A DNA stretch of 64,000 nucleotides from a virus: IMG/VR virus record IMGVR_UViG_3300008448_008004, positions 29,829 to 93,828 of that record. One strand, written 5' to 3'. This document shows, piece after piece, positions 1 through 64,000 of the stretch. The notes under the pieces were generated by a model. The model was not told the origin of the DNA. It saw only the letters and a program-made list of their open reading frames with translations, and ran no database searches. Each line of letters opens with the position of its first letter. Within the stretch, counting starts at the first letter, position 1. Position numbers and translations under genes: made by a program.

Positions 1-237
1 ATGGAGTGGGTTCGTTTACACGCAGAATCAGTTACAGGACGTATGGGTTATGCTGCTGGTTACAAAAAAGATATTGACCTTGAAATGTTGGACCCAACAG
101 GTGTGGCTGTCGAAAAATGGATTCTTCAAGGAACATTCTTAACAAGTGTTGATTTTGATTCATTAGGATATAGTGAAGATGGTTTAATAACTGTAAAGGC
201 AACTCTTAGACCTGACAGATGTATATTAGTATACTAA
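1..237 (+). CDS. Tail tube protein, gp19-like (5'-truncated)
   Basis: The frame is open to the left edge of the window, so the ATG at base 1 is probably an internal methionine of a longer gene. The 78 visible residues look like the C-terminal half of a T4 gp19-type tail tube subunit: a W-I-L-x-G-T-F motif is followed by a V-D-F-D-S-L-G-Y strand and an alternating beta pattern that ends in L-R-P-D-R-C-I-L. T4 gp19 is about 163 aa, so roughly half is missing here. Tube subunits stack as hexamers inside the contractile sheath and form the DNA channel. The gene is followed by a strong terminator and then by the gp26-like gene. The assignment is by pattern recognition only; another tube-fold protein is the main alternative. 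Confidence 0.65.
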   Translation: MEWVRLHAESVTGRMGYAAGYKKDIDLEMLDPTGVAVEKWILQGTFLTSVDFDSLGYSEDGLITVKATLRPDRCILVY

Positions 238-258
238 AAACAAAATAAAATATTATTT

Positions 259-288
259 AATCCCATCTATTTTAGGTGGGATTTTTTA
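259..288 (+). terminator. Intrinsic terminator after the tail tube gene
   Basis: A 10-bp stem (AATCCCATCT with AGGTGGGATT, one G-U pair) closes a five-base ATTTT loop and runs directly into a T tract. It ends the transcript of the tube gene 22 bases after its stop codon, so the next gene at 331 probably has its own promoter or depends on read-through. Confidence 0.85.
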
Positions 289-330
289 TTTACATAAACT
301 AAAGTCAAGTTATTTTTAAAGAAAAAAATT

Positions 331-1089
331 ATGGATAAAAGTGCTCAATATGGTCAAATGGATTTTAATCTTCCACATGACGTTGTAAAATTACCATCCG
401 GAGGGATGTTTTATAAACCAAAAAAAGAAAGTTTAAAAGTTGGTTATTTGACCGCATCTGATGAAAATTTATTAATGTCCCCAAATACACCATCAGATGG
501 TATAATAAATAATTTGTTGAGGACAAAAATTTATGAACCTGGTTTTGATGTTGGACAACTTTTAGACGTAGACGTTCAAGCCATATTAATTTTTTTAAGG
601 AACACTTCTTTTGGTAATGAATACGAATTTTCAATTAATGACCCCAAGACTAATAAAAGATTTGATGCTAAAATCCTTTTGGATGAATTGAACTATATCC
701 CCATGAGTAATAAACCGGACTCTGAAGGATTATTTGATTTTGTTTTACCAAAATCGAGGGCACAAGTAAAGTTGAAACTTTTAACATTATCTGAAACAAA
801 TGAGTTAGAAAAGTTACAGGAAAATTATCCGCCAAACATGGTTGCTCCGGTTATAACAAAAAGATTAGAAAAACAAATTGTAGAATTAAACGGTGACAGA
901 GATAAACTAAAAATTGTACAGTTCGTTACTCAAATGCCTATTATTGATTCTAAGGAGTTAAGAAAATTTATTAGAGATTGTGAGCCCAAAATAGACTTAA
1001 AAAGAACAATTACCGCCCCGTCCGGAGAAAGAGTCACAGTTAATGTGTCTTTTGGGGCGGAGTTTTTTCGTCCTTTCTTCTCAATTTAA
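331..1089 (+). CDS. gp26-like tail/baseplate assembly protein
   Basis: This 252-aa protein resembles the T4_baseplate family (T4 gp26). The N-terminal motif L-P-S-G-G-M-F-Y is followed by G-Y-L-T-A-S-D-E-N-L-L, a region ending I-N-N-L-L-R, and D-V-Q-A-I-L-I-F-L-R-N-T-S-F-G-N-E-Y, all typical of that family. The middle is helical and charged. In T4 this protein is needed for baseplate hub formation. It lies immediately before the tape measure gene, the position held in other long-tailed phages by tail assembly chaperones. Its last residues (about A-E-F-F-R-P-F-F-S-I) overlap a second frame at 1043-1213 that continues in a family-like way, so a frameshifted longer product is possible. The start is the only ATG that includes the conserved N-terminal motif. 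Confidence 0.7.
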   Translation: MDKSAQYGQMDFNLPHDVVKLPSGGMFYKPKKESLKVGYLTASDENLLMSPNTPSDGIINNLLRTKIYEPGFDVGQLLDVDVQAILIFLRNTSFGNEYEFSINDPKTNKRFDAKILLDELNYIPMSNKPDSEGLFDFVLPKSRAQVKLKLLTLSETNELEKLQENYPPNMVAPVITKRLEKQIVELNGDRDKLKIVQFVTQMPIIDSKELRKFIRDCEPKIDLKRTITAPSGERVTVNVSFGAEFFRPFFSI

Positions 1090-1213
1090 ACAAATTTTAT
1101 TAGATGAAATATTTTATTTAACAAAATATGCAAACTTTTCATATTCAGATATTATGAAAATGCCAACATATGAAAGGAAATATTTCATAAATAAACTTTT
1201 CGAAAAACAATAG
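1043..1213 (+). CDS. Overlapping small frame, gp51-like or frameshift extension of the gp26-like protein
   Basis: An ATG-initiated frame of 56 codons overlaps the 3' end of the gp26-like gene by 47 bases in the +1 frame. The convincing part starts beyond the upstream stop codon: F-K-Q-I-L-L-D-E-I-F-Y-L-T-K-Y, then F-S-Y-S-D-I-M-K-M-P-T-Y-E-R, ending K-L-F-E-K-Q. This amphipathic pattern with a 'M-P-x-Y-E-R' turn is typical of small tail assembly proteins. The first dozen residues (C-L-L-G-R-S-F-F-V) look like a shadow of the other frame, which argues that the segment is either translated from the overlap start or joined to the upstream protein by a +1 (or -2) ribosomal frameshift. It fills the otherwise unexplained gap before the tape measure gene. 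I cannot separate the two models from sequence alone. Confidence 0.5.
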   Translation: MCLLGRSFFVLSSQFKQILLDEIFYLTKYANFSYSDIMKMPTYERKYFINKLFEKQ

Positions 1214-1220
1214 AAAATAA

Positions 1221-1228
1221 TATTTATA
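1221..1228 (+). promoter_or_regulatory. TATTTATA element before the tape measure gene
   Basis: An exact TATTTATA lies 7 bases before the ATG at 1236. The same element recurs upstream of most structural transcription units in this window. It may be the core of a late promoter, but the short distance to the start codon would give an almost leaderless mRNA, so a role in translation is also possible. Confidence 0.4.
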
Positions 1229-1235
1229 AAATAAA

Positions 1236-3032
1236 ATGATGTTTTTTGAGACAGAAGCAGGCGAATTAGGAAGTGCTGCTGGTAAAAATTTAAAGGAATT
1301 TGCAGATGCACTAAAAGGTGCATTAGAACAGTCTTTAAGTCCCGAAGGATTTGTCAAGGCCTTGACGGATGTTGAAAACCAATCAAACAAATTACAAAAA
1401 AGTATTGGGGGTGTTGTTATTGGTGCAGACCAATTTAGAGAAAAACTAATGGCCGCATACAAAAACACTCAAAACATGAATGCGACCTTTGCAGACACTG
1501 TAAATGCGGTTAAGGGTTTAGCTCAAGGTATGGGTAAATTTGTAAACCCATCACAAGAGGCATTAGAGGCGGTAGTTGGATTAGCCAAAGGTATTGGTGA
1601 AACACCTGAAAAGATTGGTGAAATGACTTCAAATCTAATGAGTTTTGGAGGAACCCAAGTAGAGGTTGTTGGTAAAATGAATGAAATTGCAAAAAGTGCA
1701 AGAAAAGCCGGACTTGATGCAAAAGGATTATTGGCGGACATAACAACTAACTTGAAAAAAGCATCAGGATTTGGTTTCTCAAACAGTGTGAAAGGACTCA
1801 CCGAAATGGCAAAACAGGCAAAACTTTTACGTACAGATGTATCATCATTAGGTGCAATGAGTTTACAAGGAAGTATATTAGACCCAGAAGGAGCAATAGA
1901 AGCTGCTTCCAAATTTCAAATGTTAGGTGGGCAAGTTGGAAAACTTGGGGACCCCTTCCAACTATTATATATGGCACAAAAAGATTTAGCCGGTCTACAA
2001 GATGAGTTAGTCAAATCTTCAAAAGCTGCATTTACGTTCAATAAAGAAACTGGAAACTTTGACATAGGAACTCAAGATTTATATAGATTAAGAGAACAAG
2101 CAAAAATAACAGGTCAAGATTTTGATGCCTTAGTTAATTCGGGTAAAGAAGCAGCAAAACTTGATTACCTTACCGAAAAATTTAACTTAAAAGGATTAGA
2201 TAAGGAAACTCAACAAATGGTTGCGGGGTTAGCTCAGATAGGTGAAGGAGGAAAAGTTGAAATAGATATACCTGGATATAAGAAAATTGAAGCAAACAGT
2301 GCGGAACAATTAAAGACGGCATTACAATCTGAGGATGTACAAAAAAAATTAAAAGAATATCAGGCTAAGGCCGACATGGACTCAAAAGACTTGGCTGTAT
2401 CTCAATTATCTGTCACAGAAGAGTTATCTGCATCCGCAAGAACGATAAGAGATGCGGTTTTATTACAATCGGGAGCAGTCGCAGAAACGGACAGAAAGGC
2501 ATTGTTAGATGGTTTAAGAACCGACGCTAAAGATGCTATTGACGCATATGGTAAAGTTGCAAAAGTTGCTCAAGACAAAACTTATGAGATTGCAAAAACA
2601 GGTGTTAGTGCTGTTGGTAAACAAATGGAAGATACTAAAGAAAGATATTCTAAAAACACAGAAAAAGAATTGTTAAAACAAAAAGTAGAGGGTAAGGAAT
2701 ATAAAGGTGAAGACACAGAAGTTACTGTAAAAGATGGATTATTTCCATCGGCAAATAGTGCCCCAACAATTTTAAGTAAAGGAGCAATTTATAAAGGTAT
2801 TGTTGGGGATGATGTTGCTGTTGGAACAAATTTAGGGGAGGCACTTAACAAAGCTGGTTCCGGTAATATTGGAGGAGCTATTGATATTAATATTAATTTG
2901 ACAGGGTCAATAGGTGGTGACCCAGGACAACTTACAAAAATGTTTAATTCACCACAAGTTCAAAAACAAATAATGGATACGGTCTTATATAAGTTGAATG
3001 ATTATAAAAAACAACAAGGGGTTCTTGCCTAA
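1236..3032 (+). CDS. Probable tail tape measure protein
   Basis: The 598-aa product is long, helical, low in aromatics and rich in Ala, Gly and Lys, as expected for a tape measure, and its length is close to that of T4 gp29 (about 590 aa). Recognisable blocks include a central F-Q-M-L-G-G-Q-V-G-K-L-G-D-P-F segment around residue 228 and a C-terminal Gly-rich part (G-G-A-I-D-I-N-I-N-L) followed by a terminal helix. Tape measure proteins set the length of the tail tube and pass into the envelope on infection. Its place directly after the gp26-like pair supports the call. The start is the first of two adjacent ATG codons; the second would shorten it by one residue. A generic coiled-coil baseplate protein is the alternative. 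Confidence 0.65.
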   Translation: MMFFETEAGELGSAAGKNLKEFADALKGALEQSLSPEGFVKALTDVENQSNKLQKSIGGVVIGADQFREKLMAAYKNTQNMNATFADTVNAVKGLAQGMGKFVNPSQEALEAVVGLAKGIGETPEKIGEMTSNLMSFGGTQVEVVGKMNEIAKSARKAGLDAKGLLADITTNLKKASGFGFSNSVKGLTEMAKQAKLLRTDVSSLGAMSLQGSILDPEGAIEAASKFQMLGGQVGKLGDPFQLLYMAQKDLAGLQDELVKSSKAAFTFNKETGNFDIGTQDLYRLREQAKITGQDFDALVNSGKEAAKLDYLTEKFNLKGLDKETQQMVAGLAQIGEGGKVEIDIPGYKKIEANSAEQLKTALQSEDVQKKLKEYQAKADMDSKDLAVSQLSVTEELSASARTIRDAVLLQSGAVAETDRKALLDGLRTDAKDAIDAYGKVAKVAQDKTYEIAKTGVSAVGKQMEDTKERYSKNTEKELLKQKVEGKEYKGEDTEVTVKDGLFPSANSAPTILSKGAIYKGIVGDDVAVGTNLGEALNKAGSGNIGGAIDININLTGSIGGDPGQLTKMFNSPQVQKQIMDTVLYKLNDYKKQQGVLA

Positions 3033-3069
3033 AAAATCTAAAACAATCTATTTATCATAAAAAGACTAA

Positions 3070-6000
3070 ATGGAGAGTCCACTATCATTTAATTCAAGTG
3101 AAAATTTTAGAAAAAAACTTTTGGTGCGTAATTTACCACCATATAAAGTTGATAATGCATTTTCCAATAATAGTAAACCTGGGTCATCTGAGTTTACAAT
3201 TAATGACCTTACACCAATTGATTCACCAAGCGTAGAACAAATCGGAAACCAACAAGAAAAAGTTTTATTACCAATAAATCAATACGGACCACAAAATAAC
3301 CAAGGTGACTTTGGTAATATGGTTCCAATAAATAATAACCTAAATTATAAATCAAACGAAGGTGTTTATGGATATCCCGACAGTATTGGAAGTGATTTAG
3401 AAGTTATTGGTAACAATACTGAAAAACAACTTATTATAAAAAATGTATATCGACCACAAAATGGTTTGGCGGATTTTGGCTCAACTGCTTGGTATATAAA
3501 TAATGATAAAGTAATCAACACAATAGGTGAAGGTGAATATACAATTCAAGACACTGTTGGAGGTAATTTAGAAACTACCGCAAATTTAGACAGACCTGTA
3601 TTGATAACTAATAATCAGTACGGTCCACAGCTTTTAACAAATACTGAAGTTCCAATTAATAACAACTATCAGACTAATCCAAATGAGGGTGAATATGGGT
3701 TTCCTGATACCTTTGGAAGTCAGTTAGAAACTGTTGGTGATACTGATAGACCTGTATTATTTGCTATTAATCAGTATGGACCTGATAATATACCAACAAA
3801 TGAAGTTCAAATTAATCAAAACCTTCAAACAAATTCAAATGAGGGTGAATATGGTTTTCCTGATACAGTTAATAGTGAACTACAATTAATTGGTGAAGAC
3901 GAAAGAACACCAAGTTTTTTACAAAACCCATATGGTCCTGAACAAGGGCAAAGTGTTTTTGAAGTTGACCCTTATAGAAAATTAAAAAATTTAATAATAC
4001 CGCAAGGAAATTATTTAGATGCTACAGATACTTTTGGTAGTGAATTAGAATTAGAGGCGGGTATAAAAGAAACTGAGGCATATATTGGAAATACTTACGC
4101 AACAGGAACAGGAGAATATGACCCAACACTTTTCAGATATTTACAGACAAAAGGTTTACAGTTACCTTACGCAAATTCAGATAACACATTTATATTTTTA
4201 CCCTCAACATATACACCTTATAGTATATTAATAAGTGATAATCCTAGTGGTTCTGATGGTACGTTATCAGAGGACTCAAGCTTAGCTGGTATTGGTGCAA
4301 AACAACTTAACAAAGAATTTAAACATAGAGTTGCATTAGAGTTATATCAACAAACATTAGGTCAAATAAATTTATTTAGTGGTAATGTAAATCCTGAAAC
4401 TGGTGAAATATCCGCAAACCCAAATACAGACCCATTCAATGCTATTGGACTATTAACGGGTAACGTTCCAATTATTGCAAGAAAATATAATATCACAACA
4501 CCTGACTTTTTATTTGGGCAAGGAATTAATTTTGCTGCCAAATTAGCAGGATTGTATTCACCATATTCTTATATCCCTGGTGAATATTTTGACTATCCTA
4601 ACTCGGTAGGTAATGGGCCATATCAGAATCCACTATCTTTAATAGGTGGGGCATTAGGTTCATTATTCAGTGCATTACAACCAGCTAATCAATCATCATC
4701 TGAATTATTAGTTGAATACACATCAGTGGCAACAAGAAAATTATTATATGACCAATTAAGATATAATATTTATAGACCTAACTATAAAATAGGTAATAAT
4801 TTATTGGCACCTCCGGGTTCATTTTACGTTGGTGATAGAAAGAATCATTTAACTGAATTAGTTTCACCGGCACCTTTTTTACCATATGGTAGAGATGGTA
4901 AGACATCGGCTATGGGACCTGTTCTTTCTTACTCAGATATGGGTAAGTTATATGAAACTTCTCAACTTGACGACACTCAGTTTGGTATTAATAGTAGAAA
5001 CTTATATAGTGCAGGCGCAACTAGAGATGGGGTAAAATGGATAGGTAGTAATATTTCGGGTGGGTTAACTTGGATTGGTAGTAAAAGCCCCGACCAACTT
5101 AACTGTCCTTTACCTGGAAAATTAGTAGGTAGAGGTAATCAAGAATTTGAAGATAATAGTGAATTTAATTTTAATAATCTATCGGGGTTCGATAGCACTA
5201 AATCCACAAATAATAATTTTACACCAGGGTCAATACTTGATGTGACACAAAAGTTAATTGACGCGGGTGAAAGAAGTAGTAGTAGAGAACATGTCGGAAA
5301 GGCTATTAATCAAGTATCTAAAGTTTTTAACGACGGATACCAAGAAATAACAAAAGGTTCAAGAGTAGTAAGATACACGACAAAAAATTCAACAGGTGGT
5401 GGTGATATTAAAGGTTTAGAATATTGTAGAATTTTTACAAAAGACAGGCCTTATTACACATATGATGAATTACAAAAAACAGATGGTAATATTAGAAAAT
5501 ACACAGATTCGGTTTTAGATAATACTTGGAATTTGAACATAGCACCTGTTGATGGATATAGTGTCAAAGACGGTAAAGTTAAAAAATATATGTTTTCATT
5601 AGAAAACTTAGCTTGGAGAACTTCAAATAAAAAAGGTTTCACCTATGAAGATTTACCTGCTTGTGAAAAAGGACCTAACGGGGGACGTATTATGTGGTTT
5701 CCACCTTACGGATTAAGTTTTGATGAACAAATTTCGACAGGATGGAATGAAAATACGTTTTTAGGAAGAACAGAACCAATTTATACATACACTAATACAT
5801 CAAGAAAAGGTAATTTATCATTTAAAGTGATTGTTGACCACCCATCTATATTAAACTTAATAGTTGATAAGGAGTTAGAAAACGTAGGAAATAATGGAGA
5901 AATTACTCAAATTGTCGATTCGTTCTTTGCGGGTTGTACAAAATACGACTTATGGGATTTAACAACAAAATTCCCTATGTTTACACCAAATGATGTTTTT

Positions 6001-9000
6001 GAAACTCAAATTTTAACAACGGAAGATATTGTTACAGTAGTCGAAGAACATAACTATACTACAATAGAAGAAGAGGTAGATATAGATGATGATTATATTC
6101 CACCAACAGAAACACCACCATGTACTGTTTATCATTATGAAATTGGAGTTAATACTGATTTAAAATATACTGCATGTACGGGAAATGAAATTACTTTATC
6201 ATTGTCAGGAGGTAATAAAGGAGACATTTGTGTTCAAAGAGGAACTACACCTCAAATTATTACACCGGACCCGACAAATACGGTTACACCAACAGGTGAT
6301 GAATGTACTAGTACGACACCTAATCCAACTCCGACACCATCTCCAACACCAACACCAACACCAACGGAACCACCATTAAAAACAACGTTTCCCGATATTG
6401 GATTTTATTTTGATAATAATTTCCCCGATGGAACTAATAATAGAGAGGGGGTAACTGTAGATAAGGACTTTAAACATTGGTATGATTTATATATTGCTTC
6501 AGAAAACCAATACGTAAATTTAGGTAAAAGTGGAAGTTATTCGGCAGCATTAAACAAAATTGTTATTTATGGAGACCCCACATATAAAGATTATACTAAT
6601 TATGTAACAAACCAATTACCAAATGATGCTAAAATTAAATACCTAGATAGTTTTGTTGACACTAGAAAAGACAAAATATCAGAATTTTTTGGGTATATTA
6701 AAAAAGAATTTGAAGAAGCAAAAAAATTCATTGAAAAAATTGGACCTCTATTAGACGCTGGTGACACAATTTCATTTGATTTAGTTGCAAGTGCTTCGGC
6801 GGTTAATGATAACGCTTATAATATTAATTTATCTAAGAGAAGATATGACTCCGTTAAAAAATGGATTTATGCTCAAACTTCACCAAATGGAACTACAATG
6901 GAAAAATATGTCCAACAAGGTAAATTAAAAATCAAAGAATCTACAGTTGGTGAGGACACAAGTCTTGTCGATGAACCTTATAAATTCATTAAATGTAGTA
7001 AAGATTTTCAAGACAGACAAAAAGACGGAACTGTTTCTGTTAACGCTATGGCTTGTAGAAGAACAAAAATTTCTAACATAGAAAGAACCAAAAACGTTTC
7101 TCAAAATGAAAACCCAACAAATACTGAGTCAAGTAACGTAGTAACAAATAATGGTGACCCATCACAAACAAACCAACAATTGGCTGGTCAAGATTTTATT
7201 ATTACAGGTCCTGCAGGTCAAGAAAGTACAGGACAAAGTATAACACAACCTAACTCATCTTCACAATCATTTGTTTCACAATCACCAGAATCGCAACCAT
7301 ATACCAATAGTATTAATACAAGACCACAAGATGTCCAAACACAAACTTTTGAAAAAAGAAAAGATTTAACAAAAAGATTAGCAAGAAAACTTTTAACTGA
7401 GTGTAACTATTTTGAATATATTCAACAAAATGCCCCGATGATATACGATGGAATAAAATCTAAAATAAAATATTTCCAACCGGCATTTCACTCAATAACT
7501 CCTGAAGGGCTTAATTCTAGATTAGTTTTCTTACAACAATGTATGAGGCCTGGTGATACCATCCCTACAATTTCTGAATCAAATGGGGGTCAAGTTAAAC
7601 TACTTTACAATGACGTATCAAATAGTGCGTTTGGGGCTCCACCAATCTGCGTATTAAGAATTGGTGATTTCTTTCACACTAAAATAGTAATAGATGGTTT
7701 AACCTTAAAATATGATGAAGTACCATTTGATTTAAATCCTGAAGGAATTGGCGTCCAACCAATGATTGCGGATGTTACGGTTTCTTTTTCTTTTATTGGT
7801 GGACATGGATTGGCGGAACCTGTCGCTAAATTACAAAATGCATTAAGTTTTAACTATTATGGTAATACTGAAATGTATGACGAAAGAGCCGAATCCACGT
7901 CTCAATTAGATTTAAGTCAATATGATGCACAAATAATATCACAAATAAAAGATGAGTTAAATGTCGTTGACACATCAGCCACAAGACCTACGGTAAATGA
8001 TGGTGGAGTAACCATTGGTGTTACTAAAACTAACACTGTTGATTTAGTAACTTCAGCAACAACCGGAACTATCACATATAAAGACATTATGTCAAAGTTA
8101 GTGGACTCTACTAAATCATATGTAGAAAAAACAACATCTACTTTAGAAAAAATTAATCAAGAATATTTAATTGGGGGTCTTCAAATATTCACTAAGGATA
8201 GAAAATATACAGACGGGTTTTTCAATAGTTTAGGTGGTGATTTATCAAACACGGCTAACATATTTGGTTATGCTAGTACAATACAAGATAAATTAAACGA
8301 TTTAGCAACTAAGACTAAAGAAGATATAGATAACGACTTGTGTCCTTTATTACCTACAGTATATAATCAAAATTTGACCGACATACAAATTAAAAAAATT
8401 AAAAAACAATTAAAAGATAATATTGATACGAGAAAGAACGAAATGACAAATGCGTTAGAGAATTACTCTAATGAAATTTCAACGAATGAATTAGATTTAA
8501 TTAGTTTAATTGATAAAATTAGTTTTGTTTCTAATGGACATGACGGGTTTATAAAGAAAACCTTCTCAACTGTTGTTTATAATCTTTCAGGAACAACAAA
8601 GGTTACCCAACCAACATTACCTAATGTTGTGGACACACTACAAGAATTGGTTTTAGATTCATATTTAGTAAAAGATGATATGAATACATATTATCAAAAA
8701 CTTTCTGAGTTCTCTTTAATTCCTACAGGTGATGATGTTTATAGTAGTAATTATACTCAGAACACTTATTTACCTGAAAACAAACCTGGAGACACTAGAT
8801 TTTTTATGTTATTTGGTAAACCTATTATTGATAACCCTGATAAATTTGTAGATGACTTAATTAACAAAGCAATACCAAACGCTAACCAACAGGACAAAGA
8901 TGATTGGTTTTTATATTTAATGAATAATGTGAAAAATCCAAATAAAGGATTGCAAAATGCTTATTTAGCTTCTATGGTTGAAGTTAATAATAAAATTGAA

Positions 9001-9189
9001 AAATTCAGAACAGAATACTTTAATTCTACATTTACCAATTATTTACCTTATAATAAAGATAAAGAAAGGTTAATGTGGTATCAATCACAAGTACCGGCTA
9101 ACTCAAATGATAGTAGAGATTTGTCAAATTTATACAAATCAATTAATAGTGGAGGAGATAAATTTAATTTGAAAAAAAAGTTTAAATAA
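3070..9189 (+). CDS. Giant baseplate/tail-tube-initiator-like protein with OmpA-like domain
   Basis: At 2039 aa this is far larger than any T4 hub or tube-cap protein. Residues about 45-340 hold five copies of a unit of roughly 55 residues marked by N-Q-Y-G-P and E-G-E-Y-G-F-P-D-T (near 70, 125, 182, 234 and 287). Around 877-925 a block with W-F-P-P-Y-G-L-S-F and G-R-T-E-P-I-Y-T-Y-T-N-T-S-R resembles baseplate proteins that start the tail tube. A PT-rich linker (about 1084-1101) leads to an OmpA-like segment (about 1108-1330) with F-Y-F-D-N-N and N-L-S-K-R-R-Y-D-S-V. The C-terminal third (about 1531-1597) has a tube-like beta pattern (I-V-I-D-G-L-T-L-K-Y-D-E-V-P-F-D). The gene overlaps the next by one base (TAATG). 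I infer a fused baseplate component; no enzymatic motif is visible. Confidence 0.6.
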   Translation: MESPLSFNSSENFRKKLLVRNLPPYKVDNAFSNNSKPGSSEFTINDLTPIDSPSVEQIGNQQEKVLLPINQYGPQNNQGDFGNMVPINNNLNYKSNEGVYGYPDSIGSDLEVIGNNTEKQLIIKNVYRPQNGLADFGSTAWYINNDKVINTIGEGEYTIQDTVGGNLETTANLDRPVLITNNQYGPQLLTNTEVPINNNYQTNPNEGEYGFPDTFGSQLETVGDTDRPVLFAINQYGPDNIPTNEVQINQNLQTNSNEGEYGFPDTVNSELQLIGEDERTPSFLQNPYGPEQGQSVFEVDPYRKLKNLIIPQGNYLDATDTFGSELELEAGIKETEAYIGNTYATGTGEYDPTLFRYLQTKGLQLPYANSDNTFIFLPSTYTPYSILISDNPSGSDGTLSEDSSLAGIGAKQLNKEFKHRVALELYQQTLGQINLFSGNVNPETGEISANPNTDPFNAIGLLTGNVPIIARKYNITTPDFLFGQGINFAAKLAGLYSPYSYIPGEYFDYPNSVGNGPYQNPLSLIGGALGSLFSALQPANQSSSELLVEYTSVATRKLLYDQLRYNIYRPNYKIGNNLLAPPGSFYVGDRKNHLTELVSPAPFLPYGRDGKTSAMGPVLSYSDMGKLYETSQLDDTQFGINSRNLYSAGATRDGVKWIGSNISGGLTWIGSKSPDQLNCPLPGKLVGRGNQEFEDNSEFNFNNLSGFDSTKSTNNNFTPGSILDVTQKLIDAGERSSSREHVGKAINQVSKVFNDGYQEITKGSRVVRYTTKNSTGGGDIKGLEYCRIFTKDRPYYTYDELQKTDGNIRKYTDSVLDNTWNLNIAPVDGYSVKDGKVKKYMFSLENLAWRTSNKKGFTYEDLPACEKGPNGGRIMWFPPYGLSFDEQISTGWNENTFLGRTEPIYTYTNTSRKGNLSFKVIVDHPSILNLIVDKELENVGNNGEITQIVDSFFAGCTKYDLWDLTTKFPMFTPNDVFETQILTTEDIVTVVEEHNYTTIEEEVDIDDDYIPPTETPPCTVYHYEIGVNTDLKYTACTGNEITLSLSGGNKGDICVQRGTTPQIITPDPTNTVTPTGDECTSTTPNPTPTPSPTPTPTPTEPPLKTTFPDIGFYFDNNFPDGTNNREGVTVDKDFKHWYDLYIASENQYVNLGKSGSYSAALNKIVIYGDPTYKDYTNYVTNQLPNDAKIKYLDSFVDTRKDKISEFFGYIKKEFEEAKKFIEKIGPLLDAGDTISFDLVASASAVNDNAYNINLSKRRYDSVKKWIYAQTSPNGTTMEKYVQQGKLKIKESTVGEDTSLVDEPYKFIKCSKDFQDRQKDGTVSVNAMACRRTKISNIERTKNVSQNENPTNTESSNVVTNNGDPSQTNQQLAGQDFIITGPAGQESTGQSITQPNSSSQSFVSQSPESQPYTNSINTRPQDVQTQTFEKRKDLTKRLARKLLTECNYFEYIQQNAPMIYDGIKSKIKYFQPAFHSITPEGLNSRLVFLQQCMRPGDTIPTISESNGGQVKLLYNDVSNSAFGAPPICVLRIGDFFHTKIVIDGLTLKYDEVPFDLNPEGIGVQPMIADVTVSFSFIGGHGLAEPVAKLQNALSFNYYGNTEMYDERAESTSQLDLSQYDAQIISQIKDELNVVDTSATRPTVNDGGVTIGVTKTNTVDLVTSATTGTITYKDIMSKLVDSTKSYVEKTTSTLEKINQEYLIGGLQIFTKDRKYTDGFFNSLGGDLSNTANIFGYASTIQDKLNDLATKTKEDIDNDLCPLLPTVYNQNLTDIQIKKIKKQLKDNIDTRKNEMTNALENYSNEISTNELDLISLIDKISFVSNGHDGFIKKTFSTVVYNLSGTTKVTQPTLPNVVDTLQELVLDSYLVKDDMNTYYQKLSEFSLIPTGDDVYSSNYTQNTYLPENKPGDTRFFMLFGKPIIDNPDKFVDDLINKAIPNANQQDKDDWFLYLMNNVKNPNKGLQNAYLASMVEVNNKIEKFRTEYFNSTFTNYLPYNKDKERLMWYQSQVPANSNDSRDLSNLYKSINSGGDKFNLKKKFK
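6319..6372 (+). repeat. PT-repeat linker tract
   Basis: The DNA encodes an alternating Pro-Thr/Ser run inside the 2039-aa baseplate protein, separating the tube-initiator-like part from the OmpA-like domain. It is built from near-identical CCAACA/CCGACA hexamers, like the tracts in the fibre genes at 40.9 and 48.4-49.0 kb. Confidence 0.85.
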
Positions 9190-9506
9190 TGGACTACTAT
9201 AACAGATATAAGGATTTTTTAATTAATGGGAAGCAAACTGTTGTTCCATTTTTAACTATTCCATCTAGAGTTACCGACCAACAGTATCTTTATAGGTCAG
9301 GTCAAAGTCGATTAGATAAAATTAGTTTTGAAAAATATGGAACACCTTATTTCGGATGGTTAATACTTGCTGCTAACCCAATGTATGGCGGATTAGAACA
9401 AAACATACCAGATGGAACTATTTTAATAATCCCATACCCATTAACCGCAGCACTTCAAGACTACAAATCTTCATTAGATACACATATATTCTATTATGGC
9501 CGTTAG
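9189..9506 (+). CDS. Baseplate wedge protein gp53-like (LysM fold)
   Basis: This 105-aa protein has the layout of T4 gp53: an aromatic N-terminus (M-D-Y-Y-N-R-Y), then S-R-L-D-K-I-S-F-E-K-Y-G-T-P-Y-F-G-W-L-I-L-A-A-N-P and I-P-D-G-T-I-L-I-I-P-Y-P. The 'D-x-I-S-x-x-Y-G ... N ... I-P-x-G' pattern is the LysM-like fold shared by gp53 and related baseplate proteins. In T4 gp53 joins wedges to each other around the hub. The gene starts within the stop codon of the upstream gene and its 3' end overlaps the next gene by 11 bases, which indicates translational coupling of a baseplate operon. T4 gp53 is about 196 aa, so this is a short version. Confidence 0.7.
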   Translation: MDYYNRYKDFLINGKQTVVPFLTIPSRVTDQQYLYRSGQSRLDKISFEKYGTPYFGWLILAANPMYGGLEQNIPDGTILIIPYPLTAALQDYKSSLDTHIFYYGR

Positions 9507-12500
9507 ACAAAAACAAAATAAAAAAATTTACATTGAGACAGAATACGATAATATCGTTATTGTAAACCCAAACGAAGTTTTTACTCCTGATGGTAACAAA
9601 GAAGAACGCTTAGTTGACCACGAAGATTTGGTTTATTATGCAAATTTAGAAACATTTATTATACCTAGAACAAAATTGGCGATAGGACAAAGTTTTACTG
9701 ACCCTGTTTTTAATACAACAATTGCCACAATTTTTAAGGGCGATGATGCCCTTAAAGTTAATTTTTTAAAACCAAAGGGTAAAACTGAATTTGATACTAG
9801 TTGGTCTAATCAATTAACAGGTGAAGGCTCAAGACAACAAATGGGAGCCAATCAAACATCTGAAAGGGTTGTTAGTAATGAAGGAAGACAATCATTTCAA
9901 AGGAGCGTAAAAAATAATGAAGATACACAATTATTAGGTATTAAATCTATTAGAGTTAATATTAAAGGAACTGGAGTTCCTGAGGTTGCGATTGAAATGG
10001 TTGACATACAAGGTAGGTCTTTATTTGAACAGGGTGAGAATTCATTGTATTCTGCATTTTTTAACTTTCCATATCCATTATTTTATTTAACCCTTAAAGG
10101 TTATTATGGTAAGGCGGTCAGATATAGACTATCTTTAATGTCTTTTAATGCTTCTTTTGATGCTGATACTGGTAATTATAATATTTCACTAAAATTAATT
10201 GGTAAGTTCACCGCACTTTTATTTGACACACCATTGTCTTACGCGATAACTGCACCAAAAATGTATAATACACAGATAACCGTAACAGAGCCAAACGGTA
10301 ACAAAAGTTATTTCAATACATATAAGGGAAGACAAAAACTAAAAGAAGTCTACGATATATACAAAAGAAAAGGATTAATTTCTTCAGACTTTCCGGTTTT
10401 ATCTATAGAAGATTTTGTACATAGGGTAGAAAATTACAAAACAGGTTTAAAGGCCGACTTAACTAAACAAGAAGATTTTACAAAATTAAATGATTTACAA
10501 GATTTTGCAGACAATTTAAATAAATTAAAAACTGAAGTATTTGAATATGCAATTAATAATTACTTAGATAGAAGTAGTTACTACATTGTCGGACAAGAAA
10601 TTTATTACCCATTTAAAAAAGAAATCACATTTGAATCAAGAGAACTTTTTAAAACAAAAATTAAAGATAGAATACAAAAATATGTTTCATACTTAAAAGA
10701 AAATGCGACATTTGGGGAAGGAAAAAGTGCCGAATACCAAATCAACATTACTGTAAAAAATGAAAAAGACGTATTAAGAAAGTTAGATTTTAAAACTTGG
10801 TCGGACAATCAAGAAAATGTTAGAAACACTTATCAATCAAGGTATAACAAACCGTTAACATCAACAGACACTGAAGGTTATGAAAAGTTTGTCAGAGATG
10901 AAACTTTAACTGCCGTTTTAGATACTAAAGTGCAAAATGAAAATGGTGATTGGATTGAAGATAAACCCGATTACTTTGTTTTTGGTGATAAAATTATTTC
11001 AGACGGAACTTTTATAAAAAATTCATATTTAGACAAACTGGATGGCATGACAACTAGTTTAGAGGCTAAACAAAAAATCATTGAAGATAGATTAACTAAA
11101 TTTTATGCTGAACAACAATTAAAACAACCCACAAAGGGAGGTGGTGGATTAGGGTTTAAACCAACAATAAGAAATATTTTTGCGGTAATAATGGCAGGTG
11201 CTGATGCCTTTTACAGATTAATGGAAGATAATCATCAGGAGGCTTGGAATGTTAGAACTGAAAAAGATAGGTTATTGGCAGTTATACCTGCAGAAAAAAA
11301 CTTTTCAGTAGACGCTTTAAAGAGTATACAAAAATCTAGTGGTGAATTAAATGATGACAATGTTGTTTACCCATGGCCTTTATATTTTACTTTAGAAAAA
11401 CAAGAAAGTGGTTCTGACCTGTATACTATACAGTATCCTGGAGATGCAAAATACATTAGACAAACTAAAGCGTACGATTATAGAATTTGGCCTGAGGTTG
11501 GGTTTACAGAAGCCTTTATTAAGGCGTCTTTAGAAAAAGAAAGACCCGAATCAAATTATTCATATGATAACCCAACAGATGTTACAAAATACGTATCTTG
11601 TGGAGCGTTAGAGTTCCCTTTCAAAACCGCACCTTATCAAGATTTAAATGCGATTAAAATATTTTATGAAATTTTTGAAAGAACTTATTTAAGCTCACAT
11701 TACGGAAATTTACCTAATAATGTTGCAACAAAAAATCAGATAGATAAATTTTATGGTGATATAGAAAGTTTAAATTTAAGTTTAATTGCACCTGAAGATA
11801 TTACTTTAAATCAAACCCTTAGGAATTCAAAATTCAACATGCAAAAACTTGTTGAATATATGAAAGTAATATCTAACAATGGGCAGGGACAAAGTTGGCA
11901 AACATATATTAGGGATATTTTTACAACCGAGTATATACAAAATTTATTAAAAACTATTAATGAAATCTATTCAATTGACACAATAGAAAGTAGTTCCACA
12001 CAAGTTTCCGCGGATTTACCTTTGATAAAAAATATGGGTGAGTTTTTAAATGATAGTGCGACTTCTCAAAAAAATAGATTGGACACATACCCATTTACTG
12101 ATGTTAAGTGGTTAAAAAATAATATGTCTAATGGTAATAAAATTGAAAAATATGAAGACTTTAATAATACAACTAATAGTTTTGTTTTTTTAGAAAATAA
12201 AAAAACAATTGCAAGAACTACAAGTAAAAATAATTACAACAATTTAAAACTTTTTACAAGTCAAACTGTTTTTGAAAATCAAAACCAACAAAAGTTTACA
12301 AACTCCAGTAATCCCGAACAAGTCATAAATTCACAATTGGCTCTCAAAAATTATTTTGAAAATAGAAAACAAAAAGATTTATATCTTACAGAATCTTACA
12401 TTGATTATGGTTCTAGTTATAGCGGTAATTTAGGAACATTTATACAAACAACATCATTATTAAACACACCATATTTTGTAAATGCATTGACTGAAGGGGT

Positions 12501-15500
12501 AAAAAAACAAAAAAGTAAAAAATCAAACCCATATGCTGCTCTTGGATATTTGTTTCTTAATTCATTACCACTTATAACAACAAAGGAAAAAATAAAAAAT
12601 TTCAACGGAGTTGTTGCTACTGATTTAGATTACTTAGCCGCAACCTTCAACAAATTTTCTTCAATACACCAAGTTCCATATGCTTGGGTATTAAAATACG
12701 GCTCAATTTGGCATAGATATAAAAACTATGTTAATAACAAAATTGATATTTTAGATGATGTATGGAAAGATTTTGATTATGCAAAATCATATGACCCTGT
12801 TAGTGGTAATTCTTATACAAATTATACTATTCTTGATTATAGTGGAAATCCAAAACAAATATCATTACAAAGAGTAGAACTTTTGGGGGCATTCCCAAAT
12901 TTCACACAAAGAACCGATATTTTTAATACGGGATTTTATCCACAAGTGGTTAATTCTGTTGAGTACTATCTAAACGGGAAAGATTTATTTACAGGATATA
13001 CTGCAAATGATTTTTCAAACGCATATAAAAAGAAAGGGTTTAGAATTGGTTTTACAAGTAAATCATCAAGTAGTTTTCCAAAAGGGTTTGACCAACAAAA
13101 CAATATAAGGACACTAATAAAAACAAATGCATATGTATATAGAGTCGATAGTGGTGATACAAAAACACCTGGTAAAAAAATAATAATGTACCCATCCATG
13201 GGTGCCGTTCCGTTTGACCAAGCAATTTTTGAATGTTTTAACGATACTAATGAAATAACAAAAGATATCTATGATAACAAATCAATGTTTAATGGGACTG
13301 TAAGAACACTTTGGGGGGCATCACATTTTGGTTATTTTGATAATTCTTTAATAAAAAAACCAAAACCTACTGAATATCTAAAAGTAATCAAAACAAATAC
13401 CGATTCACAAAATGATTTTGATATTACAAATAACCAATCAACATATTCTTTGATTGAGGAAATTTTTAATTTATTTGATGTTGATTTATTAGATAAGATG
13501 GAGGCTAAGTTTTTAACGTTTTGTAACCCAACACCATCGGCAAATGATTTGATATTAAATAGTGAAAACATCAAAACATCTTACACAAGTAGTGGAGGAT
13601 TAACAAATGCAAATTTAAAATTATTAAAAAGTCAAATAAGTGGTTTATTCACCTATAGAACCATGTTTTTTGATGGTACAAATGAAGAAAACGATGGTAA
13701 CATGTTAATTGATGACCAATTACAAACAATGTATACAACACTTAAAGAGTTTTTAAACTTTGATTGTGTTATAAAAATTGGTAACCCAACACAATTTGAT
13801 AGAAAATTATTTGACTCATTCAGTAACCTGACTCAAATGCAAACTGTGGACAAATTAACTTTTGATAGTTATATCGCCAATAATTTACCAGGGGACGGAA
13901 CTCCAATTACTTTGACACAAAGTTTAGCTAAAAATTCTGAAGCTTGGAAAGCGCTTAGAAAATATGTTGGATTTTCATCTATCAATGGGATTGATTATCA
14001 AAATCAAGTTGATAGTGCGTTTCCTTCAGTTAGTGGTATTACAACCGCAGCAACACAATCAGTACAAGTACAATTTATTGGAGATTACTCAACTCAATTT
14101 CCGGCAAATTCAGGAACTACAGATATTATTAACGTCCAAAAAACAGATGGTACTTATCAAGTTTTTAGAATTATAGGTGAAGCAAATCCACAAGATATCA
14201 AAACCAAACTTCAAAATATTAAATTCTATCAACCATACTCAAATATTGAAGACAGTTCAAATACGGTTCCCTCAACCACAGAAAATGATTTTACAACAAA
14301 TTATCAGTACGTTTCAACAATACAGGACATTGCGCCTGGAGATTACCAAATGGTTATTACGTATATACCAAACTTACTTCAATTAACTCCGATAAAATTA
14401 ATAGCCGCGGTCTCAACATTTCCTGGAATTCAAACGACAAATCCTTTTATTACAACACCATTCTCATTTCCACAACCATTTCCTAATACCGAAAAGTCAT
14501 TTGTTTCTGATTTCTTTTTTGATAACAATATAAAATTTACAAAAGAAAATATTGAAACACTTTACCCATTAATAAGATTATATTCAGAATTAAAACGAGA
14601 AGATAAAACTTTTGATAAAAACAAATTTACAACTTATATTAATGACTTTCTTTTAGACAGGTATGATTTACAAAATAAGATGGTAAATGAAACTTTTAGT
14701 AATTTAAATAAAATATTAAAAAATATTGAGGTTGATTTAGGTTTACCTAAAACTGCAATGAATGGAGATACAACAAAATTATCAACATATAATACATTAA
14801 AAGGTTTTAATGATAAATGGATTGCGGGTTCTGATTTAAAAACAAATACATTATTTGAGGATTTCTTATTTATGGATAGAGCAAATAGTGATTTAGGAGA
14901 TAGTTTTGTTTTAGATGTTGAAAAAGTGGTAAGTAGATTATCCATAGACACTAATCAAAATCAAAGTTTAATGTCATTGGTTAGTTCAATTTTGGAAGAT
15001 AATTTTTTTATTTTTATGGCAATGCCCGCTTACATTAATTTTTATGGAATCCAACAAGCCGCAAAAAAACCAGAGGCGTTAAGGGATAGTGAAATTGGTA
15101 ATAGTTTATTTGGGACTTATTTAGAAGTGGATTATACCAAATCAAGTCCAAAATTTTTATGTCTATATATTGGTAACCCTTCAGAATATCCTAAACCAAA
15201 AGAAAACACTTTTAATAGATTTGGTGACGATAGTTTTGATTTAAGAGTTCCTGATAATCCAGTAAGAAGGTCAGACCCAAATACAAATTACTCACTAAGT
15301 AATCGTGTTGTTGGATTTGCGGTAGATTTTGGAATTAGAAACCAAAACATATTTAAAAGTTTGAGTTTAGACATGTCAGAAATGAAAAATACTTCAGAGT
15401 CATTTAAAGTTTACGCTGATATGGGTAGCTCAGTTGCAGGGGATAAAGTTGGTCAACAATCACAATCATTATATAGTATATATAAATCTAGGTCATATGC

Positions 15501-16461
15501 TTGTGGGGTAACATCTATGGGTAATGCCATGATACAACCAACTATGTATTTTATTTTAAGACACGTTCCTATGTTTTATGGACCTTATTGGATTACAGAA
15601 GTAAACCATAATGTGACAGAAAGAGGTTTTGATACTGATTTTAAAGGAACAAGAATTCCTAAATATGCATTACCACAAGTTGATAATTTATTGGCGTCAG
15701 TTAATAAAGATGTTATAAGTAAAATTAAAGAAATTGCGGCAAAAGATAAAAAACCAAAAACACAACAAAGATTAGATGAGGAAAAATTGTTAAGTGAAAA
15801 TCCAACAATAAATACTTTAGCGGGAAATGATTCAGATTGTAAAGATAATATCCCAACACCATATATAAATATACCTTTTGAAGACCTCACACAAACAACT
15901 TTTACTACAGAAGACATTTATCCTTTAATAAAACAAGCAACAACTGACACTAATATGAGGGCACTTATTTGGGGTATTGCTCAAATTATGACTGGTACTA
16001 CATTAAATAATGACGTTTATAATTGTATTAATAATAATCCATTCGAGATTAACACTGAGAGCTCATGGCCTGGAAATTTAAATTCATATATTAAAAAACA
16101 ATCATGCGTTAAAATTGCCAACAATTCATTAAGATTAGTAAAATTTGATAATCTTTCAGAATCAATTGCATTTATGGCTTCTTTTATGAATGAAGTTGTA
16201 AAAAATAATGTCGAACCACTTAAAACGTTAAATGTTGATACAGATATAAATAAAAGTTACGGTAAAGCTTTATTCCAAATAGCTTATACTACGTGGTTAA
16301 CACCATTGGCGTTTACCAATTCATTAAATTCTGAAGGAATTAAAGATACCACTGTAAATGATTTTTCAGAACCAAATGGAGACTATAGTGTGAACACTTA
16401 TAACCTTTTTGTTAGCGTATTTACTAATGCTTATGAATATTTTAAACAAAACCCAAATTAA
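9496..16461 (+). CDS. Giant baseplate hub-like protein
   Basis: The 2321-aa product is the largest in the window. Near residues 148-241 it carries I-R-V-N-I-K-G-T-G-V-P-E-V-A-I-E-M-V-D and L-K-G-Y-Y-G-K-A-V-R-Y-R-L-S-L, a beta-rich block reminiscent of tube-adapter and baseplate hub proteins. Around 2024-2060 the sequence F-Y-G-P-Y-W-I-T-E-V-N-H-N-V-T-E-R-G-F resembles the hub motif 'G-x-Y-x-V-x-x-V-x-H'. The last 180 residues, after a charged linker, form a separate domain containing N-N-N-P-F-E-I and a helix with L-S-E-S-I-A-F-M-A-S-F-M; that layout recalls glucosaminidase or transglycosylase-like folds, but I cannot identify catalytic residues. The start overlaps gp53 by 11 bases. Function as a hub or spike carrier is inference from size, position and these motifs. 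Confidence 0.55.
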   Translation: MAVRQKQNKKIYIETEYDNIVIVNPNEVFTPDGNKEERLVDHEDLVYYANLETFIIPRTKLAIGQSFTDPVFNTTIATIFKGDDALKVNFLKPKGKTEFDTSWSNQLTGEGSRQQMGANQTSERVVSNEGRQSFQRSVKNNEDTQLLGIKSIRVNIKGTGVPEVAIEMVDIQGRSLFEQGENSLYSAFFNFPYPLFYLTLKGYYGKAVRYRLSLMSFNASFDADTGNYNISLKLIGKFTALLFDTPLSYAITAPKMYNTQITVTEPNGNKSYFNTYKGRQKLKEVYDIYKRKGLISSDFPVLSIEDFVHRVENYKTGLKADLTKQEDFTKLNDLQDFADNLNKLKTEVFEYAINNYLDRSSYYIVGQEIYYPFKKEITFESRELFKTKIKDRIQKYVSYLKENATFGEGKSAEYQINITVKNEKDVLRKLDFKTWSDNQENVRNTYQSRYNKPLTSTDTEGYEKFVRDETLTAVLDTKVQNENGDWIEDKPDYFVFGDKIISDGTFIKNSYLDKLDGMTTSLEAKQKIIEDRLTKFYAEQQLKQPTKGGGGLGFKPTIRNIFAVIMAGADAFYRLMEDNHQEAWNVRTEKDRLLAVIPAEKNFSVDALKSIQKSSGELNDDNVVYPWPLYFTLEKQESGSDLYTIQYPGDAKYIRQTKAYDYRIWPEVGFTEAFIKASLEKERPESNYSYDNPTDVTKYVSCGALEFPFKTAPYQDLNAIKIFYEIFERTYLSSHYGNLPNNVATKNQIDKFYGDIESLNLSLIAPEDITLNQTLRNSKFNMQKLVEYMKVISNNGQGQSWQTYIRDIFTTEYIQNLLKTINEIYSIDTIESSSTQVSADLPLIKNMGEFLNDSATSQKNRLDTYPFTDVKWLKNNMSNGNKIEKYEDFNNTTNSFVFLENKKTIARTTSKNNYNNLKLFTSQTVFENQNQQKFTNSSNPEQVINSQLALKNYFENRKQKDLYLTESYIDYGSSYSGNLGTFIQTTSLLNTPYFVNALTEGVKKQKSKKSNPYAALGYLFLNSLPLITTKEKIKNFNGVVATDLDYLAATFNKFSSIHQVPYAWVLKYGSIWHRYKNYVNNKIDILDDVWKDFDYAKSYDPVSGNSYTNYTILDYSGNPKQISLQRVELLGAFPNFTQRTDIFNTGFYPQVVNSVEYYLNGKDLFTGYTANDFSNAYKKKGFRIGFTSKSSSSFPKGFDQQNNIRTLIKTNAYVYRVDSGDTKTPGKKIIMYPSMGAVPFDQAIFECFNDTNEITKDIYDNKSMFNGTVRTLWGASHFGYFDNSLIKKPKPTEYLKVIKTNTDSQNDFDITNNQSTYSLIEEIFNLFDVDLLDKMEAKFLTFCNPTPSANDLILNSENIKTSYTSSGGLTNANLKLLKSQISGLFTYRTMFFDGTNEENDGNMLIDDQLQTMYTTLKEFLNFDCVIKIGNPTQFDRKLFDSFSNLTQMQTVDKLTFDSYIANNLPGDGTPITLTQSLAKNSEAWKALRKYVGFSSINGIDYQNQVDSAFPSVSGITTAATQSVQVQFIGDYSTQFPANSGTTDIINVQKTDGTYQVFRIIGEANPQDIKTKLQNIKFYQPYSNIEDSSNTVPSTTENDFTTNYQYVSTIQDIAPGDYQMVITYIPNLLQLTPIKLIAAVSTFPGIQTTNPFITTPFSFPQPFPNTEKSFVSDFFFDNNIKFTKENIETLYPLIRLYSELKREDKTFDKNKFTTYINDFLLDRYDLQNKMVNETFSNLNKILKNIEVDLGLPKTAMNGDTTKLSTYNTLKGFNDKWIAGSDLKTNTLFEDFLFMDRANSDLGDSFVLDVEKVVSRLSIDTNQNQSLMSLVSSILEDNFFIFMAMPAYINFYGIQQAAKKPEALRDSEIGNSLFGTYLEVDYTKSSPKFLCLYIGNPSEYPKPKENTFNRFGDDSFDLRVPDNPVRRSDPNTNYSLSNRVVGFAVDFGIRNQNIFKSLSLDMSEMKNTSESFKVYADMGSSVAGDKVGQQSQSLYSIYKSRSYACGVTSMGNAMIQPTMYFILRHVPMFYGPYWITEVNHNVTERGFDTDFKGTRIPKYALPQVDNLLASVNKDVISKIKEIAAKDKKPKTQQRLDEEKLLSENPTINTLAGNDSDCKDNIPTPYINIPFEDLTQTTFTTEDIYPLIKQATTDTNMRALIWGIAQIMTGTTLNNDVYNCINNNPFEINTESSWPGNLNSYIKKQSCVKIANNSLRLVKFDNLSESIAFMASFMNEVVKNNVEPLKTLNVDTDINKSYGKALFQIAYTTWLTPLAFTNSLNSEGIKDTTVNDFSEPNGDYSVNTYNLFVSVFTNAYEYFKQNPN

Positions 16462-16465
16462 GATA

Positions 16466-16473
16466 TATTTATA
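16466..16473 (+). promoter_or_regulatory. TATTTATA element before the 75-aa gene
   Basis: An exact TATTTATA begins four bases after the stop codon of the giant hub gene and 12 bases before the next ATG, in the only gap between them. It fits the recurrent element seen at structural genes. Confidence 0.4.
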
Positions 16474-16485
16474 TAATAAAATGCT

Positions 16486-16713
16486 ATGAATAATATGAAA
16501 GCACTATTAGACGATTATTTAAAAAAAGATACAAGAGTTACTCAAAAAGATGCGGGTAATGGGTATCAGGAAGTTTGTGACTTAGACACAGGCGATTGTT
16601 ATACTATCAGAATGAAAGATGGTTTAATTGAAAGAGTGGATAATACCATGAAAACAAATAGAACATTAAGAGTCGAAACTCCACAAGGAGTTAAAACATT
16701 ACTAAACGGTTAA
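16486..16713 (+). CDS. Small protein of unknown function
   Basis: This 75-aa protein is not one I recognise. It begins with a short helix (M-K-A-L-L-D-D-Y-L-K-K), followed by a beta-rich part with C-D-L-D-T-G-D-C-Y-T-I-R and a final R-V-E-T-P-Q-G-V-K-T-L-L. The two cysteines lie close together. An in-frame ATG three codons in (at 16495) is a possible alternative start. It sits between the giant hub gene and the Pro/Ala-rich protein gene, 10 bases from the latter, so both probably share one transcript. Confidence 0.7.
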   Translation: MNNMKALLDDYLKKDTRVTQKDAGNGYQEVCDLDTGDCYTIRMKDGLIERVDNTMKTNRTLRVETPQGVKTLLNG

Positions 16714-16723
16714 GAATATAAAA

Positions 16724-17413
16724 ATGAGTATAGAAAGAAAAATTTTAGAAGAATTAAAACGTTTTAACCAAATTAATTCATACATTCTTAATGAACAACC
16801 CGAACCACCGGCACCTGAAGGTGATTTACCACCAGCGCCCGAAGCGGGAGCACCGGCACCTGATGCAGGAGCAGCACCGGCACCTGATGCAGGGGCGGCA
16901 CCGGCACCTGATGCGGGAGCAGCACCAGCAGGGGGAGAGGCTATTCCTGAACCTGTTGATATTGAAAATGACCCTGATGTTGAAGAAGTGGGTGGAGAAG
17001 CAAAAGGTGGTGAAGATGAAGAATCAGAAGAAATTGATATTACGGACCTTGTAACATCACAACAAGAAATACAAGCTAAACAAGATGAGTTCATGGATAG
17101 TATGTTTTCTAAACTTGATGATTTAGCATCTAAGTTAGAGAACATGGACCAAATAATGAATAAGATAAATGATTTGGAATCTAAATTTGATAAATACAGA
17201 GAAAAAACACCTGAAGAAAAATTGATGTTACGTTCTTTGGACTCTTATCCATATAATCAAAAACTAACTGATTTTTTTGATGACAAAAAAGATGAAATGG
17301 AAGAAACAGGAAAAAATGAATATGTATTAACTTCAGATGAGGTTGAGAATTTTTCACCTAACGAAGTTAAAAAAACATTTAACATTTACGATAATGAAGA
17401 AGACAATATGTAA
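16724..17413 (+). CDS. Pro/Ala-repeat protein with possible capsid-targeting leader
   Basis: The 229-aa product has three parts. Residues 1-24 form an amphipathic helix ending Y-I-L-N-E-Q, which fits the (I/L)-x-E cleavage rule of T4-type prohead proteases, with the cut after Glu24. Residues about 26-68 are a low-complexity Pro/Ala/Asp/Gly stretch with three copies of an eight-residue unit (A-P-A-P-D-A-G-A). From about 70 onward the protein is acidic and then helical, with a likely coiled coil (L-D-D-L-A-S-K-L-E-N-M-D) and a C-terminal globular part. A protein at 54911 has a near-identical leader ending. I infer an internal head protein or processed virion protein; the sequence does not prove this. 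The gene ends 28 bases before a terminator, which closes the left structural block. Confidence 0.6.
   Translation: MSIERKILEELKRFNQINSYILNEQPEPPAPEGDLPPAPEAGAPAPDAGAAPAPDAGAAPAPDAGAAPAGGEAIPEPVDIENDPDVEEVGGEAKGGEDEESEEIDITDLVTSQQEIQAKQDEFMDSMFSKLDDLASKLENMDQIMNKINDLESKFDKYREKTPEEKLMLRSLDSYPYNQKLTDFFDDKKDEMEETGKNEYVLTSDEVENFSPNEVKKTFNIYDNEEDNM
16849..16927 (+). repeat. 24-base tandem repeat encoding A-P-A-P-D-A-G-A
   Basis: Three slightly diverged copies of a 24-base unit form a local GC-rich island in otherwise AT-rich DNA. It codes for the Pro/Ala linker of the surrounding gene. Confidence 0.85.
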
Positions 17414-17440
17414 TTTTACACATAATTTTTAATATAAATA

Positions 17441-17464
17441 AAGGGGGCGTTTGTCCCCTTTTTT
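17441..17464 (+). terminator. Intrinsic terminator closing the left structural block
   Basis: A six-base-pair stem AAGGGG/CCCCTT with an eight-base loop is followed by a T run. It separates the structural genes from the replication block and lies directly before a host-like promoter. Confidence 0.75.
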
Positions 17465-17465
17465 A

Positions 17466-17496
17466 TTTGACAAACTTGAATATTCACCTATATTTG
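17466..17496 (+). promoter_or_regulatory. Bacteroidota-type promoter for the replication block
   Basis: TTTG (17466-17469, within TTTGACA) is followed after exactly 19 bases by TATATTTG (17489-17496). This matches the primary-sigma consensus known from Bacteroides and Flavobacterium (TTTG, 19-21 bases, TAnnTTTG). The predicted start, near 17501, leaves a leader of about 30 bases before the ssDNA-binding protein gene. Confidence 0.75.
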
Positions 17497-17531
17497 TTGT
17501 AGATAAAAGAGTAATAATTAAAAATTTATTT

Positions 17532-18386
17532 ATGGCAAATTCAGTATTAGATTCAGTACTAGCACAGTACGAAAAGAACGCGACCACATCAAGTTCGCAA
17601 AAATCAAACATCTCACAAGAAGACAGATTGAAAAAGTATTTTTCAGCTATTCTTCAAAAGAATGAAAAATCCGCATCTCGTAGAATCCGTATCTTACCTA
17701 CAAAAGATGGTTCTTCACCATTTGTTGAAGTGTGGTATCACGAAATTCAAGTAAACGGACAATGGGTTAAGTTGTATGACCCCGATAAAAATGACAACCA
17801 ACGTTCACCATTGACTGAAGTTTATAATGAACTAATTTCGACAGGTAAGAAAGAGGATAAAGAATTGGCATCTCAGTACCGTTCACGTTTATTTTACATT
17901 GTAAAAGTAATTGACCGTGACAACGAACAAGACGGTGTTAAATTTTGGAGATTCAAACACAACTACAAACAAGAAGGAGTGTTAGATAAAATCTTACCAA
18001 TTTGGAAAGCTAAAGGTGACGTTACAGATGCTGAAAAAGGACGTGATTTAATCATCGAACTTACAAAGGCAAAAACACCACAAGGAAAAGAATACACGGT
18101 TATTCAAACAATCATGTATGATGACCCTCAACCACTTCACGAAGATAAAGGAATTATGGAAGGATGGCTCCAAGATGAACTTACGTGGAATGATGCGTAT
18201 TCAAAAAAACCTGTAGAATACTTAGAGGCAGTTGCAGTTGGCGAAACTCCAATTTGGTCTTCTGAACTTAAAAAGTATGTATACGGAGAAGAAGCAGAAA
18301 TCTCACTTGGGGGGACAAAACAAGAAACACCTGCTCCTGCAGACCCACAAGCAAATGACGAACCTGCAGAAGATTTGCCATTCTAA
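17532..18386 (+). CDS. Single-stranded DNA-binding protein, gp32-like
   Basis: The true start is the ATG at 17532, beyond the terminator and promoter, giving 284 aa; an upstream in-frame ATG at 17451 lies inside the terminator loop region and is rejected. The protein begins M-A-N-S-V-L-D-S-V-L and has a basic arm (R-R-I-R-I-L-P), an OB-like core with F-V-E-V-W-Y-H-E-I and F-W-R-F-K-H-N-Y, and an acidic tail ending E-D-L-P-F. T4 gp32 coats ssDNA and coordinates replication, recombination and repair. Two points are odd: there is no cysteine at all, so the zinc site of T4 gp32 (His-Cys3) is absent, and the tail resembles the C-terminal tip of bacterial SSB. It leads the replication block and is followed by its own terminator. 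Confidence 0.85.
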   Translation: MANSVLDSVLAQYEKNATTSSSQKSNISQEDRLKKYFSAILQKNEKSASRRIRILPTKDGSSPFVEVWYHEIQVNGQWVKLYDPDKNDNQRSPLTEVYNELISTGKKEDKELASQYRSRLFYIVKVIDRDNEQDGVKFWRFKHNYKQEGVLDKILPIWKAKGDVTDAEKGRDLIIELTKAKTPQGKEYTVIQTIMYDDPQPLHEDKGIMEGWLQDELTWNDAYSKKPVEYLEAVAVGETPIWSSELKKYVYGEEAEISLGGTKQETPAPADPQANDEPAEDLPF

Positions 18387-18395
18387 ATTTTATCA

Positions 18396-18431
18396 AAGCA
18401 TGGATACCTTGCAAGTGTCCATGCTTTTTTT
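18396..18431 (+). terminator. Intrinsic terminator after the ssDNA-binding protein gene
   Basis: A 10-bp stem (AAGCATGGAT with GTCCATGCTT, one T-G pair) with an 11-base loop is followed by seven T. It would end many transcripts after the abundant ssDNA-binding protein and leave lower read-through into the recombination genes. Confidence 0.85.
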
Positions 18432-18453
18432 ATTAACTAATTAAAACAAAAAC

Positions 18454-18675
18454 ATGAAACCAATTATTGCAGAAAAACTAAAAGACGCTTTAATCAAAAA
18501 GTATGAAGCAGAGATTGCTGACGCTGAAGCACGTTTATATGTTTATTTTACAAACCCTGTTGGAATTGGAGAACATCCACAACACACAGAAGAAATGGAC
18601 AATTTGGTTGGACAACTTACCGACGCAAAAGATAAGTTAGAAACCATAACAGAATTTAAATTATACGAATTATAA
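18454..18675 (+). CDS. Small helical protein of unknown function
   Basis: This 73-aa acidic protein is predicted almost wholly helical (I-A-E-K-L-K-D-A-L-I-K-K-Y-E-A-E-I-A-D-A-E-A-R), with a short central turn containing N-P-V-G-I-G-E-H-P. I do not recognise a family. It lies between the gp32-like gene and uvsX; its stop codon is directly followed by the uvsX start (one-base gap), which implies co-translation. A role as a recombination or loading accessory factor would fit the position but is only a guess. Confidence 0.7.
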   Translation: MKPIIAEKLKDALIKKYEAEIADAEARLYVYFTNPVGIGEHPQHTEEMDNLVGQLTDAKDKLETITEFKLYEL

Positions 18676-18676
18676 T

Positions 18677-19684
18677 ATGGCCATTAAGAAAAACGATTTC
18701 GGTTCATTAAAGAAAAAATTCTCCACATCGGCGAAGTATAAACCACAAAGATTTTTTGATTTGGGTTCTGACTTCTTGGATGCGGTTGGTTTACCAGGTC
18801 CCGCTATTGGACACCTTAATATGTTGTTAGGTCACTCTGACACAGGAAAAACTACAGCATTAGTTAAAACTGCGGTTGATGCACAAAAGAAAGGTATTCT
18901 ACCTGTATTCATTATTACAGAACAGAAGTGGTCTTTTGAACACGCAAAACTAATGGGGTTTGAATGTGAAGAAGTGGTTGACGAAGAAACGGGTGAACTT
19001 GATTGGGACGGATTTTTTATATTCAACAACAATTTTGAATACATCGAACAAATTACAGATTATATTAATAGTTTGTTAGATGCTCAAGAAAAGGGTGAAT
19101 TAGAATATTCATTATGTTTCTTATGGGATTCAGTAGGGTCTGTTCCTTGTAAGATGACTTATGAAGGTAAAGGTGGTAAACAACACAACGCATCAACATT
19201 GGCCGACAAAATTGGTATGGGTATCAACCAACGTATTTCGGGGTCTCGTAAATCAGATTCTAAATACGAAAATACCTTAATCATTGTTAATCAACCATGG
19301 GTGGAATTACCTGACAATCCGTTCGGTCAACCCAAAATTAAAGCAAAAGGTGGTGAAGCAATTTGGTTAAACTCATCGTTAGTGTTCTTGTTCGGAAATC
19401 AAAAAGGTGCGGGCACAACTAAGATTACAGCAACTAAAGACAAACGAACAGTTAAGTTTGCTACAAGAACAAAAGTATCTGTTATGAAAAACCACATCAA
19501 CGGACTTGGGTTTGAAGATGGTAGAATTATCGTAACGCCACACGGGTTCTTACCGGGTAAAGATACTACAGAGGAGAAAGCTTCCGTAGAAAAGTATAAG
19601 AAAGAATATGCTGAGTATTGGAAGGAAATAATCGGAGTTGATGGTGACTTTGATTTGAAAACAGAAAAAGAAGAAGTAGAGTAG
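18677..19684 (+). CDS. uvsX: UvsX-like RecA-family recombinase
   Basis: The 335-aa protein has a RecA/UvsX core. Walker A is G-H-S-D-T-G-K-T-T at residues 52-60, and Walker B is L-C-F-L-W-D with Asp151. A loop with Q-H-N-A-S-T-L-A-D-K and G-S-R-K-S-D-S-K-Y-E-N-T lies where DNA-binding loops occur, and N-Q-P-W-V follows. It is close in length to T4 UvsX (about 390 aa), though shorter. The protein forms filaments on ssDNA and drives strand exchange, which T4-like phages use for recombination-dependent replication and repair. It lies next to the gp32-like, RNase H and helicase genes, which are its functional partners in T4. I see no separate UvsY gene in this block. Confidence 0.9.
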   Translation: MAIKKNDFGSLKKKFSTSAKYKPQRFFDLGSDFLDAVGLPGPAIGHLNMLLGHSDTGKTTALVKTAVDAQKKGILPVFIITEQKWSFEHAKLMGFECEEVVDEETGELDWDGFFIFNNNFEYIEQITDYINSLLDAQEKGELEYSLCFLWDSVGSVPCKMTYEGKGGKQHNASTLADKIGMGINQRISGSRKSDSKYENTLIIVNQPWVELPDNPFGQPKIKAKGGEAIWLNSSLVFLFGNQKGAGTTKITATKDKRTVKFATRTKVSVMKNHINGLGFEDGRIIVTPHGFLPGKDTTEEKASVEKYKKEYAEYWKEIIGVDGDFDLKTEKEEVE

Positions 19685-19705
19685 TAACAATTAAAAAACA
19701 AAAAA

Positions 19706-20713
19706 GTGACAAAAACCTTATTGGTTGATGGAAACAATTTAATTAAAATTGGTTTTCATGGTGTGAAAGATTACTTTCACAACGGGCAACATATTGGTGC
19801 TATTTGGCACTTTTTAAATACTTTAAGAAAGTTCATAGATGAAAATAACTATAACAAAGTAGTTGTATTTTGGGATAGTGAAACTAATTCGTCACAAAGA
19901 AGACTTATATACCCTAAATATAAGTTAAATCGACGTGAACCATCTAATGAGTATAAAGAAGAATCTTGTGAAGGTCAAAAACAACGAGTTAAACAATATC
20001 TTGAAGAGATGTTTGTAAGACAAGTTCAAGTTGAACATTCTGAGGCCGATGATTTAATTGCTTATTATTGTCAGATTTCTGAAGACGAGGATAAAACTAT
20101 ATTCTCAAGTGATAGAGACCTTACACAATTAATTTCTGAAAAGGTATCTATCTATTCACCATCCACAAAAAGATATTATAAGATGGGGGACACTATTAAA
20201 ATGAGTGATTTTGAAGTTCCCCATTATAATGTCAAAACAATCAAAATTCTTACTGGAGATAGTTCAGACAACATTGACGGTATTTTCTATTTGGGTGAAA
20301 AAACATTATTCAAGTTTTTTCCTGAGTTACTTGAAAATCACGTTGAATTGTCCGATATTTTGTCTAAAGGAGAAGAGTTACTTAAAGAAAATAAAGATAA
20401 CAAATCATTACAAAATCTTTTATCGGGAAAGACAAAAGAAGGTGTTTTTGGTGAAGAGTTTTATGTCATTAACAAAAAACTTGTAGACCTAAGTGAACCT
20501 TTGATAAATGAAGAGGGTAAAGAACTTGTTCAATCGTATTATTCAGAATCATTAGACCCTGATGGGAGAGGTTATAAGAATCTTATTCGAATGATGATGG
20601 AAGATGGATTATTCAAATACTTACCAAAGAGTGATGATAGTTGGGTTTATTTTTTAAAACCATTTTTAAAGTTAACAAGAAAAGAAAAGTCAAAATTCAA
20701 AAACAAAAAGTAA
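19706..20713 (+). CDS. rnh: RNase H / 5'-3' exonuclease (FEN-like), T4 rnh type
   Basis: The 335-aa product starts at GTG and opens T-K-T-L-L-V-D-G-N-N-L-I, the first metal-binding motif of FEN/5'-nuclease proteins. Further acidic motifs follow in order: V-V-V-F-W-D-S-E, V-E-H-S-E-A-D-D-L-I, I-F-S-S-D-R-D-L-T-Q-L and L-T-G-D-S-S-D-N-I-D-G-I, the last belonging to the helix-hairpin-helix region. T4 RNase H (305 aa) removes RNA primers and adjacent DNA from Okazaki fragments. The size and gene position between uvsX and the helicase fit that role. The GTG start is accepted because no ATG precedes the essential N-terminal motif. Confidence 0.85.
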   Translation: MTKTLLVDGNNLIKIGFHGVKDYFHNGQHIGAIWHFLNTLRKFIDENNYNKVVVFWDSETNSSQRRLIYPKYKLNRREPSNEYKEESCEGQKQRVKQYLEEMFVRQVQVEHSEADDLIAYYCQISEDEDKTIFSSDRDLTQLISEKVSIYSPSTKRYYKMGDTIKMSDFEVPHYNVKTIKILTGDSSDNIDGIFYLGEKTLFKFFPELLENHVELSDILSKGEELLKENKDNKSLQNLLSGKTKEGVFGEEFYVINKKLVDLSEPLINEEGKELVQSYYSESLDPDGRGYKNLIRMMMEDGLFKYLPKSDDSWVYFLKPFLKLTRKEKSKFKNKK

Positions 20714-20717
20714 AATT

Positions 20718-21170
20718 ATGAAAGAACAAAACGACGTAACAAAAGTTGAATTTCTTATAACACTAAATGATAATTTCGTGGTTCAAAGATTTTTTAACGT
20801 TAAAGGTTATAATCCTAAAACAAAAGGAAGTGTAGAATTGATAAACTACATGTATGGGCTAAGAGAAGATTTAAAAAACCAACTTCGCAACAAATGTGCG
20901 GTTTATATGTTGGAAAATAGATTTCAAATTGAAGAAGACTCAAGTGTTTTAGAAACATCAAATACAGACGGTCCTGAAAGATTTAACATTATTTTAAGAA
21001 TCGGAAATGAGACAATTTGTCATTATATTATTGACGCTAAATTATACCCCCCAAAGGTAAGATATACGCTGGATGTAAGACCATCAATAAAAAACATATT
21101 GAAGAACCTTACTGACATTTTTTCAGCTAAAAATTTATCTTACAACTATATGAATTATTCGTTAATCTAA
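20718..21170 (+). CDS. Protein of unknown function in the replication block
   Basis: This 150-aa protein is not recognised. It looks like a mixed alpha/beta fold: F-L-I-T-L-N-D-N-F-V-V-Q-R-F-F-N-V-K-G-Y at the N-terminus, a helix with L-R-E-D-L-K-N-Q-L-R, and a C-terminal strand and helix pair (Y-T-L-D-V-R-P-S-I-K). It follows the RNase H gene by four bases and precedes the helicase gene by 40, so it probably works in replication. T4 places its helicase loader near such genes, but I see no similarity that would support that call. Confidence 0.75.
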   Translation: MKEQNDVTKVEFLITLNDNFVVQRFFNVKGYNPKTKGSVELINYMYGLREDLKNQLRNKCAVYMLENRFQIEEDSSVLETSNTDGPERFNIILRIGNETICHYIIDAKLYPPKVRYTLDVRPSIKNILKNLTDIFSAKNLSYNYMNYSLI

Positions 21171-21210
21171 TCATATTTATCATATACAACAATTAAAAAA
21201 ATCAAAAAAT

Positions 21211-22599
21211 ATGTCAGATAAAAAAAGCTTTGGATACCTGGGAAACACTTTTCAAATTCAATTATTGAATAACATTATACTATATAAAGATTTCTCAAAT
21301 TCCATCCTTGAAGTTATCGACCCACACTATTTTGACAACCAATATTTTAGAATTATTTGTCAAATGATTAAGGAATATTATTCCAAATATGAACATACCC
21401 CAACCTTTGATACATTAGAGCAGTTAACAAAATCGGAGGTTTCATCACCAATGGCTCAAAAAAGTATTTTAGATACCTTAGACCAAGTAAAAAACGTATC
21501 AGACGAAGGTTCAATGTTTGTTCAAGAAAAGTCACTTAAATTCTGTAAACAACAAGAACTACAGAAAGTTATGACTAAAGCCCAATCAATTATTGATAAA
21601 GGTGAATTTGAAAGTTATGACCACTTAGAAGAAATGGTTAGAGGAGCGTTACAAGTTGGTGAAGTAGATAAAGGGACAACCGATGTTTTCTTCAACCTTG
21701 ATGAGGTTTTAGATGACGATTATAGACACCCCATTCCAATTGGAGTTCCAGGTATTGACAATCTTCTTCGTGGCGGTTTGGCAAAAGGAGAAATTGGTGT
21801 TATCTTAGCACCCACAGGTGTAGGTAAATCAACTTTCACTACAAAAATTGCTAACCATGCATTTAATTTAGGTTATAATGTTTTACAAGTGTTTTTTGAG
21901 GATAACCCAAAAATCATACAAAGAAAACATATTACACTTTGGACTGGAATGCATCCTGATGATTTAACTGAAAACAGAGATGATGTAGTAGAAAAAGTTA
22001 GACACATTCAATCAACTATGAAAAATAAGTTGATATTGAAAAAGTTACCTTCGGATACGGTAACAATGAACCAAATAAAAAATCAAGTTAGAAAAATGAT
22101 AGCCGAAGGAACAAAGATTGATGTTATCATTTTAGACTATATTGATTGTGTGGTTCCTGATAAAATGTTAAGTGATGAGTGGAAAAGTGAAGGTTCAGTA
22201 ATGAGAGCATTTGAGGCTATGTGTCATGAATTAGATATTGCCGGTTGGACTGCAACTCAGGGTAATAGAAATTCAATATCATCTGAAGTTGTTACTACAG
22301 ACCAAATGGGTGGGTCAATTAAAAAGGCACAAGTGGGTCACGTAATTATAACTGTCGCTAAAAGTTTACAACAAAAAGAAATGAACTTAGCGACGATAGC
22401 AATTACAAAATCAAGAATTGGAAAAGACGGTATTGTCTTTGAAAACTGTAAGTTTGATAATGCAATGCTTGATATAGACACAGAACAAAGTGTAACGTTC
22501 TTAGGTTTAGAAGAACAAAAAGAAGAAAAAAATAGAAATAGAGTTCGAGAGCTTTTAGAAAAGAAAAAGCAGAAAGAACAAGAATCAAAAAGTAATTAA
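21211..22599 (+). CDS. Replicative DNA helicase, gp41-like (DnaB family)
   Basis: The 462-aa product has the two-part layout of DnaB-type helicases. The N-terminal helical domain includes [10 protein letters not shown]. The RecA-like C-terminal domain begins [13 protein letters not shown], with Walker A A-P-T-G-V-G-K-S at residues 200-207 and Walker B D-V-I-I-L-D-Y near Asp309. A glutamine-rich sensor segment (A-T-Q-G-N-R) and Q-M-G-G-S follow. T4 gp41 (475 aa) unwinds the fork as a hexamer and works with primase, whose gene lies at 55691. A TATTTATC element lies 29 bases upstream of the start. The C-terminal tail is highly charged and probably flexible. Confidence 0.9.
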
Positions 22600-22612
22600 T
22601 TTAAATTTTATT

Positions 22613-23560
22613 ATGGAAAAAATATTAACAGAAAATCCTGGTCGGTTCGTTATCTTCCCAATTGAACACAATGATATATGGGAATTTTACAAACAACACC
22701 AAGCAGCGTTTTGGACCGCTGAAGAAATCGATTTAACAAATGACATCAGAGATTGGGAATCTCTTACTGAGAATGAACAATATTTTGTTAAAAATGTTTT
22801 ATCATTTTTTGCGGCATCTGATGGTATCGTAAATGAAAATTTAGCCGAAAACTTTTATAGAGAGGTTCAATACCCTGAGGCTAAATTCTTTTATGGGATG
22901 CAATTAGCAATGGAAAACATTCACTCACTTATGTATTCATTATTGATTGACACTTACATCAATAATCCAAAAGAAAAGGATGAATGTTTTAACGCGATTG
23001 ATAGATTACCTGCAGTTCAAAAGAAAGCTAAGTGGGCTTTAGAGTGGATTGAAAATGCTTCGTTTGCTGAAAGATTAGTTGCGTTCGCCGCGGTTGAAGG
23101 TATCTTTTTTTCAGGTTCATTCTGTTCAATCTTTTGGTTGAAATCAAGAGGTATTATGCAAGGACTATGTAACGCTAACTCACTTATTTTTAAAGATGAA
23201 AATTTACATTGTGATTTTGCAATTCACTTATTGAATAATCACGTAGAAAAAAGACCATCAGAAAAAAGAATAAAAGAAATTATTTTGTCAGCTTTAGAAA
23301 TTGAAAAAGAATTTATCACAGAATCTCTACCTGTTTCTTTAATTGGTATGAATTCTAATTTAATGAAACAATATTTGGAATTTGTTGTTGATGGATTATT
23401 AGTTAAGTTAGGTTGTTCTAAAGAATTTAACGTTGAACAACCCTTTAAATTCATGGAACAAATCGCTGTGGAAACAAAAGGTAATTTCTTTGAGTCTAGA
23501 ACAGTTGAATACCAAAAAGCGAAGTTAAACGAAACCATAACATTTACAGACGATTTTTAA
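22613..23560 (+). CDS. nrdB: Ribonucleotide reductase small subunit, class Ia
   Basis: The 315-aa protein has the ferritin-like four-helix core of R2. The iron and radical motif E-N-I-H-S-L-M-Y gives Glu101, His104 and the radical tyrosine Tyr108. An upstream W-T-A-E-E-I-D supplies the first Asp ligand, and [10 protein letters not shown] supplies the later Glu and His. It makes the tyrosyl radical used by NrdA to reduce ribonucleoside diphosphates. The C-terminus (I-T-F-T-D-D-F) is the usual acidic, aromatic tail that docks to the large subunit. The gene lies 10 bases before nrdA, in the order B then A. Confidence 0.95.
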
Positions 23561-23570
23561 ATTATAAACT

Positions 23571-26000
23571 ATGTCATTAAAAATTAATAAAAGAGGAGGG
23601 GAAAGTGCTTCATTTAACCCACAAAAAATTTACAATAGAGTAAAACGTGCGGCAAAAAGCCTTAGCGTAAACTCCGATGAAATATTCATCAAAGTGATAA
23701 CGTCAGTACCAACTGAGGGTGAGATTACAACAAAAGAGTTGGATAAATTGATATATGAAATCGCTGCATCATATACTGGTAGTCACCACGACTATTCCAG
23801 ATTGGCATCATCAGTTGCTATTTCATCATATCATAAAGAAACAAATGATAGTTTTTCACAAACTATGATGTTACTATATGAGGATGGTGTTGTTAATGAA
23901 AAATTAATTGAAACAATTAAAGAATATGGTGAAGACACTATTGACGCAGTTATCAACCATGAAAATGACTATAATTTTGATTACTTTGCTTGGCGTTCAT
24001 TACAAGAAATGTATTTGTTAAAAAGACCAAACGGACAAGTAATTGAAAGACCTCAACATATGTATATGAGAGTTGCTTTATGGGTTACGGATTCTTTTGA
24101 GGCTGCCGCTGAATATTATAAATCGTTGTCCAACCAATTGATTTCAAAGGCAACCCCAATCATGATTAATGCTGGAACTAAGGTTCCCCAACTTGCTTCT
24201 TGTGTATTACATTATAATAATTCAGATTCAAGAGACGGTTTACTTGGAACACTTAATGATATATCAACATTCTCATCAGACGCTGCAGGTATTGGTTTAT
24301 CCATGTCTAACATCAGAAGTAAAGAAAGTAGAATTTCATCATCAGGTGGTTATGCAGGAGGATTGTTAAAATATTTAAAAATTGTTAATGAGTCATTAAG
24401 ATACTTTAACCAACAAGGAAGAAGACCGGGAAGTGCTGCGATATACATCGAACCATGGCACAAAGACATTATTGATTTATTAGATATTAAAAAGAACACA
24501 GGTGCTGAAGAATTAAGAGCTCGTGATTTATTTACAGCAATTTGGATTCCCGATAACTTTATGAGAGCGGTAAAAAATAATTCAGATTGGTATTTGTTTT
24601 GCCCTAATGACATCATTAAGGCCGGTTTAAAACCTTTACAAGAATGTTACGGAGAGGAATATGAAGAAATGTATAATAGAGCAGTTCAAATGGGGTTAGG
24701 TAAAAAAGTATCTGCTCAAACTATTTGGAGTAAAATTATTGAATCACAAATTGAAACTGGTGTTCCTTATTTATGTTCTAAAGATAATGCTAATAAAAAA
24801 ACCAATCATCAAAATATTGGTGTAATTAAACAATCCAATCTTTGTAATGAGATTTACCAATATACCGACGAAAAGACGACAGCGATTTGTACTCTTTCAT
24901 CTATGGTCCTTAAAAACTTTGTTGAGGGCGGTAAATTTAACTTTGAGTTGTTATTTAACGAAGTTAGAAAAGTTGTTAGAGCTTTGAATAAAGTTGTTGA
25001 TATTAATAACTATTCAACTGAAAAAGGTAGAAAGGGTGGTTTAGAACAAAGAGCAATCGCGATTGGAACTCAAGGTTTAGCCGATGTATTCTATTTAATG
25101 GATTATATATTCACATCAGAGGAAGCTAAAAAATTAAATAAAGATATTTTTGAAACTATCTATTATGCCGCTATTTTTGAAAGTAACCAACTTTGTAAAG
25201 AAGGTAAGTATCAACAATACACATACTTCAATAATTCACCAATGTCAAAAGGTATTTTCCAATATGATATGTGGGGATTAAATGAAGACAATCTTTCAGG
25301 AATGTGGGATTGGGATAAGTTAAAAGAAAATGTTAAAGAACATGGAATTTGTAATTCATTATTCACCGCTCAAATGCCGGTAGCGTCTTCTGCTAAGATT
25401 ACAGGTTCATTTGAAATGACCGAACCTGCACACTCGGCGTTATTTAATAGAAGAGTTGTGGGTGGTGAAATTATGATTGTTAACAAATACCTTATTAATG
25501 ACTTTGAAAAAATTGGTATTTGGTGTGAGGATTTGAAAAATGAAATAATCATCAACGAAGGGTCAATTCAGAATATCAACTTCAATAATTACTTAGATAG
25601 TGAAGATAAAAATTACAATAAAAAAGTTAAACGAATTGAACATTTAATACCTAAATACAAAACTATTTGGGAGATTTCACAAAAACAACTTATTGATATG
25701 GCAGCCGACAGAGCACCATTTATCGACCAATCCCAATCGATGAATATTTACATGGCTAACCCAACATTATCAAAGATTACCTCATCTCACTTTCATGCAT
25801 GGGAAAGAGGATTAAAAACACTTTGTTATTATGTTAGAACGAAGGCTATTTCAACGGGAGCAAAACATTTAGCTTTGGATATGTCAAAAAAAGAAAAACC
25901 AAAAGTTAAATTCGAAACACCAACGGTAGATTATTCAAATATAAATTTACCACCAAAACCTGAAAATTCAGATTTCGATTGTTTTGGTTGTTCTTCTTAA
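23571..26000 (+). CDS. nrdA: Ribonucleotide reductase large subunit, class Ia
   Basis: The 809-aa protein has a complete R1 layout. An N-terminal ATP-cone (about residues 1-90, S-F-N-P-Q-K-I-Y-N-R-V) suggests dATP feedback control. The redox cysteine pair is Cys211 (A-S-C-V) and Cys440 (I-C-T-L-S-S). The catalytic triad is in N-L-C-N-E (Asn423, Cys425, Glu427). The mobile C-terminal pair is Cys804 and Cys807 in D-C-F-G-C-S-S, which accepts electrons from a thioredoxin or glutaredoxin not seen here. The enzyme supplies dNDPs for phage DNA synthesis. All key residues are present and the length is normal. It is the last gene of the replication block and ends 11 bases before a strong terminator. 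Confidence 0.95.
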   Translation: MSLKINKRGGESASFNPQKIYNRVKRAAKSLSVNSDEIFIKVITSVPTEGEITTKELDKLIYEIAASYTGSHHDYSRLASSVAISSYHKETNDSFSQTMMLLYEDGVVNEKLIETIKEYGEDTIDAVINHENDYNFDYFAWRSLQEMYLLKRPNGQVIERPQHMYMRVALWVTDSFEAAAEYYKSLSNQLISKATPIMINAGTKVPQLASCVLHYNNSDSRDGLLGTLNDISTFSSDAAGIGLSMSNIRSKESRISSSGGYAGGLLKYLKIVNESLRYFNQQGRRPGSAAIYIEPWHKDIIDLLDIKKNTGAEELRARDLFTAIWIPDNFMRAVKNNSDWYLFCPNDIIKAGLKPLQECYGEEYEEMYNRAVQMGLGKKVSAQTIWSKIIESQIETGVPYLCSKDNANKKTNHQNIGVIKQSNLCNEIYQYTDEKTTAICTLSSMVLKNFVEGGKFNFELLFNEVRKVVRALNKVVDINNYSTEKGRKGGLEQRAIAIGTQGLADVFYLMDYIFTSEEAKKLNKDIFETIYYAAIFESNQLCKEGKYQQYTYFNNSPMSKGIFQYDMWGLNEDNLSGMWDWDKLKENVKEHGICNSLFTAQMPVASSAKITGSFEMTEPAHSALFNRRVVGGEIMIVNKYLINDFEKIGIWCEDLKNEIIINEGSIQNINFNNYLDSEDKNYNKKVKRIEHLIPKYKTIWEISQKQLIDMAADRAPFIDQSQSMNIYMANPTLSKITSSHFHAWERGLKTLCYYVRTKAISTGAKHLALDMSKKEKPKVKFETPTVDYSNINLPPKPENSDFDCFGCSS

Positions 26001-26010
26001 TCACGACACT

Positions 26011-26038
26011 AATCCCGACACTATGTCGGGATTTTTTA
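26011..26038 (+). terminator. Strong intrinsic terminator ending the replication block
   Basis: A perfect 10-bp stem (AATCCCGACA with TGTCGGGATT) closes a three-base CTA loop and is followed by a T run. It separates nrdA from the baseplate wedge genes. Confidence 0.9.
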
Positions 26039-26073
26039 TTTAATAACTATTTATTGAAAATATCACGACACTA

Positions 26074-26081
26074 TATTTATC
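26074..26081 (+). promoter_or_regulatory. TATTTATC element before the gp25-like gene
   Basis: TATTTATC lies 4 bases before the ATG at 26086, and a second near-copy TATTTATT lies at 26048-26055. The second would leave a normal leader if it were a promoter core; the first is too close for that. They follow the recurrent pattern at structural genes. Confidence 0.3.
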
Positions 26082-26085
26082 TAAT

Positions 26086-26550
26086 ATGGCAAACGGAATA
26101 ACATATGGTATACATTTTCCATTTTTACAAAGCGAAAAGGGAAATTACTTAAAGTTGACGGAAACGACTGATGAAGAAATCAGGACCGACCTAATACATT
26201 TGCTTATGACCCGAAGAGGAACAAGATATTTTTTACCTGATTTTGGAACAAGATTGTATGAATATATTTTTGAACCTTTAGATGGCGCAACCTTTGAAGA
26301 AATTAGGGCTGAAATCCAAGAACAGGTTGATAAATACATTCCTAACCTTACAATTAATAGTATTACTGTTGAATCATATAACGATAGTGGTGATGTTGCA
26401 GGACAATTGGATTATGAATTATTGGGGCAAGCGAGTATTTATCGCATACCGGGAGCGAATACTGCAGAGTACAGTGCAAAAATAAAAATTGACTATACAA
26501 ATGACGCAAGGGCTTTTGGTAGTAGACAGTTTGTGATAATCAACATATAA
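26086..26550 (+). CDS. Baseplate wedge subunit gp25-like
   Basis: The 154-aa protein matches the GPW/gp25 family. It has the family signature around L-L-M-T-R-R-G-T-R-Y-F-L-P-D-F-G-T-R-L-Y-E-Y-I-F-E-P, followed by a helix (I-R-A-E-I-Q-E-Q-V-D-K-Y-I) and a strand carrying I-T-V-E-S-Y. gp25 has a lysozyme-like fold without enzymatic activity; in contractile tails it joins the first sheath ring to the wedge core bundle formed with gp6. The next gene encodes gp6, with one base between them, as in many contractile systems. The length is slightly above T4 gp25 (132 aa). Confidence 0.9.
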   Translation: MANGITYGIHFPFLQSEKGNYLKLTETTDEEIRTDLIHLLMTRRGTRYFLPDFGTRLYEYIFEPLDGATFEEIRAEIQEQVDKYIPNLTINSITVESYNDSGDVAGQLDYELLGQASIYRIPGANTAEYSAKIKIDYTNDARAFGSRQFVIINI

Positions 26551-26551
26551 T

Positions 26552-28390
26552 ATGGCAAATAACAAAATTAATTACACGGATAGGGATTTTGAATCCATAA
26601 GAGACGGGTTAATAAATTACACTAAACAGTATTACCCCGAACTTATTCAAAACTTTAACGACGCATCTGTGTTTTCGGTTTTGATGGATTTGAATGCTGC
26701 GGTCGCAGATAACTTACATTACCATATTGATAGAAGTATACAAGAAACGGTATTACAATATGCTCAACAAAAATCTTCAATTTATAATATTGCAAGAACT
26801 TATGGTTTAAAAATACCGGGGTATAGACCATCTGTTGCTGTGGTAGATATTTCAATTACAGTTCCACCTTTAGGGGATGCTGAAGATTATAGATATTTAG
26901 GGATTTTAAGGGCAGGGTCGCAATTTAATGGTGGAGGAACTACATTTGAAACGGTATATGATATTGATTTTTCAACACAATACAATCAAGAAGGTGAAGT
27001 TAATAGAACGAAAGTTCCAACTTTTGACGCTAATAATAAAATTATAAATTACATTATTACCAAAAGAGAGGTTGTTGTTAATGGAACTACAAAAGTTTTT
27101 AAAAGAGTTATAAACGCAACCGATGTTGTCCCATTCTTTAATTTCTTTTTACCCGAAAGAAACGTATTGGGGGTAAATGCGATAATACAAAGAGACGGAA
27201 CAAGTTACCCTAATGTACCAAATTATGGAGAGTTTTTAACCGCTAATAATAAATGGTATGAAGTTGACGCATTGGCAGAAGACACTGTTTTTATTGAAGA
27301 CCCGACTAAACCTGTAGATAATGCGGGTATAAAAGTTGGTAAATATATTAAAACTGAAAACAGATTTATTACCGAATACACACCTGAAGGTTTTTTAAAA
27401 ATACAATTTGGTGGAGGAACAACAACACCTAATATACAACTTGCTAATTTTGCAAAACAAGGTATTAATTTAGATTTGGCTAATTACCAAAACAATATTG
27501 GACTTGGACTTACCGTCCAACCAAATACCACAATATTTGTTCAGTATAGAACTGGAGGTGGTTTAGCGTCTAATGTTGGTGTAGGGGTAATCAATCAAGT
27601 AGGAACTATTGATTTTGCGGTTAATGGACCTTCAGATTCTATTAACTCTAATGTGTTAAACTCTTTAGTGGTGAATAATGTAACTGCAGCAATTGGAGGA
27701 GCCAACCCACCCTCAACTGAAGAAGTTAGAAACATGGTCGCATTTAATTTTGCGGCACAAAGAAGGGCAGTTACCGTTAATGATTATAAATCGTTAATTG
27801 ATACGATGCCAGGAAAATTTGGAGCACCTGCAAAGGTTGCAATTACAGAAAACAATAATAAAATAACAGTTCAAATATTGTCTTATGACCAAACAGGTAA
27901 ATTAACACAAATAGTATCAAACAATTTAAAAACAAATTTGGCAACATATCTTTCTAAATTTAGAATGATAAACGACTATATACAAATTGATGTGGCAAAG
28001 GTTATTGATTTAGCTTTTGATATCTATGTGGTTGTGGAGTCAAGCGTTAATAGAGGTCAGGTTATTACTGAACTAATTAACCAAGTTTCAAATTACATGT
28101 CACCCGAAAATAGAGATATGGGTGAAAATGTTAATATTTCGGATATAAGAAGATTAATTCAAAACACCGCTGGTGTTATAAGTTTAAGTAAATTACAAGT
28201 GTTTAATAAAGTTGGGGGACAATACTCGACTTCTGAGACATCTCAAAGATATCTTAATAAAGCGACAAAAGAAATAGAATTAATTGATGATAATATATTT
28301 GCAGAACCAACACAAATATATCAAGTTAGATTTGATAATAAAGACATTAGGGTTTTTGTTAAAAATCTAACCTCAGTAGATTTTACATAA
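26552..28390 (+). CDS. Baseplate wedge subunit gp6-like (baseplate J family)
   Basis: This 612-aa protein is close in length to T4 gp6 (660 aa). The N-terminus (N-Y-T-D-R-D-F-E-S-I-R-D-G-L) and the following helix (V-L-M-D-L-N-A-A-V-A-D-N-L-H-Y-H-I-D-R) are typical of gp6, where this part joins the core bundle. A C-terminal stretch with A-V-T-V-N-D-Y-K-S-L-I and R-D-M-G-E-N-V-N-I-S-D-I-R-R matches the baseplate-J-like domain. Dimers of gp6 form the iris ring that opens on sheath contraction. It directly follows gp25 and precedes the large wedge-like proteins. Confidence 0.85.
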   Translation: MANNKINYTDRDFESIRDGLINYTKQYYPELIQNFNDASVFSVLMDLNAAVADNLHYHIDRSIQETVLQYAQQKSSIYNIARTYGLKIPGYRPSVAVVDISITVPPLGDAEDYRYLGILRAGSQFNGGGTTFETVYDIDFSTQYNQEGEVNRTKVPTFDANNKIINYIITKREVVVNGTTKVFKRVINATDVVPFFNFFLPERNVLGVNAIIQRDGTSYPNVPNYGEFLTANNKWYEVDALAEDTVFIEDPTKPVDNAGIKVGKYIKTENRFITEYTPEGFLKIQFGGGTTTPNIQLANFAKQGINLDLANYQNNIGLGLTVQPNTTIFVQYRTGGGLASNVGVGVINQVGTIDFAVNGPSDSINSNVLNSLVVNNVTAAIGGANPPSTEEVRNMVAFNFAAQRRAVTVNDYKSLIDTMPGKFGAPAKVAITENNNKITVQILSYDQTGKLTQIVSNNLKTNLATYLSKFRMINDYIQIDVAKVIDLAFDIYVVVESSVNRGQVITELINQVSNYMSPENRDMGENVNISDIRRLIQNTAGVISLSKLQVFNKVGGQYSTSETSQRYLNKATKEIELIDDNIFAEPTQIYQVRFDNKDIRVFVKNLTSVDFT

Positions 28391-28464
28391 GATTATTTAT
28401 TTCCGTAATGTCTTACCTATTTTTTTTAAAATGGGCAAAATAACTATTTATTTTTAAAAGACTA
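28391..28464 (+). other. Intergenic region with two TATTTATT elements
   Basis: This 74-base gap holds TATTTATT at 28394-28401 and again at 28445-28452, the second 12 bases before the next ATG. Between them an imperfect hairpin (CCTATTTT with AAAATGGG) is present, but no T run follows it. A separate promoter for the long wedge/fibre operon is plausible. Confidence 0.35.
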
Positions 28465-31400
28465 ATGACCAAAAGCTATAGGATAAGAACAGCACCTGGA
28501 ACTGACAAAAACATAAGAGTTAATATCAACCAAGATTTTGACTTCTTGGAAATTTTATCATTAAAATTAAGACAAGAAGATGTTTATACTAGATTCTGTG
28601 CTGACTATGGTGTTGTAACAGGTAGGGTCATTGTAAATGGTGGATACGGTGTCCCAAACGCCAATGTATCAATTTTTGTTCCTTTAGATAGTGTTGATGA
28701 AAATGACCCAGTAATTTCCACACTTTACCCTTATAGGAATGTAGACCAAAAAAATGAAGATGGTTATAGATATAATCTTTTACCATATAGAAAAGAATAT
28801 GACGGGCATACACCAACAGGAACATTTCCCGATAGAGAAGATATTTTGACAAGAACTGAAGTTTTAGAAGTTTATGAAAAATATTACAAGTATACCGTAA
28901 AAACAAATGAAAGTGGTGACTTCATGATTATTGGAGCACCTCTTGGTTTGCAAACATTAACTTTAGATTTAGACCTATCAAATATAGGTTGTTTTTCTTT
29001 AAGGCCCGCCGATTTAATTAGAGCGGGTTTGGGAACTCCCGAACAATTTAATGGAGACCAATTTAAATCGTCAACAGATTTAAGTTCGTTACCACAATTA
29101 GTCAACATAAGACAAGATATTGAAGTTAGCTCTTTTTGGGGTGAGAATGAAATATGTAATATTGGTATTACAAGAGCGGACTTTGACCTTCGTGATTTTG
29201 GAATTGAAATTAAACCACATGCTATTTTTATGGGGTCATTATTTTCTTCATCCGATGAAGACTTCTTAAAAACAAATTGTAAACCAGGAAAAGACACGGG
29301 TAAACTATGTGATTTGGTAACGGCACCTGGTAGTATATTAGCCGTTAGACAAACTATTGATTACGATGCGGATGGAAGACCTATTCTTGAAAGATACACG
29401 TTACCTGACGGAGGAAAAGTTATTGATGATGAAGGAACATGGTTGGTTGAAGTTCCTATGAACTTGGACTATGTTACCACAAATGAATTTGGTGAACAAG
29501 TAATATCTAATGACCCAAATGTAGGTATACCAACAAAAGGTAAATATCGTTTTAGAATTCAATACCAAAATGAATCTGGTATGGCAAATTCCATAATGAG
29601 AGGTGACTACTTGGTCCCTAACGTAAAAGAATGGGGATGGTCGTTAAATAACGATGACGAACCAACAGATTTAAATGCCCAACTATATTCATATGCTTTT
29701 AGTTTAGATTGGAATGATTATGGTGATGATACCACAACTATTGGTCAACAAATGATACAAGAGGCTATTGATTGTGAAGATAGATTCTATGAGTTTAATT
29801 ATAATAAGGTTTATACAATTTCAAACTTTATTGATAGATGGAAATGGGGAGCAAATAGATTAAAACATTTAGGTATTAAAGATATTACTGATAGAACTTG
29901 TACTAATACTGTTAATAAGTTTCCTGTTAATGATGGTGTAAGAAATTTTGATTTTTTGGTTTTTATTATGAACCTATTAATCACAATTTTAACACCACAA
30001 TTTGTTAGTCTTATCGTAATATTACACGTCTTAGCCGTATTATATCCTGTTCTTAGAGTTGTTATTAATTTGATTTTATGGATAGTTAATACTTTAGTTT
30101 ATGCGATATGTATTGTTGTAGCGGCACTTAGTAAAAAACTTAAAAAGGAAGATTGTAAAAAACAAAATATCCAACCATTAAGTAAGGATAATCCATTCAA
30201 AAGAATTTCATTGCCGATGATGTCATATCCTGACTGTGAAGCTTGTCCTTGTGAGGATGTGGAGTTAGCTGAAGGAGATACGGGATTCCAAGAGAGTGCA
30301 ACTATAACAATATCGGCAAATAACTTTAGTCCATTATCTGATTTAAGTTCTATTGCATCATTTACATCATACAATAGTGCTCAATCGGTAAATTCGTCAA
30401 ATCCTGAATCTTTTAATAATGGAATAAGACAAGTATTTGCGGGGTATCAATACCAATCATTAAATAATAATTTTGATAAATTAATAAAAACCCCAATTAC
30501 TCAATTTCCAGTTCAAGGTGCCGTTACATGGGCTGGATTTGATGTTCAATTGGCTCAGTCAATGAACTTAGCTAATGTTAGACAAAGGTATTTTGATGGT
30601 GAAAACCACATTAAAACAACGGTTAGAAATATTAACCCATCAACAAATCTTGTCGACCCATCAACTACTTTTGATGATAGTGTGTTGATTATTTTATGTG
30701 ATTCAGGAACCATTGCAAATTTACCAAATTCACAGTTAGTAACATTCACAGATTTAACAACCATTAATGACCCTAACGTTTCTGGTTTATCAACAACAAA
30801 CCAATTTAATACAAACAATGTAACGGGTTCAACACCGTATAACGCAACGGGATTAGTTAATAAACAAATTAATTGGATTGGAACAGGAGGGACTGTTCAA
30901 AATGGTATATTAAAATTAAGTATCACTGAAAATGGTAAAGAGTATAAATTTAAAGGAGGTGTGGAATACTTCCAAGTTTTAACAGGAGGAACAATACAAC
31001 AATTCTCAGGAATTACAAACACCACAGGTGGACTACTTAATAAGTATTTATTTCAAAAAACACAAGCATATACATACGGTGGATATTTATCATTTCCCGC
31101 AGTGAATGAATATGTTTTCCCGATTAAATTTTTAGATGGATTTGAAGATTTAGAAATAATAATCCTATCAAGAGGAGTTGACCCATACACCCAAAAACAA
31201 AACATTAGATACGACTTATCAAGATTGTTTGGTTATTCTTTTGGTTCAGGACCGGTAATTGAGGGTTCATATTATCTTAATATCCCAATTAAGCCAAACA
31301 CAGGGCCTGCAACAAGTTTTTCTTTTTACCCTTGGCATAGTTCATATATTACACCAGAAACGCATAAAATTACAGATAACACCAACACATCCCTTTATCA

Positions 31401-33342
31401 CCAACCCTACGGTTTTACCGTAGATAATACTAAATTTAGTTCATTCACAAATAATTCACTTTACTATTATAACTCAACAGATAAAAGTCAGGCAATATCT
31501 TTTAAACCATTTCCTTTTGACACAAAGAGTTTAGGGTTCTATACAAATAACACAGGAACTATTGATAACGGTTCCGTTAACCAAATACGTTTTCAGTACA
31601 ATCCGGTCAGTTCATCCTACACCGGTCAAGGAAATGTTGAGGGTGGAACTATAATAACATCTAATGCCCCATTAGGTGGTCTATTAGACCCAACTCTAAA
31701 TACTTCATTAGAAGTTAGGGCAATGTCACCGGCATATCATTTACAACAGTTTACTAATGTTACAATTACAAACAATAATAGACTTGTATTTAGGTCCGAC
31801 AGATTACCAACCTCAACCACAGTTCAAATTAGTGGTAATTCTTCTTATTCCTTACATTTAAATGACAATTTTGCAATTTATAACGTTACTGAACAAGGTA
31901 ATGGTATGACAACTCCTTTTGTTCCATTGGCGGCAACTGACACTACTAATAATTTAGATGACCTTACAGGTGACACTTCTAATGGTATTACTGATGCGGT
32001 TATTAGTTCATTACAATGTAATAATTTAACATTACTTGAGTGTTATAGTGGTAATGGAACTAGTTTTGGTGTTAGTGAACCATGTGATGCAAATTTAGAT
32101 GATAAAAGAGTAAAAGGTGGATGTTATTATTTTGTTGATAAAACATTGATAGTTTCAATTCCTAAAGACATTAAATATTTTATTGAATGGAAGTCAAGAT
32201 TTAGAATGATGTTTGCCGCTTGTAGAGGGGTGTTCTCACAAGTTTTCCAAAACAATTGGGTTAATGGAACTCTTTATATGTTTTCATTTAAAAAGAAAAC
32301 AATTTTTAACGTAACAGGGCAACCTAAAAAATATTTATTCTGTGGTAGTTATGATAGTTCATTTAGACCTGGACAAGGTCCCGTTTTTTATACTGAAGGA
32401 ACCACAAATTCTTTATTCTATAGGTCAACACCATTTAATGGAACGAACTTTATAGGACAAGTTCCACAAAGTAAAACACCAATAACAAATTTAGTTCCTG
32501 TTGGATATAAAGGAATTAATACTAGAAACATATTCTTTCCAACAACCATTATGGATTTGGGACCAAGAGACCAATTTACAAAAGAAATATGTGTGAATCC
32601 ACAATTTGAGGGTTATATGTTAGAGACGATGAAATCAACATCATATAATGATACATCAGATTTACTTCAATTATTTATCATTTCAAGATTAATTAATAGT
32701 AATTTTTGGACTCAAATATTAGGTATTGGAGACGCATCAATTAATAGAATGTTTTCGAGAAGTGAAGATAGAATTGATGGTGATGTAGCACAACTATTTA
32801 GTATTAATTCAGAATATGGTGTTGAAGGATTTAGTGATGATGCATATGATGATGATACTTTATATGTCTCAGGTTCAGGAGATGCTTTGGTAGGTGTTTT
32901 CTTTACGGGTAGCACTGAAAATAGAATTAAGTTAACGCCGGGGATTACAACATTCACACCGACATTGACAAATTATTTCGGATACCCTAAAACTCAAGAA
33001 GTTCCATTTTATCTATGGAAATTAAATACGACAAACACAATTTTTGGTGACGATAAAAACGACTGGTCAACAGGTTTACAAGGTTCAGGATTTTATAAAC
33101 AAAAATACCAAACCATGAGTTTTTACCAAGCTCCATTCTCAAATTACTTTAATTCAACAAACTATGGTAAAAAAGGATATATCTATAATACCGATAGCAA
33201 TGGGTATACGGAATCATTCCCACCTGGTCAAAATAGTAGTTTTGTTGTTGGCGCTCCATATCATTTCTATTTTGGGTTAGGTAAAGGAAAAACTGCAATG
33301 AACAGATACATAACAAAATATATTTTGAATCAAGATGCCTAA
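28465..33342 (+). CDS. Large baseplate wedge-like protein with a hydrophobic segment
   Basis: The 1625-aa protein takes the place of T4 gp7 after gp6, but is longer (T4 gp7 is 1032 aa) and I cannot show homology. The N-terminus (F-D-F-L-E-I-L-S-L-K-L-R-Q-E-D-V-Y) is followed by a carboxypeptidase-regulatory-like beta domain (about 50-180), marked by G-R-V-I-V-N-G-G-Y-G-V-P-N-A-N-V and T-N-E-S-G-D-F. Residues about 495-558 are strongly hydrophobic (L-L-I-T-I-L-T and V-I-N-L-I-L-W-I-V-N-T-L-V-Y-A), long enough for two or three membrane helices, then a basic run and a cysteine cluster (C-E-A-C-P-C). The rest is beta-rich. The stop overlaps the next start by eight bases. Wedge function is inferred from position. 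Confidence 0.55.
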   Translation: MTKSYRIRTAPGTDKNIRVNINQDFDFLEILSLKLRQEDVYTRFCADYGVVTGRVIVNGGYGVPNANVSIFVPLDSVDENDPVISTLYPYRNVDQKNEDGYRYNLLPYRKEYDGHTPTGTFPDREDILTRTEVLEVYEKYYKYTVKTNESGDFMIIGAPLGLQTLTLDLDLSNIGCFSLRPADLIRAGLGTPEQFNGDQFKSSTDLSSLPQLVNIRQDIEVSSFWGENEICNIGITRADFDLRDFGIEIKPHAIFMGSLFSSSDEDFLKTNCKPGKDTGKLCDLVTAPGSILAVRQTIDYDADGRPILERYTLPDGGKVIDDEGTWLVEVPMNLDYVTTNEFGEQVISNDPNVGIPTKGKYRFRIQYQNESGMANSIMRGDYLVPNVKEWGWSLNNDDEPTDLNAQLYSYAFSLDWNDYGDDTTTIGQQMIQEAIDCEDRFYEFNYNKVYTISNFIDRWKWGANRLKHLGIKDITDRTCTNTVNKFPVNDGVRNFDFLVFIMNLLITILTPQFVSLIVILHVLAVLYPVLRVVINLILWIVNTLVYAICIVVAALSKKLKKEDCKKQNIQPLSKDNPFKRISLPMMSYPDCEACPCEDVELAEGDTGFQESATITISANNFSPLSDLSSIASFTSYNSAQSVNSSNPESFNNGIRQVFAGYQYQSLNNNFDKLIKTPITQFPVQGAVTWAGFDVQLAQSMNLANVRQRYFDGENHIKTTVRNINPSTNLVDPSTTFDDSVLIILCDSGTIANLPNSQLVTFTDLTTINDPNVSGLSTTNQFNTNNVTGSTPYNATGLVNKQINWIGTGGTVQNGILKLSITENGKEYKFKGGVEYFQVLTGGTIQQFSGITNTTGGLLNKYLFQKTQAYTYGGYLSFPAVNEYVFPIKFLDGFEDLEIIILSRGVDPYTQKQNIRYDLSRLFGYSFGSGPVIEGSYYLNIPIKPNTGPATSFSFYPWHSSYITPETHKITDNTNTSLYHQPYGFTVDNTKFSSFTNNSLYYYNSTDKSQAISFKPFPFDTKSLGFYTNNTGTIDNGSVNQIRFQYNPVSSSYTGQGNVEGGTIITSNAPLGGLLDPTLNTSLEVRAMSPAYHLQQFTNVTITNNNRLVFRSDRLPTSTTVQISGNSSYSLHLNDNFAIYNVTEQGNGMTTPFVPLAATDTTNNLDDLTGDTSNGITDAVISSLQCNNLTLLECYSGNGTSFGVSEPCDANLDDKRVKGGCYYFVDKTLIVSIPKDIKYFIEWKSRFRMMFAACRGVFSQVFQNNWVNGTLYMFSFKKKTIFNVTGQPKKYLFCGSYDSSFRPGQGPVFYTEGTTNSLFYRSTPFNGTNFIGQVPQSKTPITNLVPVGYKGINTRNIFFPTTIMDLGPRDQFTKEICVNPQFEGYMLETMKSTSYNDTSDLLQLFIISRLINSNFWTQILGIGDASINRMFSRSEDRIDGDVAQLFSINSEYGVEGFSDDAYDDDTLYVSGSGDALVGVFFTGSTENRIKLTPGITTFTPTLTNYFGYPKTQEVPFYLWKLNTTNTIFGDDKNDWSTGLQGSGFYKQKYQTMSFYQAPFSNYFNSTNYGKKGYIYNTDSNGYTESFPPGQNSSFVVGAPYHFYFGLGKGKTAMNRYITKYILNQDA

Positions 33343-35086
33343 CGAAAACAATATAAGAATAGTTTTAGGTTCTCAGCAATTTGCTGGTAACACGGACAAG
33401 GACATTTGGATACAACCACCATTGTTTGGTGATAGACGAACTATGGTTGAAGGTGATAGGTCTTTAACATTAAACCTTGCGGACCAATTTGATACGGAAA
33501 GACAGGAAAGTAATAAATTTAGAATATCAGGTAAAATAACAAATATATTTAACAATACGGTATCCGGTAAAACAACTTATACACCGTTTAGAAATATTCT
33601 TTATTACACCAATGCTGTTGCAAATGCAACTTTAAATACTCCACCAAACCCTAATGTTCCGTGGGAAGGTTACCCACAGTTTGATGAATTTACTTTTGCA
33701 AGATATTCTGCAGTTGCGGGACATAGAAATTATGTAGCAAAAAGTGCTACATCTTATAATTGGATGTTATATTTAACATATCCATTTAGTAGTGATACGA
33801 CACACCCGATGTCGTATAAAAGTGAGCAGTTTAATGTTAGTGTAAATTTTACGGCTGGAGACGGAATACCTTTTGTTATTTCTACAGGAAACATTAATGG
33901 TAAAAGAGTTGTGTACTTCAACTGTGGAACCAAACATAATTTAAGAATAGGTGAATGGGTTGAGATAAACATCCCAACAAACCCGAGTGGATTAGGAGGT
34001 AAAAAAATATTTCAAGTTTTTTCTTTGGGTAGTGAAAATTATAGGTCAGAAGAAACCGTATTTTCAACTTTTGATTTAAAATTTCCACCAAACCAAACTA
34101 CAAATGGAACGGTTGGTACGTTCAAAAGAATTAAAAATATTGTAAATAGTGGTGAAACAAAATCAATATATTATGTAAGATTACATAATGTGATTGCAAC
34201 TCATTCAGAGTTTAATATTACTCAAGCTGGTTTTGAAAACGGCCCTTTCAGTACTAAGAGTAAATTAGAATATTCCGCATTAACACCAAATAATGAACAA
34301 AGAGTATCGGTTAAAGAAGGTTCAAAAACTTTTAATTTTGTTTTAAATAAAGATATTTCAATAGAAGGTTTAAAAGATAATAATGGAAAACCGGTAACTG
34401 AGCTTTTTTTAACGACAATACAAAAGGGTTATATGGGTTGGTTTAATCCACCTATAACAAACTCATCAGGTATTAAAACTGCAATAGATGTTGGATGGGG
34501 GTTTAATTTTCTAAAAAATTCTATTGACCCTTGGTGGGACCACACATCACTTAATAATAAAGATAATATTCCTTTAGCGTTTTATGAACAACCCGCAGGT
34601 AGCGGGCAGTATTTTTATTATAATGATTTTATACCAACAGGAACAATACTTAAAGGTGACTTTTGTGAATATAACTATATAGAACAAAAAGAATATGTGA
34701 TATCACCGGCTTATCACAAATATTCATTTAATAGTTTATATTTTTCAGATAACTCGGCTTTGAATTTACCTAGTGGTTATGTTTATGAACCACATTATTC
34801 TATACCAATCAGAATTTTTAGTAACTATTTAGAATATGGTTTAAAAACTAATACGAGTAACGTCCCAACATATGCATGGTTCTCAGAATATGAACAAACT
34901 TTTGTGTGGAGAGACATCTACACATATGGATTTATAGATGCCGAAGGACTTGGGGTTGATTATCCTTTTACGAATGGTGCTCACTACCCATTTAAACAAG
35001 TTTTATTTTTACAAAAACCAATACAAAGAACGACAGATATATCAACAACTATCATAAACCAACCAATAAATGACGATTGTGAATAA
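33335..35086 (+). CDS. Baseplate/tail structural protein, unassigned
   Basis: The 583-aa protein is beta-rich, aromatic and without enzymatic motifs. It opens I-R-I-V-L-G-S-Q-Q-F-A-G-N-T-D-K-D-I-W-I and has a central block (F-N-C-G-T-K-H-N-L-R-I-G-E-W-V-E-I-N-I) that looks like a small beta barrel. It overlaps the upstream gene by eight bases and the downstream gene by 17, so the products are probably made in fixed ratio. The position after the wedge genes would fit a gp8-like wedge component, but I see no motif that identifies it. Confidence 0.6.
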   Translation: MPNENNIRIVLGSQQFAGNTDKDIWIQPPLFGDRRTMVEGDRSLTLNLADQFDTERQESNKFRISGKITNIFNNTVSGKTTYTPFRNILYYTNAVANATLNTPPNPNVPWEGYPQFDEFTFARYSAVAGHRNYVAKSATSYNWMLYLTYPFSSDTTHPMSYKSEQFNVSVNFTAGDGIPFVISTGNINGKRVVYFNCGTKHNLRIGEWVEINIPTNPSGLGGKKIFQVFSLGSENYRSEETVFSTFDLKFPPNQTTNGTVGTFKRIKNIVNSGETKSIYYVRLHNVIATHSEFNITQAGFENGPFSTKSKLEYSALTPNNEQRVSVKEGSKTFNFVLNKDISIEGLKDNNGKPVTELFLTTIQKGYMGWFNPPITNSSGIKTAIDVGWGFNFLKNSIDPWWDHTSLNNKDNIPLAFYEQPAGSGQYFYYNDFIPTGTILKGDFCEYNYIEQKEYVISPAYHKYSFNSLYFSDNSALNLPSGYVYEPHYSIPIRIFSNYLEYGLKTNTSNVPTYAWFSEYEQTFVWRDIYTYGFIDAEGLGVDYPFTNGAHYPFKQVLFLQKPIQRTTDISTTIINQPINDDCE

Positions 35087-35921
35087 CCATTATAGACTTA
35101 CGATAAATCCTAACGATACTGAAATTAATATTCCAATCGAAATAACTTTTGATATGGAAGGTAGAGAACAGGCGGTTGAACAGTTTGAAACTAATGCTTT
35201 ACAAACTTTAATTAATGGTATTGAAGATTTTGAAATAGGTAGATTTGCACATGCCCCTTGGGATAATGACCCCGATAAGACTGAAATTAATTATATATTT
35301 AATTTCTTTAATCCAAACCTACCAACAACATTTGTAAATAACCCACCTTCAATTGGAGACTGGTTAGATGACTACCAATACGCGACTTTTACGGATTCCG
35401 AAATATATTATTTTTCAAATTCATTTAAAGGTTCATTCTTTAAATTAGATTTTTACGATAGTAAAATACAAGAAAGTCAAAAATTACTTTTTAGTGTTAT
35501 TTTACCAACTCAACAAGGGGTAAAAGAACCAGGAACAATAGGTCCTGCTTTGAATCCAACAAATGTTATGGTTAAAAAACCAAAATATATTTTAGATTAT
35601 ACGGGGGCAGATAAAGAAGGGTTTTTCTTTTATTGGTTGAAAGGTGATTCATACATCGCTCAAAGTTTTTTTTATATGTCTTGTAAATTCTTCAACGCTA
35701 AAAAAGGACAATTTATAAGAATGGTAAATGAACCACAATCCGGATTTGCGGGACCCGTTAAATTTAATTTTGATAAAGAAAAATATTTCTATTACAAAGT
35801 TGTGATGGATAACAATAGTTATGAATATAAGGTATATAAAGAATCTCCATCACAGGTTAGAGTTGGTGAAGGTCAAACAGCAAATAGTGCTATAACTTGG
35901 TATGAATATGTTAACCCATAA
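35070..35921 (+). CDS. Tail structural protein, unassigned
   Basis: This 283-aa product begins M-T-I-V-N-N-H-Y-R-L-T-I-N-P-N-D and is rich in beta strands and aromatic residues, with F-F-Y-W-L-K-G-D-S-Y-I-A-Q-S near the middle. There is no signal peptide, membrane segment or enzymatic motif. It overlaps its upstream neighbour by 17 bases and its downstream neighbour by one base (TAATG). Membership of the baseplate or fibre-attachment apparatus is inferred from the operon alone. Confidence 0.6.
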   Translation: MTIVNNHYRLTINPNDTEINIPIEITFDMEGREQAVEQFETNALQTLINGIEDFEIGRFAHAPWDNDPDKTEINYIFNFFNPNLPTTFVNNPPSIGDWLDDYQYATFTDSEIYYFSNSFKGSFFKLDFYDSKIQESQKLLFSVILPTQQGVKEPGTIGPALNPTNVMVKKPKYILDYTGADKEGFFFYWLKGDSYIAQSFFYMSCKFFNAKKGQFIRMVNEPQSGFAGPVKFNFDKEKYFYYKVVMDNNSYEYKVYKESPSQVRVGEGQTANSAITWYEYVNP

Positions 35922-37063
35922 TGGAATCAGAAAAATTTAGTCTACTTATTTCACCTGAAGTTTTAAATTCAGATGTTTTTGCATTAGTATATACCGCTAA
36001 AACATACTACGACCTACCAGCAAACGGAGTCCCAACAAATGCAACCGCATTTACTGCAACGACTCAAAACTTCTTCGTTTATTCAGGAATGTCTCAGATA
36101 TTAAGTGGAGGAACAAACGGAACATCATTACTAACAGGATTAACAATACCAATTATGTTAACTCAAACATATAATGATATTGGATATTACTCCGAATTTG
36201 ATGGATTAATTGCACAACAAGATATTATTACAAATTTTTTGGTATCGGGAGATAATACAAGTAATCTCTTCTCAATTAGTTTGTATAACACATCGGGAGA
36301 CTATACAACAAGTTATTTAGATTTTACAACGTTTAGTGTTGATTGGAATGATGGGAGTACTATACAGCAATTAACATCAACTCAACAAAACCACGTTTAT
36401 CAGTTTCCTGGAAAATATATAATAACACTTTCAGGTGCTAATCCTTGGGGCGTAACTACCGTATCAAAACCAATAACAATACCATTTATGAATGCTGGTG
36501 TTCCAAATCCAAATGGGAACATAACATTTACACCTAGTGGGGGAAGTTGGAACGGGGTTCAATTAAATTTAAATTACATATACCCTTTAGATTCTATTAA
36601 TAACTTAACATACCAATCTTCATCCAACTGGACTCAAACACCTTTTATTGTTTCAGGATATACAAAATCAAAAATATTAGATTTAAAAAGATATGGGTCT
36701 AACCCGTATACTGTTGGATATGTTTTTACAAAAAACAATCAATTTTATGGAAAAATAAATTCAATTAATAGTGGGATAACAGGGTATACAATAGATAATA
36801 TTGACTACTACGATTTACCTGACGGAAAAACATTCTATGTTGTAAGTAGTAATGGACTAACTCCAAATGATTTAGACCCAACAATAATTACTAAAAACGA
36901 ACAACTTTTAGATTTTGTAATGGCTCCACAAGTGCAAACTGACATTTATGTTGAAAGAGGTAAATATAGTGCCTTTGAAGCCATTGAAAGATTAGGTGAA
37001 GTTGATAACATGGGTGATTTAGAAAGGTATGGATATGGATTCTTCAAAATTAATGAAGCATAA
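35921..37063 (+). CDS. Tail structural protein with PKD-like domain
   Basis: The 380-aa product has a PKD-like Ig domain at about residues 137-187: F-S-V-D-W-N-D-G-S-T, then N-H-V-Y-Q-F-P-G-K-Y-I-I-T-L-S-G-A-N-P-W-G. This 'D-W-N-D-G ... H-x-Y ... G-x-Y-x-I-T-L' series is characteristic of PKD folds used as spacers or binding modules in surface and tail proteins. The C-terminus has a conserved-looking helix (G-K-Y-S-A-F-E-A-I-E-R-L-G-E-V-D-N). The gene starts inside the stop codon of its neighbour and is the last before a gap with a TATTTATA element. It may form an adaptor between baseplate and fibre; this is inference. Confidence 0.6.
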   Translation: MESEKFSLLISPEVLNSDVFALVYTAKTYYDLPANGVPTNATAFTATTQNFFVYSGMSQILSGGTNGTSLLTGLTIPIMLTQTYNDIGYYSEFDGLIAQQDIITNFLVSGDNTSNLFSISLYNTSGDYTTSYLDFTTFSVDWNDGSTIQQLTSTQQNHVYQFPGKYIITLSGANPWGVTTVSKPITIPFMNAGVPNPNGNITFTPSGGSWNGVQLNLNYIYPLDSINNLTYQSSSNWTQTPFIVSGYTKSKILDLKRYGSNPYTVGYVFTKNNQFYGKINSINSGITGYTIDNIDYYDLPDGKTFYVVSSNGLTPNDLDPTIITKNEQLLDFVMAPQVQTDIYVERGKYSAFEAIERLGEVDNMGDLERYGYGFFKINEA

Positions 37064-37078
37064 AAAATACAGATAAAC

Positions 37079-37086
37079 TATTTATA
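37079..37086 (+). promoter_or_regulatory. TATTTATA element before the 302-aa gene
   Basis: An exact TATTTATA lies 9 bases before the ATG at 37096, in a 32-base gap. It belongs to the recurrent series in front of structural genes. Confidence 0.4.
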
Positions 37087-37095
37087 AAATAAAAA

Positions 37096-38004
37096 ATGGC
37101 ATTAGGAACATATGGTATTGTAAGACCTTCAGATGTATCACCAGCGGATGTTGATATCATATTACACTACACACCGAGTAGAGACGTAACGGATAATTTT
37201 CTTCTTAAAAAGTTAAATTCGCAAAGTATTTTAACACCATATTACCATAACGCTGATACTGGAGGTAATTCGGGTGTAGAAATTTTAGGAGGTTTATATA
37301 ATTTAAAATTACCTGCTAGTGAGTTTAACAAAAAAGGAATCTACACATTGTATATTAAACCTGCTGAAATAAGAACAACTATCACTGATTGTGGGGTATT
37401 ATCGGCACTTCCAAATGTAAAAGGTATTATTATTAATATTAATGATGTTCCATCACAATACAGAAATAAATTTACAAACCAAGGGTTAGTTGGGTTTAGA
37501 GTTGAATACCTAAATTTAGATGGGAGTAAAATACCAAATTTTTATAGAATAGTAACTTCATCATTTTTTTGTGAACCTATTACAAATGAACAAGTTAATT
37601 CATCACAAAAAACCATCAGATATCGTTACGTTGATGGCGGGAGTGACTTAGTATTTTGTACTTTATCACCATCCTCTTCACCAACAAACAAACCAACAGC
37701 AACACCTTTTATAGGTCAACCAAATCAAAAAATTATTGTATCTAATACTTTCTTTAATCCAATCACCATTGATATACAAATGGCTGATTACGATTTGGAT
37801 ACGATTGCAATAGCTCTTTACGGTAATCAAACTAAGAGTATGGAAGACGGTATTTACACATTATATGATAGTAATAACAACATCTATAAACAATACAACT
37901 TGTTTGAGGTTAGAGATAACTTTAATGAGTTGTTATACGAAGTTAGACAAGATAGGGGTGCTAATATAGACTTCAGTAAAAACTTCACAAATATTATTAC
38001 TTAA
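37096..38004 (+). CDS. Tail/baseplate protein, unassigned
   Basis: The 302-aa product starts M-A-L-G-T-Y-G-I-V-R-P-S-D-V-S-P-A-D-V-D and contains a short Ser/Pro/Thr-rich linker (S-P-S-S-S-P-T-N-K-P-T) near residue 197. The remainder is beta-rich and ends with a helix bearing F-N-E-L-L-Y-E-V-R-Q-D-R-G. Its stop codon overlaps the start of the next gene by one base, so it is probably a partner of the 1120-aa protein. The linker splits it into two domains, which would fit a fibre- or plug-attachment protein. No family is recognised. Confidence 0.6.
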   Translation: MALGTYGIVRPSDVSPADVDIILHYTPSRDVTDNFLLKKLNSQSILTPYYHNADTGGNSGVEILGGLYNLKLPASEFNKKGIYTLYIKPAEIRTTITDCGVLSALPNVKGIIININDVPSQYRNKFTNQGLVGFRVEYLNLDGSKIPNFYRIVTSSFFCEPITNEQVNSSQKTIRYRYVDGGSDLVFCTLSPSSSPTNKPTATPFIGQPNQKIIVSNTFFNPITIDIQMADYDLDTIAIALYGNQTKSMEDGIYTLYDSNNNIYKQYNLFEVRDNFNELLYEVRQDRGANIDFSKNFTNIIT

Positions 38005-41000
38005 TGGCTAATAAGATTTTCTTCCCACCTATTGGAACAAATACTTTTGCAGATAATCTTGTCGGAGTTCAGATTACTGATGCAGGTGGATTAACGCAAG
38101 GAAATTTCCAATTTACCTCAGCGATATACGAAAAGTCTAACAGAACTTTCGATACTGGGGTTTTTTCTGAACCATATACTTTAGATAATATAAATGTCAC
38201 TAATATTGATGAGGCAAGAAGAATAATTGAAAAAAACTTTAAAGTTTATCCAAACTATGATTTATCAGAAATAACAAGTTTTTCTCTTTATGGTTCATTA
38301 GCCAAAAGACTTTCAGCGTCGGCGATTAAAATAATTAATAATTTCCCTGCGGCTATTGAAATAATCGCTTTACACCAATCAGGATTATACTCCGGATTTA
38401 CTGCTTATAATATTGTTTATAATTCAGTTAATAACGAAACAACTTTTGATATGGATTCTGGATTATTTAGAAATCCATTTAGTATTGATTTTTCTGTTAA
38501 TGCTGAAAGAAACATCGCGGTCCAACCGTTTCCTGTTCACCCAATAAGGGCTTTGACTACTGAATATGAAAAGTATTCAATCTATTTTGAAGATTTAAAT
38601 AAAGAATATAATTTAACATTTTTTGAACCAACTCAAAGTATGAGTGGTGGTACGGTTACCGTTAGTGTTAGTGGTGATTTATTTAGTGGCGCAACTGCAA
38701 CAACAAAATCTTTAATTTTAAAACCAAACAATAGTAAAACTCAAGAAATATTTGGAGATGCCTTTGATGAGGTTGAAAAATTCTTACTTAATCAAAATAC
38801 CTTACCAAAGTATAAAGCCGTTTTTTCATATCCCGAATATGATGGCACAACAGGTAAATACACACTATATAATAAGAGTGTAACTTGGCCTATTAATAAA
38901 TTTTGGAACTTAGATATTACAAGTTCATTATTTAACAAATATTTGGATAATTTACAATTAGTTGCCGAAAGACTTGATGAATATAAAACAAATCTAATTA
39001 GTAGGTTTTTAATAACAGGTTCATTCAAAGAATTTGATACACAAGACCAAAAAATTGAAAAGGTTTTACAACTTTATGGTAGAAGTTTTGATGAAGTTAA
39101 AAAATTTATAGATAGTTTAGCATATATGAATTCGGTTAATTACCAAGTCGGTAATGATATACCATCGCAACTATTATTTAATTTGGCTCAAACTTTAGGG
39201 ATTAATCCTAATATTTCACCAATAACGAATGAGAATTTTTTAGATTCTGTTTTTAGTTCAAAATCTCAACAAATTTATGCAGGTCAAACTAATAGCCCGA
39301 CACCAACAGAATTAAATTATCAATATTATAGGAATTTAATTTTGAATTCTGCTTACATGTACAAAACTAAAGGGACAAGAAGGTCTATGGAGTATGTTAT
39401 GAGATTTATTGGTGCTCCTGAGGCTTTAATGGAATTTAACGAAATAGTTTATGTTGCGGATGCTAGAATTAATGTTAATAATTTCACCGAACAATATGCA
39501 ACAATATCAGGTGGAACAAAATTTGTAACGGCACCAGCTTTAGACCCTACGAACACCTTTAAAGTTCAGGGTGTAACATATACAGGTTATACGAGTAGTG
39601 GGTTTATAAGACGTATTACCACAACATTAGATGACTATGGAGTGGATAGTGATGGTTACCCTAAAAGCCCTGCACAAACAAGTGACAATTTTTTTCAAAA
39701 AGGTGCGGGATGGTTCGAACAAACACCAAAACATAGGTCAATAGAGATTGCTGATAACGAAAATTCATCACTTAGCGGTTCAAACCCTTATTTAATTACA
39801 AAAATTCAACCATTTAATTTTGGTCAGGAGTATATGGATAGTCTTAGAAAATTCCCTGACATGAATGTGGGTTATACTTTAAGACGTGTTTCGGACAACC
39901 AAAAATCATGGGTAGTAAGTGATGTAGGTGTAAGAAAAAATAATGATAACTTTAATGGTGTTGATTATTCAGTTGGTAATGACAAATTGGTAATCAATTC
40001 TAAGAATTTGGAACTTTATATGAACATGGGACAAGGTATTACATATGATATATGGGACATGTCTGTTAAGTATGATTACCCAATACCAAATTCAGGTTTA
40101 ACATCACCATACCCATACCCTGGAAATATTGATTGGACACACATTGACCCAAAACCAAAACAAAAAACTTTCTTTGAGTTCGCACAAAGTTTCTATAACA
40201 ATTTTATTAATGTAAGAAACAGACAAACAATTACTGATGGTAAAACAGGAGGTTATCCAACACTACAATCTGTTTTTTGGAATTATTTAAATTCAGAACA
40301 AACGGTAGGAATACCATCAAATAATTTCTCATACCAAAAAATGATTGATTATACTTTAGGTTTGGGTGATTATTGGCAAAGACTATTGGAACAAGTTGTT
40401 CCTGGTACATCTTTATGGTTGACAGGTCAAAAAATGGAAAACTCTATTTTCCATAGACAAAAATACGTTTGGAGAAGACAAAGAGGGTGTCAGATTATTC
40501 CTGTGGCTTGTATTCCATGTAAGTATATGGGACAACCATTTGCTTATGACTGTATTGACCAAACATTACAATGTAGTATTGATGGGACACCTTCTCAAAT
40601 ATTACAAACATTAGTTGCAAGTTTGTTGTCTCAAAGTGGGTTTACACAAAACATGTGCGATTTAAATAGTATTGTTTCTAACTGGTATGTTGATTGTAGA
40701 TTAGACTCTCAAATATTAGTTCAAGAACAATTTTATACAGGTTATGGTATAAACGATTACCCAACTCAAACTCAACTAATTAATGCTATTGATACTGAGT
40801 TAGTCGGTTTATATAATTATGGGTTAAATTACTACTTTGCGGGGAACACTTTAATAGTGAGTAATACATCTTGTTATGATAATTTCTCAACTAGTACATT
40901 ATATTTAAACATCGGTGTTGATATTGATATTAATTGTACACCACCGGCATCAACACCTACACCAACCCCAACACCAACCCCAACACCTACACCAACCCCA

Positions 41001-41366
41001 ACACCTGCGTACGCAACTGTTAACATGTACTTAGGGTCTCCGGTTTTACTCCCATTACCATTAACATTAATTTATAGGATAAATGGAGGTGCATGGATTA
41101 CAATACCAAATCAAGGAGTTGGTAATAAACCTTTGACTTTACAAAATTACCAAACTTATTCAACATCTAATTTAATTGGTGATGTGATAGATATTGGTGT
41201 TTTAAATTCAGGTGGGTTTAATATAAGATTTGGAACTGGAAATAATAGTGGTACATACACAGGTTACTGTGGAATTAGTTCATACTATACTTATACTGTA
41301 GTAAGCGGTGTAAATAGTATTTACATAAACATCCAAGACACTGGTAGTGGATACGTAATATGTTAA
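38004..41366 (+). CDS. Large baseplate/tail protein with gpI-like motif and PT-linked C-terminal domain
   Basis: The 1120-aa protein has a middle part (about 443-480) with R-N-L-I-L-N-S-A-Y-M-Y-K-T-K-G-T-R-R-S-M and Y-V-M-R-F-I-G-A-P-E. The 'Y-K-x-K-G-T-x-x-S-x-E ... G-x-P' pattern is the hallmark of P2 gpI-type tail proteins, which link baseplate wedge to fibre. The N-terminal 400 residues are mixed helical and beta. Residues about 860-980 are Cys-containing (C-I-P-C-K-Y). A PT linker (about 983-1001) leads to a 120-residue C-terminal beta domain, which looks like an exchangeable binding module. The gene starts within the stop codon of the preceding gene. I infer a wedge-to-fibre adaptor carrying its own tip domain. 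Confidence 0.6.
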   Translation: MANKIFFPPIGTNTFADNLVGVQITDAGGLTQGNFQFTSAIYEKSNRTFDTGVFSEPYTLDNINVTNIDEARRIIEKNFKVYPNYDLSEITSFSLYGSLAKRLSASAIKIINNFPAAIEIIALHQSGLYSGFTAYNIVYNSVNNETTFDMDSGLFRNPFSIDFSVNAERNIAVQPFPVHPIRALTTEYEKYSIYFEDLNKEYNLTFFEPTQSMSGGTVTVSVSGDLFSGATATTKSLILKPNNSKTQEIFGDAFDEVEKFLLNQNTLPKYKAVFSYPEYDGTTGKYTLYNKSVTWPINKFWNLDITSSLFNKYLDNLQLVAERLDEYKTNLISRFLITGSFKEFDTQDQKIEKVLQLYGRSFDEVKKFIDSLAYMNSVNYQVGNDIPSQLLFNLAQTLGINPNISPITNENFLDSVFSSKSQQIYAGQTNSPTPTELNYQYYRNLILNSAYMYKTKGTRRSMEYVMRFIGAPEALMEFNEIVYVADARINVNNFTEQYATISGGTKFVTAPALDPTNTFKVQGVTYTGYTSSGFIRRITTTLDDYGVDSDGYPKSPAQTSDNFFQKGAGWFEQTPKHRSIEIADNENSSLSGSNPYLITKIQPFNFGQEYMDSLRKFPDMNVGYTLRRVSDNQKSWVVSDVGVRKNNDNFNGVDYSVGNDKLVINSKNLELYMNMGQGITYDIWDMSVKYDYPIPNSGLTSPYPYPGNIDWTHIDPKPKQKTFFEFAQSFYNNFINVRNRQTITDGKTGGYPTLQSVFWNYLNSEQTVGIPSNNFSYQKMIDYTLGLGDYWQRLLEQVVPGTSLWLTGQKMENSIFHRQKYVWRRQRGCQIIPVACIPCKYMGQPFAYDCIDQTLQCSIDGTPSQILQTLVASLLSQSGFTQNMCDLNSIVSNWYVDCRLDSQILVQEQFYTGYGINDYPTQTQLINAIDTELVGLYNYGLNYYFAGNTLIVSNTSCYDNFSTSTLYLNIGVDIDINCTPPASTPTPTPTPTPTPTPTPTPAYATVNMYLGSPVLLPLPLTLIYRINGGAWITIPNQGVGNKPLTLQNYQTYSTSNLIGDVIDIGVLNSGGFNIRFGTGNNSGTYTGYCGISSYYTYTVVSGVNSIYINIQDTGSGYVIC
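40950..41006 (+). repeat. PT-repeat linker tract
   Basis: Alternating CCAACA/CCTACA/CCAACC hexamers encode a Thr-Pro run of about 18 residues that separates the C-terminal domain of the 1120-aa protein from its body. It closely resembles the tracts at 48.4-49.0 kb. Confidence 0.9.
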
Positions 41367-41374
41367 GATAAAAA

Positions 41375-43669
41375 ATGGCTTGTGTTTCAGGTTTAACGAA
41401 TGGTGTTTTTAGTTATGTGGATTGTTGTGGTAATACCCAAACAGGTGTTTCCGTAGGTCAAAGTATTTGTTTAGACGAAACATTTACAGGAACATCTTTT
41501 GGTGTATATATTGCTACGGGTCAGACCTGTACTCAAAACTGTAACCAAGGTCCTTTAGACGTTAGTTTTTCAGTAACTGGAGTTTGTTCAGCGGCGACAG
41601 GAACAATTGTTTTTTATCCAACAGGAGGAATTTCACCATATACTATTGATAATACTTTTGACCCATCCATAAGTGCCCAAACAGGAACCACGCAAATAAC
41701 TTTCACTGGCCTTACTGGTGGAACTTACGTTTTTAGGTTAAATGATAGTCAAGGTATTCAAAACAATGAACTTTTTATAAATGTAACAATAAGTGGGTGT
41801 TTTGATGCTAAGATTATTAATACAAGTGGTACAACTTGTGGAATAGATAATGGTTATTTCGAAGTAAGTGCCGCAACATCGGGCTCACCTTTTACTATTT
41901 TACTTTATAAAGATGGTATTTACGACTCAACGGTAGGTGTCGCAACATTACCTCAGACGTTTAATAATTTACCAAATGGTATCTATTATGCGATTGTTGT
42001 TGATAACGCATTGGCGACCGCCTATACAGAAAATACTGTAGTTAGTGCTAGTACTGCTGTTGATTTTGGATTTTGGAAAGTTGATACATCTAATTGTGAT
42101 TTAAATTGGGGTAAGTTAGCTGTAACTGGTATGACGGGTACAGGTCCGTATACTTACTTATGGAGTAATGGGCAAACAACACAAATTATAACGGGACTAA
42201 CACAAGGAACATACAGTTGTACGGTTACAGATAGTTTAGGGTGTCAGACAACAAAAACAGAAACAATAGGAGTTGCTCTACCATTAGGGTTAGCATTTCA
42301 GACAGCAATTCAACCAAGTTGTTTTCAAAATAACGGTTCATTAAGTTTTACCATAAGTGGAGGAACTTCACCTCTTTACTATTCGGCAACTACAGGTTTA
42401 GTTGGATATACATTAGATGATGAATTCACAATATCAGGTTTAAGTGCGGGTAATTACCAAGTGTTGGTTAGAGATGCGAGTTATTGTCAGACCTTAGTGA
42501 GTGGTAATCTTTTAACTCCTGGTAGTTTTGACCTTGTGGGTGTATCAGTCACAAACCCTGTTTGTAATATCAATGGAGGCTCAATTCAAATTTCAATTGG
42601 AGGAGCTAACCAATCTTATAACTATACGTTATCAGGGCAAACTTCAGGAAACGTACAATCAAATGTAAGTCAAAGTCAAACATATACTTTTAGCAATTTA
42701 GTTACTGACAACTATTTGATAACAATTTCAGGTAGCGGGAGTAGTTGTGTTTACCAACAACAAGTGAGTGTTACGTCAACACCTAAATTTAGCGTTAGTG
42801 CAACAACAACCGGCTCAACTTGTGGTCAATTAAATGGAACTGCAGTTATTCAAGTAAGTTCGGGATACACATCACCTTTAGATTACATTTTAAGTAATGG
42901 GGACACACTAATAGATTCACCATTATCGGCAATTACTTATACTGATTTGGCTGCAGGAAGTTACACAATAAGCGTTACAGATGCTGATGGGTGTGTAGTA
43001 AGTACAGGATTTACTATAACAACAGGTGGAAGTCTGATAACAGGACTTTCAACCACCAATTGTGACGGGACTAATAACGGAACAGCGACTGTTAATATAT
43101 ATGATGGGGCACCCCCATTCATATATAGTTGGTCAAACGGACAAACAGGTTCAACTGTGACTAATTTAAGTGGAGGGACTTATGATGTAACAATTACAGA
43201 TTCATCAGGATGTACCCAAACTCAAAATTTTACTATAACTTGTATAGGTAATTTAGTTACGTCTTACCAAACATTTAATTTGTGTACTAACACATTTACA
43301 ACATCATCAGGAAATCAAAGAGGATTAATTGAAATGTTGAATGAAGGTTATTTAGATATTATTTCAGGGTACACTGGTTGTTCATTTAATTCTGCTGAAT
43401 TAATTTGTGAGGTTGATATTAATGGAACCGCATATACTCAAACATTTTACACAGCAACAACATTAAATGATGTTCCACAAGATAGTGTTTGGCAATCAAC
43501 AATAGAAAATATTTTATCAGGTATCCCTCAAATACAAAGTTATGAAATAAACCTATTGAATAATACTCTTACAATTTATTCAAATTGTGATGGGGATGAA
43601 GACCCACTATCTGATGCTGATTTTAGTTTAGGGTTGAGTATTGTTTATGATGTTGTCTGCTACGTTTAA
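41375..43669 (+). CDS. SprB-repeat adhesin-like fibre protein
   Basis: The 764-aa protein is made of repeated Ig-like units of the SprB type known from Bacteroidota gliding adhesins. The clearest copies contain G-P-Y-T-Y-L-W-S-N-G-Q-T-T and G-T-Y-S-C-T-V-T-D-S-L-G-C (about 257-292) and P-P-F-I-Y-S-W-S-N-G-Q-T-G with G-T-Y-D-V-T-I-T-D-S-S-G-C (about 580-620). Several more degenerate copies lie between them. The N-terminus is Cys-rich (V-D-C-C-G-N-T-Q-T-G). There is no signal peptide, as expected for a virion protein. It is probably a side-fibre or receptor-binding protein with a domain type borrowed from host surface proteins. It is followed without a gap by two small related genes. Confidence 0.7.
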   Translation: MACVSGLTNGVFSYVDCCGNTQTGVSVGQSICLDETFTGTSFGVYIATGQTCTQNCNQGPLDVSFSVTGVCSAATGTIVFYPTGGISPYTIDNTFDPSISAQTGTTQITFTGLTGGTYVFRLNDSQGIQNNELFINVTISGCFDAKIINTSGTTCGIDNGYFEVSAATSGSPFTILLYKDGIYDSTVGVATLPQTFNNLPNGIYYAIVVDNALATAYTENTVVSASTAVDFGFWKVDTSNCDLNWGKLAVTGMTGTGPYTYLWSNGQTTQIITGLTQGTYSCTVTDSLGCQTTKTETIGVALPLGLAFQTAIQPSCFQNNGSLSFTISGGTSPLYYSATTGLVGYTLDDEFTISGLSAGNYQVLVRDASYCQTLVSGNLLTPGSFDLVGVSVTNPVCNINGGSIQISIGGANQSYNYTLSGQTSGNVQSNVSQSQTYTFSNLVTDNYLITISGSGSSCVYQQQVSVTSTPKFSVSATTTGSTCGQLNGTAVIQVSSGYTSPLDYILSNGDTLIDSPLSAITYTDLAAGSYTISVTDADGCVVSTGFTITTGGSLITGLSTTNCDGTNNGTATVNIYDGAPPFIYSWSNGQTGSTVTNLSGGTYDVTITDSSGCTQTQNFTITCIGNLVTSYQTFNLCTNTFTTSSGNQRGLIEMLNEGYLDIISGYTGCSFNSAELICEVDINGTAYTQTFYTATTLNDVPQDSVWQSTIENILSGIPQIQSYEINLLNNTLTIYSNCDGDEDPLSDADFSLGLSIVYDVVCYV

Positions 43670-43956
43670 TGCCATCACAATTAATCATATCAGGAGAAAC
43701 AGGAGGTACACCACCCTATCAGTTTTATGTTTGTGACCAATACATGAATAATTGTTTTTTGTTAGGGTCAACAGGAACGACGTATACGCTTAATTCATTT
43801 TTCTCATCTGCACAAGTATTGTTGATTAAACTTGTTGATAGTACGGGATGTTTAATTTTTAAATACGTTTATTGTCCTTCAGATACGTTTTTTATATTAA
43901 CTGAGACGGCACTCATAATAACCACAGAAAGTGGGGATAGATTAGTTTGGATATAA
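43669..43956 (+). CDS. Small fibre-associated protein, 'Y-V-C-D' family copy 1
   Basis: This 95-aa protein begins with a short beta domain: G-E-T-G-G-T-P-P-Y-Q-F-Y-V-C-D-Q-Y followed by V-L-L-I-K-L-V-D-S-T-G-C. The layout 'G-T-x-P-Y-x-x-Y-V-C-D ... K-x-x-D-x-x-x-C' is shared with the next gene and with the N-terminus of the protein at 49474. It starts in the stop codon of the adhesin-like gene and ends one base before its paralogue. It is probably a small capping or decorating domain of the fibre; that role is a guess. Confidence 0.65.
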   Translation: MPSQLIISGETGGTPPYQFYVCDQYMNNCFLLGSTGTTYTLNSFFSSAQVLLIKLVDSTGCLIFKYVYCPSDTFFILTETALIITTESGDRLVWI

Positions 43957-44241
43957 ATGTTAATAGAAGTAACAGGAGTAACTAGTGGAACAAGCCCATA
44001 CAACATTTATGTGTGTGATTCAAATAATATTGGGTGTTTTTTTATTACTGCGGTCACTTCTTTTTCACCCACAGTGGTAATAAACACAGATAACTTTTTT
44101 CCAAATGCTCCTGCGGTTTATCTTAAAATTTTAGATGGCACTTTATGTGAGAAATTATATTTATTAGAATGTGGAGTTTATAGTTTCCAAGATGGGAATG
44201 TGTTTATTTTCATGGATGGGGACATTAATGTGTTTCAATAA
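43957..44241 (+). CDS. Small fibre-associated protein, 'Y-V-C-D' family copy 2
   Basis: The 94-aa product is a paralogue of its upstream neighbour. It has G-V-T-S-G-T-S-P-Y-N-I-Y-V-C-D-S-N, then V-Y-L-K-I-L-D-G-T-L-C, and a C-terminal hydrophobic beta tail (G-N-V-F-I-F-M-D-G-D-I-N-V-F). The ATG follows the preceding stop codon directly. The tandem arrangement suggests local duplication. No signal peptide or membrane segment is seen, although the C-terminal strand is hydrophobic. Confidence 0.65.
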   Translation: MLIEVTGVTSGTSPYNIYVCDSNNIGCFFITAVTSFSPTVVINTDNFFPNAPAVYLKILDGTLCEKLYLLECGVYSFQDGNVFIFMDGDINVFQ

Positions 44242-44253
44242 TTATTTCTACAA

Positions 44254-44261
44254 TATTTATA
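44254..44261 (+). promoter_or_regulatory. TATTTATA element before the collagen-like fibre gene
   Basis: An exact TATTTATA lies 7 bases before the ATG at 44269, in the 27-base gap after the small paralogues. Confidence 0.4.
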
Positions 44262-44268
44262 AAGTGAT

Positions 44269-46566
44269 ATGCCAACTTATAATAGATTAACCGACAGGTC
44301 CTTAGCCACAGGAGTAACTCTTAGTGATTTAATTCACATAGTAATAACAGGTGATACCTCACAAAACGCCGCTGGCTCTTCATACAAAGCAACAATTCAA
44401 CAATTAGCAAACGCAATTACAGGAGCAACAGGTAGTGGTTCATCCGGTACAAGCGGGTCAAACGGAACCTCAGGTTCAAGTGGGAGTAGTGGTTCTTCAG
44501 GTTCAAGTGGGAGTAGTGGTTCTTCAGGTACTAATGGCACAAGTGGTACTAGTGGAGGTGGAAGTGGTGAATATCTTCCTTTATCAGGAGGTACTGTAAC
44601 AGGAAACACATTTTTTGGAATATTATCAGGTATTACTTTAGACCAAGGAAACGCCAGGATTGGTATTGGAACTACCTCACCATCAAACACTTTGGAGTTG
44701 TATAATGGTGCATCAGTTTTGAATTATAGAAACTCTGTTGGAGGTGTTTTGGATATTTCAGGTTCAACCAACTTGCCAAGAATGTCTGCAACAATTTCTC
44801 CATCGGGAGCCAACCCTGATGCATCTGTGGGGTTTGGTATGAGGGCTTGGACAGATGTTACATATCCGGGATACGGAGCAGTCGGAGATGGACATTTGTA
44901 TGCATCCAATGATGCAAATGGTTTGAATATAATAAATAGACAAGGAAGTTCCACACAAGATTATGTCAGATTTTATGCAGGTCAAGATGCTAATGGAACA
45001 ACACCTGATGTTCACATACAAGGTAGTGGAACAACAAGAGGTTTTGTTGGATTTGGTACAATAAATCCTACGGAAAAAGTTGATGTTATAGGTAGACTTA
45101 AAACTGAAAACTTTCAAATGACTTCAGGGGCCACCGCAGGATATGTTTTAACATCAGATGCAAGTGGTTATGCAAGTTGGTCCCCTATAACTGGTGTCAC
45201 AGGAACATCGGGAACAAATGGTACTGATGGTTCTAGTGGTAGTTCAGGTTTATCAGGAACTAATGGTACAAGTGGTAGTTCAGGTTCATCAGGTATTGAT
45301 GGAACATCGGGAACAAATGGTACTAGTGGTACAAATGGTACATCTGGTAGTAGTGGGACAAGCGGTTCTTCAGGGTCGAGTGGTATGGATGGTATTTTTA
45401 GTGGTGGAACAATTTCAGCAACTACAACATTTTTAAGTGGGATTACTGCAAATACAATTTCAACAAACACAATCGGAGCTTCTGCAAATTGCGTCACTGA
45501 TTTGTATGTAACGAACATACATTCATGTTCACCATTATATATTAATCCATTTAATGAAGGAAACGTAATATTTGGTCAGAGTAATCAAATGGTACTTGAC
45601 TTAACAAACAAATATGTAGGGTTTAACAAAGTGCCGAGTTTTGCATTTGATTTTGCCTCCACAAATGGAACTTTTGCATTCAAACCATCCGTTTTTAACA
45701 GTGCGATGCAAATTTCAGGCACTAGTACACAATTTACATCCAAAGTTTTTGTTGCGGGTAATACATCATTAAGTATTGGTACTTACGGGGAACAATACCC
45801 AACTGGTGGGGGTTTTGTCTCAGGAGATACCTTTATAACTAATAGTGTAAATAACAATAGTTTACAAATTATTACACTATCAGGAACAACAGGTACAAAA
45901 GATGTTAAATTTAAGGTTGGAAGTGCCGCAACCAATAGTTCAGATTTATTTATTAAAGGTTCGGGTAGTACAAGAGGTTATGTTGGTATTGGTACAGAAA
46001 GTCCATTAGCTCTTTTACATGTGAGTGGAAATACTATCATAAGTTCAGGTTTAAGTGCAACGACATTTTCGGCAACAACAGTAACATCACCAACAATATC
46101 CTCAACAACTATTTCTGCTACAACAATAGTTTTAAGTGGTACTAATATAACATCATCGTGGACATCATTCACACCATCTTGGTCATCTAATGGTGGAACA
46201 CAACCAACAATAGGTAATGGTTCTATTACAGGAGCATACCAAGTTATTGGTAAAACTTGTTTTTATAGAGGTAAATTATTATTTGGAACGACAACATCAG
46301 GAGGAACTGGCGCTTGGGAAATCTCATTACCTTTTGTTGCGGCATCTGCGGAAGGAGTTCAATTACCTGTTTCAATTTTGGACCAAGGTATTGATTGGTA
46401 TCAAGGATTAATGAATGGGGCTTACGGAGGTTTTACAACTAAAAGTTCAATACTCGCCCCATCGACAGCATCCATAGGTAAAAGCTCAGGTTTGGATGCG
46501 ACTTTACCATTCGCTTGGGGGGATGGGGATTATTTTGTATGGAATGGTTCATATGAGATTGCTTAA
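44269..46566 (+). CDS. Tail fibre protein with collagen-like Gly-Ser-Thr tracts
   Basis: The 765-aa protein has an N-terminal attachment part (R-L-T-D-R-S-L-A-T-G-V-T), then a Gly-X-Y collagen-like tract (about 53-101) built from G-S-S, G-T-S and G-S-N triplets. The motif Y-L-P-L-S-G-G-T-V-T-G, common in phage fibres, follows. A shaft region contains repeated 'G-I-G-T-x-x-P' beads (G-I-G-T-T-S-P, G-F-G-T-I-N-P, G-I-G-T-E-S-P) of the kind found in trimeric fibres. A second collagen-like tract lies at about 311-375. The last 130 residues (from S-W-T-S-F-T-P-S-W) form a distinct C-terminal beta domain, the likely receptor-binding tip. The triplets have almost no proline. The glycosyltransferase gene follows 46 bases downstream. 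Confidence 0.8.
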   Translation: MPTYNRLTDRSLATGVTLSDLIHIVITGDTSQNAAGSSYKATIQQLANAITGATGSGSSGTSGSNGTSGSSGSSGSSGSSGSSGSSGTNGTSGTSGGGSGEYLPLSGGTVTGNTFFGILSGITLDQGNARIGIGTTSPSNTLELYNGASVLNYRNSVGGVLDISGSTNLPRMSATISPSGANPDASVGFGMRAWTDVTYPGYGAVGDGHLYASNDANGLNIINRQGSSTQDYVRFYAGQDANGTTPDVHIQGSGTTRGFVGFGTINPTEKVDVIGRLKTENFQMTSGATAGYVLTSDASGYASWSPITGVTGTSGTNGTDGSSGSSGLSGTNGTSGSSGSSGIDGTSGTNGTSGTNGTSGSSGTSGSSGSSGMDGIFSGGTISATTTFLSGITANTISTNTIGASANCVTDLYVTNIHSCSPLYINPFNEGNVIFGQSNQMVLDLTNKYVGFNKVPSFAFDFASTNGTFAFKPSVFNSAMQISGTSTQFTSKVFVAGNTSLSIGTYGEQYPTGGGFVSGDTFITNSVNNNSLQIITLSGTTGTKDVKFKVGSAATNSSDLFIKGSGSTRGYVGIGTESPLALLHVSGNTIISSGLSATTFSATTVTSPTISSTTISATTIVLSGTNITSSWTSFTPSWSSNGGTQPTIGNGSITGAYQVIGKTCFYRGKLLFGTTTSGGTGAWEISLPFVAASAEGVQLPVSILDQGIDWYQGLMNGAYGGFTTKSSILAPSTASIGKSSGLDATLPFAWGDGDYFVWNGSYEIA
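44430..44571 (+). repeat. Collagen-like repeat tract 1
   Basis: Triplet-coded Gly-X-Y repeat. It includes a perfect 27-base tandem duplication at 44471-44497 and 44498-44524, a sign of recent slippage or unequal recombination. Confidence 0.85.
45200..45392 (+). repeat. Collagen-like repeat tract 2
   Basis: A second Gly-Ser/Thr-rich triplet tract in the same fibre gene, with many short shared words (ACAAATGGTAC, GGTAGTTCAGG) also seen in or close to tract 1. Confidence 0.8.
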
Positions 46567-46590
46567 TATTTATTTACGTGATAGATTACA

Positions 46591-46612
46591 TATCTTCTAA
46601 CAAAAGAAGATA
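46591..46612 (+). promoter_or_regulatory. Perfect hairpin abutting the glycosyltransferase start codon
   Basis: TATCTTCT (46591-46598) and AGAAGATA (46605-46612) form a perfect 8-bp stem with a six-base AACAAA loop. The stem ends exactly at the ATG at 46613 and no T run follows, so it is not a terminator. It would hold the initiation region in a structure and may act as a translational operator. Confidence 0.6.
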
Positions 46613-47812
46613 ATGAAAATATTTGTACAAATCGCGTCTTATCGAGACCCCGAACTTTTACCAACTATTAGAGATTGTATTAATACTGCAAAATACCCAG
46701 AAAATTTAACATTTGGTATTTGTTGGCAACGTGATGAAACGGAGTCAATGGAAGAATTTACAAATGACCCAAGATTTAAAGTTTTAGATTATCATTGGTC
46801 AAAGAGTAAAGGACTTTGTTGGGCTCGTTCTGAAATTCAAAAACTATGGGAAGGTGAAGAATATACCATGCAATTAGATTCACATCACAGGTTCTTACAA
46901 GATTGGGATGTTGAGTTAATTAATATGATGAATCAAACAGGTTCAGAAAAACCAATCATCACAGCATATGCTGGCATGTATAGACCATCTGATAATAAGT
47001 TACTAAATGTCGAACCATACAAAATGGTTGCTTCAAACTTTACGCCAGGTGGAACTATTCTTTTTAGACCCCACACTATTGAAAATTGGCAGAACTTAGA
47101 TAAACCAATTCCCGCAAGATTTGTTAGCGGACATTTCTTTTTTACTATAGGAAAACACTGTGAAGAGTATAAATATGACCCAAATATATACTTTGCTGGT
47201 GATGAAATTAGTTTATCAATTCGTTCATATACATTAGGTTATGATTTATTTCACCCACATAAAACTGTTGTGTGGCATGAATACACAAGAGAAGGTAGAA
47301 CAAAACATTGGACAGATTTCAACGACGAAAATAAAAATAAAGGTGTAGTTGAAAAACCTTGGTGGATAATGGATAATGAATCTAAAAGAAGATTAAGACA
47401 TATGTTACAAGAGGAAGATAACAATATTGACCTTGGTGAGTATGGGTTAGGTGATGTAAGGTCACATAAAGATTATGAACTTTACGCTGGAATTAATTTT
47501 AAAGAAAGAGTTTTACATGAAAACACAATCAAGGGAATTAATCCACCTGTTAATGATGAAACTGAATGGTATTTAAAAACTAAAAATACATACGACTTAG
47601 AACTTGAAATCCCTTATGTTGAAAATTTTAGTTTCATTTATATTGGTATTGAAGATGAGTTAGGTAATGTAATTCATAGACAAGATTTAACATCGTATGT
47701 TTCAAAAATAAATGTAAAAATGGAAAGTTTTAGTAAACCTTATAAATGGGTTTATTGGGTTAATGACATAAACGGAGAATGGGGAAATAGACAAGATATT
47801 TTATTTTTATAA
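46613..47812 (+). CDS. Glycosyltransferase of the GlcNAc-transferase (Skp1 Gnt1-like) family
   Basis: The 399-aa protein starts M-K-I-F-V-Q-I-A-S-Y-R-D-P-E-L, the typical opening of this family (S-Y-R-D-x-E-L ... T-I ... A ... P), followed by F-G-I-C-W-Q-R-D. The segment M-Q-L-D-S-H-H-R-F (Asp89) corresponds to the metal- and nucleotide-sugar-binding motif, and P-A-R-F-V-S-G-H-F-F-F and Y-F-A-G-D-E-I-S-L follow. Known members add GlcNAc to proteins such as Skp1 in Dictyostelium; phage targets are not established. A C-terminal extension beyond about 290 has no clear match. It stands alone among fibre genes rich in Ser, Thr and Pro, so fibre modification is a reasonable inference; host-surface or DNA modification are alternatives. 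Its start codon abuts a perfect hairpin. Confidence 0.8.
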   Translation: MKIFVQIASYRDPELLPTIRDCINTAKYPENLTFGICWQRDETESMEEFTNDPRFKVLDYHWSKSKGLCWARSEIQKLWEGEEYTMQLDSHHRFLQDWDVELINMMNQTGSEKPIITAYAGMYRPSDNKLLNVEPYKMVASNFTPGGTILFRPHTIENWQNLDKPIPARFVSGHFFFTIGKHCEEYKYDPNIYFAGDEISLSIRSYTLGYDLFHPHKTVVWHEYTREGRTKHWTDFNDENKNKGVVEKPWWIMDNESKRRLRHMLQEEDNNIDLGEYGLGDVRSHKDYELYAGINFKERVLHENTIKGINPPVNDETEWYLKTKNTYDLELEIPYVENFSFIYIGIEDELGNVIHRQDLTSYVSKINVKMESFSKPYKWVYWVNDINGEWGNRQDILFL

Positions 47813-47841
47813 AACATCATATAATAAAATAGATTTTTGAT

Positions 47842-47849
47842 TATTTATA
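47842..47849 (+). promoter_or_regulatory. TATTTATA element before the PT-rich fibre gene
   Basis: An exact TATTTATA lies 20 bases before the ATG at 47870, in the 57-base gap after the glycosyltransferase gene. This spacing is compatible with a promoter core and a short leader. Confidence 0.45.
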
Positions 47850-47869
47850 TAATAAAGTTTCACACATAA

Positions 47870-49474
47870 ATGGCTGATGTAATTTTTAGTAGTTGTTGTT
47901 ATAACCTTGTATATAGTGCTACAAGTTTTCCCGTTAGTGCTTCAGTTAATGAGGTATACTCTATTGAAAATGACCCAAATATGCCAAATGGTTGTTATAC
48001 CGTGGTCAGTGGAGTTACGGGCACATCTATAACATTTGGGATATCTGCAATAGGTACATTAGTAACCGGATGCACGCATCCATCATGTTTAGAATGTTGT
48101 TCAAGTACGTTATGTATTAGTGCACCAACAACTTTATATAGTGGATACGGAGGAACTTATATAATACAAGGAGGGTATAATTCTTACCCATATTGGACTG
48201 GAGGAACATCTAGCACTGGATATTTACATTATAACGGAACTTATTGGTGTTTAAGTAGTTCATTAGGTGGTTCTTGTATATTTTTTGGGTCCAATCCAAC
48301 TTTTTCAGTATGTCCTGATTTAGATGAAACGGTAATGACAACAGGTGCTTGTATTCCAACACCAACACCATATGACCCTTGTTCAGTTTTAGATTTTGAT
48401 GTGTTATTGGAGTGTAATATCCCAACCCCAACACCTACACCGACACCTACTCCAACCCCAACACCTACACCGACACCTACTCCAACTGCGAATATATGTA
48501 GTGCTTTTACTGCAAATATCACATATCAGACAGCAACACCAACTCCTACTCCAACACCGACACCAACCCCAACCCCTACACCAACTGTTACACCATCTGC
48601 AGATACCGTGACGTTTATTGTAGATAATGGAAACTTTGTTTGTGCGACGGTTAAAGAATTGGTTGATTGTTATGATGGAACGAAATATTATGTTGCAGGA
48701 CCATTATTATTAACAGGTTCAACAGCAACAACTGTTACAACAACAGGAACAACAATCTATGGTGTAATAAATAATGACATTAGATGTGCTACATATACAC
48801 AAAATGTTAACGGAAGTGCAAACGCATCAATTCAATACATAATTTCAGCATATACAGGATATTGTTCGGTTTCATGTGTTACTCCAACACCAACACCTAC
48901 ACCGACGCCAACACCTACACCGACTCCTACACCGACTCCTACACCTACACCTACATTTGCACCTGGAACTGTGTTTGTATTTACATCTTGTACTTCTAAT
49001 AGTATGATAACACAAACGGCTTATCCACCAACAAATTTAACTATTGGTAATGTGTTAAAAACATTGTCAGGTGATTGTTATAGTTATGTTGGAAATTATG
49101 TTGGATATGTTGCTCCGTCAGGTTATGTGGTTGCAAACGTAAATGAGTTTACAGCAACTACTGCCACGACATACACTGATTGCGTAGATTGTTTAACTGT
49201 GACTGCTGCTACTACAACTTATAACACATGGAGAGGAAGTTTTGGATTCGCCTTGAACTGTCCTGTTTGTCAAATAACTGACTTTGGTAAGAAAAATACT
49301 TTCTATACCTCTAACTTAATAAGTGAAATTGCTACGGATGTTTATGTCTTTAGTGATTCATCATTAACTAAACCAATAACAGAAGATTACTTACAATACG
49401 GAAACTTTATCTATAAAGTTGATGTAAGTGGTAAATTAACACAATTCTGTACTGTAAACGGAAACTGTAAATAA
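47870..49474 (+). CDS. Modular fibre protein with several PT linkers
   Basis: The 534-aa protein is a string of small Cys-containing beta domains joined by Pro-Thr linkers. The N-terminal domain (about 1-160) is Cys-rich (S-S-C-C-Y-N-L-V-Y, C-L-E-C-C-S-S-T-L-C). Short or long PT tracts lie near 162-167, 184-206, 223-244 and 338-363. Between the last two is a domain with F-I-V-D-N-G-N-F-V-C-A-T-V-K. The C-terminal domain (about 364-534) contains N-C-P-V-C-Q-I-T-D-F. It resembles a rod-and-bead surface protein; no enzymatic motif is seen. The gene lies just after the glycosyltransferase and overlaps the next gene by one base. The PT tracts are possible glycosylation sites. Confidence 0.65.
   Translation: MADVIFSSCCYNLVYSATSFPVSASVNEVYSIENDPNMPNGCYTVVSGVTGTSITFGISAIGTLVTGCTHPSCLECCSSTLCISAPTTLYSGYGGTYIIQGGYNSYPYWTGGTSSTGYLHYNGTYWCLSSSLGGSCIFFGSNPTFSVCPDLDETVMTTGACIPTPTPYDPCSVLDFDVLLECNIPTPTPTPTPTPTPTPTPTPTPTANICSAFTANITYQTATPTPTPTPTPTPTPTPTVTPSADTVTFIVDNGNFVCATVKELVDCYDGTKYYVAGPLLLTGSTATTVTTTGTTIYGVINNDIRCATYTQNVNGSANASIQYIISAYTGYCSVSCVTPTPTPTPTPTPTPTPTPTPTPTPTFAPGTVFVFTSCTSNSMITQTAYPPTNLTIGNVLKTLSGDCYSYVGNYVGYVAPSGYVVANVNEFTATTATTYTDCVDCLTVTAATTTYNTWRGSFGFALNCPVCQITDFGKKNTFYTSNLISEIATDVYVFSDSSLTKPITEDYLQYGNFIYKVDVSGKLTQFCTVNGNCK
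48422..48481 (+). repeat. Perfect 30-base tandem duplication in a PT tract
   Basis: Two identical 30-base units (48422-48451 and 48452-48481), each made of CCAACC/CCAACA/CCTACA/CCGACA/CCTACT hexamers, encode Thr-Pro repeats. Perfect identity at synonymous positions indicates recent duplication. Confidence 0.9.
48535..48590 (+). repeat. PT-repeat linker tract
   Basis: A second hexamer-based Thr-Pro tract in the 534-aa fibre protein, with the same word set as the tract at 48422 but a different order. Confidence 0.85.
48881..48957 (+). repeat. PT-repeat linker tract
   Basis: The longest Thr-Pro tract of this gene, made of CCAACA/CCTACA/CCGACG/CCGACT hexamers. It precedes the C-terminal domain. 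Confidence 0.9.
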
Positions 49475-50412
49475 TGGCTATAAATGTAACCGTAAGTTCA
49501 ATAGTATCAGGAACATCACCATATAATGTGTGGGTTTGTGATAGTTGTGGTGTTGGGGGAACTTCTCAATATATAGATACGTTTTCTACAAGTGCATATA
49601 CATTTACATTACCTACAATATATGAAAGTTATACAACATATTATGTAAAAGTTATTGATGCCAATGGATGTAGTTATTGTGTTTCACCTGATTTAGTTGG
49701 ATGTAATATTTTTGTTGGTTATTGGGATGGAAACAGTTATTACAAATATAATGTTATTAGTGATACCTCAGAAGGACCATTATCATTAGTAATTACCCCA
49801 TCAGGAGACAACAGTCCGATGGCAAATACCGAAGATAAAATGTGGTTCTTATCATCCACTGGAGTTACAGAATTAGATATAACAATAGACCCTTTCTCAA
49901 ACACATATAATAGAGAAATTGCAATTAATTTAGATGATAATAAAGAAATTTTTGCTATTGATAACAATAACTTATTAGTCTTGGCGACAAATACGGGAAC
50001 ATCAACTACTCATATTTATAATGCTGTAATTACAGGGACAACTGCATCCACAACAAATCTTCTTGAAATTGTTGGTTCTCTATCGGGTAGTCCTGGTATC
50101 AGAGACATGAAACTTTCAACAGAAAATAAAGTAATTGTTATTGGTACAAATACAGGTTCAACTTATTTACAACAATATGATTACGTTTCAGGAGGAACTT
50201 TAGAAGTTGAAATAAATTTATCAGGAATAACTAATGTTGGTTCATTTGTTGAATCAAACGACCAATTTTATATATTGAATAATTCAAATGAAGTCTATCA
50301 AATTAATTTGACGGCACCATATTTAATAACGTTTGAAAAAACATCAACAACACCTATTGGTTTTGGAAGAACATCCCAAAGATATGGTTGTATAACACAA
50401 AAATTCACATAA
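49474..50412 (+). CDS. Fibre protein: 'Y-V-C-D'-type domain fused to propeller-like repeats
   Basis: The first 80 residues of this 312-aa protein (S-I-V-S-G-T-S-P-Y-N-V-W-V-C-D-S-C, then Y-V-K-V-I-D-A-N-G-C) are a third copy of the domain seen alone at 43669 and 43957. The rest has repeated beta strands of the form K-M-W-F-L-S-S-T-G-V-T-E-L, N-N-L-L-V-L-A-T-N-T-G, K-V-I-V-I-G-T-N-T-G-S and D-Q-F-Y-I-L-N-N-S-N-E-V, about 45 residues apart, which suggests a small beta-propeller. Propellers on fibres often bind glycans or proteins, but no binding residues can be named. It starts in the stop codon of the previous gene. Confidence 0.6.
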   Translation: MAINVTVSSIVSGTSPYNVWVCDSCGVGGTSQYIDTFSTSAYTFTLPTIYESYTTYYVKVIDANGCSYCVSPDLVGCNIFVGYWDGNSYYKYNVISDTSEGPLSLVITPSGDNSPMANTEDKMWFLSSTGVTELDITIDPFSNTYNREIAINLDDNKEIFAIDNNNLLVLATNTGTSTTHIYNAVITGTTASTTNLLEIVGSLSGSPGIRDMKLSTENKVIVIGTNTGSTYLQQYDYVSGGTLEVEINLSGITNVGSFVESNDQFYILNNSNEVYQINLTAPYLITFEKTSTTPIGFGRTSQRYGCITQKFT

Positions 50413-50413
50413 A

Positions 50414-52012
50414 ATGGGTCAATTAAGTGGTAATAGTTGTAATATAATAACTCTCTTCCCTTTGGGTGTTGAGTGTAATGTTATTAATAGTTCCACACCT
50501 CAAACAACTAATGGTTTAATTTCTCTTTATATAACAGGAGGGACTGCACCTTATAATGTGATATGGAATGGAGGTCAACAAGGTAGTTTATTAACAAATC
50601 TTGGACCTGGTGAGTATACCGCAACGGTAGTTGATTACTATGGTGACTTTACAGGAACAACAACTTGTACTGTCGATTATGATAGTTTCTATTTGGAGAA
50701 ATTTGAAGATTGTTCTAATTCAGGTAGTTTTGTTTATTATTTGGCAGACTTATATAATCCGTTTAGTGCATCTTCAGTATACAGATTGACAACTCAAACA
50801 GGATGTTGGACAAGTAGTGGAACTACATTACATACAGGTCAAACTTATTATGACTTTTTTGCCGTTTCATCTGCTGGACCATATACGGGTTGCAGCCAAT
50901 GTTTACCTCCGGTTACACCGCCACCTGTAATACCGAGTGGATTATGTTTAACACAAACTGTAAACTCAGTACCGACTTTAATTAATTTCTATTCTGCGGG
51001 AACAATGAATGGTATGATGTCGTGGACAAGTGTAACACCAAGTTACAAAATATACTATAGTTCAGGAACAACAAAATGGTTATTAAGTGGATGGACGAAC
51101 GGTTCCGTTTTCAAACAATCACCAACATCACCACCAACAGGAAATTGGACAGTAACAGGTCCTAGTGCATTTACAACATCAATAACGGTGTTGTCGGGTA
51201 ATTGTTCTTCCGCACTATTGAAAGTTAAAGTAAATTCAACAAATCCAATATGTGCAAATCAAACAAATGGGTCTATGGTTTTAACTGGTAGTGGAGGTGT
51301 CCCTTCATATACTTACTCGTTAAATGGGGTAAATTACCAAGCATCAAACATATTTTCAAGTCTAGGTGTAGGGACATACACTGTTTATATCAAAGATTCT
51401 GTAGGTAATGTTTACTCAACAACTACCACACTGACACCTCAACAAAGTGTACAAAATTATGTGGTAAGTTTGAATTTAAATGAACAAACACCACAGTCTT
51501 ATGGTAATGCAACAAGTAAGACAACAAATTGGTCTATAGGGGTTTCACCGGCACTTCCAACAGGAGTTACAGTCAATATGACACTAACATTCAATATAAA
51601 CTATACTGCAAGTACTAATACCGCTTCTGTGGTTCCTACAATAACAAATTCAATAACGGCTATAACATCACCAAATACAGTTATAACACCAATTAGTTCA
51701 AGTTCAGTGACAGGAACAAGTAGTGCAAGACCAAGTTGTTCAGGTGGATTTATTAACACAAGTGCATCATCTCAAACTTATACTGTTCAATTAACAAATA
51801 ACGGAGTTGCGTCAGGAACAATAGTTCAATATGTGAATACACCATGTGTTGCCACTGGTTGTCCATTAAATGGATTTATAGTTGATAGTGTTTCAATACA
51901 GAATATTTCTATTACACCATCTTTATGTAGAAGTATTAATAAAAACATTACACCACAAAAAACACAACTTAATAAAACAGGAACAATTTGTCCAGCATCA
52001 CCATCATTATGA
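50414..52012 (+). CDS. Fibre/adhesin-like protein with SprB-type repeats
   Basis: The 532-aa product has an N-terminal SprB-like unit (about 35-75: L-Y-I-T-G-G-T-A-P-Y-N-V-I-W-N-G-G and G-P-G-E-Y-T-A-T-V-V-D) and a second one near 288-340 (G-G-V-P-S-Y-T-Y-S-L-N-G and G-V-G-T-Y-T-V-Y-I-K-D). A Pro-rich linker (C-L-P-P-V-T-P-P-P-V-I-P) lies between them near 170. The last 170 residues are Thr/Ser-rich beta strands, ending in a short basic tail (N-K-N-I-T-P-Q-K-T-Q). It follows the propeller-like gene by one base. It is the second adhesin-like protein of the cluster and a likely receptor-binding candidate. Confidence 0.6.
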   Translation: MGQLSGNSCNIITLFPLGVECNVINSSTPQTTNGLISLYITGGTAPYNVIWNGGQQGSLLTNLGPGEYTATVVDYYGDFTGTTTCTVDYDSFYLEKFEDCSNSGSFVYYLADLYNPFSASSVYRLTTQTGCWTSSGTTLHTGQTYYDFFAVSSAGPYTGCSQCLPPVTPPPVIPSGLCLTQTVNSVPTLINFYSAGTMNGMMSWTSVTPSYKIYYSSGTTKWLLSGWTNGSVFKQSPTSPPTGNWTVTGPSAFTTSITVLSGNCSSALLKVKVNSTNPICANQTNGSMVLTGSGGVPSYTYSLNGVNYQASNIFSSLGVGTYTVYIKDSVGNVYSTTTTLTPQQSVQNYVVSLNLNEQTPQSYGNATSKTTNWSIGVSPALPTGVTVNMTLTFNINYTASTNTASVVPTITNSITAITSPNTVITPISSSSVTGTSSARPSCSGGFINTSASSQTYTVQLTNNGVASGTIVQYVNTPCVATGCPLNGFIVDSVSIQNISITPSLCRSINKNITPQKTQLNKTGTICPASPSL

Positions 52013-52030
52013 TAAAAAAATAAAAAACGA

Positions 52031-52038
52031 TATTTATA
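52031..52038 (+). promoter_or_regulatory. TATTTATA element before the 735-aa gene
   Basis: An exact TATTTATA lies only 4 bases before the ATG at 52043. If it were a -10 type promoter core the transcript would begin inside the gene, so this copy argues for another role or for a later start. Confidence 0.3.
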
Positions 52039-52042
52039 AAAT

Positions 52043-54250
52043 ATGTCATACATAATTAAAGATACCGCAGCGTTAATTAACACACTTGTTACCGATGCAG
52101 GAAGAAAAAAGATATCACAAGGTAAATTTGATATATCATACTTCCAAGTTGGTGATAGTGAAGCTTGTTATAATTGTATAAACAATTTAGACCCGGTTAA
52201 TTTAAATGTGTTAATGCCACAATATAACACACAAAATTTAGCGCCAGTCCCACAAAAAAATAGAATGGAAATTAAATATCCAATCTATTTGGACTCAACA
52301 TCGGGTAGTACATATGGAGTCCCATTTGATGCTTCATATATTGATAGTGTTTATAATAGTGCGGCACCAAGAGGATTTTTTAATCCAAGTACAGGAACAC
52401 CTTACACTTATAGTGCTTACACAACTTCAGCATATACAATCAATCCTAACTTTATTGCACAAAATAGTGGTATTACTTCAGGAACGACTTTAACAATATC
52501 GGGGACATCATTAGCTCCTTCAGTATCAGGAACAGTAACACCTGGTATGTTTATGACATTATTTACAAATGGTCAGATTTCCCCCGTTCAAAATGCGGGA
52601 CCTCTATTCACTTATTTAGTAGTTGGTGTCACTGGTGATACTTCTACGGGAGGAACAGTTACAATACAAGTAGATAGACAATTACCTAACTTAGGAACAA
52701 TGGGACTTACAGGAACATCCCAAACTTTATTTTATCCAAGTGGTATGACTGTAATATATGATACAACAACACCTGAACCATATTGGGAAAATGATGTAAT
52801 TAATTTTGAAACAAACTGTGATGTTTCTGCAAGAAACGTAAATATTTGGAATATGAATATTCCGTGGACTGAATCGCCGGCAGGGGTATTCAGTAATACA
52901 AACCAAGATTATAATTTTTATAAATCAACAGGATATACCGGTTCAAAAGAATATTTTGGATATAACTCAAACACCGGTCAAGTAGACACCGACTCAACAT
53001 ATTATTATAATTCATTTGCTGATAAAATAATTCTTTCACCATCAGACCAAAAATCAATCGCGATTGTTCACTATACAAACCAAGCTATCGATAATTTTTA
53101 TGGAGAAAAATTTGCACAAGAAGAATACGACCCAAATAACCCTGGCGGGACAGGTCAAGCAAGAAATTTAAGAATTAGTATTCCTTGGTTAATGTGGCAT
53201 AAAAATTCAGGAGCAACTGTAGGTCAAGAATTTTATACAGACCCATCAGGATTTACAAGTCTTAATTTATTTGAACCACATTATATTGAATCTAAAAAAG
53301 ACCCTAATTTTAATGACCCCGGTTTAAGATATTATCACTTATGGGATACTAACCCTAATACTAATGGTTATCCTAATAGAGTAGGTAAAGTATTCCCTGA
53401 CTACAAAATGATTATATTTGATGATGATGAAATTGTTGCGGCACTTAATTACAAATCAAATAGGTCTTGGACATTACCAGCACCTAAATTAGGATTGGTA
53501 ACTCCAAATACATTTAGTGGGGTTTTAGGTGGAACAAGTGGTTTATTAACGGGAAGTTCTGAAACTTTATTTTTAACGTATATCTTTGAAAATACAGGAT
53601 TTACAAATTCTTTACATTGTAATTATTACACAACAATTACAGGAAATGACCAAAGTCTATTACCAGGTGCTTCAGACATTATTATAAGATTCGGTAATGA
53701 GTTTCCATTCTTAAGAAACACATATACATCACCAAGTGGATTTACTGCAAATCGTATAAAGTTAATTGCACAAAAAGTTTCAAGTGGGACCACAAGACCT
53801 ACAGCATCCGCTTGGAAAGAAATCGATGTAACATCACAAATTTCAGCAACAACGATTGGTGGTTACATGACACAATCAGGAATGACGGGAACAACATTAC
53901 AATTAACTAAAAATATGTATGATACAGCATCAACATATAGGTTAGATAATTATATCAATTTACCTGCACTTAATGATTCAGGATTAACTTTGAATTTTGG
54001 TGGAGAATACTTCTTTTTTGGTAATATTCAAACAGATATTCAAGCAACAATATACGTAATGAACTTTTTATGTAATTTAGGTCAAACACAATTCTTTGAT
54101 TCATCTAACCCGACTTGGACTGGGTCCAACCCATATGTAACCGAAGTTGGACTTTACAATGCAGATAAAGAACTTATGGTTATATCGAAGATACAATCAC
54201 CTGAAAAACGACAAGGTATTCAACAGTATCCGATTAAGTTAGATTTTTAA
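52043..54250 (+). CDS. Tail fibre/collar-like structural protein
   Basis: The 735-aa protein opens D-T-A-A-L-I-N-T-L-V-T-D-A-G-R-K-K-I-S-Q-G and then S-Y-F-Q-V-G-D-S-E-A. This 'T-x-A-G-R-x-x-I-x-x-G ... F-x-x-G-D' pattern is like the N-terminal domain of phage tail-collar and long-fibre proteins. The middle part has W-L-M-W-H-K-N-S-G and Y-K-M-I-I-F-D-D-D-E-I-V-A-A-L-N-Y, and the end has E-V-G-L-Y-N-A-D-K-E-L-M-V-I-S-K-I, a segment also typical of collar-fibre folds. No PT or collagen tract is present, in contrast to its neighbours. It is the last gene of the structural block. Attachment of fibres to the baseplate is a reasonable inference. Confidence 0.55.
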   Translation: MSYIIKDTAALINTLVTDAGRKKISQGKFDISYFQVGDSEACYNCINNLDPVNLNVLMPQYNTQNLAPVPQKNRMEIKYPIYLDSTSGSTYGVPFDASYIDSVYNSAAPRGFFNPSTGTPYTYSAYTTSAYTINPNFIAQNSGITSGTTLTISGTSLAPSVSGTVTPGMFMTLFTNGQISPVQNAGPLFTYLVVGVTGDTSTGGTVTIQVDRQLPNLGTMGLTGTSQTLFYPSGMTVIYDTTTPEPYWENDVINFETNCDVSARNVNIWNMNIPWTESPAGVFSNTNQDYNFYKSTGYTGSKEYFGYNSNTGQVDTDSTYYYNSFADKIILSPSDQKSIAIVHYTNQAIDNFYGEKFAQEEYDPNNPGGTGQARNLRISIPWLMWHKNSGATVGQEFYTDPSGFTSLNLFEPHYIESKKDPNFNDPGLRYYHLWDTNPNTNGYPNRVGKVFPDYKMIIFDDDEIVAALNYKSNRSWTLPAPKLGLVTPNTFSGVLGGTSGLLTGSSETLFLTYIFENTGFTNSLHCNYYTTITGNDQSLLPGASDIIIRFGNEFPFLRNTYTSPSGFTANRIKLIAQKVSSGTTRPTASAWKEIDVTSQISATTIGGYMTQSGMTGTTLQLTKNMYDTASTYRLDNYINLPALNDSGLTLNFGGEYFFFGNIQTDIQATIYVMNFLCNLGQTQFFDSSNPTWTGSNPYVTEVGLYNADKELMVISKIQSPEKRQGIQQYPIKLDF

Positions 54251-54256
54251 TCTTTT

Positions 54257-54862
54257 ATGAGCGAAAAACATGATTTGAAGAACTCACCGAAAGTTCTTGG
54301 TTTAGACATTTCCACAAAAACCATTGGGTGGAGTTTATTTGACATTCAAACACAAGAGTTGTTAGAATTAACACATTTCTCACCGGTAATAAAACCAAAA
54401 CCTGAAGATAAAATTGAAGAGTTACTTATGAAGGTAATTGGTTTTGAAGAAAAATTACGAGGGTATCAAAATTTAGGGATTGCTAAAGTTGTAATTGAAG
54501 AACCATTATTAAATTCTAATAATGTTTGGACGGTTGGAACACTATTAAGATACAATTCAATGATTACAAAATCTATTTATGATATTTTAGGAATAGTTCC
54601 AAACTTTATATCGACATATAACTCAAGAAAATATGCTTGGCCAGATTTAATTCAAAAAAATGATAAGGATAAGTATGTTTTATTTGGTGGATTACCAAAA
54701 GACATTGATAAAAAAGAAATCATTTGGAAACACGTATCTAAAAAAGAGCCACAAATTACTTGGCACTATACTAAAAACAATACTTTGAAAAAAGAATGTT
54801 TTGATATGGCTGACTCATATACTTGTGTTCTTGGTTATATGAAAGAACAAAAAATTTGGTAA
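54257..54862 (+). CDS. RuvC-like Holliday junction resolvase
   Basis: The 201-aa protein has an RNase H-like fold with RuvC-type acidic residues. Motif I is V-L-G-L-D-I-S-T-K-T-I-G-W-S-L-F-D (Asp near residue 17), motif II is K-V-V-I-E-E-P, and motif III is in C-F-D-M-A-D-S-Y-T-C-V-L-G-Y. The spacing and length fit RuvC-like nucleases of phages. T4 uses an unrelated resolvase, gp49 (endonuclease VII), so this would replace it for removing branches before packaging; that role is inference. The gene follows the structural block by six bases and is followed by a 48-base gap. Confidence 0.75.
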   Translation: MSEKHDLKNSPKVLGLDISTKTIGWSLFDIQTQELLELTHFSPVIKPKPEDKIEELLMKVIGFEEKLRGYQNLGIAKVVIEEPLLNSNNVWTVGTLLRYNSMITKSIYDILGIVPNFISTYNSRKYAWPDLIQKNDKDKYVLFGGLPKDIDKKEIIWKHVSKKEPQITWHYTKNNTLKKECFDMADSYTCVLGYMKEQKIW

Positions 54863-54887
54863 TCCCCCCTTTTTTAATTTTACAGTA

Positions 54888-54895
54888 TATTTATA
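54888..54895 (+). promoter_or_regulatory. TATTTATA element before the 230-aa gene
   Basis: An exact TATTTATA lies 15 bases before the ATG at 54911, in the 48-base gap after the resolvase gene. Confidence 0.45.
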
Positions 54896-54910
54896 TATAA
54901 AATTATCAAT

Positions 54911-55603
54911 ATGAAAAATATCTTATTTGAAATGTCAAGTCAAGAAAAAAATAGAATTCTTGAAATGCATAAAAAGTCAACAAAAAATCATTATTTAGTA
55001 AATGAACAAATAGAACCTGAGACTTTAGATTTTGCTAAATCGGCAGGAGAGTTCATGAAAAAATTTCAAGGAAAAGAAATGAATTTTTATTTACCTGGAG
55101 ATAACTCATTACCAATAATTTCAAAATTTATGTGTAATAAGGTAACCTTCAATAGTGATGGTACTGAAATTTATTTGGATGGTAAATCAAAAGACATTGG
55201 AATTATAAAGTTAACATATGTTTGTGACGGAACTAATATTTTTAGTGTTGATATCCAAAGATTTGAAAATAACTTCTTAAACGCGACTTTAGGTGCATTT
55301 TGGAAAACTTATGATGTGGGTATTGACGACAAATGGAGAAAATTATTGAAAGGGTATGTTAACAAAAAAAATAGAACAACAAACTTAGTAGGGTCGGATT
55401 TAAATAAAAAAATGGGAGAAGATTTTAGAAATTTGGCAAAAAATTCACCAAGACCTTTAGTTGAGGGAGGAATGGACCAAAACGGAGTTGAAATGATTAA
55501 ATACATCCAAGATTTTCTTTGTAGTAATAATAAGTCAGGTAGAGCAGTCCCTAAAGCAAATTTTGCGTCAACAAATAATAGAGGTGACCAAAATATGGCA
55601 TAA
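54911..55603 (+). CDS. Protein with possible capsid-targeting leader, unknown function
   Basis: This 230-aa protein begins with a charged amphipathic helix (Q-E-K-N-R-I-L-E-M-H-K-K) that ends Y-L-V-N-E-Q, so a T4-type prohead protease could cut after Glu32. The next residues I-E-P match Q-P-E-P in the protein at 16724. The mature part is mixed alpha/beta: F-M-K-K-F-Q-G-K-E-M-N-F-Y, a beta region with I-Y-L-D-G-K-S-K-D-I-G-I-I-K-L and V-D-I-Q-R-F-E-N, and a basic C-terminal part with W-R-K-L-L-K-G-Y-V-N-K-K-N-R. I do not recognise a family. It has its own TATTTATA element and terminator, which fits a late, separately controlled gene such as an injected internal protein. Confidence 0.65.
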   Translation: MKNILFEMSSQEKNRILEMHKKSTKNHYLVNEQIEPETLDFAKSAGEFMKKFQGKEMNFYLPGDNSLPIISKFMCNKVTFNSDGTEIYLDGKSKDIGIIKLTYVCDGTNIFSVDIQRFENNFLNATLGAFWKTYDVGIDDKWRKLLKGYVNKKNRTTNLVGSDLNKKMGEDFRNLAKNSPRPLVEGGMDQNGVEMIKYIQDFLCSNNKSGRAVPKANFASTNNRGDQNMA

Positions 55604-55623
55604 AATAATAAAACATTATTTTT

Positions 55624-55651
55624 AAACCCACCCCATAAAGGTGGGTTTTTT
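55624..55651 (+). terminator. Intrinsic terminator before the primase operon
   Basis: A 9-bp stem AAACCCACC/GGTGGGTTT with a seven-base loop runs into a T tract. It isolates the 230-aa late gene from the downstream replication genes. Confidence 0.85.
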
Positions 55652-55655
55652 GTTA

Positions 55656-55686
55656 ATTGACAATCCCCTTATATTTCTTATCTTTA
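55656..55686 (+). promoter_or_regulatory. Bacteroidota-type promoter for the primase operon
   Basis: ATTG (55656-55659, within ATTGACA) is followed after exactly 19 bases by TATCTTTA (55679-55686), one mismatch from TAnnTTTG. The predicted transcription start falls near the GTG at 55691, so the mRNA would be nearly leaderless. Confidence 0.6.
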
Positions 55687-55690
55687 AAGG

Positions 55691-56608
55691 GTGGAAGCGG
55701 AAGAATTAATCATAGACCTTATCGGAAACATTTTTGGAGAACCAAAGATGATAAATGAAATCAGAGGACAAATATCTGTCGATTGCCCCGTATGTTCATA
55801 CGAAATAAAAGGTAGAGATAAACCTGACGGAAAGGGTAATCTTGAAATCAATTACCAACAACATGTTTACAAGTGTTGGGCATGTGCTGAGACACACGGA
55901 ACTCACGGACATTTAGGAAAACTTATTGATAAGTTTGGAAATAAAAAAGACAAGAAGATTTATAAGTTAATCAGACCTGATGAGTTTGAAAAAAAAGAAA
56001 AGGTTTATAAAAAACTTGAACTACCAAAAGAATATAAAAAGTTTGATGAGGTTCACCCACTACATATACCAAGAAAGGAAGCGTTAAACTACCTTAAAAA
56101 AAGAGGTATTACTGATGATATTATTGAGAAATATCAAATCGGAATATGTTTGGAAGGTGAATATGCGGGTAGAATAATAGTCCCATCATTTGATAAAAAA
56201 GGTGAGTTAAACTTTTTTGTATCAAGGTCTTGGAACCCACGAAGTAAATTGAAATACAAAAACCCCGAAGCGTCAAAGGACTTTCTAATCTTCAACGAGA
56301 GTTTAATTGATTGGAAAAAAGACGTATACTTAGTTGAAGGTGTCTTTGATAGTTTCTTTTTGGATAACTCAATATGTCTATTGGGTAAGTTCTTAACTGA
56401 CAACTTATGGGAAAAATTGTATTCCAAAGCAAAAAAGAATATAATAGTTTGTTTGGATGGTGATGCTTACACCGATGCCAAAAACTTATATGATAAATTA
56501 AATGGTGGTGCCCTTTACAATAGAGTAAAGTTGGTGAAACTACCAAAAGATAAAGATGTATGTGACCTTAAAGGTGACATTGAAAAATATTACGTAGAAT
56601 TCAAATGA
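55691..56608 (+). CDS. DNA primase, gp61/DnaG-like
   Basis: The 305-aa protein combines an N-terminal zinc-binding domain (Cys32-P-V-Cys35 and Cys62-W-A-Cys65, with nearby His residues) with a TOPRIM catalytic domain: D-V-Y-L-V-E-G-V-F-D-S near 213-223 holds the conserved Glu, and I-I-V-C-L-D-G-D-A-Y near 252 holds the Asp-x-Asp. Length and order fit T4 gp61 (342 aa). It makes RNA primers for lagging-strand synthesis and should work with the gp41-like helicase encoded at 21211. The start used is GTG; an ATG at residue 20 would still keep all four cysteines. Its last codons overlap the next gene by four bases. Confidence 0.85.
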   Translation: MEAEELIIDLIGNIFGEPKMINEIRGQISVDCPVCSYEIKGRDKPDGKGNLEINYQQHVYKCWACAETHGTHGHLGKLIDKFGNKKDKKIYKLIRPDEFEKKEKVYKKLELPKEYKKFDEVHPLHIPRKEALNYLKKRGITDDIIEKYQIGICLEGEYAGRIIVPSFDKKGELNFFVSRSWNPRSKLKYKNPEASKDFLIFNESLIDWKKDVYLVEGVFDSFFLDNSICLLGKFLTDNLWEKLYSKAKKNIIVCLDGDAYTDAKNLYDKLNGGALYNRVKLVKLPKDKDVCDLKGDIEKYYVEFK

Positions 56609-57465
56609 TAGATTTAAGAGAAGTAGCAAAAGAAATAAGAGATATTATATCACAAAAACAAAATGAATTTCAATTAACTTTTGAAGAAGATAAACATAGA
56701 TATACTATGTTGGATGTTAATGGTGAAGTAAGAGACGACTTTCCATCTGTATCGAAAGTTATGAAGTTGTTTTATGATGAATTTCCATCAGAAGAAGTTG
56801 CAAGAAGAATGGCGAAGGGTGACCCTTATTTAACTCATACCTATTTAGAAGAGTGGAAACAGAGTGGTTTAATATCAACTAATATGGGAAGTAGAGTTCA
56901 CTATGAGTTGGAATTGGAAACAATAAACAAATTCAAAATCGATAAAGAAGTTCGACAACCACTTTTTGAATGTGACTTGGAACTTGTCATGAAAGGGGAT
57001 AGAATGATAAAAGGTGGTAAAAAGTTTTTATCACTTATGGAAGAAAGAGGTGCGGTATTACTCGACACCGAGATTGTTTTAGGTCATCCCGAACTTGGTT
57101 ATACAGGACAGCCCGATAAGGTTTGGATTATGTTTAATAAAAATAAGACAGGATTTGGGTTTGTGATTACAGACTGGAAAACAAACAAGGAAAAAAATAT
57201 GGAAGTTAATAATTTTACAAAACCCATGAAAAAACCTTTTGAAAACCTTCCTAACAACGCTCTTGGTCACTACAATACACAATTACCTTTTTATGGTAAA
57301 CTACTCTTAAAAATGTTGGAAGGGACAAAGTATGGGAACATACCATTACTTGGTGGTGTAATAGTCCACTTAACTGAAGATACTGAATTTAAAGAATATA
57401 GAATACCAAGAGATGTGGTGGATACTATTTTGAATATGGATATGTCAGAATATTTGACTAAATAA
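56605..57465 (+). CDS. PD-(D/E)XK nuclease (RecB/Cas4-like exonuclease)
   Basis: The 286-aa product has a PD-(D/E)XK core. Motif order: G-S-R-V-H-Y-E-L-E (helix with conserved His/Glu), a strand with V-L-L-D-T-E-I-V-L-G, then G-Y-T-G-Q-P-D-K with Asp171, then V-I-T-D-W-K-T-N-K with Asp190 and Lys192, and finally Y-N-T-Q-L-P-F-Y-G, the family's Q-x-x-x-Y motif. Such nucleases process DNA ends; a role in recombination or host DNA breakdown is inferred from the neighbouring primase and gp46/47 genes. No Cys cluster for an Fe-S centre is visible, unlike true Cas4. It overlaps the primase gene by four bases. Confidence 0.75.
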   Translation: MIDLREVAKEIRDIISQKQNEFQLTFEEDKHRYTMLDVNGEVRDDFPSVSKVMKLFYDEFPSEEVARRMAKGDPYLTHTYLEEWKQSGLISTNMGSRVHYELELETINKFKIDKEVRQPLFECDLELVMKGDRMIKGGKKFLSLMEERGAVLLDTEIVLGHPELGYTGQPDKVWIMFNKNKTGFGFVITDWKTNKEKNMEVNNFTKPMKKPFENLPNNALGHYNTQLPFYGKLLLKMLEGTKYGNIPLLGGVIVHLTEDTEFKEYRIPRDVVDTILNMDMSEYLTK

Positions 57466-57487
57466 AACTAATAAATTATATTGTATT

Positions 57488-57580
57488 ATGCAACTAACAA
57501 TTACACCCACATGGGTAACAACAACAAGTTGGGACCGATTATTACCTTTTAAAATAAACGTAAATTATATTATAAAATGA
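57488..57580 (+). CDS. Possible 30-aa peptide
   Basis: A 30-codon frame begins with ATG at 57488 and ends in a TGA that overlaps the start of the next gene (ATGA). The peptide has two tryptophans and is Thr-rich (T-W-V-T-T-T-S-W-D-R-L-L-P-F). The tight ATGA junction, like those at 57795 and 57938, is the main support. It could also be a leader segment without a functional product. Confidence 0.4.
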   Translation: MQLTITPTWVTTTSWDRLLPFKINVNYIIK

Positions 57581-57795
57581 GTGAAGATATTATTAAACCA
57601 AGAATCAATTTAAAAGACCAACCGACTATTGTTTGTGGTGATTGTGGAAGTATATACTTTAAAGAAGTTACTATGTTAAAAAAAGTATCAAAACTTTTAA
57701 CAGGGGCTTCTGAAGATACTATTGTCCCTTTTCCAACTTACATGTGTAATAAATGTGGATTCGTGAATGAGGAATTTCAACTTTTTGATGAATAA
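57577..57795 (+). CDS. Zinc-ribbon protein of unknown function
   Basis: This 72-aa protein has two knuckles, C-G-D-C-G and C-N-K-C-G, separated by about 35 residues that include a basic helix (L-K-K-V-S-K-L-L). That is the layout of a small zinc ribbon. It ends with an acidic aromatic tail (E-F-Q-L-F-D-E). Zinc ribbons in phages often contact RNA polymerase or DNA; neither can be shown here. It opens a chain of small genes linked by one- to four-base overlaps. Confidence 0.75.
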   Translation: MSEDIIKPRINLKDQPTIVCGDCGSIYFKEVTMLKKVSKLLTGASEDTIVPFPTYMCNKCGFVNEEFQLFDE

Positions 57796-57941
57796 TGGAA
57801 ATAGGAAAAATGACATTATCTGAAGCATACCCATATCTTAAAACTGTGGCACTAGCTTATGGATTAAAATTAAACAGAGCTAAAGATTTTAAATTCGCAA
57901 GAATTATATTAGCAAACCTTTATAGTAGAGAATTAGTATGA
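57795..57941 (+). CDS. 48-aa protein of unknown function
   Basis: A 48-residue basic helical protein (L-S-E-A-Y-P-Y-L-K-T-V-A-L-A-Y-G-L-K-L). It starts inside the stop codon of the zinc-ribbon gene (TAATG) and its stop codon overlaps the next ATG (ATGA). This linkage on both sides strongly suggests a real coupled gene although it is very short. No family is recognised. Confidence 0.65.
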   Translation: MEIGKMTLSEAYPYLKTVALAYGLKLNRAKDFKFARIILANLYSRELV

Positions 57942-58186
57942 CACACAAAGAATTTTATATTTGGTTAGAAGGATTTATGACTAACAGACTTTGGGTTGAT
58001 ATCAAACAAATTGATATTGAAACCATCCAAGAAAAAATGAAAGAGGTTAAAGATGAACCAAAGATTGGTATTGCTGAACCATACCGAGTTCCAATGCCAA
58101 TTAACCCTTTCCCAATTCCTATGGATGACCCTTTTTATAAACCTTATGAAGTATATTGCGAAGACAAAACACAATTAAATGATTAA
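57938..58186 (+). CDS. 82-aa protein of unknown function
   Basis: The product has an N-terminal helical half (F-Y-I-W-L-E-G-F-M-T-N-R-L-W-V-D-I-K-Q) and a Pro-rich C-terminal half (Y-R-V-P-M-P-I-N-P-F-P-I-P-M-D-D-P) that is probably extended. It overlaps the upstream gene by four bases and the gp47-like gene by eight. The Pro-rich end could bind a partner protein; nothing more can be said. Confidence 0.7.
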   Translation: MTHKEFYIWLEGFMTNRLWVDIKQIDIETIQEKMKEVKDEPKIGIAEPYRVPMPINPFPIPMDDPFYKPYEVYCEDKTQLND

Positions 58187-58958
58187 GAAACTTATACACT
58201 TTTCAGATTTACATATTCGTCTTTTTAAAGACCATGATTTGTATAAATCAATATTAGACACGGCAATTGAACAATGGAGAGAATTAGAGCCTGACCGTAT
58301 TATATTTACGGGTGATTTAGTTCATTCTAAAAATCAAATGACACCTGAACTTATTGAGATGGTTAGTTGGATTTTGACCGAATGTTCATATATTGCAAAA
58401 ACAATCATTATCCCCGGTAATCACGACTTTTTGGTTAATAATACAGAAAGATTAGATGCCCTTACACCAATCATCAATTCACTTAATAGTAAAAATATTG
58501 TTTATTATAAAGACAGAGGTGTTTACGAAGATGAAAATATCAGTTGGTGCGTTTACTCACAATATCAAGGAAACATCCCACCAGATATTACCGAATCAAA
58601 AGGTAAACGTATTGGATTGTTTCACGGACCAATACAAGGTATGAAAACAGACCTTGGTTTTGACTTTGGTGAGGAGGCATATGATGTTGAAAAGTTTGAT
58701 GGTCTTGAAGCGGTATTATGTGGTGATATTCATAAACGTCAGGAGTTCAAATTCAAAACAGGTAAAGGGTTTATGATTGGAAGTCCAATACAACAAAACA
58801 TCGGTGAAAGTATTCAAAGACATGGATATGGAATCTATGATGTTGAAACGAAAGAATACTCTTACGTTGATTTATTCAATCCAAAACCTTTTTTGAAGTT
58901 CTCAATTAAATCTTTTGAAGATATTGAAAATGGAACAGAAAAACTCCAAAATGCTTAA
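58179..58958 (+). CDS. Recombination nuclease subunit gp47-like (Mre11/SbcD family)
   Basis: The 259-aa product carries the full set of calcineurin-like phosphoesterase motifs: S-D-L-H-I near the N-terminus, T-G-D-L-V-H, P-G-N-H-D-F, G-L-F-H-G and C-G-D-I-H-K-R. These bind two metal ions. In T4, gp47 forms a nuclease complex with gp46 that processes DNA ends for recombination-dependent replication. The gp46-like gene lies 1.3 kb downstream, separated by three small genes. It is shorter than T4 gp47 (339 aa), mainly at the C-terminal end beyond the catalytic domain, so the capping domain is reduced. It overlaps both neighbours. Confidence 0.85.
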   Translation: MIKKLIHFSDLHIRLFKDHDLYKSILDTAIEQWRELEPDRIIFTGDLVHSKNQMTPELIEMVSWILTECSYIAKTIIIPGNHDFLVNNTERLDALTPIINSLNSKNIVYYKDRGVYEDENISWCVYSQYQGNIPPDITESKGKRIGLFHGPIQGMKTDLGFDFGEEAYDVEKFDGLEAVLCGDIHKRQEFKFKTGKGFMIGSPIQQNIGESIQRHGYGIYDVETKEYSYVDLFNPKPFLKFSIKSFEDIENGTEKLQNA

Positions 58959-59613
58959 CGACAAGATTATGCAGACGGTGTCTGCATATTGTTTAGCGAA
59001 CAATATTGAAAATGTTGATGACTTTATCTATAAATGTTTTAGACAAGGTTTCGATATTGAAAAATATGGTTTTTTGGGAAAAACACTTAATGAAGGTGAA
59101 AAAGACTTAATTAAGGAGGTAATTGTTGAAAAACGGGTGGAAGTACCGGTTGAAGTAATTAAAGAAGTTGAAAAACTGGTTGAGGTTCCTGTTGAAGTAA
59201 TTAAAGAAATACCGGTAGAAAAAGTTGTAATTCAAGAGGTAATCAAAGAAGTTCCGATAGATAGAGTTATTGAAAAAGAAATCTATATAACTGACGATAC
59301 CCAACTAAATGAACTGTTGTTAAAAATACAACAGTTGGAACAAGAAATTTCCACTAAAACTACCGAAATCAATACAATTAGACAAGAATTTTCCACTAAA
59401 ACACAAGAAATGGAAAATAATTTCCAAAATACGGACAACAACAAACTTCAAATGTTACAACAGACTATCACAAACTTAAATGTTGAGATTAGAGATTTGA
59501 AGACAAAAAACAAAGAATTAGAAAATAAACTGTTAGAACAACCAAAAGATAGTGATTTCACAAGAGCACGTTTTCATGGGAGTTCTAACCTAAACGATGG
59601 ATTATATAAATAA
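58951..59613 (+). CDS. Coiled-coil protein with V-E-V-P-V repeats
   Basis: From the ATG at 58951 the product has 220 aa. Upstream in-frame ATG at 58930 or TTG at 58915 would add 7 or 12 residues but lengthen the overlap with the gp47-like gene, so the shorter form is preferred with modest certainty. After a helical domain (residues about 1-50), a repeat of P-V-E-V-I-K-E-V-E and related units forms an extended charged stretch, followed by a predicted coiled coil (L-L-K-I-Q-Q-L-E-Q-E and N-L-N-V-E-I-R-D-L-K). It may bridge other proteins. Lying between gp47 and gp46, it could assist their complex, but this is only context. Confidence 0.65.
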   Translation: MLNDKIMQTVSAYCLANNIENVDDFIYKCFRQGFDIEKYGFLGKTLNEGEKDLIKEVIVEKRVEVPVEVIKEVEKLVEVPVEVIKEIPVEKVVIQEVIKEVPIDRVIEKEIYITDDTQLNELLLKIQQLEQEISTKTTEINTIRQEFSTKTQEMENNFQNTDNNKLQMLQQTITNLNVEIRDLKTKNKELENKLLEQPKDSDFTRARFHGSSNLNDGLYK

Positions 59614-59615
59614 CT

Positions 59616-59963
59616 ATGAATCTTTTAATGTGGGCTTTCGTCGCCTATGGAATGACGACAATTTTAGTATACGGTTCAATTTTTAATGGACTAAGAAATG
59701 GAATTCATAAATGGGGTAATAACAAATACGCACCATTTAACTTTTTAGGTAAGTTCTTATCTGGATTAATTTCATGTATGTTATGTACAGGAACATGGGT
59801 AGGGTTCTTCTTATCTTTAGCTTACTTTTCACCAAACGCAGAATATGTTGGACAAAATGAAATTTTATCCGTATTCTTTGATGGTATGTTAAGTGCTGGA
59901 TTTGTATGGGCAATTAACGGAGTAATCGAGTGGTTTGAAGAAAATAGACCAAATAATAAATAA
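59616..59963 (+). CDS. Small membrane protein (DUF1360-like)
   Basis: The 115-aa protein has an N-terminal hydrophobic helix (L-L-M-W-A-F-V-A-Y-G-M-T-T-I-L-V-Y), a second one around S-G-L-I-S-C-M-L-C-T-G-T-W-V-G-F-F-L-S, and a third in the last third (F-D-G-M-L-S-A-G-F-V-W-A-I-N-G-V). The C-M-L-C-T-G-T-W-x-G motif between helices resembles the small DUF1360-type membrane proteins. It probably resides in the host inner membrane. The gene starts two bases after its neighbour. A holin-like or exclusion role cannot be judged from sequence. Confidence 0.65.
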   Translation: MNLLMWAFVAYGMTTILVYGSIFNGLRNGIHKWGNNKYAPFNFLGKFLSGLISCMLCTGTWVGFFLSLAYFSPNAEYVGQNEILSVFFDGMLSAGFVWAINGVIEWFEENRPNNK

Positions 59964-59980
59964 TAACTAAATAAAATAAA

Positions 59981-60220
59981 ATGGGAAAAGCAGCAAAAGC
60001 ACACAGACTAAAAGTTCAAAAAAGGAATAATAGACTAAAGCACACTCAAAACAAAATCTCAAAAGAATGGAATGATGCCATGAAAGAACAAATGGATAAA
60101 TTAAGAGAAGAGTTTGCAAAAATGTCAGCAGAAACTGAAAATAACATAACCACTGAAACAACTGATGAAGCGACCATTACGGAAGAACCACAATCAGCTG
60201 AACCTGTTTCAGCCAACTAA
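59981..60220 (+). CDS. Small protein with basic N-terminus and acidic Thr/Glu-rich tail
   Basis: The 79-aa product starts with a strongly basic helix (K-A-A-K-A-H-R-L-K-V-Q-K-R-N-N-R-L-K), continues as a charged helix (M-K-E-Q-M-D-K-L-R-E-E-F) and ends in an acidic Thr/Glu-rich tail (T-E-T-T-D-E-A-T-I-T-E-E). This bipolar charge pattern suggests a nucleic-acid or nucleoprotein-binding peptide, but no family is recognised. It lies directly before the gp46-like gene, 19 bases from its chosen start. Confidence 0.65.
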   Translation: MGKAAKAHRLKVQKRNNRLKHTQNKISKEWNDAMKEQMDKLREEFAKMSAETENNITTETTDEATITEEPQSAEPVSAN

Positions 60221-60239
60221 ACAATACAATTACGATATA

Positions 60240-62570
60240 ATGATAAAAGACCTTGATTTTTCAAAGTTTACTAATCCTACCATTCAGGTAGTTTGGGAAG
60301 ACTTGCCGGAAAACTTTACACAAGATAAAATAAAGTCGGTTAAACACTACTTTTCAAAAAAGTATAACACGACCAATGTAAACGTTTTAACAAAGGCAAA
60401 AGTTACCAACACTGAAGAAACACAGAGTATTGATGTATCGATGAATATAACCGATACAAACTACCAATTGGGGTTAATTAAACAATACTTGGAAACAAAA
60501 GGTTATAACGACTACTTGGAGTCAGTATTATCTATTAACCGAATGGTTGAAAATAAGATAGCTGAAAAACAAGAGGAAACCGCTCAATTTAAAAAGTGGT
60601 ATATCAAAAACATTGAGTTCTCGAATTTCCTTTCTTATGGTGAAAATCAAAGATTGGATTTCGAGAAACTGAATGGAATTGTAGTAGTTGAGTCAGACCC
60701 ACCAAACTTCGGTGGGAAGACCGTTTTATCTGTGGACCTTTTAATGTTCTTATTCTTTAATGAAACGACTAAGACAACAAAGGCTGAAGAAATATTCAAT
60801 CGTTTTACAGATAAAGACAAAGTTTATGTTAAAGGTGAAGTTTCAATAGATGGTGAAGATTACATCATAATTAGAACTATTGAACGTAAGTTATCTAAAA
60901 AGGGAGAATGGAACGTTAAAACTGAGTTGGACTTTTTTAAGAAGTTGTCTGACGGTAGTTTACAAAACTTTACAGGGGAACAAAGAAGAGAAACTGAAGC
61001 GTTTATTAAAACTTCTATTGGAACAAAAGAGGACTTCTTAATGACCATTCTTACAACGGCATCAAACCTTGAAGAACTATTGGAAGCAAAACCAACGGCG
61101 AGAGGTCAGGTCCTTTCAAGATTCATGGGATTAGAGTTTTTAAAAACAAAAGAGGAAATAGCAAAAGAAGTTTATTCTGACTTTTCAAAATCTAAGATGT
61201 CAAATGTATATTCATCACAACAATTAAAAGATGATATTCAAACACATGAAGAATCAATTAAAACTTTATTAGAGCAAATAGAGGAGAAGAAAAAAGAATT
61301 GATTGATGTTGAAGATGCGATAACAAAAGGTAAAAGTTATCGTGATGATATGTTAAAGAAAAAACATACAAACATCGACAAAGATTTAAGTCTTTTGAAT
61401 CCAACAAAGACACAAGAAGAAATCAACACGATTGATTTTGAAAAGAAAGGCTTTGTTTCTAAAATTAATGAGTTAAAAGTTGTTGAACCAAAAGAATTTT
61501 ACAACGAAGAATTACATGATAAAGTTAAAGAAGAAATAAAAGAACTTTATAAAGAGATAGTTAGAATTGATACTGAAATATCTTCAATAAATAAATTGAA
61601 GTCATCTGTTGAGGGTGGAATCAAATGTGAACATTGTGGGATTGAACTAATGAATGCAGCAATCACAAATGCAAAGATTGCTGAACTTGATGGATATATC
61701 CTGCAAAAACAGTCAAATGAAGCGGCAATGACGGTTTTATCCCACACAGAAGAAACTTTTGTTGATTTAAAAAAGGACTTTGATGAGTATGAGAAAAATA
61801 AACTAATCAAAGAAAAGTATGAGGTAAGTATTGAGAGTTGCGATTTGAAAATAATTTCTTTGAAAGATAAAATCAAAAGGTGGGAAGAAATTCAAGATAA
61901 AATCCAAGAAAACCAAAAGATTGATTCGATGTTGATTAAAGCTGATTTGAGATTAGACGAACTTGACGGACAAAAAAGAACAATCAACAATACAATTTCA
62001 ACTAATGAATTTTCAATCACATCTTTAAAAGAAAAGATTGAGAACAATCAAAAAATGATTGTTAAAATCCAAGAAGAGGAAGAAAGAGAAAAAATTTATA
62101 AAGTATACTTAGAACTTTTTGGTAAAAACGGTATTTCTAAAATGATAATGAAAACTATGATGCCACTAATCAACTCAGAACTTCAAAGGTTAATGGAAGA
62201 TAGTTCATACTTTAAACTTGAAATTAGAATCTCAGATAAAAATGAAGTTGAGTTTGTGATGATTGATAATGGAACAGGAATTGAAAAACTAATGGTTTCT
62301 GGTTCAGGATTTGAGAGAACAATAGCAGCACTCGCTCTTCGTTCAGTATTAAGTAAGATATGTAGTTTGCCAAAACCCAACGTGATTGTGTTTGATGAGG
62401 TGTTTGGAAAAATTAGTAATGATAACCTTGAGATGGTTGCTGAGTTTTTCATTAAAATTAAAGAATATTTTGATAAAATATTTGTTATAACCCATAATCC
62501 CCTTGTAAATCAATGGAGTGATAGCGTTGTAAAAATAAAAAAAGAAAATAACGTGTCAAAAGTTTTGTAG
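60240..62570 (+). CDS. Recombination ATPase gp46-like (Rad50/SbcC family)
   Basis: I place the start at the ATG at 60240 (776 aa) because the region upstream in this frame overlaps the preceding gene and has no conserved features. An N-terminal extension of about 110 residues precedes F-S-N-F-L-S-Y-G-E-N-Q. The P-loop at 151-161 reads E-S-D-P-P-N-F-G-G-K-T, which keeps the G-K-T but lacks the usual first Gly. A long coiled coil follows, with a zinc hook at Cys463-E-H-Cys466. The signature V-S-G-S-G-F-E-R and Walker B I-V-F-D-E-V-F-G (Asp719, Glu720) close the protein. With gp47 it processes DNA ends. T4 gp46 is 560 aa, so this is long. Confidence 0.85.
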   Translation: MIKDLDFSKFTNPTIQVVWEDLPENFTQDKIKSVKHYFSKKYNTTNVNVLTKAKVTNTEETQSIDVSMNITDTNYQLGLIKQYLETKGYNDYLESVLSINRMVENKIAEKQEETAQFKKWYIKNIEFSNFLSYGENQRLDFEKLNGIVVVESDPPNFGGKTVLSVDLLMFLFFNETTKTTKAEEIFNRFTDKDKVYVKGEVSIDGEDYIIIRTIERKLSKKGEWNVKTELDFFKKLSDGSLQNFTGEQRRETEAFIKTSIGTKEDFLMTILTTASNLEELLEAKPTARGQVLSRFMGLEFLKTKEEIAKEVYSDFSKSKMSNVYSSQQLKDDIQTHEESIKTLLEQIEEKKKELIDVEDAITKGKSYRDDMLKKKHTNIDKDLSLLNPTKTQEEINTIDFEKKGFVSKINELKVVEPKEFYNEELHDKVKEEIKELYKEIVRIDTEISSINKLKSSVEGGIKCEHCGIELMNAAITNAKIAELDGYILQKQSNEAAMTVLSHTEETFVDLKKDFDEYEKNKLIKEKYEVSIESCDLKIISLKDKIKRWEEIQDKIQENQKIDSMLIKADLRLDELDGQKRTINNTISTNEFSITSLKEKIENNQKMIVKIQEEEEREKIYKVYLELFGKNGISKMIMKTMMPLINSELQRLMEDSSYFKLEIRISDKNEVEFVMIDNGTGIEKLMVSGSGFERTIAALALRSVLSKICSLPKPNVIVFDEVFGKISNDNLEMVAEFFIKIKEYFDKIFVITHNPLVNQWSDSVVKIKKENNVSKVL

Positions 62571-62592
62571 AATCAAAATTTCACTATCTTTG
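62564..62592 (+). promoter_or_regulatory. Bacteroidota-type promoter for the sigma operon
   Basis: TTTG (62564-62567) is followed after 17 bases by a perfect TATCTTTG (62585-62592). The -33 box overlaps the end of the gp46-like gene. The start is predicted near 62598, leaving a short leader before the ATG at 62615. Confidence 0.65.
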
Positions 62593-62614
62593 TAAAATAA
62601 ACAAAAAGATATTT

Positions 62615-63208
62615 ATGAGAAAGAAAAAAGAAAAAATGGAATCACTAGACAAAAGATATATGCTTTTTATTTTTGGTGATTTCACTGAAATGGAAACATT
62701 TATTGATGAAATTTCGTATCAGCTAATTACGGTAGTTTCTAGTGAATACTTGAAGTTTAATTACGGAGAGTTTGGAATGGTTTTACACTTTAGAACCAAA
62801 GAAACTTTTGAAGAACTGAAGGAATATATCGATATGTGCTTAGAGGGGCAAGTAGAACAGTATTTTTTGATGGAAGCAACAGAAAACGTGGACATCAAAA
62901 TGGAGAGAAAATTGAAGAAAGATTTTTTAAACATTGATGGAGTAAAAAAAGAAAACAAGAACAAAGAAGTAGACGTAGAAAAATTAAGTGAAGAAAAAAA
63001 GAAAAGATTAGGTAATATGATGGATTTTATTATACCTTTGTCGGAAGATATCCTTGAGTTCCCGATGAAGTTTAAAAGACCTGAGTCACCTAAACCAACA
63101 GCGGACCAAATTTTAGATAAAATATCAGAGAAAGGAATCGAGTCATTAACAGAAGAAGAGAAACAAATTTTAGACAATTATGGAAAGAGAGAAAATGGAG
63201 GACGTTAA
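62615..63208 (+). CDS. Protein of unknown function before the sigma factor
   Basis: The 197-aa product has an N-terminal alpha/beta part (Y-M-L-F-I-F-G-D-F-T-E-M-E-T-F-I-D-E-I) and a long charged helical linker. Its C-terminal 35 residues (T-A-D-Q-I-L-D-K-I-S-E-K-G-I-E-S-L-T-E-E-E-K) match the short motif 'I-L-D-K-I-S-x-x-G-x-x-S-L-T-x-E-E' that I associate with the cytoplasmic tails of some Bacteroidota membrane proteins. The start could also be at the ATG at 62636. Its 3' end overlaps the sigma gene by 29 bases, so the two are translationally linked; a regulator of the sigma factor is one possibility, unproven. Confidence 0.65.
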   Translation: MRKKKEKMESLDKRYMLFIFGDFTEMETFIDEISYQLITVVSSEYLKFNYGEFGMVLHFRTKETFEELKEYIDMCLEGQVEQYFLMEATENVDIKMERKLKKDFLNIDGVKKENKNKEVDVEKLSEEKKKRLGNMMDFIIPLSEDILEFPMKFKRPESPKPTADQILDKISEKGIESLTEEEKQILDNYGKRENGGR

Positions 63209-63995
63209 ATCGTCAAACCCCCTAAATCAGGATGAAATTCAAATTTACCTTAAAGACATTCGAAAACTAAAAGTCATGACCCCTGAAAGGGAAAGATTTT
63301 TAGCCGAACGAATTTCATCAACGGATTGTAGTGACCGTGAGAAAGATGCAATTCAAAAAGAAATGCTCGAAGGTAATTTACGTTTTGTAATCACAGTGGC
63401 AAAACAGTACCAAAATCAAGGAATTGATTTATCAGACTTAATTGCTGAAGGAAACTACGGTTTGATGAAAGCTATTAAAAACTTTGATTGGACCAAAAAC
63501 AACCGATTTATATCATATGCGGTTTGGTGGATTAAACAATCAATCTTACAATCTCTAAACGATAATTCTCGAACTATTCGTCTACCTGTTAATGTTGTTC
63601 AGGAAATGCAAAAAGAAAAGAAAGAAAACGAGAAGACTAACAAGGAACTTTCAAGTAAGTTTGCAACACTACCTCGTATGATTGACCTTGACATGCACAT
63701 CAACGAAGACGGTGACACTTTAATTGACATCATCAAAAATGATAACGTGGAATCACCTGATGAGGTATTCAACACTAAAGATGTTTTGAAACGAAAGATG
63801 ATGGATATTATGTCCGTATTAGATGAACGTGAAAGAGTTATTGTTGAAGACTATTATGGAATTACAGGAACTCCTCGCACTTTGGAAGACATAGGTTCAG
63901 ATTTTTCTTTAACAAAAGAACGTGTTCGTCAGATTAAAGAGAAGGCACTTAGAAAACTTCGTAACGAATGTTCAGATTTATTTGAATATTTATGA
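63180..63995 (+). CDS. RNA polymerase sigma-70 family factor, primary-sigma-like
   Basis: The 271-aa protein looks like a compact Bacteroidota RpoD. Region 1.2 is Y-L-K-D-I-R-K-L-K-V-M-T. Region 2 has N-L-R-F-V-I-T-V-A-K-Q-Y-Q-N-Q-G (66-81) and Y-A-V-W-W-I-K-Q-S-I-L-Q-S-L (about 112-125), then R-T-I-R-L-P. Region 3 is shortened and Lys-rich (E-K-K-E-N-E-K-T). Region 4 has L-D-E-R-E-R-V-I-V-E-D-Y-Y-G and a helix-turn-helix with L-T-K-E-R-V-R-Q-I-K-E-K-A-L. T4 uses the divergent gp55, so a full sigma with region 4.2 is a clear difference. It overlaps the upstream gene by 29 bases; an ATG at 63195 is an alternative start. The stop lies five bases from the window edge. Confidence 0.9.
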   Translation: MEREKMEDVKSSNPLNQDEIQIYLKDIRKLKVMTPERERFLAERISSTDCSDREKDAIQKEMLEGNLRFVITVAKQYQNQGIDLSDLIAEGNYGLMKAIKNFDWTKNNRFISYAVWWIKQSILQSLNDNSRTIRLPVNVVQEMQKEKKENEKTNKELSSKFATLPRMIDLDMHINEDGDTLIDIIKNDNVESPDEVFNTKDVLKRKMMDIMSVLDERERVIVEDYYGITGTPRTLEDIGSDFSLTKERVRQIKEKALRKLRNECSDLFEYL

Positions 63996-64000
63996 TAAAA

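What the first reader, a model, noticed from the sequence alone, without database searches (positions are those of the whole stretch)
1023..1240. Frame overlap before the tape measure gene resembles a tail-assembly-chaperone frameshift
The gp26-like gene ends at 1089. A +1 frame (1043-1213) overlaps it and carries family-like sequence only beyond that stop codon (L-L-D-E-I-F-Y-L and D-I-M-K-M-P-T-Y-E-R). If the frames join, the product reads on smoothly from F-F-R-P-F-F-S into Q-F-K-Q-I-L-L-D-E. The pair sits immediately before the tape measure gene, the place where lambda-type G/GT and P2-type E/E' frameshift chaperones are found. Candidate slip sites are TTTTTTC (1063-1069) and the T/C-rich run up to ATTTAA. 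A programmed frameshift in a gp26/gp51-type pair would be unexpected for T4-like phages. A separate small gp51-like gene started at 1043 is the simple alternative.
Basis: partly seen in the sequence, partly recalled or inferred. Interest (0 to 1): 0.75.

Follow-up and report, generated by a model that had tools for sequence, protein, structure and literature searches.

The report
Ribosome frameshift in T4-type tail chaperone
A virus of bacteria related to phage T4 appears to make a short and a long version of one tail-building helper protein by having some ribosomes skip a single base, a trick found in most tailed phages but said to be absent from T4, whose two separate genes 26 and 51 now look like the short and long versions split apart.

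Summary
The overlap is real and conserved. Gene 331-1089 is a T4 gp26-type gene between tail tube and tape measure. The frame at 1043-1213 is +1 to it and carries a ~47-aa domain. Its ATG is not conserved, but the junction is: all 41 distinct relatives found through gp26, and all 49 found blindly through the domain, keep TTT TTT_CG[T/G/C] CC[T/A] TTC. In 14 window-type and over 20 sister-group sequences the domain frame has no ATG/GTG/TTG before the domain. The best reading is a programmed +1 ribosomal frameshift at TTT_CGT (1066-1071; P-site UUU slips to UUC; CGN is rare), giving a 252-aa short form and a 293-aa long form. UUU_CGN is the motif of influenza PA-X and plant amalgaviruses. Sister phages use CTT/TTT_TGG (+1). 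Cyanophage-type relatives carry the same domain in the -1 frame behind a classical T_TTT_TTC. In T4 itself gp26 and gp51 are paralogues, and gp51 is gp26 plus this C-terminal domain. The modelled gp26 fold best matches tail assembly chaperones in the PDB (Z 6.1, 5.5). So T4's chaperones 26/51 look like a split G/GT pair. Translation itself was not tested.

The parts
1..237 (+). C-terminal part of the tail tube gene (gp19-type), immediately upstream
   Evidence: phrog_4542 tail tube E 1.7e-11
331..1089 (+). T4 gp26-type gene, zero frame: short form, 252 aa
   Evidence: PF12322 E 2.4e-8, phrog_150 E 5.3e-16, profile columns 10-234 of 282
1051..1077 (+). conserved junction element TTT GGG GCG GAG TTT TTT CGT CCT TTC; in relatives the GGG, TTT TTT, CCT and TTC codons are invariant in 41 of 41 distinct sequences
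1066..1071 (+). proposed +1 shift site: P-site TTT (1066-1068), A-site CGT (1069-1071); peptidyl-tRNA-Phe re-pairs on TTC 1067-1069 and decoding goes on with GTC 1070-1072
   Evidence: TTT_CG[TGC] in 41/41 and 49/49 distinct loci; the only in-frame TTT_CGN among 19,886 codons of the window
1070..1213 (+). +1-frame C-terminal domain of the long form (47 aa plus stop TAG 1211-1213); 1070-1086 is read in both frames
   Evidence: conserved in all relatives; homologous through a profile chain to the C-terminus of T4 gp51
1236..3032 (+). probable tape measure gene, directly downstream
   Evidence: phrog_788 tail protein E 1.7e-4; in the immuto phages the gene at this place is annotated tail tape measure protein

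Best explanation
One gene makes two tail assembly chaperones. Most ribosomes end at 1087-1089 and give the 252-aa short form (T4 gp26 equivalent). A fraction pauses with UUU (1066-1068) in the P site and the rare Arg codon CGU in the A site; [quoted passage not shown] By analogy with lambda gpG/gpGT, the shared domain would coat the tape measure protein and the C-terminal extension of the rarer long form would recruit or license another tail component. Shown here by sequence: the frames, the conservation, the invariant shift site, the absence of start codons in many relatives, and the homology to the T4 gp26/gp51 pair. Inferred: that shifting happens in the cell, its efficiency, and the chaperone function.
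For: (1) The domain frame is always +1 here: 41/41 distinct gp26-found loci; 106/106 distinct loci in domain-first searches not selected on gp26. (2) Invariant TTT TTT_CGN CCT TTC: 41/41 and 48 of 49, the last with CCA. Arg is CG[TCG] in every case at the site, while the rest of these gp26 genes, at conserved columns, use AGA/AGG 144 times, CGA 7, CGT 5, CGC 0, CGG 0; CGN is 75 of 537 Arg codons in the window, and TTT_CGN occurs once, at this site. (3) No ATG/GTG/TTG before the conserved domain in 14 window-type, 14 immuto-type and 8 marine sister distinct sequences; in L439/L440 the +1 frame opens only one or two codons before the shift site. (4) +1-frame amino-acid constraint in the immuto group begins at the slip (offset -2: 2.43 bits of variation; offsets -1 to 3: 0-0.3 bits). 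(5) The joined product extends the phrog_150 match from columns 10-234 to 10-277 and from 59.9 to 72.1 bits; T4 gp51 is an in-frame gp26-like domain plus this extension, T4 gp26 lacks it. The domain links to the -1-frame group (hhalign prob 94.5%, E 8e-8) and that group to T4 gp51 (hmmsearch E 1.7e-6, gp26 unmatched). (6) Only one gp26/gp51 family gene in the 94-kb record and in most non-T4 phages examined, where second matches are the out-of-frame extension, so no other source of a long form is seen; T4 has two full copies. (7) Position between tail tube and tape measure. (8) The AlphaFold model of the short form (pLDDT 83.6) matches best in the PDB 3KLU YqbN, Z 6.1 (a phage tail assembly chaperone family member by my own knowledge), and 2OB9 HK97 tail assembly chaperone, Z 5.5; next, unrelated, Z 2.4.
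Against: No translation data. Z 5.5-6.1 is below the level that alone proves a shared fold. Three relatives (L181, L185, LR756511/L087) carry the domain as a separate ORF with its own ATG, so fusion is not universal. No conserved 3' RNA structure. The window's own frame does have an ATG at 1043, and 24 of 41 relatives have a TTG or GTG. Direct sequence similarity of the isolated 47-aa domain to T4 gp51 is not significant; the link needs intermediates. Counts are of distinct sequences, not independent events.
Confidence: 0.87

Rival explanations
1. A separate small gene starts inside gp26 (ATG 1043, or TTG in relatives) and is translated by coupled re-initiation; no fused protein.
For: ATG at 1043 in the window, and 17 of 41 relatives have some ATG upstream; L181, L185 and LR756511 have the domain as a separate ATG ORF.
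Against: Start positions are not conserved; 36 distinct sequences have no ATG/GTG/TTG before the domain; +1-frame residues upstream of the shift site vary freely in the immuto group; T4 gp51 is a gp26-like domain fused to this domain.
Confidence: 0.07
2. RNA polymerase slippage on the T6 run makes mRNAs with one base fewer, joining the frames without ribosomal shifting.
For: T6 (1063-1068) is invariant in this group.
Against: 28 of 65 immuto-type relatives make the same junction at TTTCTTTGG, with no run longer than three; a rare A-site codon has no role in this model.
Confidence: 0.04
3. The joint is a sequencing error or recent pseudogene and the true gene is one continuous frame.
For: The two frames read on smoothly.
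Against: The same +1 break is present in more than 100 distinct contigs from unrelated samples and in isolate genomes, with invariant codons at the break.
Confidence: 0.005
4. Frameshift occurs, but the products are structural baseplate hub parts, not chaperones.
For: T4 gp26 has been reported as a hub component (PMC3004832); databases name the family baseplate hub.
Against: The same review lists gp26 and gp51 as hub assembly chaperones, and gp51 is not in the particle; gene position and the best PDB fold matches point to tail assembly chaperones.
Confidence: 0.15

Closest known systems
Lambda gpG/gpGT and P2 gpE/E+E' tail assembly chaperones
   Same: Short protein plus frameshift-extended long protein from one gene next to the tape measure gene; the C-terminal extension is small.
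   Different: -1 shift at a slippery heptamer there, +1 at UUU_CGN here; no sequence similarity was found; the gene here is T4 gp26-type.
T4 gp26 and gp51 (hub assembly chaperones)
   Same: Same family (PF12322, phrog_150); short form corresponds to gp26, long form to gp51 including its C-terminal extension.
   Different: T4 encodes them as two diverged paralogous genes on opposite strands; here one gene serves for both.
Influenza A PA-X and plant amalgavirus UUU_CGN +1 frameshifts
   Same: Shift motif UUU_CGN with a rare A-site codon, P-site UUU to UUC; PA-X has UCC UUU CGU, the window has UUU UUU CGU.
   Different: Eukaryotic RNA viruses and ribosomes; unrelated proteins.
Bacterial prfB +1 frameshift (CUU_UGA)
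   Same: Immuto-type sister phages shift at CUU_UGG / UUU_UGG with the same kind of P-site re-pairing.
   Different: A sense codon, not a stop, in the A site; no clear Shine-Dalgarno-like stimulator 3 nt upstream.
Archaeal myovirus HSTV-2 tail chaperone
   Same: Reported as very likely +1 (PMC5009743).
   Different: Different virus group; not compared here.

Membership tests
T4 gp26/gp51 family (PF12322, phrog_150) | Profile match above the curated cut-off | tested here: met
   PF12322 34.4 bits, cut-off 24.5; phrog_150 E 5.3e-16
T4 gp26/gp51 family (PF12322, phrog_150) | gp51-type C-terminal extension (profile columns 235-282) | tested here: met
   Reached only by the frameshifted product, 12.2 bits more; profile chain
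G/GT-type tail assembly chaperone pair | Gene between tail tube and tape measure | tested here: met
G/GT-type tail assembly chaperone pair | Overlapping out-of-frame ORF reached by a conserved shift site, without conserved start codon | tested here: met
G/GT-type tail assembly chaperone pair | -1 shift at an X_XXY_YYZ heptamer (usual but not universal, so not defining) | tested here: not met
   The shift is +1 in the window group; an in-phase T_TTT_TTY heptamer is found in 60/60 cyanophage-type relatives
G/GT-type tail assembly chaperone pair | Tail assembly chaperone fold | tested here: inconclusive
   Best PDB matches are two tail assembly chaperones, Z 6.1 and 5.5, above unrelated rows at 2.4, but below Z 8
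G/GT-type tail assembly chaperone pair | Both products made, long form rarer, absent from the virion, bind the tape measure protein | not testable with these tools
   needs proteomics and binding assays
UUU_CGN +1 frameshift sites | UUU_CGN in frame with a rare A-site codon and a +1 downstream ORF | tested here: met
UUU_CGN +1 frameshift sites | Measured +1 frameshifting | not testable with these tools
   reporter assay needed

The most novel reading that the evidence does not exclude
The frameshifted chaperone pair is ancestral to the T4 superfamily: relatives make gp26 (short) and gp51 (long) from one gene by +1 (UUU_CGN, CUU/UUU_UGG) or -1 (U_UUU_UUY) shifting, and T4, the stated exception to the G/GT rule, replaced the shift by gene duplication. 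UUU_CGN would then be a +1 recoding motif in bacterial viruses convergent with that of influenza A and amalgaviruses.
Probability: 0.72. Interest if true: 0.85.

Novelty: new variant of a known kind. Interest (0 to 1): 0.8.

Why it matters
Frameshift-made tail chaperones were held to be widely conserved in long-tailed phages except T4 (PMC5009743). [quoted passage not shown] It also places the UUU_CGN +1 shift in bacteria, in a common group of environmental phages, and the annotations seen here miss the long protein.

Tried and rejected
A -1 reading of TTTTTTC in the window: wrong direction for the downstream frame. A slip near ATTTAA: that stretch varies between relatives, whereas TTT TTT CGN does not. 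Downstream RNA stimulator: mean MFE z -0.6 and -0.4, not convincing. Direct hit of the 47-aa domain on T4 gp51: not significant (a T4 match at 3657-3731 was chance), hence the intermediates. Pfam DUF6760 with the domain: below cut-off (E 0.017). Phages DNA-level search with the junction: only chance matches. Domain alignment as a collection query: not conserved enough. Method note: the query letters typed for one search were only an approximation of the P-SSM2 protein, not its exact sequence; all 80 loci were re-confirmed against the true P-SSM2 gp26 read from its record (43.8-100% identity). Phage tRNAs: none in the window. Paper searches found no report of a frameshift in gp26/gp51 genes; subscription journals are not covered.

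Full report
What is there. The window is 64 kb of a 93.8-kb IMG/VR virus record. Gene 331-1089 encodes 252 aa of the T4 gp26 family. It lies between the end of a tail tube gene (1-237) and a probable tape measure gene (1236-3032). The ORF 1043-1213 is in the +1 frame relative to gp26.

Conservation. A scan of viral contigs with the gp26 protein gave 80 loci. In all 41 distinct junctions the +1 frame runs across the gp26 stop and continues as a conserved domain of the type LLDEIYYLxKYxxFSYSDIMxMPTYERKYFIxKL. The ATG at 1043 is not conserved: 24 of 41 have only TTG or GTG upstream. After the stop, pN/pS is 0.37 in the +1 frame and 1.34 and 1.00 in the other two.

The shift site. Aligned in gp26's frame, every relative reads TTT TTT CGN CCT TTC. 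Phe codons elsewhere in these genes are a mix of TTT and TTC, Pro and Gly codons vary, and Arg is nearly always AGA. At this place TTT TTT, CCT, TTC and the upstream GGG are invariant and Arg is CGT, CGC or CGG in 41 of 41, while CGC and CGG occur at no other conserved column of the set. In the window's 36 main ORFs (19,886 codons) CGN makes up 75 of 537 Arg codons, and in-frame TTT_CGN occurs exactly once, at 1066-1071. This is the arrangement expected for a P-site +1 slip, UUU to UUC, while the ribosome waits for a scarce tRNA. The same motif is known from influenza PA-X, UCC UUU CGU (PMC8310308), and papers on amalgaviruses name UUU CGN alongside frameshifting.

Unbiased and start-free tests. 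Two further scans started from the C-terminal domain instead of gp26. All 106 distinct junctions are +1 to a long upstream ORF; none is in frame and none -1. All 49 window-type junctions have TTT TTT_CG[TGC]. In 14 of them there is no ATG, GTG or TTG in the +1 frame from the preceding stop to well into the conserved domain; in L439 and L440 the frame opens only just before the slip. Among the sister groups, 14 immuto-type and 8 marine sequences are also start-free. A separate gene cannot explain these with standard starts.

Sister groups. Immuto-type phages (Flavobacterium phage immuto, Microcystis phage Mel-JY01 and contigs, 65 distinct junctions) carry the domain in +1 behind TTT CTT_TGG or TTT TTT_TGG CCT GAC, a relative of the prfB shift CUU_U. 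Bacillus phage SP-15 has TTT TTT_CAC. In the immuto group +1-frame constraint begins abruptly at the slip. In cyanophage-type relatives the same domain lies in the -1 frame, and 60 of 60 distinct junctions hold an in-phase T_TTT_TTC or T_TTT_TTT. P-SSM2, S-PM2, HTVC008M, Cr30, phiM12, phiW-14 and Atu_ph07 agree. Many of these also have an ATG near the stop, so the -1 case is less clear-cut than the +1 case.

Link to T4. T4 gp26 and gp51 both match PF12322 and phrog_150 over their length, and gp51 has about 47 further residues. The joined window product extends its phrog_150 match to column 277 of 282 and gains 12 bits. The +1-group domain matches the -1-group domain by profile (hhalign 94.5%, E 8e-8), and the -1-group profile finds T4 gp51 first (E 1.7e-6) and not gp26. 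So gp51 is the in-frame counterpart of the frameshift product. The non-T4 genomes examined show one full gp26/gp51 gene each (Campylobacter phage NCTC12673 has a second weak match, E 5e-4); T4 has two. The 2016 review of frameshifting states that G-T shifting is widely conserved among long-tailed phages 'except T4' (PMC5009743), and a T4 tail review lists gp26 and gp51 as hub assembly chaperones with gp51 absent from the particle (PMC3004832).

Fold. An AlphaFold model of the short form (63 sequences, pLDDT 83.6) was compared with the PDB. The two best matches are YqbN (3KLU, Z 6.1, rmsd 3.5 over 85 residues) and the HK97 tail assembly chaperone (2OB9, Z 5.5, rmsd 6.2 over 93 residues); the next, unrelated, is Z 2.4. 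These Z values alone do not prove a common fold, but the hits were not chosen and both point the same way.

How it works. Proposed: most ribosomes make the short chaperone; a minority slips at UUU_CGU and makes the long one; the shared part binds the tape measure protein and the extension engages another tail part, as in lambda. The first half rests on strong comparative evidence; the division of labour is inference from lambda.

Limits. Distinct sequences are related and are not independent events. No expression data exist here. Three relatives (L181, L185, LR756511) encode the domain as a separate ORF, so the linkage has been lost or changed at times. Literature coverage is open-access only.

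Noticed in passing
L225-L304; P-SSM2 (L200), S-PM2 (L201), HTVC008M (L202): Cyanophage-type gp26 genes carry the same C-terminal domain in the -1 frame behind an in-phase T_TTT_TTY in 60 of 60 distinct junctions; a likely -1 frameshift in this very common phage group.
   Followed up: partly
L181, L185, L087 (LR756511): The C-terminal domain is a separate ORF with its own ATG and, in L181/L185, a new N-terminal extension (L181: MENIDNLLREIQSTENGRQFLG).
   Followed up: no
L018 4740-4889 and L170 2695-2889 against Pfam: Sub-threshold similarity (E 0.017-0.03) of the domain to DUF6760, from memory a small protein of contractile injection systems; those may hold a counterpart of the same chaperone extension.
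   Followed up: no
L009 around 4759-5710: The +1 frame runs on without a stop into a tape-measure-like sequence (334 aa), either a deletion fusion or a chimeric assembly.
   Followed up: no
window 3070-9189 and 9496-16461: Two giant ORFs (2039 and 2321 aa) downstream of the tape measure, the first with a Pro/Thr-rich linker; the first has no clear PHROG match, the second was not scanned.
   Followed up: no
L088 (Agrobacterium phage Atu_ph07), end of gp26: Domain-like ORF in the -1 frame with both CAT TTT TTC and an overlapping GCATGA start, so shift and re-initiation are both possible there.
   Followed up: no

What the first reader, a model, noticed from the sequence alone, without database searches (positions are those of the whole stretch)
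44269..49474. Protein glycosyltransferase embedded among PT- and Ser/Thr-rich fibre genes
The gene at 46613 encodes a member of the family whose best known enzyme puts GlcNAc on hydroxyproline of Skp1. It is flanked by a fibre with long Gly-Ser-Thr collagen-like tracts (44269) and by a fibre with several Pro-Thr linkers (47870); similar linkers occur at 6319 and 40950. Such extended Thr/Pro sequences are typical acceptor sites for sugar chains. A phage that glycosylates its own fibre linkers could stiffen them, protect them from proteases or mask them from receptors. I know of no established case with this enzyme family.
Basis: partly seen in the sequence, partly recalled or inferred. Interest (0 to 1): 0.75.

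Follow-up and report, generated by a model that had tools for sequence, protein, structure and literature searches.

The report
Phage mucin-type protein glycosylation cassette
A large aquatic phage carries an enzyme that looks like the ones that attach sugars to mucin proteins, in an exchangeable slot of sugar-handling genes directly in front of a probable tail-fibre protein with long Pro-Thr linkers, which suggests that the phage sugar-coats its own fibres and swaps the type of coat by recombination.

Summary
ORF 46613-47812 is a PF11397 (GlcNAc, CAZy GT60-type) glycosyltransferase with an intact DxH...E...His catalytic set. Its predicted structure (pLDDT 95) matches mucin-type polypeptide GalNAc-transferases in every one of the 50 best PDB hits shown. 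It precedes ORF 47870, whose three Pro-Thr tracts use mixed codons, are predicted disordered and keep their positions in relatives. In 37 of 37 non-redundant relatives with enough upstream sequence, sugar-transfer or sugar-modifying genes lie just upstream of the 47870 homologue; other intervals of the block matched none of these gene families. Occupants are swapped: near-identical phages (neighbour 98.7% identical) carry GTs only 52% identical. Relatives without this GT there carry others, including one over the curated cut-off for protein O-heptosyltransferases (TibC/Aah). Outside this lineage Pro-Thr proteins are 4-fold enriched beside the GT; collagen tracts are not. Best explanation: the enzyme starts O-glycans on Thr of the phage's own linkers. 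Virion glycosylation as such is known (mycobacteriophages); the enzyme family, linker partner and exchangeable locus are the new variant. No chemistry is shown.

The parts
46613..47812 (+). PF11397 / GT60-type glycosyltransferase, 399 aa; GT-A domain about 1-300 plus C-terminal beta domain about 325-399
46877..46885 (+). DxH motif D89-S90-H91 (D89 and H91 invariant in 63 homologues)
   Evidence: DxH is the GT27/GT60 replacement of DxD (PMC7185993)
47204..47206 (+). E198, invariant acidic residue (xED-like motif)
47276..47278 (+). H222, invariant C-terminal metal-binding His candidate
47870..49474 (+). Cys-rich beta-domain protein with three Pro-Thr linkers; proposed acceptor and constant neighbour of the cassette
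48422..48487 (+). Pro-Thr tract 1 (22 residues), inside a stretch predicted disordered (residues 174-256)
48536..48583 (+). Pro-Thr tract 2 (16 residues), inside the same disordered stretch
48881..48952 (+). Pro-Thr tract 3 (24 residues), predicted disordered (residues 338-359)
44269..46566 (+). Fibre with collagen-like Gly-Ser/Thr-X tracts; variable neighbour; in one sister pair the tip of the gene in this place was exchanged together with the GT cassette
49474..50412 (+). Conserved downstream gene of the fibre block (anchor)
50414..52012 (+). SprB-repeat protein (anchor)
52043..54250 (+). Conserved putative tail/baseplate protein used to sample the lineage
40953..41006 (+). Further Pro-Thr tract, in ORF 38004-41366; possible additional acceptor
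6325..6366 (+). Further Pro-Thr(Ser) tract, in ORF 3070-9189; possible additional acceptor

Best explanation
The gene encodes a soluble, metal-dependent polypeptide O-glycosyltransferase of the GT60 type. In the infected cell it uses a nucleotide sugar of the host (probably UDP-GlcNAc) to put a first sugar on Thr of the extended Pro-Thr linkers of the phage's own tail/fibre-block protein encoded next door (47870), possibly also on the linkers of ORFs 38004 and 3070. In most relatives further genes of the same cassette probably extend or cap the sugar; the window copy has none between the GT and 47870. The locus is a glycan-type slot: cassettes are exchanged by recombination between 47870 and the tip of the upstream fibre, so related phages would carry differently decorated linkers. 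Shown: enzyme family, predicted fold, invariant catalytic residues, purifying selection, tract disorder and conservation, slot occupancy, exchange. Inferred: donor sugar, acceptor, and any benefit (stiffening, protease resistance, masking).
For: PF11397 1e-67. D89, H91, E198 and H222 invariant in 63 phage and bacterial homologues. AlphaFold2 model pLDDT 94.9; the 50 best PDB matches shown are all mucin-type polypeptide GalNAc-transferases, E down to 4.7e-12. GT60 and GT27 share polypeptide Ser/Thr O-glycosylation and DxH (PMC7185993); GT60 enzymes of T. cruzi act on Thr of Thr/Pro-rich mucins and on KPPTTTTTTTTKPP (PMC3769586). 37 of 37 non-redundant lineage loci have sugar-transfer or sugar-modifying genes within 3.5 kb upstream of 47870; the other anchor intervals contain no member of the same gene families. 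Families named in the slot besides PF11397: HtrL_YibB, DUF3431, GT29, GT34, GT9, GT-D, GT4, GT25, sulfotransferase, hexapeptide transferase, FkbM. A sister-phage slot enzyme matches the protein O-heptosyltransferase model TIGR04414 with 307 bits, cut-off 200; that family acts on adhesin proteins (PMC4358343). Exchange: L152/L157 neighbour 98.7% identical, GT 51.8%, right breakpoint 46 bp before the 47870 homologue. Pro-Thr proteins enriched beside the GT outside the lineage (10/73 against 2.4, P about 0.0002). dN/dS about 0.12.
Against: No biochemical or mass-spectrometry evidence. About 80% of GT loci outside the lineage have no Pro-Thr protein within three genes, and in XacN1-like jumbo phages and Jiulongibacter the GT sits with a carbamoyltransferase away from fibre genes, so Pro-Thr tracts cannot be its only acceptors. 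The GT also tends to sit beside long genes, so part of the enrichment could reflect fibre neighbourhoods. L144, L145 and L151 keep Pro-Thr tracts with a sialyltransferase-like gene instead of the GT. More distant relatives have the GT elsewhere in the genome. The slot reference set was collected from the slot itself, so the contrast with other intervals is partly circular.
Confidence: 0.58

Rival explanations
1. The cassette modifies a host surface glycan (LPS core or exopolysaccharide) during infection, blocking superinfection or re-adsorption of progeny to debris; it sits beside the fibres because receptor binding and receptor change evolve together.
For: Some slot genes belong to families known from LPS core loci (GT9, GT25, HtrL_YibB). 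In L152/L157 the upstream fibre tip was exchanged together with the GT cassette. Jiulongibacter has the GT near UDP-glucose-dehydrogenase-like, carbamoyltransferase-like and FkbM-like genes.
Against: No flippase or lipid-phosphate sugar transferase was seen in the slots read. Fold and catalytic signature point to polypeptide acceptors, and an unrelated protein O-heptosyltransferase family occupies the same slot in sister phages. The constant neighbour is a Pro-Thr protein.
Confidence: 0.2
2. The enzyme glycosylates a different phage protein (the collagen-like fibre, the fibre tip, a baseplate or capsid protein), and the Pro-Thr tracts are plain spacers.
For: Fibre tip and GT exchanged as a unit in L152/L157. 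Pro-Thr tracts persist without this GT in L144, L145, L151. Many GT loci lack a Pro-Thr neighbour.
Against: Pro-Thr but not collagen tracts are enriched beside the GT outside the lineage. Known GT60/GT27 enzymes modify Ser/Thr of polypeptides, and the T. cruzi GT60 acts on Thr/Pro-rich mucins (PMC3769586, PMC7185993).
Confidence: 0.15
3. DNA hypermodification glycosyltransferase.
For: Many phage glycosyltransferases act on DNA (PMC12619734). The XacN1 GT lies several genes from a DNA polymerase. Thymidylate-synthase-fold genes (PF00303) exist in 7 of 10 records, among them relatives with the GT, although that family is mostly ordinary thymidylate synthase.
Against: In the lineage the GT sits in the tail block with companion sugar genes. 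All 50 listed structural matches are polypeptide transferases. PF00303 was not found in the own record, which is a fragment.
Confidence: 0.03
4. Host-protein glycosylation for host take-over, an effector-like use of a polypeptide transferase.
For: The family acts on polypeptides; PHROG files it under moron/host takeover.
Against: Position in the tail block, exchange at the boundary of a virion-type gene and the Pro-Thr partner.
Confidence: 0.04

Closest known systems
CAZy GT60 / Pfam PF11397: Skp1 GnT1, Dictyostelium Gnt2, Trypanosoma cruzi TcOGNT
   Same: Pfam family match, DxH and C-terminal His; family members use UDP-GlcNAc on polypeptide Thr or hydroxyproline (PMC6939170, PMC9472816, PMC3769586)
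   Different: Phage-encoded and in a tail block; own C-terminal beta domain; no Skp1 or Golgi setting; donor and acceptor untested
GT27 polypeptide GalNAc-transferases (mucin-type O-glycosylation)
   Same: Closest solved fold, 50 of 50 best matches shown; DxH/His catalytic signature
   Different: 12-16% identity; not in the same sequence family (phmmer and profile search of the PDB found no GT27 relative)
Mycobacteriophage virion glycosylation (Freeman et al. 2023, cited in PMC12619734 and PMC11652166)
   Same: Phage-encoded glycosyltransferases that modify virion proteins
   Different: Capsid and tail-tube acceptors in mycobacteriophages; here a GT60-type enzyme, Pro-Thr linkers, exchangeable cassettes and large aquatic phages
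Bacterial autotransporter heptosyltransferases TibC/Aah (TIGR04414; PMC4358343)
   Same: Protein O-glycosyltransferases that modify adhesins; a homologue over the curated cut-off occupies the same slot in a sister phage (L206)
   Different: Different enzyme family from the window GT; phage-borne

Membership tests
PF11397 GlcNAc / CAZy GT60 | Profile match above the curated cut-off | tested here: met
   229.5 bits against cut-off 21. CAZy itself could not be searched.
PF11397 GlcNAc / CAZy GT60 | DxH instead of DxD, plus C-terminal His | tested here: met
   D89, H91, H222 invariant in 63 sequences; definition from PMC7185993
PF11397 GlcNAc / CAZy GT60 | Retaining UDP-GlcNAc transfer to polypeptide | not testable with these tools
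   needs an enzyme assay
Skp1 hydroxyproline pathway | Prolyl hydroxylase that makes the acceptor | tested here: inconclusive
   PF13640 not found in G000, G001, G002, G003, G008; records may be fragments, and other hydroxylase families or the host were not tested
GT27 mucin-type transferase | Fold | tested here: met
   50 of 50 top PDB hits shown, on a predicted model
GT27 mucin-type transferase | Sequence family membership | tested here: not met
   no GT27 chain found by phmmer or profile search; Pfam assigns PF11397 only
Phage virion glycosylation system | Glycan on a virion protein that depends on the phage GT | not testable with these tools
   needs mass spectrometry of virions

The most novel reading that the evidence does not exclude
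Large phages run mucin-like O-glycosylation of their own fibre linkers from a dedicated exchangeable glycan-type slot, where unrelated protein O-glycosyltransferases (GT60-type, TibC-like) and tailoring enzymes replace one another, sometimes together with the fibre tip; the same GT family also accompanies contractile type VI secretion loci in bacteria.
Probability: 0.45. Interest if true: 0.85.

Novelty: new variant of a known kind. Interest (0 to 1): 0.66.

Why it matters
If true, mucin-type O-glycosylation, best known from animals and protists, is a routine part of building large-phage fibres, and phages keep an exchangeable locus of coat sugars much as bacteria keep capsule loci. That would give a concrete reason for Pro-Thr linkers in environmental phage proteins, supply cytosolic polypeptide O-glycosyltransferases for glycoengineering, and make virion glycan type a heritable trait that can be tested.

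Tried and rejected
Collagen-like fibre as the constant partner: rejected. Microsatellite origin of the Pro-Thr tracts: rejected, mixed codons. Loss of Pro-Thr tracts when the GT is lost: not seen; GT-less L144, L145, L151 keep them but carry a GT29-like gene. Correlation of tract length with GT presence: seen, but confounded by phylogeny, and counts of strict Pro-Thr repeats miss the longer Thr/Pro-rich linkers of distant relatives, so not used. Naming the 47870 fold: the BFVD search gave only uncharacterised phage proteins at significant E-values and the model is moderate. Sequence search of the PDB with the GT: no relatives. PF11397 in the literature held: one unrelated paper. Literature on Pro-Thr fibre linkers and on T6SS-linked glycosyltransferases: nothing relevant found. 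Identity of the lineage with the published moraphages (PMC12619734): plausible, not tested.
Full report
1. Observation. The coordinates and features are right. ORF 46613-47812 matches PF11397 at 1e-67 and PHROG 24687 at 2e-104. ORF 44269 has two collagen-like Gly-Ser/Thr-X tracts and ORF 47870 three Pro-Thr tracts of 22, 16 and 24 residues; further tracts lie at 6325-6366 and 40953-41006. The tracts use mixed Thr and Pro codons, so they are not slipped microsatellites. In 34 aligned sequences they stay at the same three positions, and the model of 47870 leaves residues 174-256 and 338-359 disordered between beta domains. The block is a T4-like baseplate/tail region (baseplate wedge and hub hits; tail-fibre hits for 44269). 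The window is two thirds of a 94-kb viral record; relatives with the same block reach about 290-320 kb.

2. The enzyme. In 63 phage and bacterial homologues D89, H91, E198 and H222 are invariant. The model has pLDDT 94.9, and each of the 50 PDB chains listed as best matches is a mucin-type polypeptide GalNAc-transferase. Published work notes that GT27 and GT60 share the DxH replacement and polypeptide Ser/Thr O-glycosylation (PMC7185993), that Gnt1 belongs to GT60 together with the T. cruzi polypeptide alpha-GlcNAc-transferase (PMC6939170), and that the latter modifies Thr in Thr/Pro-rich mucins and the peptide KPPTTTTTTTTKPP (PMC3769586). The gene is under purifying selection (dN/dS about 0.12). 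Hydroxyproline is unlikely as acceptor: PF13640 was not found in the own record or in four large relatives with the GT beside 47870; the records may be incomplete.

3. The slot. Scans gave 52, 80 and 72 viral loci with this GT family, partly overlapping, and 80 loci with the conserved gene 52043. Among 40 non-redundant lineage loci with a 47870 homologue, 37 have enough upstream sequence, and all 37 have sugar-transfer or sugar-modifying genes within 3.5 kb upstream; where both anchors were present the slot was occupied 22 of 22 times, and no other anchor interval held a member of the same gene families. The reference set was collected from the slot itself, so the contrast with other intervals is partly circular; the few non-slot genes scanned without bias were a DUF1573-like and an HNH protein, and extra genes in the 49474-50414 interval were mostly fibre relatives. 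Slot contents by Pfam: PF11397 followed by HtrL_YibB, or by DUF3431, unassigned genes (one with a weak PHROG glycosyltransferase match) and HtrL_YibB; GT29 on the opposite strand (L144), GT34 (L155), GT9 (L194), GT-D plus a PfkB kinase (L197), GT4/GT9 (L206), sulfotransferase (L209), hexapeptide and FkbM genes (L215); GT4/GT25 (L200), GT4 and methyltransferase (L213). The commonest second gene (265 aa, 4-bp overlap with the GT) has an acidic EDD stretch but no family match, so calling it a glycosyltransferase is inference. In other contexts the gene directly after the GT is a GT2 (L018, L036), GT32-type (L050) or GT11 (L053). The window copy has no gene between the GT and 47870.

4. A second protein-glycosylation family in the same slot. 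L206 encodes in the slot a protein whose C-terminal domain matches the autotransporter O-heptosyltransferase model TIGR04414 with 307 bits, above the curated cut-off of 200; L200 scores just below it (187 bits). L197 carries a heptose-phosphate-kinase-like protein (124 bits, below the cut-off of 345). TibC of that family modifies adhesin proteins (PMC4358343). Two unrelated families of protein O-glycosyltransferase in one slot favour a protein acceptor over LPS.

5. Exchange. L152 and L157 are 98.7% identical in the 47870 homologue and 97.7% in the 52043 homologue, but 51.8% in the GT, with unlike second genes. DNA identity of about 92-94% stops inside the upstream fibre's collagen-like tract and resumes 46 bp before the 47870 homologue; the fibre tip changed along with the GT. 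L170/L166 show a second exchange, starting inside the GT. The collagen-like repeat may therefore act as a recombination joint rather than as an acceptor (inference).

6. Outside the lineage. Of 73 non-redundant GT loci, 10 have a Pro-Thr protein immediately adjacent against 2.4 expected from other genes of the same loci (P about 0.0002); collagen tracts 0. The excess remains when null positions are restricted to genes beside a gene of at least 250 aa (10/61 against 2.9). In distant relatives that have the GT away from 47870 (G004, G005, G007), it follows Thr/Pro-rich fibre-like genes and heads a cassette with an HtrL_YibB-domain gene. Counter-examples are the XacN1-like jumbo phages, where the GT is followed by a carbamoyltransferase and lies away from fibre genes.

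7. Bacteria. In Burkholderiales and a Neisseriaceae genome the GT sits in type VI secretion clusters, order TssF-TssG-TssA-fimbrial-adhesin-like gene-GT, with VgrG and TssM downstream in many. This parallels a contractile tail with an adhesin-like neighbour and was not found described in the papers held.

8. Judgement. A protein acceptor of the phage itself is the best reading (about 0.7 to 0.75 for some virion protein, 0.58 for the Pro-Thr linkers of 47870 as stated). The main rival is modification of a host surface glycan that acts as receptor (0.2). Nothing here shows catalysis. Virion glycosylation is known in mycobacteriophages, so this is a new variant of a known kind rather than a new kind.

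Noticed in passing
L225-L242 (Burkholderiales and Neisseriaceae genomes): PF11397 glycosyltransferase genes sit inside type VI secretion clusters, usually just after a fimbrial-adhesin-like gene and near TssA, VgrG and TssM.
   Followed up: partly
L144:5200-5787, L145:5222-5824, L151:5227-5817: A GT29 (sialyltransferase) family gene on the opposite strand replaces the PF11397 gene beside the Pro-Thr protein.
   Followed up: partly
L206:1343-4453 and L200:1-3564: Phage proteins with GT4 and TibC/Aah-like O-heptosyltransferase domains; L206 is over the curated cut-off.
   Followed up: partly
L152:2032-2811 and L157:1954-2760: Fibre genes near-identical up to the end of a collagen-like repeat and unrelated after it; the repeat looks like the joint for tip exchange.
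   Followed up: partly
L001, L002, L331, L332: A recurring pair PF11397 plus carbamoyltransferase, in L331 and L332 also with HtrL_YibB-like genes, in jumbo phages; Jiulongibacter (L224) has a similar pair.
   Followed up: partly
window 41375-43669 and 50414-52012: SprB-repeat proteins in the tail block, a repeat named for a Bacteroidota gliding adhesin, hinting at a Bacteroidota host.
   Followed up: no
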